NCBI GenBank assembly: GCA_021792835.1 | Contig: JAJYTY010000007.1 | Span: forward strand, 1 to 44,752 | Source: Pseudomonadota bacterium | Lineage (GTDB): Bacteria > Pseudomonadota > Gammaproteobacteria > Burkholderiales > Burkholderiaceae_C | Length of the DNA stretch: 44,752 nt | Direction: 5' to 3' | In this document: piece by piece, positions 1-44,752 of the stretch | Layout of the letters: each line of letters starts with the position of its first letter | Numbering within the stretch: the stretch's first letter is position 1 | Notes under the pieces: model-generated | Seen by the model: only the letters and a program-made list of their open reading frames with translations | Databases searched by the model: none | What the model was told of the DNA's origin: nothing | Program-made: the position numbers and the translations under genes

Positions 1-1
1 G

Positions 2-1387
2 CTCGCCGGCGGGCGCCTGCTGCGCCCGTGGCTGAGGCTGGTGGTGCGTCGCCGCTCCGACGAGCTGTTCATGCTGAACATGCTGCTGATCACCCTCGGG
101 CTGGCCTGGCTGACCGAGCTGGCCGGTCTGTCGCTGACCCTGGGCGCCTTCCTTGCCGGGATGCTGATCGCCGAGACCGAGTTCCGCCATCAGGTGGAGG
201 CCGACATCCGCCCGTTCCGCGACGTGCTGCTGGGGCTGTTCTTCATCACCATCGGCATGATGCTCGACTGGCGCTACGTGCTGCAGCGCTGGTGGCTGGT
301 ACTGGCCATCGCGCTGCTGGCGCTGCTGGCCAAGGTGCTGCTGGTGGCCGGAATCGAGAAACTGCGCGGCACCGCACCGGGAAGCGCGCTGCGCACCGCA
401 CTGTGGCTGGGGCCGGCCGGCGAGTTCGGCATCGTGCTGCTGAACCTGGCCGGCGCCTACGCGCTGATGCCGCCGCAGGTGCTCAGCCCGTTGCTGGCGG
501 CGCTGGTGCTGTCGATGCTGGCGGCGCCGTTCCTGGCGCAGGCCATCGATCCGCTGGTGCTCAAGCTGGTGGCCTCCGAATGGATGCGCGCATCGCTGCA
601 GATCACCGACATCGCCAGCAAGACCATCCGCACCCAGCACCATGTGCTGATCTGCGGTTTCGGGCGCTGCGGCCAGAACCTGGCGCGCCTGCTGCAGGAC
701 GAAGGCGTGGCCTACGTGGCGCTGGACCTCGATGCGGAGCGGGTCGCGCGCAGCGCCACCGCCGGACGCAACGTCGTGTACGGCGACGCCGCGCGCCTGT
801 CCAGCCTGCAGGCGGCCGGGCTGGCGCGCGCAGGTTGCGTGGCCATCACCTACGTCGACCGGCGCTCCGCGCTGCGCGTGCTCGACCTCGTGCACCGGCA
901 CGCGCCGCGGCTGCCGGTGGTGGTGCGCACGCGCGACGACTCGGGGCTCGACGAGCTGCGCGCGGCCGGCGCCACCGAGGTCGTGCCCGAGGTGCTGGAG
1001 GGCTCGCTGATGCTGGCCTCGCAGACCCTGGCGATGGTCGGCGTGCCGCTGCCGCGCGTGGTGGCCCGGTTGCGCGAGGCGCGCGCCGAGCGCTACGGCC
1101 TGCTGCGCGACTTCTTCCACGGATTCGACGATCCCGCCGGCAGCCTGGAGCAGGGCGAGCAGCCGCGCCTGCGCACGCTGGCGCTGCCGCCGCAGGCGCG
1201 CGCCGTCGGACGCCGCCTGAGCGAGCTGCCGCTGCACGGCGCGCTGGCGCTGCAATTGCGGCGCGCCGACGGACGCGTGCTGGAGCCGACCCCGGATCTC
1301 GTGCTGGACGCCGGCGACACACTCGTGCTGTCGGGCTCGCCGCAGCAGCTGGCGCTGGCAGAGGACGCGCTGCTCGGCGGGGGCTGA
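2..1387 (+). CDS. CPA2 monovalent cation:proton antiporter (KefB/KefC-like), 5' partial
   Basis: This is the C-terminal 461 residues of an inner-membrane K+(Na+)/H+ antiporter; the reading frame is already open at base 2, so the start lies outside the window. The first ATG in frame, at 41, would cut into the transport domain and is not a credible start. Several hydrophobic helices of the Na+/H+-exchanger domain come first, including LGAFLAGMLIAET and the LGPAGEFGIVLL segment typical of KefB/KefC. A cytoplasmic RCK-N (TrkA-N) domain follows, with the Rossmann motif CGFGRCGQN, and then an RCK-C (TrkA-C) domain near the end (LDAGDTLVLSGSP). The RCK-N plus RCK-C layout implies gating by nucleotide or another ligand. 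Family assignment is secure; the transported ion is inferred from the family. Confidence 0.93.
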   Translation, partial: LAGGRLLRPWLRLVVRRRSDELFMLNMLLITLGLAWLTELAGLSLTLGAFLAGMLIAETEFRHQVEADIRPFRDVLLGLFFITIGMMLDWRYVLQRWWLVLAIALLALLAKVLLVAGIEKLRGTAPGSALRTALWLGPAGEFGIVLLNLAGAYALMPPQVLSPLLAALVLSMLAAPFLAQAIDPLVLKLVASEWMRASLQITDIASKTIRTQHHVLICGFGRCGQNLARLLQDEGVAYVALDLDAERVARSATAGRNVVYGDAARLSSLQAAGLARAGCVAITYVDRRSALRVLDLVHRHAPRLPVVVRTRDDSGLDELRAAGATEVVPEVLEGSLMLASQTLAMVGVPLPRVVARLREARAERYGLLRDFFHGFDDPAGSLEQGEQPRLRTLALPPQARAVGRRLSELPLHGALALQLRRADGRVLEPTPDLVLDAGDTLVLSGSPQQLALAEDALLGGG

Positions 1388-1505
1388 GTCAGGCTTCGCG
1401 CGCAGGCTTCTCCCTGCGAGTCCAACGGATTTCGGTGCCCGTGGAGCATGAACGTATTAGCATCGGGATGCACCCGCCTGGATGCGTGCCCACGTAGCGT
1501 GAACC

Positions 1506-1871
1506 ATGAACCAGCCGGCCCGGATACCGGACAGCGCAATCGCCTCGATGCTGGCGAGGCTGGCCGACTGTTTCGTCGAGGATTACGGAAGACCGATGTC
1601 CCCGAGGTCGATTTCCGGATTTCATCACTTCCTGTCCAGCCTCAGCTACCACGGGCATCCGACACTTGCCGCGGAGTCGAGCGGAGACATCGTCGCGACG
1701 TGGCGCGCCGGCGATGAAACGGTGTCCCTGAAGTTCCTCGACCAGAGGCGCTTTCATTACGCGCTGGCCATCAAGAGGCCTGATGGTGTTGCCAGGCCCT
1801 GGGGCACCGCCGATGTCTTCAGCTTTCTCGCGGAGTATCCGGAGGCGCAAAGGATCATCTCCAACGGCTGA
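1506..1871 (+). CDS. Hypothetical protein (121 aa), first of a small gene pair
   Basis: This is a soluble 121-residue protein that I cannot assign to a named family. It has no signal peptide or membrane segment. The second half looks like a short beta-rich unit (DIVATWRAGDETVSLKFLD, then RRFHYALAIKRPDG). The gene starts 118 bases after the antiporter and ends 7 bases before the next hypothetical gene, so the two are probably co-transcribed. The ATG at 1506 is chosen because the frame from there gives a compact protein; SD support is weak. It resembles small protein pairs found scattered through proteobacterial accessory DNA, but that is recollection rather than something shown here. Function unknown. 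Confidence 0.6.
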   Translation: MNQPARIPDSAIASMLARLADCFVEDYGRPMSPRSISGFHHFLSSLSYHGHPTLAAESSGDIVATWRAGDETVSLKFLDQRRFHYALAIKRPDGVARPWGTADVFSFLAEYPEAQRIISNG

Positions 1872-1878
1872 GTGTGAC

Positions 1879-2388
1879 ATGGCCCCAGGAATCCACCTTC
1901 CTGCGCAAGCCCACGTTGCGAGGGTCTGCAAGCGCAGTGCGTGTGCCGAGGATGGCGCGCCGACTTCGGCTGCCTTCGAGTTCCGGTTCGACAACTCGGC
2001 TGGGTCGTTCAAGGAAGCCGATCTATCCGTGCACTGGGTCGAGTGCAATAGCGCGCACCCAGAGCTGCGCGGGAAGCTGGCCGACCTCGCCGCATTCCTG
2101 ACGGCTCCCGTGGTTCCCGGCGAGAGTTCTATCTCGAAGAACGACCGATTCGCGGTTCTGCGCGTGGGGGCTGTGACACGCGAACCAGTGCGCCTCGAAG
2201 GAACCCACACACGATTCAGGGATCTTCACGATCCGCGCGTCGAGACAGTTGCGGACAGTCACAGCAGCATACGGCCTTCGCCCGGGGTCGAGCAGTGGCC
2301 GCTTCCCCGTGGCGGTACCCCGTCGGCATACCAGCATGCGGTCCAGACCTACCTGGCGGACCGTGCGCTCAGGCAGACCCATCCCATC
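1879..2388 (+). CDS. Hypothetical protein, second of the pair; native stop codon lost
   Basis: The frame starts at ATG 1879, 7 bases after the preceding gene. It encodes about 170 plausible residues: a His/Val-rich N-terminus (HLPAQAHVARVCKRSACAED), a central LSVHWVECN stretch, DLHDP and VADSHSSI, then a terminal AVQTYLADRALRQTHP. The domain seems to end there, but no stop follows. The frame stays open to 3348, entirely antisense to the FAD-subunit gene, so the coordinate given is where the conserved-looking part ends, not a stop. A small deletion or rearrangement at the convergent junction may have removed the native stop. Function unknown; gene reality is moderately supported by its pairing with the upstream gene. 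Confidence 0.5.
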
Positions 2389-3466
2389 AGAGTCTTCCTG
2401 GCAAATCCCCCTTCCTTACTCCCGGCGGACTTTCTCGGTACGGCAGATCGACCGCGGCGAGTACAGCACGCTGCACCAGCGCCTCGATCAGCGGCAGCTT
2501 GTAGGCATTGTCCGCCAATGGCGTGGCCCCTTGCAGCGCGGCGCGGGCAGCGCGCGCGGCAAGCGCCTCGTCGATGCGCCGGCCCTGCAGTGCCTGCTGC
2601 GCCGCGCGTGCGCGGTGCGGGCGCGGCGCCACCGAACCCAGCACCACGGAGGCCTGCGTGCAGGTGGAGTCGGCGCCGAAGTCGAGCCGCACCGCGGCCT
2701 CCGCCAGCGGCCAGTCGGACGATTCGCGCTCGCCCTGCCGCAGGTAGGCCATGCGCGACGTGGCGCCGGGTCGGGGCAGGTAAAGCGCCAGCAGCAGTTC
2801 CTGCGGGCGTAGCTCGTTCTCGCGCTGCAGCGATTGCTGCGGCCCGACGAGGAAGTCCTCCAGCGCCAGCCGGCGCGAGCGGCCGCTGGCGTCGGCGAGT
2901 TCCACGTCGGCATCCAGCGCCACCAGCGCGGTCGCCGCGGTGGACGGGTGCACCATCGCGCAGCCGGTGTTGTCGAACACCGCGTGGTAGCGGTTGTCGC
3001 CGCGCATCGCGAAGCAATGCTCGCCGCCCTTGCGAACGCAGTGCCACGCCGCCGAACGGAAGTACCAGCAGCGCGGACGCTGCAGCAGGTTGCCGCCGAT
3101 GGTGGCGACGTTGCGGATCTGCGGGCTGGCGCCGGCGCCGACCGCGTCGCACAGCGCCGGGTGGCGCGCCGCCGCCAGCGGGTCGGCGGCAAGCGCCGCC
3201 AGCGTGGTCGCGGCGCCGATGCGCAGGCTGCCATCGGGCTGCCCGGAGATGCCCGCGAGCCCGGGCACGGCGCGCAGGTCGAGCAGCGCAGCCGGCTGCA
3301 GCAGCTGCTGCTTCATCAGGTCGAGCAGGTCGATCCCGCCGGCCTTGAGCAGCACTTCGCCGCTGCCGGAGCCGGGCTCGCGCAGCATGGCCTGCGCCAC
3401 GGTGGAGGTGGCCGCGGCGGCGGCTTGCGCCACCGACCGGGCGCGCTGGTAGTCGAAGCCTTGCAT
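2387..3466 (-). CDS. FAD-binding subunit of a PaoABC-type molybdenum hydroxylase
   Basis: This is the middle electron-transfer subunit (359 aa) of a xanthine-dehydrogenase-family aldehyde oxidoreductase. It passes electrons from the iron-sulfur subunit to FAD. The FAD-binding fold shows RIGAATTLAAL and NVATIGGNLLQR around residues 82-130, and the CO-dehydrogenase flavoprotein C-terminal domain follows. Cysteines 133, 143, 151 and 169 lie in an insertion like the loop that carries an extra [4Fe-4S] cluster in E. coli PaoB, which separates this from plain XdhB. It is the last gene of the leftward operon, starting 13 bases after the Mo subunit. The last 17 or so residues (RESPPGVRKGDLPGRL) look like an extension past the usual end, adjoining the stop-less gene that converges on it. 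Confidence 0.92.
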   Translation of the reverse strand: MQGFDYQRARSVAQAAAAATSTVAQAMLREPGSGSGEVLLKAGGIDLLDLMKQQLLQPAALLDLRAVPGLAGISGQPDGSLRIGAATTLAALAADPLAAARHPALCDAVGAGASPQIRNVATIGGNLLQRPRCWYFRSAAWHCVRKGGEHCFAMRGDNRYHAVFDNTGCAMVHPSTAATALVALDADVELADASGRSRRLALEDFLVGPQQSLQRENELRPQELLLALYLPRPGATSRMAYLRQGERESSDWPLAEAAVRLDFGADSTCTQASVVLGSVAPRPHRARAAQQALQGRRIDEALAARAARAALQGATPLADNAYKLPLIEALVQRAVLAAVDLPYRESPPGVRKGDLPGRL

Positions 3467-3479
3467 CGTGCCGCGCTCC

Positions 3480-5807
3480 TCAGTTCGTGCGCTGCAGTGC
3501 GGCGAGTACCGCGGCCGGGCTCATCGGCAGCGAGCGCAGGCGCACGCCGATGGCGTTGTACACGGCGTTGGCGATCGCCGGCGCGGTGGCGATGTTGGCG
3601 GGCTCGGCGATGCCGTAGGCATCGGTGGCGCTGTTGCCCTGGTAGTTCTCCAGCACCACGACGTCGATGCGCGGCGTCTCGCGCACCCCGGCCAGCTTGT
3701 ACTGCTCGAGGTCGGGGTTGAGCATGCGCGCGGTGCGCGGATCCAGCACGCGTTCCTCGTACAAGGCATAGGACAGCCCCATCAGCACGCCGCCGTGCAC
3801 CTGGCTCTCGATCTGCAGCGGGTTCATCGGGCGCCCGCAGTCCTGCACCGCGACCACCCGCTCCACCCGGATCACCCCGGTCTGCGTGTCCACCACTACT
3901 TCGGCGAACTGCACGCCGCCGAGGTCCTGGCGGGCGAGCGCGGCGTCGCCGAAGCGGCGCTTGAAGCCGCCGTAGTCGTCGCTGCGCGAGGCCACCGCGC
4001 TGATGCGCTCGGTGCGCAACATCGCAGCCGCCTGCGCGAAACTGATGGCGCTGGTCGGCGCACCGCGAGCTTCGATGCGGCCGTCGCGCGCGACCAGCTC
4101 GTCCGGGTGCGCGTGCAGCGCCGGCGCCGCGGCGCGCAGCAACTGCTGCAGCACCTGCCACGCGGCGGTGCGCGCCGGCGGCGTGATCGACGCCGTGGTG
4201 CGGCTGCCATAGGAGGGCGGGCCGGCCGGGAAATCCGTGTCGCCGATGCGCACCGTGACCTGCTCGGCGCGCAGCCCCAGCACCTCGGCCACCACCTGCG
4301 CCAGCACGGTGCGGATTCCGCTGCCGATGTCCTGCACGCTCGACAGCACCTCCACGCCGCCGTCACGCAACACCCGCACCTCGCAGGAGGAGTCGGTCTG
4401 CACGTTGGCCATCCAGGTCGACTGCGCGACCCCGATTCCGCGCTTGAGCGAGCCCGGCGAGGCGCCCGCCGCGAGGCGCCGCCCCCAGTCGATGCGCTCG
4501 CGCCCGATGCGCCGCTCCTCGCGGCGCACCGGGCTGGGGTCGATGCGTTCGCGCAGCTCCAGCGGATTGAGGCCGAGGCGCTCGGCCAGTTCGTCCACGG
4601 CCTGCTCGATGGCGAAGGCACCCGGCGTGTTGCCGGGGCCGCGCATCGCGCAGCCGGGGCCGGCGTTGGTGAACACGTCGTAGTGCTCGGAGTGGAAGTT
4701 CGGGCAGTCATACAGCGTCGCGGCGAAGTCGCCGACCCCGGCGCCCAGCGCGACCCCGGCGCTGCCATGGCTGCTCAGCAAGATCGCGCTGAGCCGCCCG
4801 TCGCGCAGCGCGCCGATGCGCAGATGCTGCCAGGTCGACGGGCGGTTGCCGGCGTCGGTCTGCTCCTCCTCGCGGTCCAGCACCAGGCGCACCGGAGCCG
4901 CGGCGTGCCGCGACAGCAGTACCGCGATGCGTCCGTAGCCGCCCAGCGATGACTTCGAGCCGAAGCCGCCTCCCATGCCGTCGACCAGCACGCGCACGCG
5001 CTCCAGCGGCAGCCCGAAGGACTGCGCCAGCTCGCGCCGCACGCCGGCGGTGAACTGCGTGGACATGTACACGGTCAGCCCCTGCGGCTGCCAGTCGGCG
5101 ACGATGGCATGCGGCTCCAGGCAGCAGTGGGTCTGCACCTGCGTGCGGTATTCGGCCTCGACCACCACCTCGGCCTCGGACAGGCCGCGCTCGACGTCGC
5201 CGCGGCGTTGCACCGCGGGCCCGCGCACGTTGCCGTGCAGCGGCAGTTCCGGCGGCGCCGGGTAGCCCGACGCGTGCCCGCGCGGTGCCGAGGCGCCGTC
5301 ATACACCGCCGGCGAGTCGGCGCGCAGCGCCTGCTCCAGCCCGGCCACGCACGGCAGCACCTCGTAGTCGACACGGATCAGGCGCAGCGCCCGCCGCGCC
5401 GCCGCGGGCGAGGTGGCGGCCACCGCGGCCACCGGCATGCCCACGTAGCGCAGCACCTGGCGCTGCGGATCCCCGGGCACGGCCAGCGCCAGCACCGCGC
5501 GTACCCCCGGGAGCGCGGCCGCGGCGGAGGTGTCGATGGCCAGCACTCTCGCATGCGCGTGCGGCGAGCGCAGGACCGCCGCCGTGAGCATCCCCGGCAG
5601 GCGCACGTCGACGGTGAAACGCGTGGCCCCGGTGACCTTGGCGCGCGCGTCGAGACGGCGCACCGGCTTGCCGATCACCGCCAGGCGATCATTGGGCGGC
5701 AGCGGCGGCGGTTCGTCCGCCGGATATTCGCGGGAGATCTCGTGCAGGCCCGCACCGACGATCCCGGCCGGGAATCGCCCGCGGCGCATGGAAGGATCGC
5801 GGCTCAT
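3480..5807 (-). CDS. Molybdenum-cofactor-binding catalytic subunit, xanthine dehydrogenase family
   Basis: This 775-residue subunit holds the molybdopterin cytosine dinucleotide centre that oxidises aldehydes or N-heterocycles. The N-terminal hammerhead domain begins around residue 45 (IGKPVRRLDARAKVTG). The cofactor-binding GMGGGFGSK lies near residues 278-286, RGPGNTPGAFAIEQAVDE follows, and the GIAEP motif near residue 735 carries the presumed catalytic glutamate. The frame stays open upstream to 6503, but ATG 5807 is chosen because it overlaps the stop of the 2Fe-2S gene as ATGA and the homologous sequence starts just after it. It has no signal peptide, so export would be by hitchhiking on the Tat signal of its partner, as in PaoABC. 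The substrate is not predictable. Confidence 0.93.
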   Translation of the reverse strand: MSRDPSMRRGRFPAGIVGAGLHEISREYPADEPPPLPPNDRLAVIGKPVRRLDARAKVTGATRFTVDVRLPGMLTAAVLRSPHAHARVLAIDTSAAAALPGVRAVLALAVPGDPQRQVLRYVGMPVAAVAATSPAAARRALRLIRVDYEVLPCVAGLEQALRADSPAVYDGASAPRGHASGYPAPPELPLHGNVRGPAVQRRGDVERGLSEAEVVVEAEYRTQVQTHCCLEPHAIVADWQPQGLTVYMSTQFTAGVRRELAQSFGLPLERVRVLVDGMGGGFGSKSSLGGYGRIAVLLSRHAAAPVRLVLDREEEQTDAGNRPSTWQHLRIGALRDGRLSAILLSSHGSAGVALGAGVGDFAATLYDCPNFHSEHYDVFTNAGPGCAMRGPGNTPGAFAIEQAVDELAERLGLNPLELRERIDPSPVRREERRIGRERIDWGRRLAAGASPGSLKRGIGVAQSTWMANVQTDSSCEVRVLRDGGVEVLSSVQDIGSGIRTVLAQVVAEVLGLRAEQVTVRIGDTDFPAGPPSYGSRTTASITPPARTAAWQVLQQLLRAAAPALHAHPDELVARDGRIEARGAPTSAISFAQAAAMLRTERISAVASRSDDYGGFKRRFGDAALARQDLGGVQFAEVVVDTQTGVIRVERVVAVQDCGRPMNPLQIESQVHGGVLMGLSYALYEERVLDPRTARMLNPDLEQYKLAGVRETPRIDVVVLENYQGNSATDAYGIAEPANIATAPAIANAVYNAIGVRLRSLPMSPAAVLAALQRTN

Positions 5808-6415
5808 GGCTGGCGCCGCGGCTGCCTGGCCAGGTCGAGCATGGCCTCGAGCACATGCGGGTAGCTGCCGCAGCGGCACAGATGCCCGGCGAGCGCCTGC
5901 TTCACCTGCCCGGCGTCGGGGCACGGGGTGTGCTCGAGCAGCGCGGCGCAGCTCATCACCATGCCCGGGGTGCAGAACCCGCACTGCAGCGCATCGTGCT
6001 CGATGAAGGCGGCCTGCACCGGGTGCAGCGCGTCGCCGCGCGCCAGGCCCTCGATGGTGGTGACCTCGTGCCCCTCGGCATCCAGCGCCAGCAGCATGCA
6101 GGAGCACACCGGCCGGCCGTCGAGCCATACCGTGCAGGCCGAGCAGGCACCGCGGTCGCAGGCGATCTTGGTTCCGCTCAGGCCGAGCGCGCCGCGCAGC
6201 GCCTCGGCCAGCGTGGTCTCTGGCGCGAGCTGCAGCGCATGGGCGTCGCCGTTGACTCGCAGGGTCAGCGCCACCGGCTGGGTGGCGGCCGGCGGCGCCG
6301 CCGCGTGTGCCTGCGCGGCCGCCGCGGCGGCCGGGGCGGCCCCGGCGATGAAGGCTTCGGTCGACGCCAGCGCCGTGTCCTTCAGGAAGCTGCGGCGCGA
6401 CAAGGTCTCGGACAT
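5804..6415 (-). CDS. Tat-exported 2Fe-2S subunit of the molybdenum hydroxylase (PaoA-like)
   Basis: This 203-residue electron-transfer subunit opens with a Tat signal (SRRSFLKDTA, Arg7-Arg8) and an alanine-rich h-region, so the assembled complex is probably periplasmic. The plant-ferredoxin-type [2Fe-2S] site is Cys86, Cys91, Cys94 and Cys104. The second all-alpha [2Fe-2S] site has CGFC at 145-148 and CRC at 180-182. It is the first gene of a leftward operon with the Mo and FAD subunits, in the same gene order as paoABC. A good Shine-Dalgarno (GGGAGAG read leftward) lies about 7 bases before the ATG. Its promoter must lie in the 189 bases shared with the divergent SOS-linked radical SAM gene. 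Confidence 0.93.
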   Translation of the reverse strand: MSETLSRRSFLKDTALASTEAFIAGAAPAAAAAAQAHAAAPPAATQPVALTLRVNGDAHALQLAPETTLAEALRGALGLSGTKIACDRGACSACTVWLDGRPVCSCMLLALDAEGHEVTTIEGLARGDALHPVQAAFIEHDALQCGFCTPGMVMSCAALLEHTPCPDAGQVKQALAGHLCRCGSYPHVLEAMLDLARQPRRQP

Positions 6416-6572
6416 GGGAAGACTCTCCCTGCATGCGCCGCAGGCGCGGCGCTCCGTGGAGCATTGTTGGACCGCCCGCGCCGGCCGCGCCGGGGCGCAC
6501 CACGCAGGGCTTGATCTGCCGCAGTCCGGCGGCGAACGCAGCTAGTCACCGCGGCGCCGCGCAGCGGTGTAG

Positions 6573-6590
6573 ACTGTATGAACATACAGT
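6573..6590 (+). promoter_or_regulatory. LexA (SOS) operator
   Basis: The sequence is ACTGTATG-AA-CATACAGT, a perfect 8+8 inverted repeat that matches the enterobacterial/pseudomonad LexA consensus CTGT-N8-ACAG exactly. It lies 15 bases before the chosen radical SAM start, where it would block transcription until RecA-driven LexA cleavage. It also contains the in-frame ATG at 6578, which argues against that codon as the translation start. Confidence 0.85.
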
Positions 6591-6604
6591 ATTGTCCCGC
6601 CGCC

Positions 6605-7774
6605 ATGCGCCGCAGCATTCCCATCCTCCCCGCCACCGGCCTGCCCGATGCGCCGGCCTGCGCGCCCAAGGGGCGCGGCACCGGCGTGGCCATCGCGCAC
6701 CGCTTCCAGGCGCAGGGCCGCGAGCAGGCGGACGACGGCTGGGGCCCCGGCGACGGCGACGCCGGTGCCGACGCGGCGGCCGCCGGCGCGCCGCGCACCG
6801 AAGTGCGCGAGCAGCGCGTGGGCTCGCTGATCAGCCGCAACGACTCGCCCGACATCCCCTTCGAACTGTCGATCAATCCCTACCGCGGCTGCGAGCACGG
6901 CTGCATCTACTGCTACGCGCGCCCGACCCACGCCTACCTCGACCTGTCGCCGGGGCTGGACTTCGAGACCCGGCTGGTGGCCAAGGTCAACGCCACCGAG
7001 GTGCTGCGGCGCGAACTCGGCGCGCGCGCCTACCGCCCCAGCCCCATCGCCATCGGCAGCGTGACCGACGCCTACCAGCCCATCGAGCGGCGCCTGGGCA
7101 TCACGCGCCGGATCCTCGAACTGCTGGGGCAGACCCGCCACCCCTACACGGTGATCACCAAGTCGGCCGGAATCGAGCGCGACATCGACCTGCTGGCCGA
7201 GGCGGCCGCGGCGCAGCGCGCGCACGCCGCGCTGAGCATCACCACGCTGGACCCGGCGCTGGCGCGCATCCTCGAACCGCGCGCGGCATCGCCGCAGCGC
7301 CGGCTGCAGGCGCTGCGCCGGCTGGCCGACGCGGGAGTTCCGGTGGCGGTGGGAATCGCGCCGGTCATCCCCTTCATCAACGACACCGACATCGAGGCCA
7401 TCGTGCAGGCCGCCGCCGAGGCCGGCGCCAGCGCCGTCTTCCACATCGTGCTGCGCCTGCCGTGGGAGGTGGCGCCGCTGTTCCGCCACTGGCTGCAGAC
7501 CCATTTCCCGCAGCGCGCCGAGCGGGTCATGGCCCGGGTGCAGGACCTGCACGGAGTGGCCGAGGCCCAGCGCGCCACGCACGACGGGCGCGCGCCGCGC
7601 GACTACAGCGCCGGCTTCGGCAGCCGCATGCGCGGGCAGGGCCCGTGGGCCCAGTTGCTGGCGCAGCGCGTGGCGCGCGCGGCGAGGCGGGCGGGCATGG
7701 CGCAGCGCATGCCCGCGCTGGACGCCAGGGGGTTCATCGCGCCGCGGGATCTGGTGCAGCCGAGCCTGTTCTAG
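6605..7774 (+). CDS. PA0069-family radical SAM protein, probably SOS-induced
   Basis: This 389-residue radical SAM enzyme is related to the spore photoproduct lyase-like proteins typified by P. aeruginosa PA0069. Cys96, Cys100 and Cys103 (CEHGCIYCYA) form the CxxxCxxC motif for the SAM-bound [4Fe-4S] cluster. The conserved blocks ELSINPYRGCEHGC, GSVTDAYQPIER and TVITKSAGIERD follow. A longer start at 6578 would lie inside the LexA operator, so ATG 6605 is preferred (homologues also begin shortly before a KGRG segment, here residues 22-25); no clear SD is visible. The operator implies a DNA-damage role, and from memory PA0069 belongs to the LexA regulon of P. aeruginosa. The reaction and substrate are not established, though DNA photoproduct repair is an obvious idea. 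Confidence 0.92.
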   Translation: MRRSIPILPATGLPDAPACAPKGRGTGVAIAHRFQAQGREQADDGWGPGDGDAGADAAAAGAPRTEVREQRVGSLISRNDSPDIPFELSINPYRGCEHGCIYCYARPTHAYLDLSPGLDFETRLVAKVNATEVLRRELGARAYRPSPIAIGSVTDAYQPIERRLGITRRILELLGQTRHPYTVITKSAGIERDIDLLAEAAAAQRAHAALSITTLDPALARILEPRAASPQRRLQALRRLADAGVPVAVGIAPVIPFINDTDIEAIVQAAAEAGASAVFHIVLRLPWEVAPLFRHWLQTHFPQRAERVMARVQDLHGVAEAQRATHDGRAPRDYSAGFGSRMRGQGPWAQLLAQRVARAARRAGMAQRMPALDARGFIAPRDLVQPSLF

Positions 7775-7891
7775 CGGAACCCGAAGCACCCCGGGCCCGT
7801 CACGGCCGGCTGGATATCCGGGAATCCCGCGGACGGCCCTGCGAGCCTCGGGGCGTCGGCGCGCCAGCCGCGCCTCGGCAACAATGTCGCG

Positions 7892-8818
7892 ATGGACTTC
7901 GCGATCTTGTTATTGGGTGGTGCGCTCATGGGGCTGGGCGGCGTGCTGGTGCGGCTGGCCGGCGAGGTCGGCGTGGGGCCTTTCGCCAGCGCCTTCTGGC
8001 GCATGTGCCTGGCGGCCGTGGTGCTGGTCGCGTGGGCAAGCTGGGAGGGCCTGCGCGCCGGACGGCGCACCCGCGCAGCGCCCGACGCCGAGCTGGAGCC
8101 GGCCCTGGAGCAGCCGGCTCCTGCCGTTCCGGTGTGGTTTCGCGGCTGGTCCCAGCCGGCGCTGATCGCGTTGGCCGCGACCATGTTCGCCGCCGACCTG
8201 ATCCTCTACCACCTGGGGCTGTTCTGGACCACGGTGGCCAACGCCACCCTGGAGTCCAACCTCGCCCCGGTGGTGATCACGGTGGCGCTGTGGGCGCTGA
8301 CCGGAGCCGCTCCGCGCCCGCTGTTCCTGCTCGGCATGGGGGTCGCGCTGGGCGGCGCGATGATGATGATCGGCGCCCACCTGGGTCACGGCAAGGCGCT
8401 GCTCGGCGACCTGTGCGGACTCAGCTCGGCGCTGTTCTATGCCGCCTACCAGCTCGGTGTGCAGCAGGCGCGGCAGCGCCTGCGCACCCTGCCGTTGATG
8501 GCCTGGGTCAGCAGTTGCGCGGCGGTGGCCCTGCTGCCCTTCGCGCTGGGTGAGGGAAACATGGTGCCGCATGTCGCCATCGCCTGGCTTTGGCTGGTGG
8601 CGCTGGCGCTGGTGGTGCAGATCGGCGGCCAGGTCGTGGTGGCGCATGCGATCAAGCACCTCAACCCCGGACTGGCCTCGGTCGGGCTGCTGATGCAGCC
8701 GGCCACCGCGGCGGTCTACGCGTGGATCATCCTGGGGCAGGCGATGAGCGGCCTGCAGATGGCCGGCGGGGTGGTTGCGCTGGGGGGGATCTACCTGGCG
8801 CGGCGCAGTGTCGGATAG
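7892..8818 (+). CDS. EamA/DMT-family permease
   Basis: This 308-residue inner-membrane protein has about ten hydrophobic helices in two EamA repeats. The first starts at the N-terminus (LLLGGALMGLGGVLVRLAGE). The second begins around GHGKALLGDLCGLSSALFYAAYQ and ends with AGGVVALGGIYLARR. A hydrophilic loop of some 30 residues after the second helix (GRRTRAAPDAELEP) is longer than usual. Drug/metabolite transporters of this type export or import small metabolites, and the substrate cannot be read from sequence. It stands alone, 117 bases after the radical SAM gene and 133 bases before the next gene. The second SDR-like ATG choice is not an issue because the first helix starts immediately after this one. 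Confidence 0.9.
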   Translation: MDFAILLLGGALMGLGGVLVRLAGEVGVGPFASAFWRMCLAAVVLVAWASWEGLRAGRRTRAAPDAELEPALEQPAPAVPVWFRGWSQPALIALAATMFAADLILYHLGLFWTTVANATLESNLAPVVITVALWALTGAAPRPLFLLGMGVALGGAMMMIGAHLGHGKALLGDLCGLSSALFYAAYQLGVQQARQRLRTLPLMAWVSSCAAVALLPFALGEGNMVPHVAIAWLWLVALALVVQIGGQVVVAHAIKHLNPGLASVGLLMQPATAAVYAWIILGQAMSGLQMAGGVVALGGIYLARRSVG

Positions 8819-8858
8819 CACGCAGCTCGAGCATGGGCTGGATGCTGGTGCTTCGGGA

Positions 8859-8877
8859 ATATTCCAAAGATATTCCA
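8859..8877 (+). repeat. Direct repeat ATATTCCA x2, 11-base period, in an upstream region
   Basis: Two copies of ATATTCCA (8859-8866 and 8870-8877) are separated by AAG. They stand out in otherwise GC-rich DNA 75-93 bases before the lipoprotein start. The 11-base period puts both copies on the same helix face, as for a dimeric activator or repressor. No known operator is recognised. Confidence 0.35.
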
Positions 8878-8951
8878 GCATTCATCGTGCAGAATAGGAC
8901 TTTTCGAAAGCAATCCATGGCGCGGCGACTCTGCGCCGTCGAGGAGGTCCG

Positions 8952-9944
8952 ATGAAGCGCTTCTACGCCAGCCTGACCGTCCTGGTCCTCGGAGGAATGC
9001 TCGCTGGTTGCGGCGGGGGGGGCGGTGGCACAGCCGCCGTCGCGACTACCGCGCCGACGACTCCCGTGACAACCGTCGCGCCGGGCGGAACCGTGTCGTC
9101 CATTTCGGGCTCATTCTCCGCGACCAATCTCAGCTTTCCCGAGGGTCTGGCGGTATCGCCCGACGGCAGCACGCTGTATGTTGCCAATACCAGCGACAAC
9201 AGCATCACCGAGATCGACCTGACACACTCCGGCTACCCGCGAAGTACGCTGGATCTGCTGCAAAGCGTCAACCCCACGCAGACGTTCAACCTCCAGGCGC
9301 CGGCTGGCCTGGCGGTCTCGCCCGACGGCAAGACCCTTTACGTCGCCAGCTTCGGAACCAGTGGAAGCGCAGGGTTCGTGGCCGCGATCGATCTGAGCAA
9401 CGGTTACACCACCGAGCTGACCTACACGGGAAGTCCCGGAATCGACAACCCGACCGGGCTCACCGTTTCATCGGACGGCAGCTCGCTGTATATCGCCAAT
9501 CATGGCGGGCAGAACCTGATGCAGGGAACAACGTCGGCGCCTTACACGTCGCCGGGCTATTACTCGGACAATGCGGTGCCGATCAACCCGTGGGACGTGC
9601 TGCTCGAATCGACGGGGGCAACATCGGGCGTGCTGTACTTCACCGACAATGAAGCTGGCACAATCGGCAGGCTGACGATATCGGCGGGAGCCATTCAGCC
9701 CGGCAGCTACGGGCTGCTGGCCAAGGGGCTTGACGAGCCGACCGGAATGGTGATGATCGGTTCGTATCTCTATGTTGCCAGCTATCAGGGCAAGGCCATC
9801 GACAAGATCGATCCGAGCACCGGCGCCGTGGTCGCCACGTTGGACGTGAGTCCGCACCAGCCCTTCTTTCTCGCCACCGACGGATCCCATCTGTTTTTCA
9901 CCGATGGCAACGACGGGTCGGTCGACGAGATCCTGCAACCCTGA
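8952..9944 (+). CDS. YVTN/NHL-type beta-propeller lipoprotein
   Basis: This 330-residue secreted lipoprotein has an n-region KR, a hydrophobic stretch and a lipobox LAGC with Cys20, followed by a glycine linker. The rest is a series of propeller blades with the repeat GLAVSPDG-x-TLYVAN: FPEGLAVSPDGSTLYVANTS, PAGLAVSPDGKTLYVASFG, PTGLTVSSDGSSLYIANHG and two weaker copies. Such propellers are usually binding scaffolds rather than enzymes. A strong SD (GAGGAGG) precedes the ATG. The next gene begins 6 bases after the stop, so the two form an operon, and its paralogue lies in the exopolysaccharide locus; a cell-surface role linked to that polymer is inferred. A run of eight G (9015-9022) right after the lipobox could slip during replication. 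Confidence 0.85.
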   Translation: MKRFYASLTVLVLGGMLAGCGGGGGGTAAVATTAPTTPVTTVAPGGTVSSISGSFSATNLSFPEGLAVSPDGSTLYVANTSDNSITEIDLTHSGYPRSTLDLLQSVNPTQTFNLQAPAGLAVSPDGKTLYVASFGTSGSAGFVAAIDLSNGYTTELTYTGSPGIDNPTGLTVSSDGSSLYIANHGGQNLMQGTTSAPYTSPGYYSDNAVPINPWDVLLESTGATSGVLYFTDNEAGTIGRLTISAGAIQPGSYGLLAKGLDEPTGMVMIGSYLYVASYQGKAIDKIDPSTGAVVATLDVSPHQPFFLATDGSHLFFTDGNDGSVDEILQP

Positions 9945-9950
9945 GCCACT

Positions 9951-11399
9951 ATGAAGACGACCCGCCGCCGTGTGCTGAGCGGCGCCGCGCAAGCTGCCGG
10001 CGCGGTAGCGTTGGGCGGTTGCAGCCGACGTGGCCTGGCCGGAGTGCTGTCGAATCCACGCAGCGATCCCGTGACGGCCGGCGCATCGAGGCCGGGCATC
10101 GCAGGCATCGCGATGGCGCGCTATTCGCCCCTTGCCAAGCCTCCCAAGCTGCGACCGTTCAACGATCCGGACTTCGGTTCGCGCATGGTGCGCATCACCG
10201 ACACGCTAGCGGACTTCGGGGCCCGCGTGGCAATGCCGGCCTATTCGAGTACCCAGGCGTGGAACTGCGACGAGACACTGTTGATCCTGTACGTGACTGA
10301 ACCGCGGGCAGGCGGGCATCAGGGTTGGGCGATGTTTGATGGCCATGACTATCGCTTCCTGCGCTTCATCGATATCAATCCATCGGATATCGAGCAGTTC
10401 TGGTGGTCGCGCACGGATCCACACGAGCTGCTTTACATCAGCAACTACGAACTCGGCACGACCGCGTATTGCCAGCTCACCGCGTACGACACGGCCGCCG
10501 AATCGCATCGTGTGCTTCATGACTTCGTGCCCGCACTGCGGCGTCTAGGTTGGCCGGCGCGTGGCCCGGTTCGTGCCGGCTACCCGTTTGCCAACGGTGG
10601 AGACAACCGGATCTGGGGCCTGGGTGCGGGAGGAATTCCCAACATCGATGGCTACCTCGGGCTCAACGTATTCGGCTTCGATCGTGCGAGCGGAGACATC
10701 ATCCGCTACCCGGCCGTGGCGCAGGCGCAGCCGCGGTTTCGCGTGCCGACGCCGCGCGTGTCCGGCCGCGGCTGGTTCTGGAACGACCCGCACCGGGATG
10801 ACGCCTACAACCTGACCTGGGTGCTCGATGCGCAAGGACGACTGGTACGCAAAGTTGCGTTCAGCAGCGCCGAGCACGTCGACAGCGCACTCAGTCCGCA
10901 AGGCCATGACCTGCTGGTCGGAGTGCAATATGACACCGCGGTGAAGGGCAACATGGTGGTCGCTGACCTCGACACCGGGGATATCCGTACCCTGGTCGGA
11001 ACCGCCAACGGTTATGGCTACCCGCGGACCGGCTCGTTCACCAGTTGCGTGGCCTATAAGGCGCCGAATCGGGTCGCTGGTGCGACCGTCGGTTCGCCCT
11101 TCGGTACCGACAATTCGCGCCCGGTGCGGCACCCTGCGACCTTGCTCGATCAGGAGGTGTTCGTGGCCGACCTTGACGGCGGTGACGTGCTGCGGGTCGC
11201 ACATCATCGCAGCACCGGCGCCTGGAGCGACGCTCGCGAGAGCAGCTACTGGGCGCAACCGAACGTGACCATCAGCCCTACCGGCACGCGCATCCTGGTT
11301 CAAAGCGATTGGGGATGCGGCGACCCGACGCAGCCGGTGATCGATCCAGGGGCGACCGTGGACACCTACGTCGTCGAGCTGCCGCAGTATCGCGCCTGA
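9951..11399 (+). CDS. Tat-targeted lipoprotein, predicted beta-propeller, paralogue of 33603-35093
   Basis: This 482-residue protein starts with a twin-arginine signal (TTRRRVLSGAA) ending in a lipobox LGGC (Cys24), so it should fold in the cytoplasm and be anchored as a lipoprotein after Tat export. The body shows motifs shared with its paralogue: DPDFGSRMVRITD, YSSTQAWNCDE, EQFWWS, GPVRAGYPFANGG, SGRGWFWND, AHHRSTGAWS and YWAQPNVTISPTGTRIL. The last is a WD40/TolB-like blade. The opening DPDFGSR plus YSSTQAWN pattern recalls oligogalacturonate-lyase-type (PL22-like) seven-blade propellers, but this is a faint resemblance and catalysis is unproven. The neighbouring tviBC genes make a uronic-acid sugar, so an action on the exopolysaccharide is a reasonable hypothesis. 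It follows the propeller lipoprotein by 6 bases and converges on tviC. Confidence 0.8.
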   Translation: MKTTRRRVLSGAAQAAGAVALGGCSRRGLAGVLSNPRSDPVTAGASRPGIAGIAMARYSPLAKPPKLRPFNDPDFGSRMVRITDTLADFGARVAMPAYSSTQAWNCDETLLILYVTEPRAGGHQGWAMFDGHDYRFLRFIDINPSDIEQFWWSRTDPHELLYISNYELGTTAYCQLTAYDTAAESHRVLHDFVPALRRLGWPARGPVRAGYPFANGGDNRIWGLGAGGIPNIDGYLGLNVFGFDRASGDIIRYPAVAQAQPRFRVPTPRVSGRGWFWNDPHRDDAYNLTWVLDAQGRLVRKVAFSSAEHVDSALSPQGHDLLVGVQYDTAVKGNMVVADLDTGDIRTLVGTANGYGYPRTGSFTSCVAYKAPNRVAGATVGSPFGTDNSRPVRHPATLLDQEVFVADLDGGDVLRVAHHRSTGAWSDARESSYWAQPNVTISPTGTRILVQSDWGCGDPTQPVIDPGATVDTYVVELPQYRA

Positions 11400-11411
11400 G
11401 CAACCGCGTCG

Positions 11412-12476
11412 TCAGCTTGCCGCGACTTCACGTTGCGGCGGCACGTACCACGTCATCGCTTCGCGTAGGCCTTGGCGTACGCTGTGTGTCGGCTCATAGC
11501 CCAGCAGTGCACGTGCCTTGGCGATATCGGCCAGCGAATGCCGTACGTCCCCCTTGCGGAAGTCCCGGTACTGCGGGGCCCGTGTCTGGAGCCCCGGAAT
11601 GTGGTCGCGCAGGTTCTCCGTGAGCAGTTCATGCAGCTGGTTGAGCGTGGTCTGCTCACCATAGGCGATATTGAATATTTCGTGTCGCGCTCCCTGTGCT
11701 GGTACCAGCGCGGCCCGAAGATTGGCTTGCACCACGTTTGCGACGTAGCAGAAGTCGCGGGTTGTCTCGCCGTCACCATTGATCATGCATTGTTCATTGC
11801 GCGCGATGCGGCTTGCCCAGTTCGGGATCACCGCCGCATAAGCACCGTCGGGATCCTGGCGTGGCCCGAACACGTTGAAGTAGCGCAACCCGATGGTCTG
11901 CATGCTGTAGTTGCGGGTGAACACCCCGGCGTACAGCTCGTCAAGGTACTTGGTCACCGCGTAGGGCGAAAGCGGGTTGCCGATGCGGTCTTCAACCTTC
12001 GGCAGATCCGGGTGGTCGCCGTAGGTCGAGCTCGATGCGGCGAATACAAAGCGCGTACAGGCCGAGTCACGCGCCGCAACGAGCATGTTGAGAAATCCGG
12101 TGGCATTGACCGCATGCGTCCGCAAGGGGTCCTCGAGCGAGCGCGGGACCGAGCCCAGGGCGGCCTGGTGCAGCACGAACTCGACGTTTTTGCAGGCTAG
12201 TCGGCAAGTCGCCGGGTCGACGATGTCGCCTTCGATGAAGCGGTGGCGTCTCCATGCCTGTTCGCCGACCGTCGCGCGCACCTCATCGAGGTTGCGCCGG
12301 TAGCCGGTTGCGAAGTTGTCCAGGGTTGCCACTTCCTGTCCAGCCTGTAGCAGGGCCTGCAGCAGGTGCGAGCCAATGAATCCCGCGCTTCCGGTGACCA
12401 ACCAGCGCCGTGGCCGCGCCAACTCGTGCGCCAGGTCGAAGCCGGCCTGTAGTTCGGGCAATGCGAAGTCGCGCAT
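11412..12476 (-). CDS. tviC: UDP-N-acetylglucosamine/uronate 4-epimerase, TviC/WbpP-like
   Basis: This is a 354-residue extended short-chain dehydrogenase/reductase. It shows the NAD-binding GSAGFIGS (residues 29-36), the catalytic YxxxK as YAVTK (Tyr172, Lys176) and the upstream serine run [22 protein letters not shown] and [12 protein letters not shown] are typical of TviC/WbpP/WbgU, which interconvert UDP-GlcNAc(A) and UDP-GalNAc(A). It follows tviB with 11 bases between. A GTG at 12500 would give eight more residues and overlap tviB; ATG 12476 is preferred because TviC proteins start close to this point. With TviB it should supply UDP-GalNAcA for the repeat unit. Whether it acts before or after oxidation cannot be told. 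Confidence 0.88.
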
Positions 12477-12487
12477 CGTCGATTCCG

Positions 12488-13768
<1,281 letters not shown>

Positions 13769-13847
13769 ACTTCACCATCCAGGTTAGGGGTTATCGAAGC
13801 ATACGTGAGCCTTTGGGCCGACCAGCATGCCGATGCTGCAGAATCTC

Positions 13848-15254
13848 TCAGCGCGCGCCCTCGCCGCGCAGTACCACACGCACTGTCTCCAGGATGATCT
13901 GGATGTCCAGTACCAGGGAGTGGTTCTTCACGTAGTAGAGGTCGAATTGCAGCTTGCGCCGCGCGTCGGCCAGCGATGCGCCGTAGGAAAAGCGCACCTG
14001 GGCCCACCCGGTCAGTCCCGGCTTGACACTGTGGCGGATGGCGTAGAAGGGAATCTGCTCGGTGAGTTGTTCGACAAAGCTCGGGCGTTCCGGACGCGGG
14101 CCGACCAGGCTCATTTCGCCGCGAAGCACATTGAGCAGTTGCGGCAGTTCGTCGATACGAGTCTTGCGGATGAAGCGTCCGACTGCGGTGATCCGGCTGT
14201 CATTGGGTTGCGCCCAGCGTGCCACGCCATCCTTTTCCGCATCGGTGCGCATGCTTCGGAATTTGAGCACCTGGAAGGTACGCCCCGAACGGCCGACCCG
14301 CTCCTGACGAAACAGCACCGGGCCACCATCCTCGATCAGGATCGCCAGCGCGGTCAAGGCCATGATCCACCATGTTGCCGCAAGCAGGGCCAGAGCGACG
14401 AGGACGTCGAACAGACGCTTCATCGCGGTCCGCAGCCACCCCTGGGCGAAGCCGTTGCCATAGATCAACCAGCTGGCCTTGAGGCTGTCGAGAGGAACCT
14501 CGCCCTTGATGCGTTCGCTGAAAGTCGCCATCGAGTGCACCGCAATGCCGCGGGTACGGCAATCGAGCAGATGGCGCAGCGGCAGCACACCTCCGCGCTG
14601 TTCGCGCACGGCGACGACGATTTCGTCCACACCGTGCTTCAGCGCCTGCGCCAGCAGCGTATCTTTCGCATCGAGCAGCGGCGCCGGCAAAGACGCATCA
14701 TGCGCTTCCTCACGCTGTGCAGGATAGAAACCCGCGAGCCGATAGGCGCCATGAGTGTGGCGCTGGATGTCCAGTGCCACCGCCATGGCGTCGGCGCCGC
14801 AGCCCATGATCAGCACGTTGCGCAGCCACAGTCTGCGCGCATACACGCCAAGCAGCGGCTTGCGTATCAACAGCAGCCCGGCGAACTGATAGGCATAGGC
14901 CAGGCCGAGGAAGCGCAGCGCGTGGTGCCTGGGGTAAGCCAGCGTGAGCGCGGCGAAGAACAACGGGCCAACGCTGACGAAGGTCGAGAGCAGTACGCAA
15001 AGCAGCAGCGTGCGCAGCGAGCCGACGCGGTCGCGCTGATATGCGCCGAACGCGATGAACAGCATCAGCATCACCGTGGCGAAAATCAGTGCCAAGGGCA
15101 ACCACCGGACCATTTCAACTGCGGGTACCGGGTTGCCGTCGATCACCGCGAGCGTGCTGGCCGCGGCCAGCGCGGCCAGCAACAGCAGCAGGAAGTCCGT
15201 TCCCAGCTCCAGCACGGTCCGGGTCGGGACGTAATGGTCAAAGACTCGGATCAT
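13848..15254 (-). CDS. Polyprenyl-phosphate sugar phosphotransferase, XrtA/PEP-CTERM EpsB type
   Basis: This 468-residue membrane enzyme starts repeat-unit assembly by moving a sugar-1-phosphate from a UDP-sugar to undecaprenyl phosphate. The N-terminus [20 protein letters not shown] is close to the TIGR03013 family pattern. Hydrophobic helices and a cytoplasmic CoA-binding-like domain follow ([18 protein letters not shown]). The C-terminal bacterial sugar transferase domain has [62 protein letters not shown] and [10 protein letters not shown], ending with [10 protein letters not shown]. The frame runs upstream to 15392, but ATG 15254 fits the family start. It is the first gene of the leftward unit, divergent from the export lipoprotein. 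The transferred sugar is unknown. Confidence 0.92.
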
Positions 15255-15523
15255 CGCTAAGAGGTATCGTGTCGTAGCCGATTTCGCCGGCTGCGGCATG
15301 TGCGCCGGCAGGCAGGCCGGAGCACATGCGGTGGAGCTGAATTGCGCGAAGCGCACAACAAAAGCTACGCGAGGGCCGGATGATGTTTGCATAATGATGC
15401 CTGATGGTCACCCCCCGAATCGAGGTGACCGATGATTGCAGGCGTGACATAGACTGCTGGCACGATTGGCGCGGGGTTTGCCGCGCACCGTTGCGGCGCC
15501 CGCACGACGACCCTCATCGAACC
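15255..15523. promoter_or_regulatory. Divergent control region of the exopolysaccharide locus
   Basis: These 269 bases separate the leftward sugar transferase unit from the long rightward export unit, so promoters for both should lie here. No gene is supported; the rightward frame can be extended to 15404 but that part does not look like a signal peptide. It contains the RpoN-like element listed separately and a short inverted repeat, GGTCACC at 15406-15412 and GGTGACC at 15424-15430. Confidence 0.5.
15458..15473 (+). promoter_or_regulatory. Candidate sigma-54 (RpoN) -24/-12 promoter
   Basis: The sequence TGGCACG-ATTG-GCGCG matches the -24 half (TGGCACG) perfectly and keeps GC at -12 with the required 10 bases between GG and GC; the TT before the -12 GC is missing (GC instead). 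Transcription would start near 15484, about 40 bases before the export lipoprotein ATG. XrtA/PEP-CTERM systems are known to be controlled by a PrsK/PrsR pair with RpoN, which makes the site plausible. Confidence 0.4.
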
Positions 15524-16147
15524 ATGAATTCGTTCTTGAAATCGACTGCGCCGTTCGGTTGGCAGCTTTGCCTGGCCGCGTTGCTCACCCTCTTTCTTGC
15601 GGCTTGCGCGACCAACACCTTTCCGCCGGCTCCCAGGCATGTGGCCCTGTCGGACTATCACTATGTGATCGGCCCCGGTGACACGCTTCACATCGGTGTC
15701 TGGCAGAATCCGAATCTTTCATCGACAGTGACGGTCCGCCCCGACGGGCGAATATCCGCGCCCCTGGTCCAGGGGATCAAGGCCGCGGGTCTGACCCCGG
15801 ACCAGCTCGCGGGGGCCGTCCGGCAACGCATCTCGAAGTACGTGCGCGACCCGGTGGTCACGGTCGTGGTCAGCGACTTCCACGGGGCCCTCGGGCAGCA
15901 GGTGTCGATCGTCGGCGCGGCGGCGAAGCCCCAGAGCATTCCCTACCGCGACAACATGACGGTGCTGGACGCGATGATCGCTGCTGGCGGTCTGACGCCT
16001 TATGCCAACGGCAATGCCGCGGTGCTGATCCGCGATGGCAAGTCCTACAGCCTGCGTCTGGGAGATCTGCTGCGCGACGGCAAGATGGCTGACAACGTGC
16101 CCCTGCTTCCTGGAGACACGATTGTCATTCCGCAGGGCTGGTTCTGA
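15524..16147 (+). CDS. Polysaccharide export outer-membrane lipoprotein (Wza/EpsA-like)
   Basis: This 207-residue export protein has a signal peptide ending in lipobox LAAC (Cys28). The poly-export domain starts with YHYVIGPGDTLHIGVWQNP and includes VRPDGRISAPLVQGIKAAGLT, then an SLBB-like beta-grasp region (QVSIVGAAAKPQSIPY, TVLDAMIAAGGLTPYANGN). The length matches the short export proteins of XrtA loci (TIGR03027) rather than full-length Wza of about 380 residues, so it may form a channel together with the beta-barrel protein encoded next. ATG 15524 is chosen over the frame extension to 15404 because it places the signal peptide at the N-terminus. First gene of the rightward unit. Confidence 0.93.
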   Translation: MNSFLKSTAPFGWQLCLAALLTLFLAACATNTFPPAPRHVALSDYHYVIGPGDTLHIGVWQNPNLSSTVTVRPDGRISAPLVQGIKAAGLTPDQLAGAVRQRISKYVRDPVVTVVVSDFHGALGQQVSIVGAAAKPQSIPYRDNMTVLDAMIAAGGLTPYANGNAAVLIRDGKSYSLRLGDLLRDGKMADNVPLLPGDTIVIPQGWF

Positions 16148-16195
16148 CCACGCAGGCGCCGAGCGCTTGGCCCGCCCCGGGCAGCAGGAGCATCG

Positions 16196-17806
16196 ATGAT
16201 GAAAATGCGCCGACGTATCCTCCGGATCGCCGCGGTTGGTGCCTCGACCGCACTCGCTTCGGCCGCGGCCCTGGCGCAGGTCATTCCGCAGGTGCCGATG
16301 CCGGCCGAGGCTGGCTCGGACGCCGGAACCGCGGCCCACCCGGCCATGCCGCCGAATACCTATGTCGTGCCGTCCATCGCCGTGCTCGGCACAGCCACCA
16401 GCAATGCCGATCTGGGCACGGGCGCGGCGTCACGCTCCGACCAGACGCTGGAGCTCATTCCCCGGGTGTTCCTGATCTCTGATCATGCCCGTTGGCGACT
16501 CAATGCCGATCTCGGCGCGGACGCTCTGTACTACGCGCATGGATCACAGCCGAATTCGTTCGCGCCGAACGGCAACGCCAGCTTGCACTCCGAATTGGTC
16601 GATCGATTTCTGTACTTCGACGCGTCGATGAACGCGCAGCAGGAATCGATCAGCCCCTATGTAGGGCAGGGCGGGCCGCTCAGCAGCAGCAGCTATACCA
16701 GTGAGCAATTGCGCATCAGTCCCTATATCGATCGTTTGCTGCGCCCGGGCTTGCGCCTACGCGCGCGTAGCGACGACACATGGACGCATGCGAGCAATTC
16801 CTCGGGCAACGTTGCCGTCTCTGGTGGACGCTATCTCGACCAGAGCATCGACCTGACGCAGCAGCCGACCGCGTGGGGCTACACGCTGACGGCGAGGCAG
16901 ATCTATTCGACCTATACGGGCCAGCCCTATGCGTGGATGCGTGACACGACTGGGCGCGTGGTTCCGCAGTACGCGCTTTCGCAGCGCCTGATCGTCGGCC
17001 TCATCGGTGGACGCGAGAAGGTGCAGGTCCACGGCGACCAGGACACGGCGCCGATCTATGGGGCGATGGTGCGCTGGCGGCCACGGCCAGGCGATGGCGT
17101 GCAGGCGAGCTTCGAGCGGCGTTTCTTCGGTGCTGCGTGGAAGTTGCAGGCTGACGGCGGCACACCGTTGCTGCGCTTGCACCTCGATTGGTATCGCGAC
17201 ATCGGAAGCGAACTGGCCCCCCTGGGCAGTTCCAGCAGCGGAGCTGGCAACGTGACCCAGTTGCTCGACGGACTGTTCAGCACCCAGTACCCGAACCCGT
17301 TGCAGCGGGCCCAGGTCGTGCAGGCCCTGCTGGGAGAGGCCGGGCTGCCGCCCGGGCTGCCCACATCGGGGAATTTCTACACGTCGTCATCAATGTTGCA
17401 GAACAGTCTGATCGCGACTGGGGTGTTGTTGCATGAAAGAGACAATTTCGCGCTCTCTGTTTATCGCAATCGCACTGCCGATCTCTTCCTGCCAGGTCAA
17501 CAGGCGCTCGCGCTGTTGCAGGGGTTGTCCAACGACAACCTCCAGACCGGAGCGGCATTCAACTACGGGCATCGTCTTACACCGCTGGATACGTTGAACC
17601 TGACCTTGCAGCGCGAAGACGACACCGGGTTCGGTCCCAACCAGGGACGCAATGCGCGGCTGACGGCGCTGATTGCACAACTCGACCACCGCTTTTCTCC
17701 GCGTACCATCGGTCTTCTCGGAGTGCGGCGGCGGCTGCTGGTGTCCAGCGAGGTCGGCAACAGCAATGAAACGGCCCTGTTCGCCGGGCTCGTTCATCGG
17801 TTCTAG
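16196..17806 (+). CDS. Outer-membrane beta-barrel protein of the EPS locus (TIGR03016-like)
   Basis: This 536-residue protein has an N-terminal signal peptide (MRRRILRIAAVGASTALASAAALAQ). The rest alternates short amphipathic strands with polar loops and closes with GLVHRF, a C-terminal phenylalanine as in outer-membrane barrels recognised by BAM. Its size and place between the export lipoprotein and the ATPase fit the PEP-CTERM-system-associated outer-membrane family. It probably contributes the outer-membrane route for polymer export or secretion. A good SD (CAGGAG) lies 5-8 bases before two adjacent ATG codons (16196, 16199); either may be used. Function is inferred from fold type and context only. 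Confidence 0.8.
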   Translation: MMKMRRRILRIAAVGASTALASAAALAQVIPQVPMPAEAGSDAGTAAHPAMPPNTYVVPSIAVLGTATSNADLGTGAASRSDQTLELIPRVFLISDHARWRLNADLGADALYYAHGSQPNSFAPNGNASLHSELVDRFLYFDASMNAQQESISPYVGQGGPLSSSSYTSEQLRISPYIDRLLRPGLRLRARSDDTWTHASNSSGNVAVSGGRYLDQSIDLTQQPTAWGYTLTARQIYSTYTGQPYAWMRDTTGRVVPQYALSQRLIVGLIGGREKVQVHGDQDTAPIYGAMVRWRPRPGDGVQASFERRFFGAAWKLQADGGTPLLRLHLDWYRDIGSELAPLGSSSSGAGNVTQLLDGLFSTQYPNPLQRAQVVQALLGEAGLPPGLPTSGNFYTSSSMLQNSLIATGVLLHERDNFALSVYRNRTADLFLPGQQALALLQGLSNDNLQTGAAFNYGHRLTPLDTLNLTLQREDDTGFGPNQGRNARLTALIAQLDHRFSPRTIGLLGVRRRLLVSSEVGNSNETALFAGLVHRF

Positions 17807-17849
17807 CCTGCTGCCGGAAGCAATGTAGCTGCGGCAGACACGACAGTTC

Positions 17850-19859
17850 ATGTACGAACAAGCCTACGGCCTCAGCGCGCCGCCTTTCCAACTCAATCCG
17901 GATCCGAGCTTCTACTTCGAGAGCAAGGGGCATTCGGCCGCATTCCAGTATCTTCGTTTCGGCGCGTTCCAGGGCGAGGGTTTCGTGGTTGTCACCGGCG
18001 AGATAGGCGCCGGCAAGACCACGTTGCTGCGCACCCTGCTGGCCGAACTCGATCCGGCTCGCGTCGTTGCGGCTCAACTGGTCAGCACGCAACTCGGCGC
18101 CGACGATCTTCTCTCCGCGGTGGCGCAGGCCTTCGGCATCAACGCCGAGGGGCTGAGCAAAGCCAGGCTATTGGTCACGCTTGAGGCGTACCTGGCCTCG
18201 TTGGCTACTGCGAACCGCCGCGCGCTGCTGATCATTGACGAGGCACAGAACCTCGATCTTGCTGCGATCGAGGAATTGCGCATGCTTTCGAACTTCCAGT
18301 TCGGAAATCAGGCGCTGCTGCAGAGCTTCCTCGTCGGGCAGCCCGAGCTGCGGCGCATGCTCAGCCTGCCGCAAATGGAACAGCTGCGGCAGCGCGTGAT
18401 CGCCAGCTACCACCTCGGTCCGATGAGCGAGGCCGAGAGCGCGGCCTACATCGTGCACCGCCTGCGACGCGTAGGCTGGAGCGGGCGACCTGCCTTCACT
18501 GAGGATGCCTTCGCCGCCATCCATCGAAGCTGCGGTGGCCTGCCGCGGCGCATCAACTCCCTCTGCAATCGACTCTTGCTGTCCGCGTACCTGGACGGTG
18601 CCGAGGCCATCGATGCACAGCGCGTGACGCGCGTGCATGGTGAGCTGAGAGCCGAAATCGACGGTGTGGGGACGGACAACGGGGCGACGCCGCGCATGAT
18701 CGGTGCGCCGCTGCTATGCGTGGCTTCATCGAGCTGGGGGCTGCTGGCGGTGGGGGCGCTGTTGGGCGCGTTTGCACAGCGCGAGGACCTGCCTCCGGTC
18801 AAGCTGCTTCGTTTCGTTGCCGACGGTCAGGTCGGTGACGAGCGAATGCGCCAGGACTTGCGCGATCTGGGTGTCGCTGACACTGGAATGGCGGTGGAGA
18901 TCCGGGCGAAAGACCGCCCGGGGCGCATCGCAGAAGTGGTCGGTGCACTGGCCGAATGCCTCGAACGCGACGCGCCGTGCGCCGTGGTGGTGGCTGGTGA
19001 CGGACCGTTCGACGCCATGTGCGCGGTCGCCGCATCGCAGGCGGGCGTCGCGGTCGTGCGGGTCGATGCCGGGCTGCGCAGCGGCAATTCCTCGGACCCG
19101 CAGGAACGGGCGCGTGCCATCGCAGACCATGCTGCGAGTCTGCTCTTCGTGAGCGAGCGAGTGGCATTGGAGCGCCTCGGGGCATCCGGCGCCGCGGAGG
19201 CTCCGGCGGCAATGGTCGGCGCCCTGGCGGCGGACGCCACGCGCCTTGGTCTTGCCACGATGGAAGCGGCAGAACGCACCCTGAGGCGCGAGGCGTTGCC
19301 GCTGGCGCTGCTGAATGATCCGGCCGGATTTACCCTGATCTGGCTCGAAGAGCTTCACCCGGGGCCCGCGCGCGAAGCCGTGTTCCAGGTTGACCGTGAG
19401 TTGCGCACACTGGGCTGGCGCTTGTCGTTGCTGTGGGCGCTGCCGGAGGCTGCCGGCTCGCCGCCTGTGCCGGCGGCCGATGCCGCTGTCGTCGGTTTGC
19501 AGCTGCTGACCGTGCGCCGGCACGCTGAACTGCTGGGGCTGATGCGCCATGCGCGTTGTCTGATCACGGACTGCGGCTGGCTGCAGGACCAGGCCAGCGC
19601 GCTCGGGCTGCCCTGTCTGACGGTCTCGGCAACGACCGAGCGCCAGGCTTCCGTGCTGACGGGTAGCAACCGCCTGGTCGGCCCCGATGCAGCGGTGATC
19701 GCCCGTGAGCTGGCCGAGCTGGTGGGCCACGGCAGTGGCCGCCGCGGCATACCCGAGATGTGGGATGGCCACGCCGCGTCCCGGATCGCAGCCAGGCTTG
19801 CCGACTGGCTCATGTCGCGCCAGGACGACGCCTACCGGCGCTACCTCGGTGGCGCGTGA
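17850..19859 (+). CDS. ExeA/XrtA-type AAA ATPase fused to a degenerate UDP-GlcNAc 2-epimerase domain
   Basis: This is a 669-residue fusion. Residues 1-270 are an XrtA-associated (GspA/ExeA-like) ATPase: MYEQAYGLSAPPFQLNPDPS start, Walker A GEIGAGKT (50-57), Walker B LLIIDEAQNL (126-135), a Q-E-L-R-R sensor region and GGLPRRINSLCNRLLL (229-244). Residues about 284-657 follow the complete fold order of WecB: a first strand/helix, LERDAPCAVVVAGDGPFDAM (371-390), VVRVDAGLRSGN (402-413), LITDCGWLQDQASALGLP (571-588), TTERQA (595-600) and WDGHAASRIAARLADWL (638-654). Most catalytic and UDP-contacting residues are changed, so this half is probably a pseudoenzyme. It lies between the outer-membrane protein and the chain-length determinant. 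The hydrophobic stretch at 285-310 aligns with WecB's first strand and helix, so it need not be a membrane anchor. Confidence 0.88.
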   Translation: MYEQAYGLSAPPFQLNPDPSFYFESKGHSAAFQYLRFGAFQGEGFVVVTGEIGAGKTTLLRTLLAELDPARVVAAQLVSTQLGADDLLSAVAQAFGINAEGLSKARLLVTLEAYLASLATANRRALLIIDEAQNLDLAAIEELRMLSNFQFGNQALLQSFLVGQPELRRMLSLPQMEQLRQRVIASYHLGPMSEAESAAYIVHRLRRVGWSGRPAFTEDAFAAIHRSCGGLPRRINSLCNRLLLSAYLDGAEAIDAQRVTRVHGELRAEIDGVGTDNGATPRMIGAPLLCVASSSWGLLAVGALLGAFAQREDLPPVKLLRFVADGQVGDERMRQDLRDLGVADTGMAVEIRAKDRPGRIAEVVGALAECLERDAPCAVVVAGDGPFDAMCAVAASQAGVAVVRVDAGLRSGNSSDPQERARAIADHAASLLFVSERVALERLGASGAAEAPAAMVGALAADATRLGLATMEAAERTLRREALPLALLNDPAGFTLIWLEELHPGPAREAVFQVDRELRTLGWRLSLLWALPEAAGSPPVPAADAAVVGLQLLTVRRHAELLGLMRHARCLITDCGWLQDQASALGLPCLTVSATTERQASVLTGSNRLVGPDAAVIARELAELVGHGSGRRGIPEMWDGHAASRIAARLADWLMSRQDDAYRRYLGGA

Positions 19860-19960
19860 GCCGGGGCAACCCGGATCGGCCGTGGTCGGGGCTGCGCCAA
19901 ATCTTGAACTGTGAACGCACTAACATCCACGAAATATTCCTGCCCGCGCACCCCAAGACC

Positions 19961-21520
19961 ATGGACGATCTGCTGGCCCCGCTGTTCAACCTTCTACCTG
20001 CCATGTGGGGGAAGCGCTGGTGGGGGCTTGCCGTCGCCTGGCTCGTCGCTCTGCTCGGTGCGTTCGGCGTGCTGCATTACAAAGAGCGCTACCTGGCCAG
20101 CGCCACCGTATACGTCAATACGCAAAGCATGCTGCGGCCCCTGCTCGAGGGCCTGGCGGTGCAGCCGGATGTCGGGCAGCAGGTGTCGATGCTCGCCCGG
20201 ACGTTGTTGTCTCGCAGCAATATCGAGGAAATCATCGATCGAAACCACCTACTGCCCCCCGGTGCGTCGGCGTTCAAGCGCGACCTGCTCATCCAGCGCT
20301 TGACCCAAACCATCGGATTGAAGATCAACGGGCGCGACAACATCTACGAAGTGTCGTTCATCGGCACCGATCCGCAGCAGACGCTTGGCGTCGTGCGAAC
20401 CTTGATGGATCTGTTCGTGCAGTCCGGGCTGGCCGGGAATCGGCGTGATTCGACGCAGGCACTGCAGTTCATCGATAGTCAGATCTCGCTGTACCAGACC
20501 AAGTTGGCCGAGACCGATTCCGCGCTGGACAAATTCCGCGCCGAGCACCCCTCGGTCGCACAGCAGAGCGGCGCCAGTTTCGCGGCGCGGCAATCGCAGT
20601 TGCAGGACCAACTCATGCTGTTGCAGAGCCAGCTCGCCGCAGCGCAGAGCGCGCGCAGCAGCCTGCAATCACAGCTCAGCCAGGTGCCGCCGACGCTGCC
20701 CCAGGCCGACGCGGCGGCGGGAGGCAACGGCGCGATGGCGCCCACTGGCGGAATCGATGCGCGTATCGCCGCGCAGCGCCAACGGCTCGACGACCTGTTG
20801 CAGCGCTATACGGACGCCTACCCCGACGTGATTTCGGCGCGTGCCGAGCTGGCGCGCCTGGAGGCCGAGAAGCGGCATGAGGCGGGCGCGGGCCATAATC
20901 AGCTCCCGCATTCCGTGATTTCGCAGGCGACCAATCCAGCCTATCAACAGCTGAGCGTCAGCCTCGCACAGGCCGATGCGGGCGTGGCCGCTCTGCAGTC
21001 GCAGATCGGCAACGTGCGCGGACAACTGCAGTCCCTGACGCGCCTGCAGATCGGTGACAGCGGGATCGACGCCCGGTACCAGAAACTGCTTCGCGAGCGC
21101 AGTCTGCTCGAGGACAGCTACCAGAACCTTGCGCGACGCAAGGAGTCCGCGACCCTTTCGCGCAATCAGGATCTGAGCCGGCGCGACGACGTATTCCGCG
21201 TCATCGATCCGCCGCGCCTGGCCCCGGTTGCGCTGTTTCCGCGGCGAACCTTCCTCATCGCGCTGGTGCTTCTGCTCGCAGTCGGGCTGGGGGCGGTCGC
21301 GAGCTATCTGCTGGTCGTCGTGTTTCCCACCTACCGAACCGCGCGCCAACTGCGCGAGACGACGCAGCGTGCCGTGCTTGGCCCGATATCGCTGGTGCGC
21401 ACTGCTGGCGCGGTCTCGCACGAGCGCAGGCAGCTCGCGGTCTTCGTTGCGGCCAGCGGGATCCTGGTGATCGGCTTCATCGTCTGGACCCTGGCCAGCA
21501 TGCTGCACTGGATCCATTGA
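19961..21520 (+). CDS. Exopolysaccharide chain-length determinant (Wzz-like, XrtA type)
   Basis: This 519-residue polysaccharide co-polymerase sits in the inner membrane with a large periplasmic coiled-coil loop. The first transmembrane helix is near residues 21-40 (WWGLAVAWLVALLGAFGVLHY), followed by the Wzz domain (YLASATVYVNTQSMLRPLLEG). Long glutamine/alanine-rich coiled coils include LQDQLMLLQSQLAAAQSARS. A second helix is at FLIALVLLLAVGLGAVASYL and a third hydrophobic segment lies at the C-terminus (VFVAASGILVIGFIVWTLAS). The match is to the TIGR03007 family of XrtA loci. The open frame extends to 19760, overlapping the ATPase gene, but ATG 19961 starts the conserved sequence. It works with the BY-kinase encoded 11 bases downstream to set polymer length. 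Confidence 0.92.
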   Translation: MDDLLAPLFNLLPAMWGKRWWGLAVAWLVALLGAFGVLHYKERYLASATVYVNTQSMLRPLLEGLAVQPDVGQQVSMLARTLLSRSNIEEIIDRNHLLPPGASAFKRDLLIQRLTQTIGLKINGRDNIYEVSFIGTDPQQTLGVVRTLMDLFVQSGLAGNRRDSTQALQFIDSQISLYQTKLAETDSALDKFRAEHPSVAQQSGASFAARQSQLQDQLMLLQSQLAAAQSARSSLQSQLSQVPPTLPQADAAAGGNGAMAPTGGIDARIAAQRQRLDDLLQRYTDAYPDVISARAELARLEAEKRHEAGAGHNQLPHSVISQATNPAYQQLSVSLAQADAGVAALQSQIGNVRGQLQSLTRLQIGDSGIDARYQKLLRERSLLEDSYQNLARRKESATLSRNQDLSRRDDVFRVIDPPRLAPVALFPRRTFLIALVLLLAVGLGAVASYLLVVVFPTYRTARQLRETTQRAVLGPISLVRTAGAVSHERRQLAVFVAASGILVIGFIVWTLASMLHWIH

Positions 21521-21531
21521 CAGGAGCGATC

Positions 21532-22422
21532 GTGGGAATCATCGAACAAGCCAGCAAACGACTTGAAGAGCTGCGCCGCTCCGGAGTGGACTTGCCGTGG
21601 GCGCAGGCCAGCGACGCGCCGAGTCCGCAGCAGCCGGCGGCGCTGGCCGGATCGTTGCAGGAACTCGCCGCGGCGCCGGCCCTGCGGGCGCCGCTGGGCC
21701 ATGTCGACCTCGACCTGGTGGGTCTTGCAGCCGCTGGCTACCTGGTGCCAGGCGCGCCCCGGTCGCGGCTGCTCGACGAAATGCGCACCGTCAAGCGGCC
21801 GTTGCTCGCAAACGCGGTTGGAGCTGCGGGCCGCGAACGTACCGAACGCGGCAACCTGATCATGATCACCAGCAGTCTGCCCGGAGAGGGCAAGACCTTC
21901 ACTTCGGTGAATCTGGCGATCAGCATGGCGCTGGAGCTCAACCACAGTGTGCTGTTGGTCGACGCGGATCCTACTCGCATGGCCTTGGCGCAACGCCTGG
22001 GAGTCACCGGGACCCGACGCGGGCTCCTCGATCTGCTGCTCGATGCATCGCTCGATCTCGCGGACGTCGAACTCGCGACAAACGTCGCCGGACTGAGCTA
22101 CCTTCCGGCCGGAACGCAGCACCAGCTTGCCACCGAGATCTTCGGCAGCGACGCGATGGCGGCGCTGCTTGGCCGGCTGGCGGCGCACGCGGAGCAGCGT
22201 ATCGTGGTGTTCGACGCGCCACCGCTGCTGCACGCGGCCGAGGCTCGGGTGCTCGCGCCGCAGATGGGCCAGGTCGTTCTGGTGGTGCACGCCGGGAAGA
22301 CCCCGCGGGGCTCGGTGCAGCACGCCCTGCGCCTGCTTGACGAGTGTTCGCTTGTGATGACTTTGCTGAACCAGTCGCGGGGCGCGGTTGCGTCCTCGCC
22401 GTACGGCTACTACGCGTACTAA
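21532..22422 (+). CDS. BY-family tyrosine autokinase of the EPS locus
   Basis: This 296-residue cytoplasmic kinase partners the separately encoded chain-length determinant. The ATP site has Walker A SSLPGEGKT, Walker A' VLLVDADP and Walker B IVVFDAPP. The C-terminus ends YGYYAY, a short tyrosine cluster for trans-autophosphorylation. The start is GTG 21532, preceded by AGGAG seven bases upstream; a TTG at 21517 inside the previous stop region is rejected. The match is to the XrtA-system kinase family (TIGR03018). Phosphorylation cycling controls assembly of the co-polymerase and so polymer length and yield. The GNAT-type gene follows after 3 bases. Confidence 0.9.
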   Translation: MGIIEQASKRLEELRRSGVDLPWAQASDAPSPQQPAALAGSLQELAAAPALRAPLGHVDLDLVGLAAAGYLVPGAPRSRLLDEMRTVKRPLLANAVGAAGRERTERGNLIMITSSLPGEGKTFTSVNLAISMALELNHSVLLVDADPTRMALAQRLGVTGTRRGLLDLLLDASLDLADVELATNVAGLSYLPAGTQHQLATEIFGSDAMAALLGRLAAHAEQRIVVFDAPPLLHAAEARVLAPQMGQVVLVVHAGKTPRGSVQHALRLLDECSLVMTLLNQSRGAVASSPYGYYAY

Positions 22423-22425
22423 CCT

Positions 22426-23598
22426 GTGGCGTACGACGGACCTACGCATGCGCCCGCAGGCGCCGCGCTGCGGGTCGACGAATTCAAGGGCGCGTCGGGG
22501 CTGGTGCACATTGCCGATGACTTGCAGCGCCTGTTCGAGCGAATCGAAAACCGTCATTTCGTACACAGTCCGGGTTGGCTCCGCGCCTTCGTGGCATGTC
22601 TGGTCGAAACGCCTGACAAGGTGCGCTTTTTCGTTTTCCACCGCGGCGCGCATGTCTGCGCCGTCGTCGCGCTGCAGGAGCAGGATGCCCGCGCGGCGGG
22701 ACCGTTTCGCGTGCGCCGCCACAGTCTGCTCATGCATCGACACGCCACACTGTCGGACGCTCTGGTCGCGCCCGGGGAGTCGGTGCACGAAGTCGTCGCC
22801 GCACTCGCCGGGCACCTGGACGGCGGCGCGCTGGCCACGCTGATCGAACTGCCCAACCTGCTCGCGGGTGGCGCCGCGCTGAGTGCGCTCGGCCAGGGGG
22901 CGCGCTTGGCGCCGCGGCTGTTCATCGAAGTCGCGGGGGCCAGCGCCTGGTTCGATACGAGCTCGCGTGAGGCGGCGTTCTCCGGGCTCAGTTCGCACAT
23001 GCGGCGCAACCTTGCGCGCCAGCGGCGCCGGCTCGAGGAAATGGGCCCAGTCGCATTCGAGCGCATACAGGGCGAGCGCGCGGCAACCGATGGGGTGGAA
23101 CGTTTTGTGATGCTGGAGGCGTCGGGCTGGAAGGGCGCAGCCGGCAGCGCCATCCGAATGCACCCCCGAATCCTCGATTTCTATCGTACCCTGGCGCGCG
23201 AACTGGAGGGCAATCCGCAAGTTGTCGTGTACCTGTTGGCTATCGGCTCTCGCACGGTCGCCGGCAGCTTTTGCATCGAACTCGACGACACGCTGCACGT
23301 GTTGAAAATCGCGTACGACGAGGAGTTGCACGCGGCAGCCCCCGGCAACTACCTGCTCGACCGGATGCTGGACGAGGCTGCAGCAAGTGGTGTGCTGCGC
23401 CGCGTCAGCCTCGTCACGTCGCCGCCATGGGCTCAGCGCTGGGGGGCGCGCAATGACGACCTGCTGCGGGTACTGGTGTTTCCTCCAGGGCTGCGCGGTG
23501 CGCTCCTGCAGGCTGCGCTGCGCGCACGCCGGGTGCTGCGGCGCAAGCCGGCCCAGGATACAGGCATTGCGCGCGCCGCCCCGCCGCCCCTTGAGTGA
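22426..23598 (+). CDS. CelD/BcsL-like (GNAT/FemAB superfamily) acyltransferase
   Basis: This 390-residue cytoplasmic protein matches the Acetyltransf_6 (CelD/FemAB-like) pattern: HSPGWLRAF near residue 45, a basic SHMRRNLARQRRRLEEMG near 188-205, and YLLAIGSRTVAGSFCIELDDTLHVLK with APGNYLLDRMLDEAAASG in the C-terminal GNAT fold. Members add acyl or aminoacyl groups to polysaccharide precursors or cellulose-like polymers, so a decorating role on the repeat unit is likely. GTG 22426 lies 3 bases after the kinase stop, which indicates translational coupling; an SD is not obvious. A remnant of another gene of this family is at the right end of the window. The donor is unknown. Confidence 0.82.
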   Translation: MAYDGPTHAPAGAALRVDEFKGASGLVHIADDLQRLFERIENRHFVHSPGWLRAFVACLVETPDKVRFFVFHRGAHVCAVVALQEQDARAAGPFRVRRHSLLMHRHATLSDALVAPGESVHEVVAALAGHLDGGALATLIELPNLLAGGAALSALGQGARLAPRLFIEVAGASAWFDTSSREAAFSGLSSHMRRNLARQRRRLEEMGPVAFERIQGERAATDGVERFVMLEASGWKGAAGSAIRMHPRILDFYRTLARELEGNPQVVVYLLAIGSRTVAGSFCIELDDTLHVLKIAYDEELHAAAPGNYLLDRMLDEAAASGVLRRVSLVTSPPWAQRWGARNDDLLRVLVFPPGLRGALLQAALRARRVLRRKPAQDTGIARAAPPPLE

Positions 23599-23701
23599 GG
23601 GGCTTTGCGCAATCCATGAAGCTGCTTAGGCTTGTTTGCGGTTCGGCGCGCCGGGGGCGCGGCAGCGGTCGCGGATCGTACCTGTGCAAGGGGTGCCAAA
23701 C

Positions 23702-24853
23702 ATGAAAGTCGCAATGATCGGGTGTCCGTTCCAGACGTCCTACGGCTACTACATCCAGCATCTCGGCCAAGCGCTGGCGAACCGGGCCGAAGTGCAGTGG
23801 ATCGCATCGAACTGCGGCTGCGGCGACCCCGTCGAGCGGGAACGCAAGTTCATCACCGATGCTTGTACGTACTTCGAATGGCCGGTGATCGAGGATTACC
23901 GGTCGGCCGATCCACTGAAGCGCAAGGCGCGTTTCTTCGTGCGGCATGCCTTCAATGCGGTGCGAGCGCGCAAGTACGAGGGGCGTGTGCAGGCGGACAC
24001 CGACATCGAGCACTTCCAGCAGACCCTGAACGCCTACGGCTCCGACGTCGCGTTCCGCTGGCTCGGCCTGCGAGGTCAATCGCGACGCGCGATCACGGTG
24101 CACGAACTCGACGGGGAGCAACTTGAGCGCCCGCAGCAGAGCCGCCGCTACAACCTGGCGGACGCCGTGCTGGTGCATGACCGGCGCGTGGGCGCGCAGC
24201 TCGAGGCGCTGGGCGTCGATCCCGCACGCATCCACCTGGTGCGCCACGGCGCCCATATACCCGATGCCGAACCCGGGCCGCTGTCGCAGCGCAGGAACCT
24301 TGTGTTCTACGGCGGGCACAAACCAGCGGTCGGAAAGGGCCTCGACACGCTGCTGCAGGCCTTTGCCATCCTTGTCGCCGCGCCTGGCTCCGAGCCCGCG
24401 CCACGGCTGCGCATCCACGGCCATTACGGGTTTCGCGCGCCGCCGCAGGGCATGGCGCTGGCGGAACGCTTCGGCGTGGCCGACCGGGTCGATTGGCTGA
24501 ACCAGATCAGCATGGAGGAGATGGAAAGGCTCTATTCCGAAAGCTGGGCTTGCATACTGCCTTACTCTGGGAGCTTCGCAGGGCTTCCGGCGTCGACCGC
24601 AGCAGCGCAAGGGCTGCCAGTGATCGCTACGCGACGCGCAGGAATTCCCGAGCATCTCGACCATCATTTCCTGGCCATCGAGCCGGGCGACGCCGAGGGT
24701 CTGGCGCTCTCGCTGCGCCGGCTCCACGATGAGCCCGGATTGTGGGAGCGCCTCAGTCACGGCTCGCGCGAGCATGCACAACGTGAACTGGCCTGGCGCG
24801 AGGTCGCGGCGGTGACCGCGTCGGTGTACGAACGCATGCTGGCGCGGACGTAG
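23702..24853 (+). CDS. Glycosyltransferase family 4
   Basis: This 383-residue cytoplasmic GT-B glycosyltransferase has an N-terminus MKVAMIGCPFQTSYGYYIQHL, which replaces the usual glycine-rich start of GT4. The nucleotide-sugar-binding half includes LVFYGGHKPAVGKGLDTLLQAFA, RLRIHGHYGF, VDWLNQISMEEMERLYSES and LPYSGSFAGLPASTAAAQGLPVIATRRAGIPEHL. In this last block the usual catalytic-loop E-G-x-P-x-x-x-x-E appears as SFAGLPASTAAA, an altered acceptor/donor site. ATG 23702 is chosen over 23636 because the first strand starts there. It probably adds one sugar of the repeat unit; donor and linkage are unknown. Confidence 0.85.
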   Translation: MKVAMIGCPFQTSYGYYIQHLGQALANRAEVQWIASNCGCGDPVERERKFITDACTYFEWPVIEDYRSADPLKRKARFFVRHAFNAVRARKYEGRVQADTDIEHFQQTLNAYGSDVAFRWLGLRGQSRRAITVHELDGEQLERPQQSRRYNLADAVLVHDRRVGAQLEALGVDPARIHLVRHGAHIPDAEPGPLSQRRNLVFYGGHKPAVGKGLDTLLQAFAILVAAPGSEPAPRLRIHGHYGFRAPPQGMALAERFGVADRVDWLNQISMEEMERLYSESWACILPYSGSFAGLPASTAAAQGLPVIATRRAGIPEHLDHHFLAIEPGDAEGLALSLRRLHDEPGLWERLSHGSREHAQRELAWREVAAVTASVYERMLART

Positions 24854-25006
24854 GCTGCGTGCAAAGCGCTTGAGTTACCCTTTCGGCGCAGCGGCGCGGG
24901 TGCTGGCGAACGACCTCCGCGACCTCGTCGCATGCGTCGTGGTCGCGTGCCATCGCCAACCACCTTCAGCAACCGTCCCGATGTGCGCCACCGTGCGCTT
25001 GTCAGC

Positions 25007-25828
25007 ATGACCCCTCTGCGCTTCACCCGCGGCCACCGTGAGTTGTTTGCATTGCACATGCCTGCGCATCCGGCCTTGTCCTTGGCGCGCGGGGTCGTCC
25101 TGTGCAACCCGTTCGGCCAGGAGGCGATTCGTGCACATCGTTTCTATCGGGCTCTCGGACTGCGCTTGGCCGAGGCCGGTCTCGACGTGCTGCGCTTCGA
25201 CTATTACGGCAGCGGCGACTCTGGTGGCAACGACGGGGAATTCGACCTTGACGGTGCAGTGCTCGACACCATCGCCGCGGCCGGCCTGCTGCGCCGACAC
25301 AGTGGAGCTCAGGACATTTCGTTCATCGGCCTGCGCCTGGGTGCCAGCATCGCATGGCTGGCGTCGCGTCAACTGCCGGCCGGCTCGACACGGCTGGTCC
25401 TGATCGAGCCGGTGACCGACGGCGTGGCCTATCTTGAAAGCCTGCGTGCGGCGCATGCGCGCACGTTGAGGCAGATCTTCGGATCGCGCTGGAGCCTCGA
25501 CGCGAGCCTGCGCGAGCTGCATCTGCCTTCGAATGCGTCGGAGGCCCTGGGCTTTATCATCGGCGACGGCCTGCGGCGCCAGATCAGCGAGCGCTTGCAG
25601 GCAACTGCTCCGTGGACGGGCGCTTCGGCGAGGGGCCTGCTGCTGGTGCAAGACCCCGATCGCTATGCAAGCTGGCCGGCACAGTGGGGCGCCGGCTCGC
25701 TGCACGTCGAGGCTTCGGCCTCGGACATCGACTGGACCACGAACAGCGCGCTCAATACGTCGCTCGTACCGACGGCCTGGGTCGACCGCATGCGCGGGTT
25801 CATGCTCGACGGGTATGGCCATGCATGA
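25007..25828 (+). CDS. Exosortase-A-system-type alpha/beta hydrolase, nucleophile missing
   Basis: This 273-residue alpha/beta-hydrolase-fold protein resembles the hydrolases that accompany XrtA loci (TIGR03100/TIGR03101). It shows GVVLCNPFGQEAIRAHRFYRALG, LRFDYYGSGDSGG and GLRLGASIAWLASR. The nucleophile elbow reads G-L-R-L-G, with Arg where Ser, Cys or Asp would stand, so ordinary hydrolase chemistry is doubtful. It follows the glycosyltransferase after a 153-base gap in which I see no gene, and it overlaps the next hydrolase gene by 8 bases. The two hydrolase-like proteins probably act as a pair. Role in the locus is unknown even for the family; acyl or thioester handling has been suggested by context. 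Confidence 0.82.
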   Translation: MTPLRFTRGHRELFALHMPAHPALSLARGVVLCNPFGQEAIRAHRFYRALGLRLAEAGLDVLRFDYYGSGDSGGNDGEFDLDGAVLDTIAAAGLLRRHSGAQDISFIGLRLGASIAWLASRQLPAGSTRLVLIEPVTDGVAYLESLRAAHARTLRQIFGSRWSLDASLRELHLPSNASEALGFIIGDGLRRQISERLQATAPWTGASARGLLLVQDPDRYASWPAQWGAGSLHVEASASDIDWTTNSALNTSLVPTAWVDRMRGFMLDGYGHA

Positions 25829-26687
25829 ACAGTCGCGTGAATTGGGCGCTGGATTGGTCGGTACGCTTTGCCTGCCGGACAGTGGTGTCCGCGTATCCCG
25901 GGTCGGGGTCGTGCTGTTCAACGCAGGGGTCGTGCATCGCATCGGCCCCCACCGCGTGAACGTGAAGCTGGCGCGTGCGCTTGCCGAGCACGGAGTGCCG
26001 TCGATTCGCCTCGATCTGCACGGCCTGGGTGACAGTGCGCCTGCGTCGGCCGGCCTCGCCCATGAGCAGCAGGTCGTCGCTGATCTGCGCCTGGGCATCG
26101 ACGAACTGCAACAGGCTGCAGGGACGCCGCGAGTTTCCATGCTTGGCTTCTGCTCGGGAGTGCTGCCAAGCGTGCAGTGCGCACAGCGCGATCCGCGGGT
26201 GGTGCAGGTCCTTCTGTACGACGGCATCAACGTGAGCACGCCACGCGCGCGGCGCCGGCACCTGTTGCTGCGCCTTCGTGCGCGGATCCTTGACCCACGA
26301 TCCATGCTGCGACTGGCGCATCGCGTAGGGGGCGCGTTGCGGCACACATTGACGCGCGGAGCCGACTTCGACCAGGAGCCGGGACTGCCTCGCGCTGCGC
26401 AGATCGCGCCCGCCCTGACGGGGCTGGTCGCACGTGGAGTCGACGTGGTCGTGCTGCACGCGGGGGCGGACTACAGCGAGGTCAACGACCCGCGGCAGGC
26501 CGAGCGGGCGTTCGCAGCCTGCGGAGTCGGCGGCCTGCGCTTCGAATTCCTGGACACGGCAGATCATGTGCTGACATCCACCAGCGCGCAACGCCTGTTC
26601 GTGGACACTCTGCGCGGCATCGTGCTGCAGGCCGCCGCCGACGTGCCGGCGAGGCCGGCCATGCGCCCGGCGGAGGGCGTGGCGTGA
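25821..26687 (+). CDS. Exosortase-A-system-type alpha/beta hydrolase with Cys at nucleophile position
   Basis: This 288-residue partner of the preceding hydrolase has GVVLFNAGVVHRIGPHRVNVKLAR, IRLDLHGLGDS, and the elbow LGFCSGVL, where G-F-C-S-G puts Cys in the nucleophile position. A late Asp/His pair is visible (LHAGADYSEVND and FLDTADHVLTS), so a Cys-Asp-His type triad is possible. Two in-frame ATGs (25815, 25821) lie at the overlap with the upstream gene; 25821 is chosen because GGG at 25811-25813 is well spaced from it. The next gene starts by GTGA overlap. This fits the hydrolase-1 subfamily of XrtA loci (GLCDG-type elbow, from memory). Confidence 0.82.
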   Translation: MHEQSRELGAGLVGTLCLPDSGVRVSRVGVVLFNAGVVHRIGPHRVNVKLARALAEHGVPSIRLDLHGLGDSAPASAGLAHEQQVVADLRLGIDELQQAAGTPRVSMLGFCSGVLPSVQCAQRDPRVVQVLLYDGINVSTPRARRRHLLLRLRARILDPRSMLRLAHRVGGALRHTLTRGADFDQEPGLPRAAQIAPALTGLVARGVDVVVLHAGADYSEVNDPRQAERAFAACGVGGLRFEFLDTADHVLTSTSAQRLFVDTLRGIVLQAAADVPARPAMRPAEGVA

Positions 26688-27817
26688 GCGCCGCGGGAAT
26701 CTTCTGGAGCGCGGTGGGAGTGGTGGCCTACACCTATGCCGGCTATCCGCTGCTGATTGCCGGGATGGCGCGTCTGCACCCCGCGGCGCGGCGGGAGCCC
26801 GATGCCACGGAACAGACTCCCCGGGTCAGTGTCGTGATGTCGGCATATAACGAAGCTGCGCGTCTACCCGCAAAGCTGCGCAATCTGCGCGAACTCGCGT
26901 ACCCCCGAGACCGTCTGGCGATCGTGGTCGTGTCCGACGGCTCCACGGACGGCACGGAGCGCGTTGCGCAGGGCGAGCCCGGAGTACATGTCGTGGTCAG
27001 TCGGCAGCGTCGCGGCAAGGCACACGCGCTGAACCTGGCGATGCGGGAGGTGCACGGCGACATCGTCGTGTTCTGCGATCTGCGTCAGGAGCTTGACGCG
27101 GTCGCAGTGCGGCGGCTGGTCGATGAACTGCGCGACCCCTCGGTCGGCGTGGCCAGCGGAGAACTCATGCACCGTCCGGGCGCGACAGCGACGGGACGCA
27201 GCATCGGCCTGTACTGGCGCTATGAAAAGTGGATCCGCAAATCCGAAAGCCGCCTGTATTCGACCGTAGGTGCCACCGGAGCCCTGTATGCGATGCGCCG
27301 CGCCGACTGGCGTGACCTGCGCGAAGGCACGATCCTCGACGACTTCGAGAACCCGATGCAGGTGGTGCGTCGGGGCAAGCGCGCGGTTCTGGCGTCCCAG
27401 GCACTGGCCTGGGATACGCTTCAGGAGGACTCGGCGATCGAGAAGCGCCGCAAGATCCGTACTCTCAGCGGAAACTTCCAGAGCTTCGCCGCGAATCCCT
27501 GGCTGTTCTCTCCGTTGGCCAACCCTGTCTGGTTCCAGTTCGTTTCGCACAAGGTGCTGCGGCTGCTGGTGCCCTACGCGTTGCTGGTCGCGCTCGCGGC
27601 GAGCCTGGCCGCGTCGGGCTGGATGTACCGCGCCGCGTTCGCGTTGCAGGCCCTGTTCTACCTGATGGCCGGTGCGGGGCGCTGGATACCGAGCAGCCGG
27701 CGCTCGCGGCTGGTCAGCTTCGCGCACGTGTTCGTCGATATGAACCTTGCCGCGGTGCTTGCGCTGCTCCGCTTCGCCGGCGGAGATGCCGATGCAAAGT
27801 GGGAGAAGACGTCGTGA
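26684..27817 (+). CDS. Membrane-linked glycosyltransferase family 2
   Basis: This 377-residue GT-A glycosyltransferase has an N-terminal hydrophobic helix (IFWSAVGVVAYTYAGYPLLIA) and a GT2 domain with VSVVMSAYNEAARL, VVVSDGSTDGTE, VSRQRRGKAHALNLAM and FCDLRQELD in place of the usual D-x-D. Later come ILDDFENPMQVVRRGKRA and the QxxRW-like region RRKIRTLSGNFQSF; C-terminal hydrophobic helices follow. Overall it resembles the processive/ICA-like GT2 type. The GTG start overlaps the previous stop as GTGA, which implies translational coupling. It probably extends the lipid-linked repeat unit; the donor is unknown. The FCDLRQ variant of the metal site is worth checking. Confidence 0.87.
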   Translation: MSAAGIFWSAVGVVAYTYAGYPLLIAGMARLHPAARREPDATEQTPRVSVVMSAYNEAARLPAKLRNLRELAYPRDRLAIVVVSDGSTDGTERVAQGEPGVHVVVSRQRRGKAHALNLAMREVHGDIVVFCDLRQELDAVAVRRLVDELRDPSVGVASGELMHRPGATATGRSIGLYWRYEKWIRKSESRLYSTVGATGALYAMRRADWRDLREGTILDDFENPMQVVRRGKRAVLASQALAWDTLQEDSAIEKRRKIRTLSGNFQSFAANPWLFSPLANPVWFQFVSHKVLRLLVPYALLVALAASLAASGWMYRAAFALQALFYLMAGAGRWIPSSRRSRLVSFAHVFVDMNLAAVLALLRFAGGDADAKWEKTS

Positions 27818-28596
27818 ATCGGGTCGTCGTGTTGATGTATCACGCGCTGTGGAGCAATGCGGCCGAACTGAGCCGCATCGATCCCACGGACCGGTCCTAC
27901 GCGTTGCCGCTGACCGAGTTCGTGGCGCAACTCGACGCTCTGCGCGAGCGAGGCATTGGCGTGTTGGACCCGGCTTCACTCCAGCACGGTGTCCCGGAGC
28001 AAGGAGGCGTTGTCTTGAGCTTCGATGATGGCCATGCGAGCAACGCCGAGCTCGCGCTTCCAGAATTGCGCCGCCGCGGCATGCAAGCGGTGTTTTTCGT
28101 CAGCACGGCCCATGTCGATCGCCCCGGGTTCTGCTCAGCCGGGCAGCTGAGGGAGCTGGCCGCGGCGAACATGCTGGTCGGCGCGCATGGCCACACCCAT
28201 CGGTTTCTCAGCGAGCTGGGCGACGCCGATCTCGCCGACGAACTGCGCGCATCGCAGGCCGTGCTCGGTGCTGCGCTGGGAGCATCTGCGCGGCACATGT
28301 CGTTTCCGGGCGGGCGCCTGGATGCCCGCAGTATGGCCGCAGCTCGCCGCGCCGGCTTCGAAGTGCTGTACGGTTCGGCGGTAGGCTCGCTGCGCCCGGG
28401 CGCCCGGCTGCCCGCAGGGGCGCTGCCGCGCATTGCGGTGCGTCCCGGGCTGAGCATTGCCAAGTTCGTCGACTTCGCGCGAGCGGCCCCGGCGCGCATG
28501 GCCCGCAGCCGCGCCACGGCAGCCGCCAAGAATGCAGCCAGAACCCTCTTGGGCAATGAACGTTATCACCGACTGTATGCGCGATTGCGAAGCTGA
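27814..28596 (+). CDS. Polysaccharide deacetylase (NodB/CE4), copy 1
   Basis: This 260-residue protein belongs to carbohydrate esterase family 4, which removes N-acetyl groups from amino sugars. Motif 1 is SFDDGHASN, with the two metal/catalytic aspartates. Motif 2 is HGHTHRFLSEL, with H-x3-H metal ligands. FPGGRLDARS stands in the motif 3 position. The start is GTG 27814 with GGGAG about 9 bases upstream and a GTGA overlap with the previous stop; GTG 27799 is the alternative. No signal peptide is seen, so it may act in the cytoplasm on precursors or be a non-exported variant. It is the first of three CE4 genes in the locus. Confidence 0.88.
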   Translation: MNRVVVLMYHALWSNAAELSRIDPTDRSYALPLTEFVAQLDALRERGIGVLDPASLQHGVPEQGGVVLSFDDGHASNAELALPELRRRGMQAVFFVSTAHVDRPGFCSAGQLRELAAANMLVGAHGHTHRFLSELGDADLADELRASQAVLGAALGASARHMSFPGGRLDARSMAAARRAGFEVLYGSAVGSLRPGARLPAGALPRIAVRPGLSIAKFVDFARAAPARMARSRATAAAKNAARTLLGNERYHRLYARLRS

Positions 28597-29749
28597 TCCC
28601 GGGCAGACACGAGGGCGGCTTATCGTTCATATGATCGATGAACTGCCGCGCGATGGTGCGGAAATGCTGCTGCTCGACCTGCTGCGCCTGCGTCTGCCGG
28701 ACTTTCGCTACGCGGTCGTCTGCCTGGTGCGCGGCGGCGTGCTGCAACCCGAGTTCGAACGAATCGGCGTTCCGGTGACCGTGTTCGGCCGGCGCGGGCG
28801 TTTCGATCCCATGCTCGTGTGGCGTCTGGCGCGGTGGCTGCGGCGGCACCGCGCAGACGTGGTACATACACATCTGTTCACCGCTGACAGCTACGGACGC
28901 GTCGCTGCGCGCCTTGCCGGCGTTCCGGCCGTGTTCTCTACCGTGCACAACATTGCACCGGCCGGCGCCGGGCCCCTGCGCGGCGTCGTGTCGCGCATTC
29001 TCGCCCGCTTCACCACGGCGATTGTCGGCTGCAGCGATGAAGTATCGCAGGCGCTGATCCAGCGCGACGGGCTCGAGCCGGCGCGAGTGCGGTCGATTCC
29101 CAACGGGATCGATCTGATGCGTTTCGGGCAGGCAAGTGGCGAAGGCGTGCGCGAGGAATTCAAGCTTCCAGGCACGCGTCGGCTGATTGGTGTAGTCGGT
29201 CGCCTGCACGAGCAGAAGGGTCACGACGATCTGCTGCGCGCGCTGGCTTCGCTGCCGCAGCCGCTGCGCGGCAACCTGAGCTGCCTGATCATTGGAACCG
29301 GCGAACTGGAAGCCGAACTGCGCCGGCGCGTGGAGGAGTTGGGCTTGGCCGACTGCGTGGTATTCACCGGGATGCGCACCGATGTGCCACGACTGGTGGC
29401 CGCACTCGACGCCTTTGTCATGCCATCCCGCTGGGAAGGGCTGCCGATCGCCCTGCTGGAAGCCATGGCGACGTCGCGCGCGGTACTGTGCACGCGGGTC
29501 GGTGGCATTCCCGACGTCGTCGTCCATGCGACCAACGGCTTGCTGGTGGATGCGGGGGACGTGGACGCACTGCGTTCCGGCATCGAGACGCTGCTGGCGG
29601 ATCCCGGGTTCGCGCAACGGCTTGGTCGGCAGGCGCGCGCGACGGTGATCGAGCGTTTTGACGTGAGTCGTACTGCCGCCGCGTACAACGAGTTGCATTG
29701 CGCGGCCCTCGGGCTGGGGTGCCGCGATACGCCGGGGATCCTGCCATGA
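28556..29749 (+). CDS. Glycosyltransferase family 4
   Basis: This 397-residue GT-B glycosyltransferase starts its fold with LIVHMIDELPRDGAEMLLLD, followed by DVVHTHLFTADSYGRVAARL and SIPNGIDLMRF. The C-terminal donor domain has IGVVGRLHEQKGHDDLLRALA, LIIGTGELEAEL, VVFTGMRTDVPRLVAALDAF and PSRWEGLPIALLEAMATSRAVLCTRVGGIPDVV, with the standard E-G-x-P-x-x-x-x-E. It overlaps the deacetylase before it by 41 bases, or by 20 if ATG 28577 is used; neither start has a clear SD. It overlaps the next deacetylase by ATGA. Donor and acceptor are unknown. Confidence 0.9.
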   Translation: MNVITDCMRDCEADPGQTRGRLIVHMIDELPRDGAEMLLLDLLRLRLPDFRYAVVCLVRGGVLQPEFERIGVPVTVFGRRGRFDPMLVWRLARWLRRHRADVVHTHLFTADSYGRVAARLAGVPAVFSTVHNIAPAGAGPLRGVVSRILARFTTAIVGCSDEVSQALIQRDGLEPARVRSIPNGIDLMRFGQASGEGVREEFKLPGTRRLIGVVGRLHEQKGHDDLLRALASLPQPLRGNLSCLIIGTGELEAELRRRVEELGLADCVVFTGMRTDVPRLVAALDAFVMPSRWEGLPIALLEAMATSRAVLCTRVGGIPDVVVHATNGLLVDAGDVDALRSGIETLLADPGFAQRLGRQARATVIERFDVSRTAAAYNELHCAALGLGCRDTPGILP

Positions 29750-30600
29750 AGGCTGCGCTGCGCTCTCTGGTGGCGGCGATCTGCCGCCCGGCGACGCGAG
29801 CATCCGAGCGCGCGCGGCCCGGTTTGCGCGTACTGATGTATCACCGTGTCGCCCGCGTGGACGGATTCGATCAATTGACCGTATCGCCGGAGCGCTTCGA
29901 TGCGCAAATGCGTGCCTTGGCGGCGAGCCGACGCGTGGTGGGACTGGTCGACGGCTTGCGCGCGGTGCGTGCAGGTGCACTTGACCAGCCCATGGTTGCC
30001 GTCACTTTCGACGATGGCTATCTGGACAACCTCGTCGAGGCTGCGCCGATCCTGCTGCGCCATGGAGTTGCCGCAACCGTGTTCGTGAGCACCGGATTCT
30101 GCGAGCAGACGATGGTGCACCCACGCTACGCGGCGTACGCACGGTCGCGCTTGCATCTCGATTGGGATGAGGTGGCCGAGCTGGCTTCGCTGCCCGGTAT
30201 CGAAATCGGATCGCATACCGACACCCATCCCTACCTGCCGCGCCTGCCGGACGCGCGGGCTCGGGAGGAGATCGCAGGCAGTCGCGATCGAATCGCGCGG
30301 CGCCTCGGCCGCGACGTGCGTGCGTTTTGCTACCCGTCGGGCGACGTCGGGGCGCGTGAAGCAAGGCTGGCACTCGATGCCGGCTACGAATTCGCGGTGA
30401 CCGTAAGCCCCGGGGTGAACCGTCGCGGCTTCGACCCGATGCTTGTCCGGCGTACCGAAATCACTCAACGCGACGATGCGGAGGCCTTCGCACTCAAGCT
30501 CGACGGTGCCTTCGATCCGTTGCATCGACTGCTGCATGTGCGCCGGCAATGGCGCTTCGAGCGCGCGCGGGCCACGTCCCAAGGCAACGACCAATCATGA
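29746..30600 (+). CDS. Polysaccharide deacetylase (NodB/CE4), copy 2
   Basis: This 284-residue carbohydrate esterase 4 protein has LRVLMYHRVARVDGF, motif 1 TFDDGYLDN, motif 2 SHTDTHPYLPRL (H-x3-H) and motif 3 CYPSGDVG. All the usual ligands are present, so it should be an active metal-dependent N-deacetylase. The ATG overlaps the upstream glycosyltransferase stop as ATGA, and the downstream glycosyltransferase overlaps its stop in the same way, so the three are translationally coupled. Alternation of GT4 and CE4 genes suggests stepwise assembly and deacetylation. No signal peptide is evident. Confidence 0.9.
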   Translation: MKAALRSLVAAICRPATRASERARPGLRVLMYHRVARVDGFDQLTVSPERFDAQMRALAASRRVVGLVDGLRAVRAGALDQPMVAVTFDDGYLDNLVEAAPILLRHGVAATVFVSTGFCEQTMVHPRYAAYARSRLHLDWDEVAELASLPGIEIGSHTDTHPYLPRLPDARAREEIAGSRDRIARRLGRDVRAFCYPSGDVGAREARLALDAGYEFAVTVSPGVNRRGFDPMLVRRTEITQRDDAEAFALKLDGAFDPLHRLLHVRRQWRFERARATSQGNDQS

Positions 30601-31727
30601 AAATCCTGTATCTGATGACCGAGCCCTTCGGCATAGGCGGCGTGCAATCGGATCTGCTGATTCTCAGCGAGGATCTTCGCGCCCGCGGACACGATGTGCA
30701 TGTCGCCACGACCGAAGGCGTGCTGTTGCCCGAACTGCGAGCGCGGGGCGCGCAATTCGCGGAGATCGACTTTCGCTTTCGCGCGCCGGGGCGCCTGCTC
30801 GACGCGGCGCGGCGCCTGCGCCGTCTCGTGCGCGAACAGGGCATCGACCTGGTGGCGCCGCAGTCCGTGCGCTCATCGGTCGCGGCCTGGCTGGCGCTGC
30901 GCGTGCTCCCCTTTGGCCATCGGGTCGCGGCAACCGGCCGGCGCGTGCCGATCGTCACCACCGTGCACAACATTCATAGCCCACGCAATTTCCATTGGGC
31001 TGGGAAGATTCTCAGCCGCTGCGCGGATTTCGTGATCTTTGAATCGAACTACGAACGTAACCGCCTGCTGGCGAACGGACTACCCGGCGAGCGCAGCGAA
31101 GTCATTCACAGCGGCATCGACATCGACCGCATGGCGCGGCCTTCGGCCGTGCAGGAACTGACGGTTCGCTACGGCATCGTCCGGGACGAGCACTTCGTGT
31201 ATGGCATCGTTGCCCGGCTGTCCGAGGAAAAGGGACATCGCTATCTCGTGGATGCCTTCGCGCGCGTACGCGCCCAGCGACCGGGAGCGCGGTTGATGAT
31301 CATCGGCGACGGACCTCTAGAGGCCGACGTCCGGGCCCAGGTCAGCGCAATGAGACTCGACGCTGACGTGATCTTCACAGGCATGCAGCGCGACATTGCA
31401 TCGCATCTGGCGCTGCTGGACGTATTCGTGCTCTCGTCGACGCGAGAATCCTTCCCGTTGTCGGCGCGCGAGGCGATGGCCGCGTCGCGTGCGGTCATCG
31501 CGCCGCGCATCGGAGGCTGCCCGGAAGTCGTCGACGATGGCGTGAGCGGTCTCTTGTTCCAGGCTGGCAATGTCCAGGACCTGAGCGACAAGATGCTGCA
31601 GCTCGCCGACCGTGGCGCCGCGACGGCCATGGGTCGCGCCGGTCGCGAGCGGTCTGAAAGGTTGTTCTCGCGCCGTGCGTGGGTGGATGGCGATGAGCGG
31701 GTGTACCTCCAGTGGGCGGCGGATTGA
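30597..31727 (+). CDS. Glycosyltransferase family 4
   Basis: This 376-residue GT-B glycosyltransferase shows MKILYLMTEPFGIGGVQSDLLIL at the N-terminus, THVHNIHS-like TTVHNIHSPRNFHW in the acceptor domain, and a donor domain with YGIVARLSEEKGHRYLVDAFA, MIIGDGPLEADV, VIFTGMQRDIASHLALLDVF and SSTRESFPLSAREAMAASRAVIAPRIGGCPEVV. The catalytic loop reads E-S-F-P-x-x-x-x-E. It is coupled to the previous deacetylase by ATGA overlap and precedes the YdcF-family gene by 40 bases. It is one of three closely spaced GT4/GT2 enzymes that probably build the same repeat unit. Confidence 0.9.
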   Translation: MKILYLMTEPFGIGGVQSDLLILSEDLRARGHDVHVATTEGVLLPELRARGAQFAEIDFRFRAPGRLLDAARRLRRLVREQGIDLVAPQSVRSSVAAWLALRVLPFGHRVAATGRRVPIVTTVHNIHSPRNFHWAGKILSRCADFVIFESNYERNRLLANGLPGERSEVIHSGIDIDRMARPSAVQELTVRYGIVRDEHFVYGIVARLSEEKGHRYLVDAFARVRAQRPGARLMIIGDGPLEADVRAQVSAMRLDADVIFTGMQRDIASHLALLDVFVLSSTRESFPLSAREAMAASRAVIAPRIGGCPEVVDDGVSGLLFQAGNVQDLSDKMLQLADRGAATAMGRAGRERSERLFSRRAWVDGDERVYLQWAAD

Positions 31728-31767
31728 ACGCCGCCGTCGCGACGACCCGCCTCATTGCGTCCGAACG

Positions 31768-32523
31768 ATGATCGCGCAGATCGAGAGCCTGTTCACGCCG
31801 TTGGCCGCCGCCACCGTCGCCAGCGTGTCGCTCGCGGCGTGGATCTGCTGGCATTGCCGCTCCCGCTGGCTTTGCGCGGCAGCCTGCGCCAACGCGCTAC
31901 TGCTGTACTTGCCGTCGACCCCGCTCGTGGCCAACTGGGCGCTGGGTACGCTCGAGCATCGCGCGCTGGCACTTCGGCGCTGCGGCCCGCCTCCGGCGCA
32001 CAGCCTGATCATCGTTCTGGCCGGCGGGGTGCACGGCCATCCCGCGGCGCCTGATGACTACCAGGATCTGTCGCAGAGCAGCCTGCGACGCGTGATCGCG
32101 GCGTCGCGCCTCGCGCTTCGCAGTTCCGGTTCGACCCTGGTCTTGTCAGGCGGGGCCGGGGGACGCTGGCGCGAAGCCGACCTGATGGCTGCCCTGGCGC
32201 GGCGGCTCGGCGTGCCCGCGGCGCGCATCCAGGAGGACCGCGATTCGATGACCACCTATGACAGTGCGCTGAATCTGCGCCGGATGCTCGCGGGTAATTC
32301 CCACCCGCGATATCTGGTGACGTCGGCCTACCACATGCCGCGCGCGTGGATGTCCTTTCGCCATACCGGCCAAGCGGTGTGCGCATGGCCAGTGGACTTT
32401 CGCGCCTATCCGCTGGAGCCGCTGCAGATGCTGATGCCGCAGATCACGGCTCTGGAGAAGACCGGACTCGCGTTGCATGAATGGGCGGGTATGATCGTTT
32501 ACAGGTGGTTTGAATTTCGCTAG
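31768..32523 (+). CDS. YdcF/ElyC-family (DUF218) membrane protein
   Basis: This 251-residue protein has two N-terminal hydrophobic segments (PLAAATVASVSLAAWICW and ACANALLLYLPSTPLVANWAL) and a DUF218 domain. The domain carries VLAGGVHGHP, STLVLSGGAGGRWREADLM, TTYDSALNLRRML and YLVTSAYHMPRAWMSFRHTG, the family's conserved S/G-rich and H-x-x-R elements. ElyC affects undecaprenyl-phosphate-dependent envelope synthesis in E. coli, so a link to the lipid carrier used by this locus is a plausible inference. The open frame extends to 31612, but ATG 31768 gives a clean membrane start. Its 3' end lies close to the next deacetylase gene. Confidence 0.85.
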   Translation: MIAQIESLFTPLAAATVASVSLAAWICWHCRSRWLCAAACANALLLYLPSTPLVANWALGTLEHRALALRRCGPPPAHSLIIVLAGGVHGHPAAPDDYQDLSQSSLRRVIAASRLALRSSGSTLVLSGGAGGRWREADLMAALARRLGVPAARIQEDRDSMTTYDSALNLRRMLAGNSHPRYLVTSAYHMPRAWMSFRHTGQAVCAWPVDFRAYPLEPLQMLMPQITALEKTGLALHEWAGMIVYRWFEFR

Positions 32524-32572
32524 GCGCGTGGATCGGGTCACCGCAGCCATCACCGAAGGAACGCAGCTGGAA

Positions 32573-33514
32573 ATGGGAATCAAGGGCCGACTGATGCCCA
32601 CATTGCACAGCCTGGCGCTGTCGTCGGGCGTGTCGGCCTGGCTCGCCCATCGTGCGCCGGTACGGCGCATCCTCATGGTGCACAACATCGCCCCAGGCGT
32701 GCTCGATCCCCTGATCTTTGAAGCGCAGTTGTGCTGGCTGGCGGGCCGCTTCGAGGTCATCGATCTGGCGGAGATGGTCGCTCGCATCGAAGGCGGCGAA
32801 CCGCCCAGGGCGCCGGGTGAGCTGGCGCTGACTTTCGACGATGGTCTGCGCAACCATGCCGAGCATGCCTATCGCATCTTGCATAGACACCGTCTTCCAG
32901 CGACGTTCTTCGTCTGCCCGCAGCTGATCGACGAGCGCCGGTGGCTGTGGAACCAGGAGGCGCGACACAGGCTGCAGGTGCTGGGCGATGGCGCGCGGGC
33001 CGAATTCGCACGCGACGTCGGCGCGCCCTGTTTCGACGTGGAACCGGTGGTCGGCTGGATGAAGACGCTGGATCTGGGCCGGCGCGAGCGTGTGGAGCAG
33101 GCACTCCGCGCGGCGACTCCCGGCTTCGCGCCCGGGCCCGAGCTGCGCGCGATCTTCGACCCGCTGAGCTGGGAGCAGATGCGCGAGATGGATCCGAACC
33201 TGATCACGATCGGTTCGCACACTCTGGACCATCCGATCCTGCCCACGCTCGATGACCGCGAACTGCAGCGCCAGCTCGTGCAAAGCCGCACGCTGCTCGA
33301 GCAGCGCCTGCAGCGGCCTGTCGAATTCTTCTGCTACCCGAACGGCGCGAACGACCTGCGCGCGCGTGCGCTGGTGGCGCGCCACTACCGCGCAGCCGTG
33401 ACCACGGAGGCCGGAATCGTGCACGCAGACGCATGCCGCACCGCATTGCCGAGAATCCCGGTGGCGCCGACGCTTGCCTTGTCGGCCTGGCGCCTCAACC
33501 GTCCGGGTGCGTAG
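32573..33514 (+). CDS. Polysaccharide deacetylase (NodB/CE4), copy 3
   Basis: This 313-residue carbohydrate esterase 4 protein shows RRILMVHNIAPG, motif 1 TFDDGLRNHAEH, FFVCPQLI, motif 2 SHTLDHPILPTL (H-x3-H) and motif 3 CYPNGAND. About 60 residues are inserted between motifs 1 and 2 (ERRWLWNQEARHRLQ to the FDPLSW region), as in the larger EPS-locus deacetylases. Start choice is uncertain: ATG 32573, GTG 32528 or a TTG at 32510 that would overlap the YdcF gene. ATG 32573 is preferred for its position just before the first conserved block. The next gene starts 88 bases later in DNA of much lower GC. Confidence 0.87.
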   Translation: MGIKGRLMPTLHSLALSSGVSAWLAHRAPVRRILMVHNIAPGVLDPLIFEAQLCWLAGRFEVIDLAEMVARIEGGEPPRAPGELALTFDDGLRNHAEHAYRILHRHRLPATFFVCPQLIDERRWLWNQEARHRLQVLGDGARAEFARDVGAPCFDVEPVVGWMKTLDLGRRERVEQALRAATPGFAPGPELRAIFDPLSWEQMREMDPNLITIGSHTLDHPILPTLDDRELQRQLVQSRTLLEQRLQRPVEFFCYPNGANDLRARALVARHYRAAVTTEAGIVHADACRTALPRIPVAPTLALSAWRLNRPGA

Positions 33515-33602
33515 AAATGAAACACATACCAAAGCGATTTGCTGTCTTGGGGGCCACGCGGCATCTGCCGGCTGTTACCTTGATTTCCTGGAGTCCTTTG
33601 CC

Positions 33603-35093
33603 ATGATGCAATCTCGACGCCGCTTCCTGCAGCGCACTCTGTTCACTCTGCCGGCCATCGGCTCCCTTAGTGCCTGCGGAGGGGGCGGGGGAAGTTCTGG
33701 CGGTGCTTCCTCTACTTGCACCCCGGGATCGTCATTGCTGAGTGCCATAAGCTCGACCCCGTTGAGCGGCGGTGTGCAGGGCACACAGCTTGTGAATTTC
33801 TCGCCGTTGGCAAAGCCGGCGTTGGGGGCCGCGGTCACTGACCCGGATTTCGGGTCACGCATTGTCCGCGTAAGCGATGCCTTCAACCAGTTCAATTGCA
33901 CGAACTGTGTAACGACGTACTCAAGCACGCAGGCGTGGAACTGCGATGAGTCGTACATGATTCTGTATGCGCAGGGTCCCTTGAGCAGCAGTTCGCCTTC
34001 GACCTGGGCGCTTTTCGACGGAATGCCTCCTTATGGCTTCATTAAATTTCTGCCGAACTTTGCGCCATCTGATGTCGAGCAATTCTGGTGGTCGAAGACC
34101 GACCCCAAGACTGTCCTGTACATCTCGAACTATTCCGAAGGGTCCACGGATTACTGTCAACTCGTTTCCTACGAAGTCGATACAGGCGCCAAGACGGTGC
34201 TTTACGATTTCGTGCCCATGTTGAGGAAGCTCGGCTGGCCAATTACTGGGCCTGTCCGTGCCGGTTATCCACTGGCCAATGGTGGCAATAACGTTATTTG
34301 GGGGCTCGGGGCAGGCGGCATCGCGAACATCAATGGCTATCTGGCGCTTAACGCCTTCGGTTTCAATTTGGAGACGCAAGAGGTTGTTCTGTACAACGGA
34401 ATCGCCGTGGCTGAGCAGAGAAATATGTGCCCGGCACCGCTGATATCAGGTCGTGGATGGTTCTGGAGTGATATCAACTTCCCATCTGGAAGTCAATACG
34501 AGACGTGGACCTTCGATACCTGCGGTAATGTGGTTCGAAAGCTTCCGTTCAGCGCGATCGAGCACGTTGATACGTCGATGAATTCGGCAGGCGACGACTT
34601 GTTGGTGGGGCCGCAGTTTGATACGGCGATCGTGGGGAATATCATTCGCGCAAATCTGACTACTGGAGCGATCGATACCATTGTCGGGCAGTCGAACGGC
34701 TACGGCTATACGCGTACGGGCTCCTTCTCCGGTAGCACCTGCTACAAGAATCCTCCTTGGGTTGTGGGGGCGGCGGTAGGTTCGCCCTATGGGACCAATT
34801 CCGACCTCAGCCCGGCAACCAGTGCGACTTTGCGGACACAGCTTGACCAGGAGGTGTTCATTGCGAACATGGATACCGGAGCAACTTACCGGCTCGCGCA
34901 CCACCGCAGCACGGGCGCCTGGAGCAACGCGACAACCAGCAACTATTGGGCACAGCCCAATGTCACCATCAGCCCGAGCGGAACGCGGATTCTATTCAAT
35001 AGCGACTGGGGTAACGCTAACCCTAGTAGTCCCGTCGTCAATGACCCTGGCGCGTACACCGATACCTATATTATTGAACTTCCGCAATTTTAA
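33603..35093 (+). CDS. Tat-targeted lipoprotein, predicted beta-propeller, low-GC paralogue of 9951-11399
   Basis: This 496-residue protein has a Tat signal (QSRRRFLQRT) ending in lipobox LSAC (Cys25) and a Gly/Ser linker. The body follows its paralogue nearly end to end: DPDFGSRIVRVSD, YSSTQAWNCDE, EQFWWSKTDP, GPVRAGYPLANGG, WGLGAGGI, SGRGWFWSD, HHRSTGAWSNA and YWAQPNVTISPSGTRIL. Extra cysteines (NCTNC and CTPG) are absent from the paralogue. Base composition is clearly lower in GC than the surroundings, which suggests separate acquisition. It ends the rightward unit, with an SD (TGGAG) about 9 bases before the first of two ATGs, and converges on a methyltransferase gene 19 bases away. Enzymatic activity on the exopolysaccharide is a hypothesis only. 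Confidence 0.82.
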   Translation: MMQSRRRFLQRTLFTLPAIGSLSACGGGGGSSGGASSTCTPGSSLLSAISSTPLSGGVQGTQLVNFSPLAKPALGAAVTDPDFGSRIVRVSDAFNQFNCTNCVTTYSSTQAWNCDESYMILYAQGPLSSSSPSTWALFDGMPPYGFIKFLPNFAPSDVEQFWWSKTDPKTVLYISNYSEGSTDYCQLVSYEVDTGAKTVLYDFVPMLRKLGWPITGPVRAGYPLANGGNNVIWGLGAGGIANINGYLALNAFGFNLETQEVVLYNGIAVAEQRNMCPAPLISGRGWFWSDINFPSGSQYETWTFDTCGNVVRKLPFSAIEHVDTSMNSAGDDLLVGPQFDTAIVGNIIRANLTTGAIDTIVGQSNGYGYTRTGSFSGSTCYKNPPWVVGAAVGSPYGTNSDLSPATSATLRTQLDQEVFIANMDTGATYRLAHHRSTGAWSNATTSNYWAQPNVTISPSGTRILFNSDWGNANPSSPVVNDPGAYTDTYIIELPQF

Positions 35094-35112
35094 AAAGCGC
35101 TGAAGTTCTACG

Positions 35113-35820
35113 TTAGCCGCGTCGGCATTCGATGATGACATTGAAGCCAAAGCGGTTTAGCGGAGCGTGGCTGGTGGCTTCCAGCGGAAGCCGCCAGCGG
35201 CCGATGACTGGCAGTCGGCCCCGGTAATGATAGCCGGTTACCTTTTCGATAGAGAATCCGGTATCCCGAAGCAGGGCGAGCAATTCGTTCGCCGAATAGA
35301 TCTTGACGTGCGTTGGATCCCACGCATCCCAGCGCTCCTGATGCCTTATCTTCTCGCTCCAGTAGTGCCCGCCAAGCCCTTCCGGCGAGTGTTTGTTTGG
35401 TGTGGAGATGATCAATTTTCCACTCTTCTCTAGAACGCGGGCAAGTTCCTTGAGAAGGTTTCGGCCACGCTCTTCCGGCATATGTTCGATGATTTCCAGC
35501 GCAAGTGCCAGACGGTACGATTCATTTTGAAGGTGTGGCAGGACGGTCAGGGCATCGCCGCGCAGCGCTTCTTGCACGAACGGCCGTGCGAATTCCAGAT
35601 TTGAGGCATCGGTGTCGATCGCTGTGATAGACCAGCCTCGCATGGATAGCTGATGCGAAAAATAGCCCGGTCCGCACCCGACGTCGAGAGCTCGCGCTCC
35701 CTGCCCATCTGGCAGCAGGTCACGAATAATTTCGGTGCGTTTTATTTCATAAGGACTGCGGCCATACTTCTCGGGGTCGAAGGGCGTGTGCGAGGCTTGA
35801 AAGGAATCGCTGTTGGACAT
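35113..35820 (-). CDS. Class I SAM-dependent methyltransferase
   Basis: This 235-residue methyltransferase has motif I ALDVGCGPGYFSHQLS, motif II-like ITAIDTDASNLEFA and motif post-II LALALEIIEHMPEERG, followed by LISTPNKHSPEGLGGHYWSEKIRHQERWDAWDPTHVKIYSANEL, typical of methyltransferases found in polysaccharide loci. It could methylate a sugar of the repeat unit or a precursor. ATG 35820 is chosen, with a strong SD (GAGAGGA) six bases before it; the frame runs on to 35955 but without support. GC is lower than in neighbours, as for the adjacent lipoprotein gene. It lies downstream of the GT2 gene (44-base gap) on the same strand. Confidence 0.88.
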   Translation of the reverse strand: MSNSDSFQASHTPFDPEKYGRSPYEIKRTEIIRDLLPDGQGARALDVGCGPGYFSHQLSMRGWSITAIDTDASNLEFARPFVQEALRGDALTVLPHLQNESYRLALALEIIEHMPEERGRNLLKELARVLEKSGKLIISTPNKHSPEGLGGHYWSEKIRHQERWDAWDPTHVKIYSANELLALLRDTGFSIEKVTGYHYRGRLPVIGRWRLPLEATSHAPLNRFGFNVIIECRRG

Positions 35821-35864
35821 GTCGTCGTCCTCTCTGTCAAGTAGGAAGTAGGGCGACTTGCCCG

Positions 35865-36836
35865 TCATGCACGTTTCGCGCGCTGTTTGCTCTTGATCCG
35901 CAGCAATTGGGTGAGCGCTGGACCAGGGATCAGCGTCGTCAAAAGACGGATCCACGCGCGGCCGGCCAGCGGCTGCAGCCAGACCGCCTGCAGCAATTTA
36001 GCGCGGGCGCCGGCGAAATCGCGGATGTCCCAGTGCTCCAGCGCGTAGGCGAACATCGCGCGGGACAGTATGGTGCGCCGCCGCCACGGTTGTGGGAACT
36101 GATCGACGTGGCGGCGGATGATCCCCAGGCGAGACTCGTGCATCGCTACCCAGTTGCTGGACGCTTGCGACGGCGATAGCCGGTAATAGATCAATGGCGC
36201 ATCGACAAAATCCACCTTCCAATCGCGGGCGATGCGCAGCCAGAGGTCGAAGTCCTCGGCATGGCGCAGCCGGGTATCGAAGCGGTTCTCGCGCAGCGCG
36301 GATCGGCGCACCACGGTGGTCGAGGTGCCGATGAAGTTTCGACTCAGCAGGTCCTCATAGACCCGCCCGCGCTTCAGCCGGGAGCTCCAGGGCCGCGGCC
36401 CGAGATCTCCAGGGGTACGGGAGAAGGTCAATCCCGACGCACACACCAGGCCGACTTCCGGATCCTCGAACAAGGCAAGCTGTCGATCCAGCTTGTCGTC
36501 CATCCAGATGTCGTCCGCGTCGCAGAACGCAACGAAGTCGCCCCGCGCCTGCTCGATGGCCGCATTGCGTGCGCAACTCACCCCGCGATTTCCGGGCTGC
36601 GCGATGACGCGGACGGAATCTGCGCGCTCGCGCAGGCGTTGAAGCGTGCCGTCGCTCGAACCATCATCGATGGCGATGATCTCGATGTCGAACCGCGGAC
36701 GCTGGTTGCGAAGAATCGAATCGATGGTCGCGTCCACCGTATGCAGCGCGTTGTAGCAGGGCACGATCACGCTGACCAGGGGCAGCGGTCGGTCCATTGT
36801 GGCGGGGGAGTCTTGGGAGTCGGGCTCGATGATCAT
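35865..36836 (-). CDS. Glycosyltransferase family 2
   Basis: This 323-residue GT-A glycosyltransferase begins LVSVIVPCYNALHTVDATIDS, then IIAIDDGSSDGTLQRL, GNRGVSCARNAAIEQARGDFVAFCDADDIWMDDK (with the D-A-D metal site) and VRRSALRENRFDTRLRHAEDFDLWLRIA near the acceptor site. It probably adds a sugar to the lipid-linked precursor. The start is ambiguous: ATG 36836 gives 13 residues before the ATG at 36797, which sits just before the first strand; neither has a clear SD. It is the first gene of a leftward pair with the methyltransferase and diverges from the polymerase gene. Confidence 0.88.
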   Translation of the reverse strand: MIIEPDSQDSPATMDRPLPLVSVIVPCYNALHTVDATIDSILRNQRPRFDIEIIAIDDGSSDGTLQRLRERADSVRVIAQPGNRGVSCARNAAIEQARGDFVAFCDADDIWMDDKLDRQLALFEDPEVGLVCASGLTFSRTPGDLGPRPWSSRLKRGRVYEDLLSRNFIGTSTTVVRRSALRENRFDTRLRHAEDFDLWLRIARDWKVDFVDAPLIYYRLSPSQASSNWVAMHESRLGIIRRHVDQFPQPWRRRTILSRAMFAYALEHWDIRDFAGARAKLLQAVWLQPLAGRAWIRLLTTLIPGPALTQLLRIKSKQRAKRA

Positions 36837-37207
36837 CGCTCGGCTCGATGAATGCGGCATTTGTGGGCAGGAGGCGCAAGGCCCTTGGAATCTCGTCTTG
36901 CTGCAAGGAGCCAAGGGGGGGCGAAACAAGTGCAACATTGTTCCGTGCCCTGAGTTGTAGCAGACTCCGATGCAAGCGCCGAGCGCTGAAGGTCCGGCGA
37001 AGCCGTTGGCCCGTGGACGCACTGTCGGATAATGCTCCGCGAACAGCCGGGCGAACCGCAGCTGCGTAGGCGCGGTGTCGCTGAACAACCCATCCATTTC
37101 CTGTCCTTGCCCGCGCCCATGCATGTGCACAAGCTGCCCTGTCGCTTCGCAGGCCGATGTCCGGCGCATCCGCGTGCCGACGCCCTGGCCATCTGCGGGC
37201 GCGGTGC
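36837..37207. promoter_or_regulatory. 371-base intergenic region between divergent GT2 and polymerase genes
   Basis: No credible gene is seen here; the frame running through it upstream of the GT2 start has no domain or SD. It should hold divergent promoters. I see a run of seven G (near 36914-36920), the odd palindrome AACATTGTT near 36938-36946 and a short AGCGC-CGA-GCGCT inverted repeat near 36976-36988. None is a site I can name. Confidence 0.4.
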
Positions 37208-38674
37208 ATGAGCGAAGCCGAACTCGACTGGACCGGGGCGCCGCTGAGGCGCACCCTGCGCCTGCTCGCGCTGCCGGCGGTATTCGTGGTGGCGCTGGTC
37301 GTGCTGCACGTGCATCCCGGGAAGCTCGGGCTGTACGGCTTTGCGGCGGTGTTTGGCGTGCTGCTGCTGCTCAGCCTTCGCCACGGCCCGGAGACTCTGC
37401 TGGCGGTGCTGATCATGTATATGCCATTGCAGCGCCTGTACGCGGTAGAACTCGCTCCAGGGCTCAACGGCACCAACCTGCTCGAACTGCTGACCATCGG
37501 CGTCTGGGTGGTGCGTGCGGCGATGCAACGTCGATCCTTGTTCGTGCGTCGCCCGTTCACCCGCATGGTCGGCGCGTGGGCAGCACTGTCGCTGTTGTCG
37601 GTGCCGACCGCCATGTTCGCCATCGGTATCAGCACCTTCCTTTGGGACTACTCGATCTCGCTAAGGGCCTTCATCGATCAGTTCATCGTGTTCTACCTGT
37701 TCGTGAACCTGATCGAGGACAAGAACGTGGCGCGACGAATGATCGTTTACCTGCTGATTTCTGCGGCAGTGTCCTACCTGTACGGATTCCATGAGTGGTT
37801 CGGAACCCGCGGTCTCAGCAGCATCGAGAAGTCCCGGCTTGGCGGCCCGATCGCGCAACCCAACGAGTATGCAGCCTTCATTCTCTACTCCGTCGCTCCG
37901 CTGCTGGCCTTCGGCGTCCAGTACCTGCCTCGGTGGAAATCGCTGCGCCTGGCTCCGGTGCTGTTGATCGCATTGCGCGTGCTGCTTGGCACCTTCTCCC
38001 GCGCCGGCTATCTAGGGCTTGCTGCCGAGCTTTTCACCGTGGCTGCGATCAAGAGCCGCAAACTGCTGGCGCTGCTGGCCGTCGTTGGAGCCGGGATCTA
38101 CTTCTTCCTGCCGCAGTACCTGCCTCATTCGATGCAGGCGCGCGTCGCCCAGACCTACGAGGACCGAAGCCTCGGTGGCAGCCTGGACCGTAGCGCCGAG
38201 GAGCGCCTGCTGTTGTGGGGCGCCGCCGTCAAGATGACTCTGGACAGCCCGCTCCTGGGCAAGGGGTACGACCAGTTCCAGCGACTGGCCGAGAGCTATG
38301 TGGCCGAGTACACGAAGGCCACCGACAACCAGAACATGTTCCTCTACGTGTCGTCGAACATGGGCCTTCCCGCGTTCGTCGCATTCATGACCGTGCTTCT
38401 GACCTTCGGATGGCAGGGCTGGCGGCTATGGCGCCGCCGTGATGCGCCGGAGGTCGATCGCATCATCGGCCTGGGTGCGATCACGCTGCTTTCGGGTCTG
38501 CTGGTCGTGAACATGTTCGGGACCCACATGATCGACAGTTCCGTGGACGGCCTGTTCTGGGTCTACGTTGCCGTACTCGCGCACCTGGTCCCGGGCGCCG
38601 CCGACAAAGCCGGAGCCGCCATGTCATACGGCAGATCCCGGCGTGGCGGCGTTCCCCGGCCGTTGCCGCGCTGA
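37208..38674 (+). CDS. O-antigen polymerase/ligase family protein (Wzy-like)
   Basis: This 488-residue inner-membrane protein has about a dozen hydrophobic helices and the Wzy_C (PF04932) region. That region carries PIAQPNEYAAFILYSVAPLLAF and LGTFSRAGYLGLAAELF (the R-x-G element), a periplasmic loop with YEDRSLGGSLDRSAEERLLLWGAAVKMTLDSPLLGKGYDQFQ, and the NQNMFLYV segment just before a further helix. It probably polymerises flipped repeat units in the periplasm; ligation is the alternative. The frame runs up to 37157, but ATG 37208 starts the conserved part. It leads a rightward unit with a GT4 gene and the flippase. Confidence 0.88.
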   Translation: MSEAELDWTGAPLRRTLRLLALPAVFVVALVVLHVHPGKLGLYGFAAVFGVLLLLSLRHGPETLLAVLIMYMPLQRLYAVELAPGLNGTNLLELLTIGVWVVRAAMQRRSLFVRRPFTRMVGAWAALSLLSVPTAMFAIGISTFLWDYSISLRAFIDQFIVFYLFVNLIEDKNVARRMIVYLLISAAVSYLYGFHEWFGTRGLSSIEKSRLGGPIAQPNEYAAFILYSVAPLLAFGVQYLPRWKSLRLAPVLLIALRVLLGTFSRAGYLGLAAELFTVAAIKSRKLLALLAVVGAGIYFFLPQYLPHSMQARVAQTYEDRSLGGSLDRSAEERLLLWGAAVKMTLDSPLLGKGYDQFQRLAESYVAEYTKATDNQNMFLYVSSNMGLPAFVAFMTVLLTFGWQGWRLWRRRDAPEVDRIIGLGAITLLSGLLVVNMFGTHMIDSSVDGLFWVYVAVLAHLVPGAADKAGAAMSYGRSRRGGVPRPLPR

Positions 38675-38699
38675 GCAAGGGCGTTCCGACGCTGCAGCC

Positions 38700-39890
38700 A
38701 TGCCCGAAGTCGCCATGCCCATCCCGGACGATGCGCCGGCCATGCCGCCGCGTTCCCTGCGCTTGCTGATGATTGTCGATGGCCGCTATCCGTCAACCGG
38801 GGGGGCCGAGATGCAGGCTCGCCTGCTGGCCGCGGCATTGCAGCGCATGGGGCATCATGTCCAGGTGCTGGCGCCGCGGCTGGATCGCACAAGCCCGGCA
38901 CGCGAATGGATCGACGGCATCGAGGTGACGCGCCTGGGCTACCCACGCTGGCGGGGTGTCGGAGCGGTACTGCTCAATCTGCGCTTCGGCGCGTGGCTGT
39001 TGCGTCATCGTCGGCGCTTCGATGCCGCGCACATCCACATGATGCACAACCTTGCGGGCGCTGCGGGCTGGGTGCGGCCGCTGCTCGGGATGCGTGTGGC
39101 AGTCAAGATTTCGGGTGCGGCCGAGTTCGACGGGGGCGTGTTGGACCCGGCGTTGCGTACCGGTTTCAAGCATCGCATGCTCAATGCCGGAGCCCGGCGC
39201 CTTGACGCATTCCATTGCATCAGCAGCCATACGGCGAACATGATGCTTGACGCCGGCTATTGCGCGGGGCGGTTGTATCGGATCCCCAACGCTGTCGACG
39301 TGGCGCGCTTCGTGCGTGCAGATGCGACGAATGCTCCCGTGCTGCGCGCAGTGTTCGTCGGGCGCCATGTGCCGGTCAAGGCGTTGGACATACTGCTGCG
39401 TGCCTGGAGCCAGTTGCGTCTCCCGGCGCACGCGCGTCTGGTGCTGGCCGGCGACGGCCCCGAACACGACGCACTGCGCTCGCTGGCCCAAGATCTGGAC
39501 CTGGCGACTCAGGTGGAATTCCCCGGCATCGTGCACGACGTTCCGGCGTTGCTGGCCAGCGCGAGCCTGTACGTCCAGGCATCGCGGCGCGAAGGCCTGC
39601 CGAACGCCGTGCTCGAGGCGATGGCAGCGGGGTTGCCGGTGGTGGCTACGGCGATCAGCGGGCATGAGGACGTCGTGCGTCACGAGGTGAACGGCCTGCT
39701 CGTGCCGCCCGACGACCCGCATGCTCTGGCCGCGGCGCTGCAGCGCCTGGTCGACGATCCGCAATTGCGCCGACGACTCGGCGAGTCGGCCAGGCAGACC
39801 GTGGAGCGTGAGTACGACGTGCCTGTGATCCTGCGGCGCCTGTACGCAATGTACACGGGGCAACAGGCCCCGACGCTCGGCAGGCACTGA
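38700..39890 (+). CDS. Glycosyltransferase family 4
   Basis: This 396-residue GT-B glycosyltransferase has RLLMIVDGRYPSTGGAEMQARLLAA at the N-terminal glycine-rich site, HIHMMHNLAGAAGWV in the acceptor domain, RIPNAVDVARF, and the donor domain VFVGRHVPVKALDILLRAW, LVLAGDGPEHDAL, VEFPGIVHDVPALLASASLY, SRREGLPNAVLEAMAAGLPVVATAISGHEDVV with E-G-x-P-x-x-x-x-E. ATG 38700 is used; ATG 38715 or 38745 could equally serve because the first 20 residues are not conserved-looking. It lies between the polymerase (25-base gap) and the flippase (3-base gap), so it belongs to the same transcription unit. Confidence 0.9.
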   Translation: MPEVAMPIPDDAPAMPPRSLRLLMIVDGRYPSTGGAEMQARLLAAALQRMGHHVQVLAPRLDRTSPAREWIDGIEVTRLGYPRWRGVGAVLLNLRFGAWLLRHRRRFDAAHIHMMHNLAGAAGWVRPLLGMRVAVKISGAAEFDGGVLDPALRTGFKHRMLNAGARRLDAFHCISSHTANMMLDAGYCAGRLYRIPNAVDVARFVRADATNAPVLRAVFVGRHVPVKALDILLRAWSQLRLPAHARLVLAGDGPEHDALRSLAQDLDLATQVEFPGIVHDVPALLASASLYVQASRREGLPNAVLEAMAAGLPVVATAISGHEDVVRHEVNGLLVPPDDPHALAAALQRLVDDPQLRRRLGESARQTVEREYDVPVILRRLYAMYTGQQAPTLGRH

Positions 39891-39893
39891 ACC

Positions 39894-41420
39894 ATGGCAC
39901 AGGATTCCGGGCACGTGGCCGAGGCGGCGCCGGGGGAGGCGCAAGCCGGGCTGTTGATGCGTCTGTTGAAGCACTTCTCGAACTACTCCTTCGGGAGCTT
40001 TTTCGTCACGGTTGCCAGCCTGATCTCGTTCCCGATTCTCACACGCATCTTCTCCGTGTCAGAGTACGGGGTACTGGCATTGGTGAATTCGACTCTTGGC
40101 TTCCTGGTCGGGTGCGGCAAGTTCGGCGTGCAGTTCTCCATCGTGCGTTTCTACGCCGAGGTCGAGACCGGCCAGCGCGCAAGCAGCAAGGTTGAATTCT
40201 TCACCACGGTGCTGATCAGCATGAGCGCGATCGGTGCGGTGATCTCGGCGGTCGCGATGCTGGCCTTCTCGCTCACTCCGGCTGCGTGGTGGAAGGGCAC
40301 GGGGACGCAGTACCTGATCGCCGCTGCAGCCCCACTGGTGCTGATTCGCACCGTGGACAGCGGCGTGCTCAATCTGCTGCGCGCGCAACACCTCAGCCGC
40401 TTCTACAGCATGTACACCGCGGTGCGCAGGTACCTTGGGCTGGGTTTCGTGCTCGGCGTGGTGCTGCTCGTGCAGCGCAGCCTGCTGGCGTTCTACGCGG
40501 CCACCATCGTCGCCGAGGGTGCAGCCTTGCTTTACGGGGTTCGCATATTCCTGCGCCAGGGAATGTTCCGCTGGCGCGCATTCTCGATGCCTCTTCTGCG
40601 CGCAATGCTCGATTTCGGCATGCCGCTGTTTGCCAGCAACGTGGTGGGATTGCTGCTGGGCGTAGCGGGGCGCTACCTGATCAACTTTATGCTGGGATCC
40701 GAACCGCTCGGCGTGTACTCGGCCGCAGCCAATCTCGCGGACTACATGGTCGGAATGTTCGCGCTTTCGTTCGCGATTGCCGTGGAGCCGATGTACTTCC
40801 GCCAGTGGGAGCAGCAGGGCCCGCAAAAGACGCGTGAATTTCTCGCGCAGGCGCTGAAGTATTACCTGCTGCTGGCGTGCCCGATTCTTGCCGGCATGGC
40901 CGCGGTGGGGCCCGAACTCATACGACTGCTCGCGTCCTCGAAATACGACGTGAGTCGCACGCTGGTCGTATTCCAGGTCGCCGGATTGCTCGTATCCGGC
41001 GGCTTCCCGATCTTCTGCGCGGGTGTGAACGTGAAGAAGATGACGAAGGTCGTGCTGTATTCGACCGTCGCGTCGTCCGTGACTTCGATCGTCGTTACTG
41101 CATGGACCCTTCCCTACTGGGGCATCGAGGGCGCTGCGTTCGCCGTGCTCGTCAGCTCCCTCCAGTATTCGATCACCACCGCGTACTACGGGCGCAAGGT
41201 CCTCGCGGTGCCCGTGCCGCTTGGGGCTTGGCTGCGTTTCGCACTGGCATCGGGCGCCATGTACGAGATCATTCGTCATGTCACGATGGCCAACGCGGCG
41301 CTGCAGCTCGTGGCACGCGTGCTACTGGGTTTCGTAGCCTACACGGTGATGGTCCTGGCCCTGGACCGCGAACTGCGGGGTACGCTGCGTGGCGCATGGG
41401 GCAAGCTGCGCAGGGCTTGA
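39894..41420 (+). CDS. Lipid-linked oligosaccharide flippase (Wzx-like)
   Basis: This 508-residue MOP-superfamily protein has about fourteen hydrophobic segments, starting with the family pattern HFSNYSFGSFFVTVASLISFPILTRIFSVSEYGVLALVNS. DFGMPLFASNVVGLLLGVAGRYLINFMLG opens the second half and is typical of Wzx/polysaccharide_synt. It should move the undecaprenyl-linked repeat unit to the periplasmic face. Start ATG 39894 is 3 bases after the glycosyltransferase stop. With the polymerase, chain-length determinant and export lipoprotein it completes a Wzx/Wzy-type pathway. It is the last gene of the exopolysaccharide region, and a hairpin follows 32 bases after its stop. Confidence 0.9.
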   Translation: MAQDSGHVAEAAPGEAQAGLLMRLLKHFSNYSFGSFFVTVASLISFPILTRIFSVSEYGVLALVNSTLGFLVGCGKFGVQFSIVRFYAEVETGQRASSKVEFFTTVLISMSAIGAVISAVAMLAFSLTPAAWWKGTGTQYLIAAAAPLVLIRTVDSGVLNLLRAQHLSRFYSMYTAVRRYLGLGFVLGVVLLVQRSLLAFYAATIVAEGAALLYGVRIFLRQGMFRWRAFSMPLLRAMLDFGMPLFASNVVGLLLGVAGRYLINFMLGSEPLGVYSAAANLADYMVGMFALSFAIAVEPMYFRQWEQQGPQKTREFLAQALKYYLLLACPILAGMAAVGPELIRLLASSKYDVSRTLVVFQVAGLLVSGGFPIFCAGVNVKKMTKVVLYSTVASSVTSIVVTAWTLPYWGIEGAAFAVLVSSLQYSITTAYYGRKVLAVPVPLGAWLRFALASGAMYEIIRHVTMANAALQLVARVLLGFVAYTVMVLALDRELRGTLRGAWGKLRRA

Positions 41421-41452
41421 GTTCGGGTGAGGGCTCCGAACAGGGCGATTAG

Positions 41453-41483
41453 AGCCTGTGACCGGGCGGACCCCGCACAGGCT
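41453..41483 (+). terminator. Hairpin after the flippase gene, possible terminator
   Basis: AGCCTGTG (41453-41460) and CACAGGCT (41476-41483) form a perfect 8-base stem with a 15-base loop. No T-run follows, so intrinsic termination is uncertain; it could also stabilise the 3' end of the transcript. Confidence 0.35.
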
Positions 41484-41558
41484 TGGTAGATTACAGTTCC
41501 TGAGCTGAATCACTTGATGCTGCTGTGCCGACGGCACGTGGCGTTCAGGATGGCGAAC

Positions 41559-42395
41559 ATGAATCCAAGCATGGCAATTTCCCTGCCGTATCGCCGAGTC
41601 GGCGCAGCACGTGGTGCTGCATGGTGGGGCCAGGGCTGGCGCAGCTTCCTGCGCGCGCCGTGGGCCTGGGGCGGCCTGAGCCTGGCGCTGCTGGCGGGCA
41701 GCATGGTGCTGCACATGCTGCCGCTGGGCGGCGTGCTTGCGCAGTGGCTGGCGATGCCGCTGTTCACGCTGGGGGCAGTGTTCGCATCGGTGCTGCGCCG
41801 ACGCTGGCTGCGCGCGCGCAGCATCACCCCCGATGGCCTGGCCGCCGAAGCCGACAACGAAGGCGCGCTCGGCGAGTCGACGCAGAAGTGGGGCTCGCGA
41901 GTCGGCCCGCTGCTGCTGGCTTCGCTGTTCGTGCTGCTGGCGGTTGGCGTGCTGCTGCTGGTCGTTGGCCTTTCGCTGGCCGCCGTGTTCGGGGTCGGCT
42001 TGTTGCGCCTGGAAGGCATCGGGCACATGATGGAGGCGTCCCCGGGTGCCGTGCTGGCCGGGGTCGGCATGGGCGCTGGCGCGATGCTGGCGGCCGCGCT
42101 GCTGGTGCTGCTGGCGTTGTTCGTGTGCAGCGTGGCGTTCTGGTTCGTTGGCACGCTGGTCGCGCTGGGCGGTATCGGGCCGTGGGCGGCGGTGGGCCTT
42201 TCCATACGCGCGGCGCTGGCAAACCTCGGCGCGCTGCTGGTGTTCTCGCTGCTGCTGATCCCGTTCACGATCCTGGCGATGATCCCGATGGGCCTGGGCA
42301 TGCTGGTGCTGCTACCGGTGATTTCCGGCGCTTCGTATGCGTCGTACGAGGACGTCTTCGGCACGGACCCGCTGCTGCGCGCGCGGCAGAGCTGA
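41559..42395 (+). CDS. BPSS1780-like multipass membrane protein
   Basis: This 278-residue inner-membrane protein has an N-terminal amphipathic R/W-rich stretch ([24 protein letters not shown]) and about six hydrophobic helices, including [45 protein letters not shown] and [33 protein letters not shown]. It ends [13 protein letters not shown]. That layout is seen in the widely conserved BPSS1780 family, whose function is not known. ATGs at 41517, 41550, 41559 and 41571 are all possible; 41559 is favoured by AGGA nine bases upstream. It is not obviously part of the exopolysaccharide locus, and apt follows 44 bases later. Confidence 0.78.
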
Positions 42396-42439
42396 AACGA
42401 CTCCCAGCCAATCCGTCTGCCTGCACCACATCGAGCACC

Positions 42440-42988
42440 ATGGATCTCAATGCCTACCTGCGTTCGCGCATCCGCACGGTTCCCGACTGGCCGCAGCCCG
42501 GGGTGCGGTTTCGCGACATCACTCCGCTGCTGCTCGACCCGCGGGCCATGCGAGCGCTGGTCGACAGTCTGGTGTGGCGCTACATGGATTCGGCGCGACG
42601 CCCCGACGTCGTCGCCGGTATCGATGCGCGCGGTTTCATCATCGGTGCCGTCGTGGCCTTCGAGCTTGGCGTGGGTTTCGTGCCGGTGCGCAAGCAGGGC
42701 AAGCTGCCGTTCGAGACGGTGTCCGAGAGCTATGCGCTGGAATACGGCAGCGCCACCGTCGAGGTGCACACTGACGCCTTGCGCGCCGGGCAACGCGTGC
42801 TGCTGATCGACGACCTGATCGCCACTGGGGGCACGATGCTGGCCGCGCACCGCCTGTTGCTGAAACTCGGCGCCAGCGTGGTCGAGGGCGCGGCGATCGT
42901 CGACCTGCCCGAACTCGGCGGCTCCGCCGCGCTGCGCGCGGCCGGGCTGGAACTGTTCACCCTCGTGCACTTTGATGCGCAGGACTGA
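42440..42988 (+). CDS. apt: Adenine phosphoribosyltransferase
   Basis: This 182-residue cytoplasmic enzyme makes AMP from adenine and PRPP in purine salvage. The N-terminal [22 protein letters not shown], then [32 protein letters not shown] and the PRPP-binding [21 protein letters not shown] are all intact. Length is normal for the family. The next gene starts inside its end (14-base overlap), indicating coupling. Regulation is not evident. Confidence 0.96.
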
Positions 42989-43484
42989 AGCGACAGGTCG
43001 GGCCCTTGCCCTGCTGGTGGTCGTCGCATCGGTCGCGGCGGCTGCTGCAGGCGTGCCGGTTGCCGCGGCGGCGCAGCGCGAGGGAACGCAAGAACAGGCG
43101 ACCGCGCAGCCCCCCCGCGTGCGCATCGAACAGGTGCGCAGCGTGCGCCTGCAGGGTCGGCAGGCCCTGGTCGACCTGGTCTTGCGGGTCAGCAACCCGG
43201 GAGCGTGGGGCGTATCGCTGGACGACATACGCTTTCGATGCAGCTTCAACGGCACCGCCACCGCGCAAGGCCACAGCACCGGCGCACTGAATCTGCCGCC
43301 GCACGGCAACGCCGAGGTACCGGTGGTCGTTGACATCGATGCGTCCGCGCTGCTTGCCGTTCTCGCTGCACTGCCGCCCGATGGCGTTGTGCAGTATCGG
43401 CTCGATGGCGACGCCGAACTGGGCCGCACGTTGTTGCGCATCCCTTTCCACGAGCAAGGCAGCGTGGTCCTGCGCGTTGGTTGA
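42975..43484 (+). CDS. Secreted LEA14/WHy-type protein
   Basis: This 169-residue protein has an N-terminal signal-like segment ([25 protein letters not shown]), so it is probably exported to the periplasm. The mature part fits the LEA type 2/WHy beta-sandwich: [40 protein letters not shown], and a repeated [10 protein letters not shown] strand region. Such proteins are linked to stress and desiccation tolerance in plants, but bacterial roles are not settled. ATG 42975 lies inside the end of apt, with a TTG directly before it as the alternative. Confidence 0.72.
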
Positions 43485-43501
43485 AGGCGCCGGAGCCAGT
43501 G

Positions 43502-44266
43502 ATGTCGCTGATTGTCGCCGACGCGAAATGGGAACCCGCCGGTCATCGGGACTCATGGCCGGCGTTCCCGCAGGGGCGCGACGTTCATGTATGGTCCGTC
43601 GATCTGTGCGCCGCGGCGGCAGGGCCGCCGCGCTGGCTCGCTCCGCGGGAGGTCGAGCGCGCGAAGCGCTTCGTTCACGCCAGCGACGCCCGCCGCTATG
43701 CGCGCGCACATCTTGCGCTAAGGGCCATCATCGGCGCATACCTCGGCTGCAATCCCGGTTTGCTGCGCTTCGCAGAGCAGGCCCACGGCAAGCCTCGGCT
43801 GCATTCGTCGACCACGGGGCTGCAGTTCAATCTCAGCCACAGCGGGGACCAGGCCCTGCTGGCAATCGGCGCAGCCGACGAGCTTGGCGTCGACATCGAG
43901 GCTGTGCGCGCAGACCTGCCAGGGCCCGAGCTTGCGGCAGCGGTCTTATGCGCCGAGGAACTCGAACGGATCTCGCAGCTTCCGGCGAACGCCCAGGCCG
44001 AGCCGTTCATTGTGTGCTGGACGCGCAAGGAGGCCTGCCTGAAGGCGTTGGGTTTCGGCTTGGCTCTCGAGCCGCGCACGCTGCATGTGGGCCTCGAGCC
44101 ATGCCGCTCAGGGCTGCGCGTCGCGGGGCACGACCTCGAGCTGGCTTCGTTGCGGGGGCCGACTGGGTATTGCGCGGCATTGGCCGCGCTGGGCGGGCTC
44201 GGGACGGTGTCGTGCTTCGACTTCGTGCCAGGCGCCACCAGCGGAGACACGCTCGCGGTCAGCTAG
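43502..44266 (+). CDS. 4'-phosphopantetheinyl transferase (Sfp/AcpT type)
   Basis: This 254-residue enzyme moves the phosphopantetheine arm of CoA onto a carrier-protein serine. FNLSHSGDQALLAIG leads to the Mg-binding GVDIEAVRAD, and the second motif WTRKEACLKALGFGL (W-x-x-K-E-A) is intact. The length suits the two-domain Sfp/Gsp class. ATG 43502 has GGAG seven bases upstream and is preferred over the TTG at 43481. No acyl or peptidyl carrier protein is encoded within the window, so the substrate is elsewhere. Confidence 0.9.
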   Translation: MSLIVADAKWEPAGHRDSWPAFPQGRDVHVWSVDLCAAAAGPPRWLAPREVERAKRFVHASDARRYARAHLALRAIIGAYLGCNPGLLRFAEQAHGKPRLHSSTTGLQFNLSHSGDQALLAIGAADELGVDIEAVRADLPGPELAAAVLCAEELERISQLPANAQAEPFIVCWTRKEACLKALGFGLALEPRTLHVGLEPCRSGLRVAGHDLELASLRGPTGYCAALAALGGLGTVSCFDFVPGATSGDTLAVS

Positions 44267-44439
44267 GAGCCTGGACCGTCACCGATGTGCCAGCGCGCCG
44301 TGCAACTGCTGCGCCGCCTGCGGCATCCGCGATGCTGCGATGCGCGCGAAGCCACCGGGCCACAGTTCAGCCCCTTCGAGGCACAGCGTGCAGTCCTGGG
44401 CCGCCACCCCTGCGTCGACGCAGGCTAGGCAATCGCGGG

Positions 44440-44676
44440 CTACGCGTGACGCGAGGCGATACCGGCCAAGCTCTTGCGCGCTGTGGAAAGCAACAATCTC
44501 AGCTGTATCGCGGGAACAAGGACACGGCCACGGTAGAGTGTCAAGTCGACGGAATTGCGTTCCGTCTTGAAGAACGCACGCTTGTGTTCGTAATCCCCCC
44601 GAAGCATATCGAATGCGGCACATCCTTCCTCGATGGCATGCTCGATGCAATAGCTGATGCACAGGCGCTGTTCGCG
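44440..44676 (-). pseudogene. C-terminal remnant of a CelD/BcsL-like acyltransferase gene
   Basis: Read leftward from 44676 to the stop at 44440, 78 codons give REQRLCISYCIEHAIEEGC, AAFDMLRGDYEHKRAFFKTE, RNSVDLTLYRGRVLVPAIQL and RLLLSTARKSLAGIASRHA. The AIEEG-x-x-x-F-D-x-L-R-G-D-x-x-x-K block is typical of the C-terminal GNAT fold of Acetyltransf_6 proteins. The first 300 or so residues are absent, no start codon precedes it, and a TAA stop sits directly upstream in the same frame, so it is a decayed fragment rather than a gene. It lies between the phosphopantetheinyl transferase and the last, partial gene. Confidence 0.6.
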
Positions 44677-44752
44677 TTAGAGGTTGATGACCTGCTTTCC
44701 GAGGGCCGAGGTGAGGATGTCGCGCGGGTCGGCGCCGCTGGCGCCCCAGAGA
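44677..44752 (-). CDS. C-terminal end of an unidentified protein, 5' partial
   Basis: The last 76 bases, read leftward, encode WGASGADPRDILTSALGKQV and a further INL before a TAA stop at 44677. The start lies beyond the window. The codon use is normal for the region, which supports a real gene end, but 24 residues are too few to name the family. Confidence 0.4.
   Translation of the reverse strand, partial: LWGASGADPRDILTSALGKQVINL

Follow-up and report, generated by a model that had tools for sequence, protein, structure and literature searches.

Why should an ATPase of a polysaccharide export locus carry, in the same chain, the fold of a sugar epimerase whose chemistry seems to be gone? The question is raised by the window analyzed here, a stretch of 44,752 nucleotides from a Pseudomonadota bacterium (contig JAJYTY010000007.1 of assembly GCA_021792835.1), in which a single gene joins an ATPase of the XrtA-locus type to a domain resembling the UDP-GlcNAc 2-epimerase WecB (Table 1). 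An initial annotation of this DNA had proposed that an enzyme was captured as a UDP-sugar sensor or scaffold that could couple precursor level to ATPase-driven export.

Both halves of the 669-residue frame described there were recovered by profile searches: the ATPase half covers positions 1–269 of the 269 in the TIGR03015 model and passes the family cut-off (360.5 bits), and PF02350 matches residues 325–650 with 123 bits against a cut-off of 30.6. In an alignment of 20 fused proteins, G50 and I52–T57 of the Walker A motif and D130–L135 of the Walker B motif are invariant. Against the wecB model TIGR00236, the fused protein reaches 89 bits, below the cut-off of 210.15. An AlphaFold2 model of the fused protein (20-protein alignment) has a mean pLDDT of 74 and a pTM of 0.55, with ten-residue pLDDT means of mostly 73–92 over residues 285–657; when these residues were compared with the PDB by Foldseek, all 50 matches listed were UDP-GlcNAc 2-epimerases and close relatives, the best E-value among them being 1.1e-18 and the TM-score by target reaching 0.83. 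On the strength of this confidence and these matches, the whole C-terminal half is predicted to adopt the WecB fold, as had been supposed. For the ATPase half, which is modeled less well, we relied on the TIGR03015 family match.

Table 1. Positions of the fused gene, its parts and its neighbors in the window.
Feature	Position	Strand	Basis or remark
TviC-like epimerase	11412..12500	-	NF011728, 429 bits, below cut-off 760
TviB-like nucleotide-sugar dehydrogenase	12488..13768	-	NF011729, 497.6 bits (below cut-off 592); TIGR03026, 389.3 bits (cut-off 189.8)
XrtA-system polysaccharide export protein	15404..16147	+	TIGR03027, 212.1 bits, cut-off 180
PEP-CTERM-associated outer-membrane protein	16196..17806	+	TIGR03016, 168.1 bits, cut-off 90.85
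Fused gene, XrtA-locus type ATPase + pseudo-WecB	17850..19859	+	669 aa, ATG start, without internal stop
AAA ATPase domain, residues 1–269	17850..18656	+	TIGR03015, 360.5 bits, cut-off 324.5
Walker A GEIGAGKT, residues 50–57	17997..18020	+	Translation
Walker B LLIIDEAQNL, residues 126–135	18225..18254	+	Translation
Short linker, about residues 271–284	18660..18701	+	pLDDT <50; helical tail of stand-alone ATPases absent
Pseudo-WecB domain, GT-B fold, about residues 285–657	18702..19820	+	PF02350 and Foldseek
Former GTRPEAIK loop, now VASSSWGLLA (R10, K15 lost)	18723..18752	+	WecB alignment
RxDLP motif, residues 311–315, gained by fused clade	18780..18794	+	Motif count
D406 at E117 position	19065..19067	+	E. 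coli WecB alignment
Q418 at E131 position	19101..19103	+	E. coli WecB alignment
E500 at H213 position	19347..19349	+	E. coli WecB alignment
TDCGWLQDQ replacing loop TDSGGxQEE	19566..19592	+	Translation and alignment
XrtA-system chain-length determinant	19760..21520	+	TIGR03007, 370.5 bits, cut-off 278.85, aligned from residue 78
XrtA-associated tyrosine autokinase-like protein	21517..22422	+	TIGR03018, 213.6 bits, below cut-off 230.65

Alignment with E. coli WecB confirmed the motif readings given earlier (ASSSWGLLA, RVDAGLR, LEELHPG, TDCGWLQDQ, and TERQA) and placed Ser at R10, Ala at K15, Asp at E117, Gln at both E131 and E296, Glu at H213, and Cys at S290, with SGG becoming CGW and TERPE becoming TERQA. 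Among eight key residues (R10, K15, D95, E117, E131, H213, S290, and E296 in E. coli numbering), only D95 is kept in the window’s protein, so that the catalytic set D95, E117, E131, and H213 reads D, D, Q, and E, and a Trp occupies the phosphate loop. In the portions of PMC11464976 available to us, D95, E117, and E131 are named for E. coli WecB, and an E135A variant (equivalent to E. coli E131) had activity too low for any kinetics; R10, K15, R135, H213, S290, and E296 were mapped by alignment from the Paenibacillus table of that paper. Across the 41 fused proteins described below, E131 survives in one, H213 in three, and K15 in four, and no protein keeps more than five of the eight. Of the published allosteric UDP-GlcNAc positions, Q38 survives in 2 of the 41, H39 in none, and R214 in 1, compared with 51 of 51 separate epimerases for each. 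By sequence, the WecB-fold domain is a pseudoenzyme, and it is presumably catalytically inert.

The comparison set was gathered from 100 relatives, 399 genomes of the order, and GTDB contigs (the best 80 of 121), the contig search being biased in that it used peptides of the window’s own protein. It holds 137 distinct ATPases, of which 41 are fused, 51 have an adjacent separate epimerase (a complete ORF ending 600–1800 bases after the ATPase ORF), and 45 have neither, that is, no epimerase passing the filter, in some cases for want of sequence; before counting, we dropped duplicates by the first 600 residues (e.g., L034, L035, and L051) as well as fused copies truncated at a contig end (L015 and L053). 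A sequencing-made or chimeric join is ruled out by the 41 distinct fused proteins, which settles one doubt raised at the outset. The initial statement that WecB is a separate enzyme in relatives also holds: two more separate adjacent epimerases were found beyond the 51, and in Rubrivivax the two genes are consecutive in the accessible part of PMC3684757. In the separate epimerases, 18 of 19 checked residues are present in all 51, and P314 is present in 50.

TIGR00236, a curated model independent of the sequences collected here, divides the two groups: against its cut-off of 210, every fused row listed scored 40–159 bits or, for G005, G009, and G012, had no listed match in the fused domain, compared with about 301–310 bits for adjacent separate epimerases (e.g., G073, G080, G054, G038, and G098). 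A small in-house HMM, built on two separate epimerases together with E. coli WecB, gave at least 478 for complete separate epimerases and 63–283 for fused ones. The fusion is carried by the window’s genus, by Aquabacterium and relatives, and by two other lineages within the family, G032 and G322, with two copies each; the second G322 copy (L165) is a very divergent fused ATPase-epimerase. None of the long open frames from the order-wide search (best matches listed, three candidates scored per genome) joined the ATPase to a catalytically intact epimerase, although such a search could have missed one; the long-frame TIGR03015-like rows that were fetched either stop before a separate epimerase or have a long upstream frame, except for the two fused copies of G322. 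In four loci (L026, L031, L180, and L181), the ATPase and an intact epimerase follow one another, are read in one frame, and are parted by no more than a stop codon and a few bases, a possible pre-fusion arrangement. In one genome, the strongest Epimerase_2 match (G000:C140:3710-4738; L001 and L115) was found by alignment to be without the non-hydrolysing WecB motifs, and may be a NeuC-type hydrolysing epimerase.

Phylogenies place the fused proteins together. In the ATPase tree, thinned from 137 to 90 rows, 25 fused sequences lie on one side of a branch with an SH-aLRT value of 98, and in the epimerase tree, whose 72 rows comprise E. coli WecB, 30 of the 51 separate epimerases, and all 41 fused sequences, the latter lie on one side of a branch with a value of 99, nested inside operon-borne separate epimerases. 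Both trees are quick ones without bootstrap, and their long branches call for caution. Since the fused proteins form one clade in both, a single event fits, and one fusion of neighboring genes followed by loss of catalysis is probably the simplest history. Several independent fusions are unsupported by the trees, with the long branches of L135, L165, L174, and L024 leaving the outermost members unsure. In the ATPase tree, a metagenome-assembled contig titled Bordetella parapertussis (L077) groups with Rubrivivax/Aquabacterium-type sequences, and its title is probably wrong.

The fused and stand-alone ATPases differ after the ATPase domain. Stand-alone ATPases are 55–167 residues longer (median 95; 96 proteins), the addition consisting of a variable stretch and then a helical segment. 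An AlphaFold2 model built on 23 of them (mean pLDDT 65, pTM 0.41) has pLDDT below 50 at residues 271–300, followed by one predicted helix at 310–361 with pLDDT mostly 69–85. Fused linkers measure 14–91 residues in the seven cases listed, those of G032 being longer. Two loose and length-biased measures were also counted: an R-L-E-like core, a pattern of three positions, occurs in all 96 stand-alone tails and in 9 of the 41 fused linkers, whereas 87 of the 96 tails and 1 of the 41 linkers have a heptad run of at least four. Against shuffled sequences, the heptad score reached 0.05 in only 6 of 17 stand-alone tails. Because the R-L-E pattern is short and most fused linkers do not reach the length of stand-alone tails, we base our reading on the predicted helix and on tails read by eye, by which the predicted helical tail is missing from the fused proteins. 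The tail itself may serve assembly. Several of the linkers in the Thiomonas-I subclade (L016–L022) and L165 contain an LDLDL-like stretch. It resembles the LDVDL that precedes the helix in stand-alone ATPases of the Rubrivivax type and may be what is left of the former tail.

The surroundings of the gene differ as well. An exosortase lies near the ATPase in 29 of 30 loci with a separate epimerase (4.1–5.9 kb, center to center) and in 0 of 31 fused loci. These counts come from tblastn hits to one exosortase, and the fused loci included were those whose sequence continues for 5.9 kb or more beyond the ATPase ORF. In G216, the single separate locus without a near exosortase, one lies about 10 kb away, and in G059, G322, and G032, exosortases lie on other contigs or megabases from the fused genes. 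In profile searches, PF09721 exosortases were found in 0 of 28 genomes of the window’s genus and in 24 of 24 distinct genomes outside it, 11 of them fused. PF07589 PEP-CTERM tails were found in 0 of the 28, in a search whose own controls gave no match either; PF07589 matched five of six related genomes, the exception being G032, a fused genome. The ATPase thus belongs to the TIGR03015 family by sequence, yet no XrtA sorting system was seen in the window’s genus, and the lack of detectable exosortase or PEP-CTERM proteins there suggests that the ATPase serves polysaccharide export and not protein sorting.

Within the window, the first start codon of the chain-length determinant ORF falls inside the fused gene, and its true start is probably further downstream. 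The TviB/TviC-like pair (11412–13768, minus strand), which diverges from the export genes and adjoins the fused gene, is present in 10 of 11 loci of the genus listed, the eleventh being without the flank. A switch of polymer sugar signaled by this pair was considered and rejected as unspecific; a TviB-like gene is found in 16 of 30 separate loci longer than 12 kb, and none of 15 fused loci from outside the genus has one, so it says little on why the epimerase died. Three long plus-strand ORFs of the polysaccharide region (13827–15260, 9951–11399, and 33474–35093) have no NCBIfam match, the first two having no Pfam match either, and three others on the same strand (27799–28596, 29698–30600, and 32510–33514) match polysaccharide deacetylase models weakly. 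No RNA family matched in the window.

We consider it probable, at roughly 0.6, that the pseudoenzyme domain replaced the ATPase's C-terminal helix and acts as an assembly or docking module. An XrtA-locus ATPase gene would have fused once with the adjoining wecB of the operon; the C-terminal helical tail would have been lost, and the epimerase half, losing catalysis, would have been retained as a folded non-catalytic domain. That domain would take over the tail’s job, either holding ATPase subunits together or docking to the export machinery, for which the export protein, the TIGR03016 protein, and the chain-length determinant are candidate partners, and it would do so in a locus that has lost its exosortase linkage. 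We favor assembly or docking as the putative role because the substrate site is gone and a large folded body stands where the stand-alone protein has a helix. The fuller account, in which the locus parted from its exosortase and the ATPase swapped a helical assembly tail for an epimerase that later became a chemically dead structural part, is offered tentatively, at somewhat less than even odds.

The alternative that survives best, though we think it improbable, is that the fused enzyme became useless and its domain has been drifting ever since, tolerated because it does no harm. The graded decay of the domain would agree with such drift, the in-house HMM score falling from about 280 in the Aquabacterium branch to 63 in Thiomonas-D, the subclade of the window, whose C-domain evolves fast (mean pairwise identity 0.44) and could also fit slow decay. 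In pairwise NG86 estimates for 14 listed pairs per fused clade, C-domain dN/dS was 0.01–0.36 in the Aquabacterium branch, 0.15–0.40 in Thiomonas-I, and 0.23–0.66 in Thiomonas-D, compared with 0.16–0.47 for active separate epimerases (25 pairs listed); by these ranges, constraint in the Aquabacterium branch and Thiomonas-I matches that on the working enzyme, and Thiomonas-D is clearly looser. In each of the 42 fused pairs, the value for the ATPase half was lower than that for the C-domain. Against mere drift stands the finding that the C-domain value was below 1 in all 42, although saturation of dS tends to raise dN/dS. Among 28 genomes of the window’s genus, moreover, all 18 complete copies contain the whole domain; one further copy is cut by a contig end (G004). 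The remaining nine genomes show no such ATPase, so the system is dispensable, which weighs against our favored reading. Also against drift, clade-specific invariant residues have arisen: the motif R.[DEG]LP is found in 38 of 41 fused proteins compared with 2 of 51 separate epimerases, and residues 311, 313, 314, and 315 reach a conservation of 0.89–1.00 in the three main fused clades. Furthermore, the fused proteins have no helical tail left to do the tail’s work. The open frames of the 41 copies were not counted on this side, since they are open partly by construction. Taken together, the estimates indicate continued constraint on the C-domain, and with one clade and one probable origin they strongly support the earlier suggestion that an enzyme was captured as a non-catalytic domain.

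Two further ideas about where that constraint falls were tried. Faster decay of the pocket than of the rest was not significant, with retention of 0.39, 0.38, and 0.26 against 0.54, 0.47, and 0.33 elsewhere, and random samples as low as the pocket in 0.105, 0.233, and 0.253. A retained dimer interface received no specific support. In S. aureus MnaA (PMC4856313, in the part available), a helix is placed at the interface of the WecB dimer; for this helix, mapped only roughly to E. coli 63–82, conservation in the fused clades was not clearly above average (0.55, 0.62, and 0.48 vs. 0.68, 0.63, and 0.44).

A sensor, in which the dead epimerase would bind UDP-GlcNAc or a related nucleotide sugar and couple precursor level to the ATPase, is less probable still. 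The GT-B fold it would need is kept, and the Aquabacterium branch (n = 19) retains R10 in 18 of 19 proteins, a basic residue (Arg) at the K15 position in 19 of 19, and E117, E295, E296, and R313 in 19 of 19. Pocket columns are also as conserved within clades as other formerly invariant columns in the Aquabacterium branch (0.77 vs. 0.75) and Thiomonas-I (0.79 vs. 0.68). The window’s protein, however, has lost R10, K15, E131, H213, and E296 and carries the Trp in its phosphate loop, ligand residues are missing from its subclade as well, the allosteric positions are gone from nearly all fused proteins, and in Thiomonas-D the pocket columns are not better kept than the others (0.35 vs. 0.43). A UDP-sugar sensor role is therefore unlikely for the window’s protein, and UDP-sugar binding is conceivable in the Aquabacterium branch, where several ligand residues survive. 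Of the two roles first proposed, the sensor falls with the lost substrate and allosteric residues, and the scaffold would fit better because the fusion is without the C-terminal helix of stand-alone ATPases. That the domain is instead an altered enzyme, using new residues to catalyze some other conversion of a different nucleotide sugar, is very improbable: the fold is kept and the substituted pocket residues are conserved (pairwise identity 0.79 in Thiomonas-I and 0.77 in the Aquabacterium branch), but the catalytic and phosphate-loop positions hold unlike residues that differ between subclades.

That the fusion is kept across several genera with its chemistry gone suggests that ATPase and WecB belong together for a non-catalytic reason. 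If WecB already bound the ATPase before they were fused, ordinary XrtA loci would hold an unrecognized ATPase-epimerase complex tying precursor supply to export. There is also a practical consequence for annotation, in that reading the fused gene as a UDP-GlcNAc 2-epimerase could credit genomes with a ManNAc pathway they may lack. Of 20 fused genomes, 12 show no WecB above the TIGR00236 cut-off, which speaks for our favored reading, and the other eight encode one elsewhere in the genome, which speaks against it.

Pseudoenzyme domains fused to partner proteins, in which an enzyme fold without catalytic residues forms part of a larger protein, are a familiar theme. We are not aware of any WecB joined to the ATPase of an export locus. 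A search of the open-access literature by title and abstract returned no paper on the fusion, an absence that is not proof, and the words ATPase and epimerase do not occur in the available portions of papers on Thiomonas biofilms (PMC3158062), PEP-CTERM (PMC1569441), and Aquincola flocs (PMC9850573). For Rubrivivax, the available text of PMC3684757 gives the psc1 locus as the ATPase RGS1_10397, then epsC RGS1_10398 (UDP-N-acetylglucosamine 2-epimerase), nodB, and femA; by its table entry, R. gelatinosus RGS1_10397 is probably the stand-alone TIGR03015 form.

Compared with functional WecB (also MnaA or RffE), represented by E. coli 1f6d, the fused domain shares the full GT-B fold (TM-score by target 0.80–0.83 over four 1f6d chains), yet it is without the substrate, catalytic, and allosteric residues and falls below the TIGR00236 cut-off. 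Compared with stand-alone TIGR03015 ATPases, such as those of the Rubrivivax loci L068, L076, and L086, the window’s protein has the same ATPase domain over the whole model and similar neighbors (export protein, chain-length determinant, tyrosine kinase, and TIGR03016 protein), although in the window’s genus the chain-length and kinase genes follow the ATPase, whereas in stand-alone loci they precede it. The stand-alone form has a long helical tail, often a separate intact wecB next to it, and an exosortase 4–6 kb further on; the fused form has none of these.
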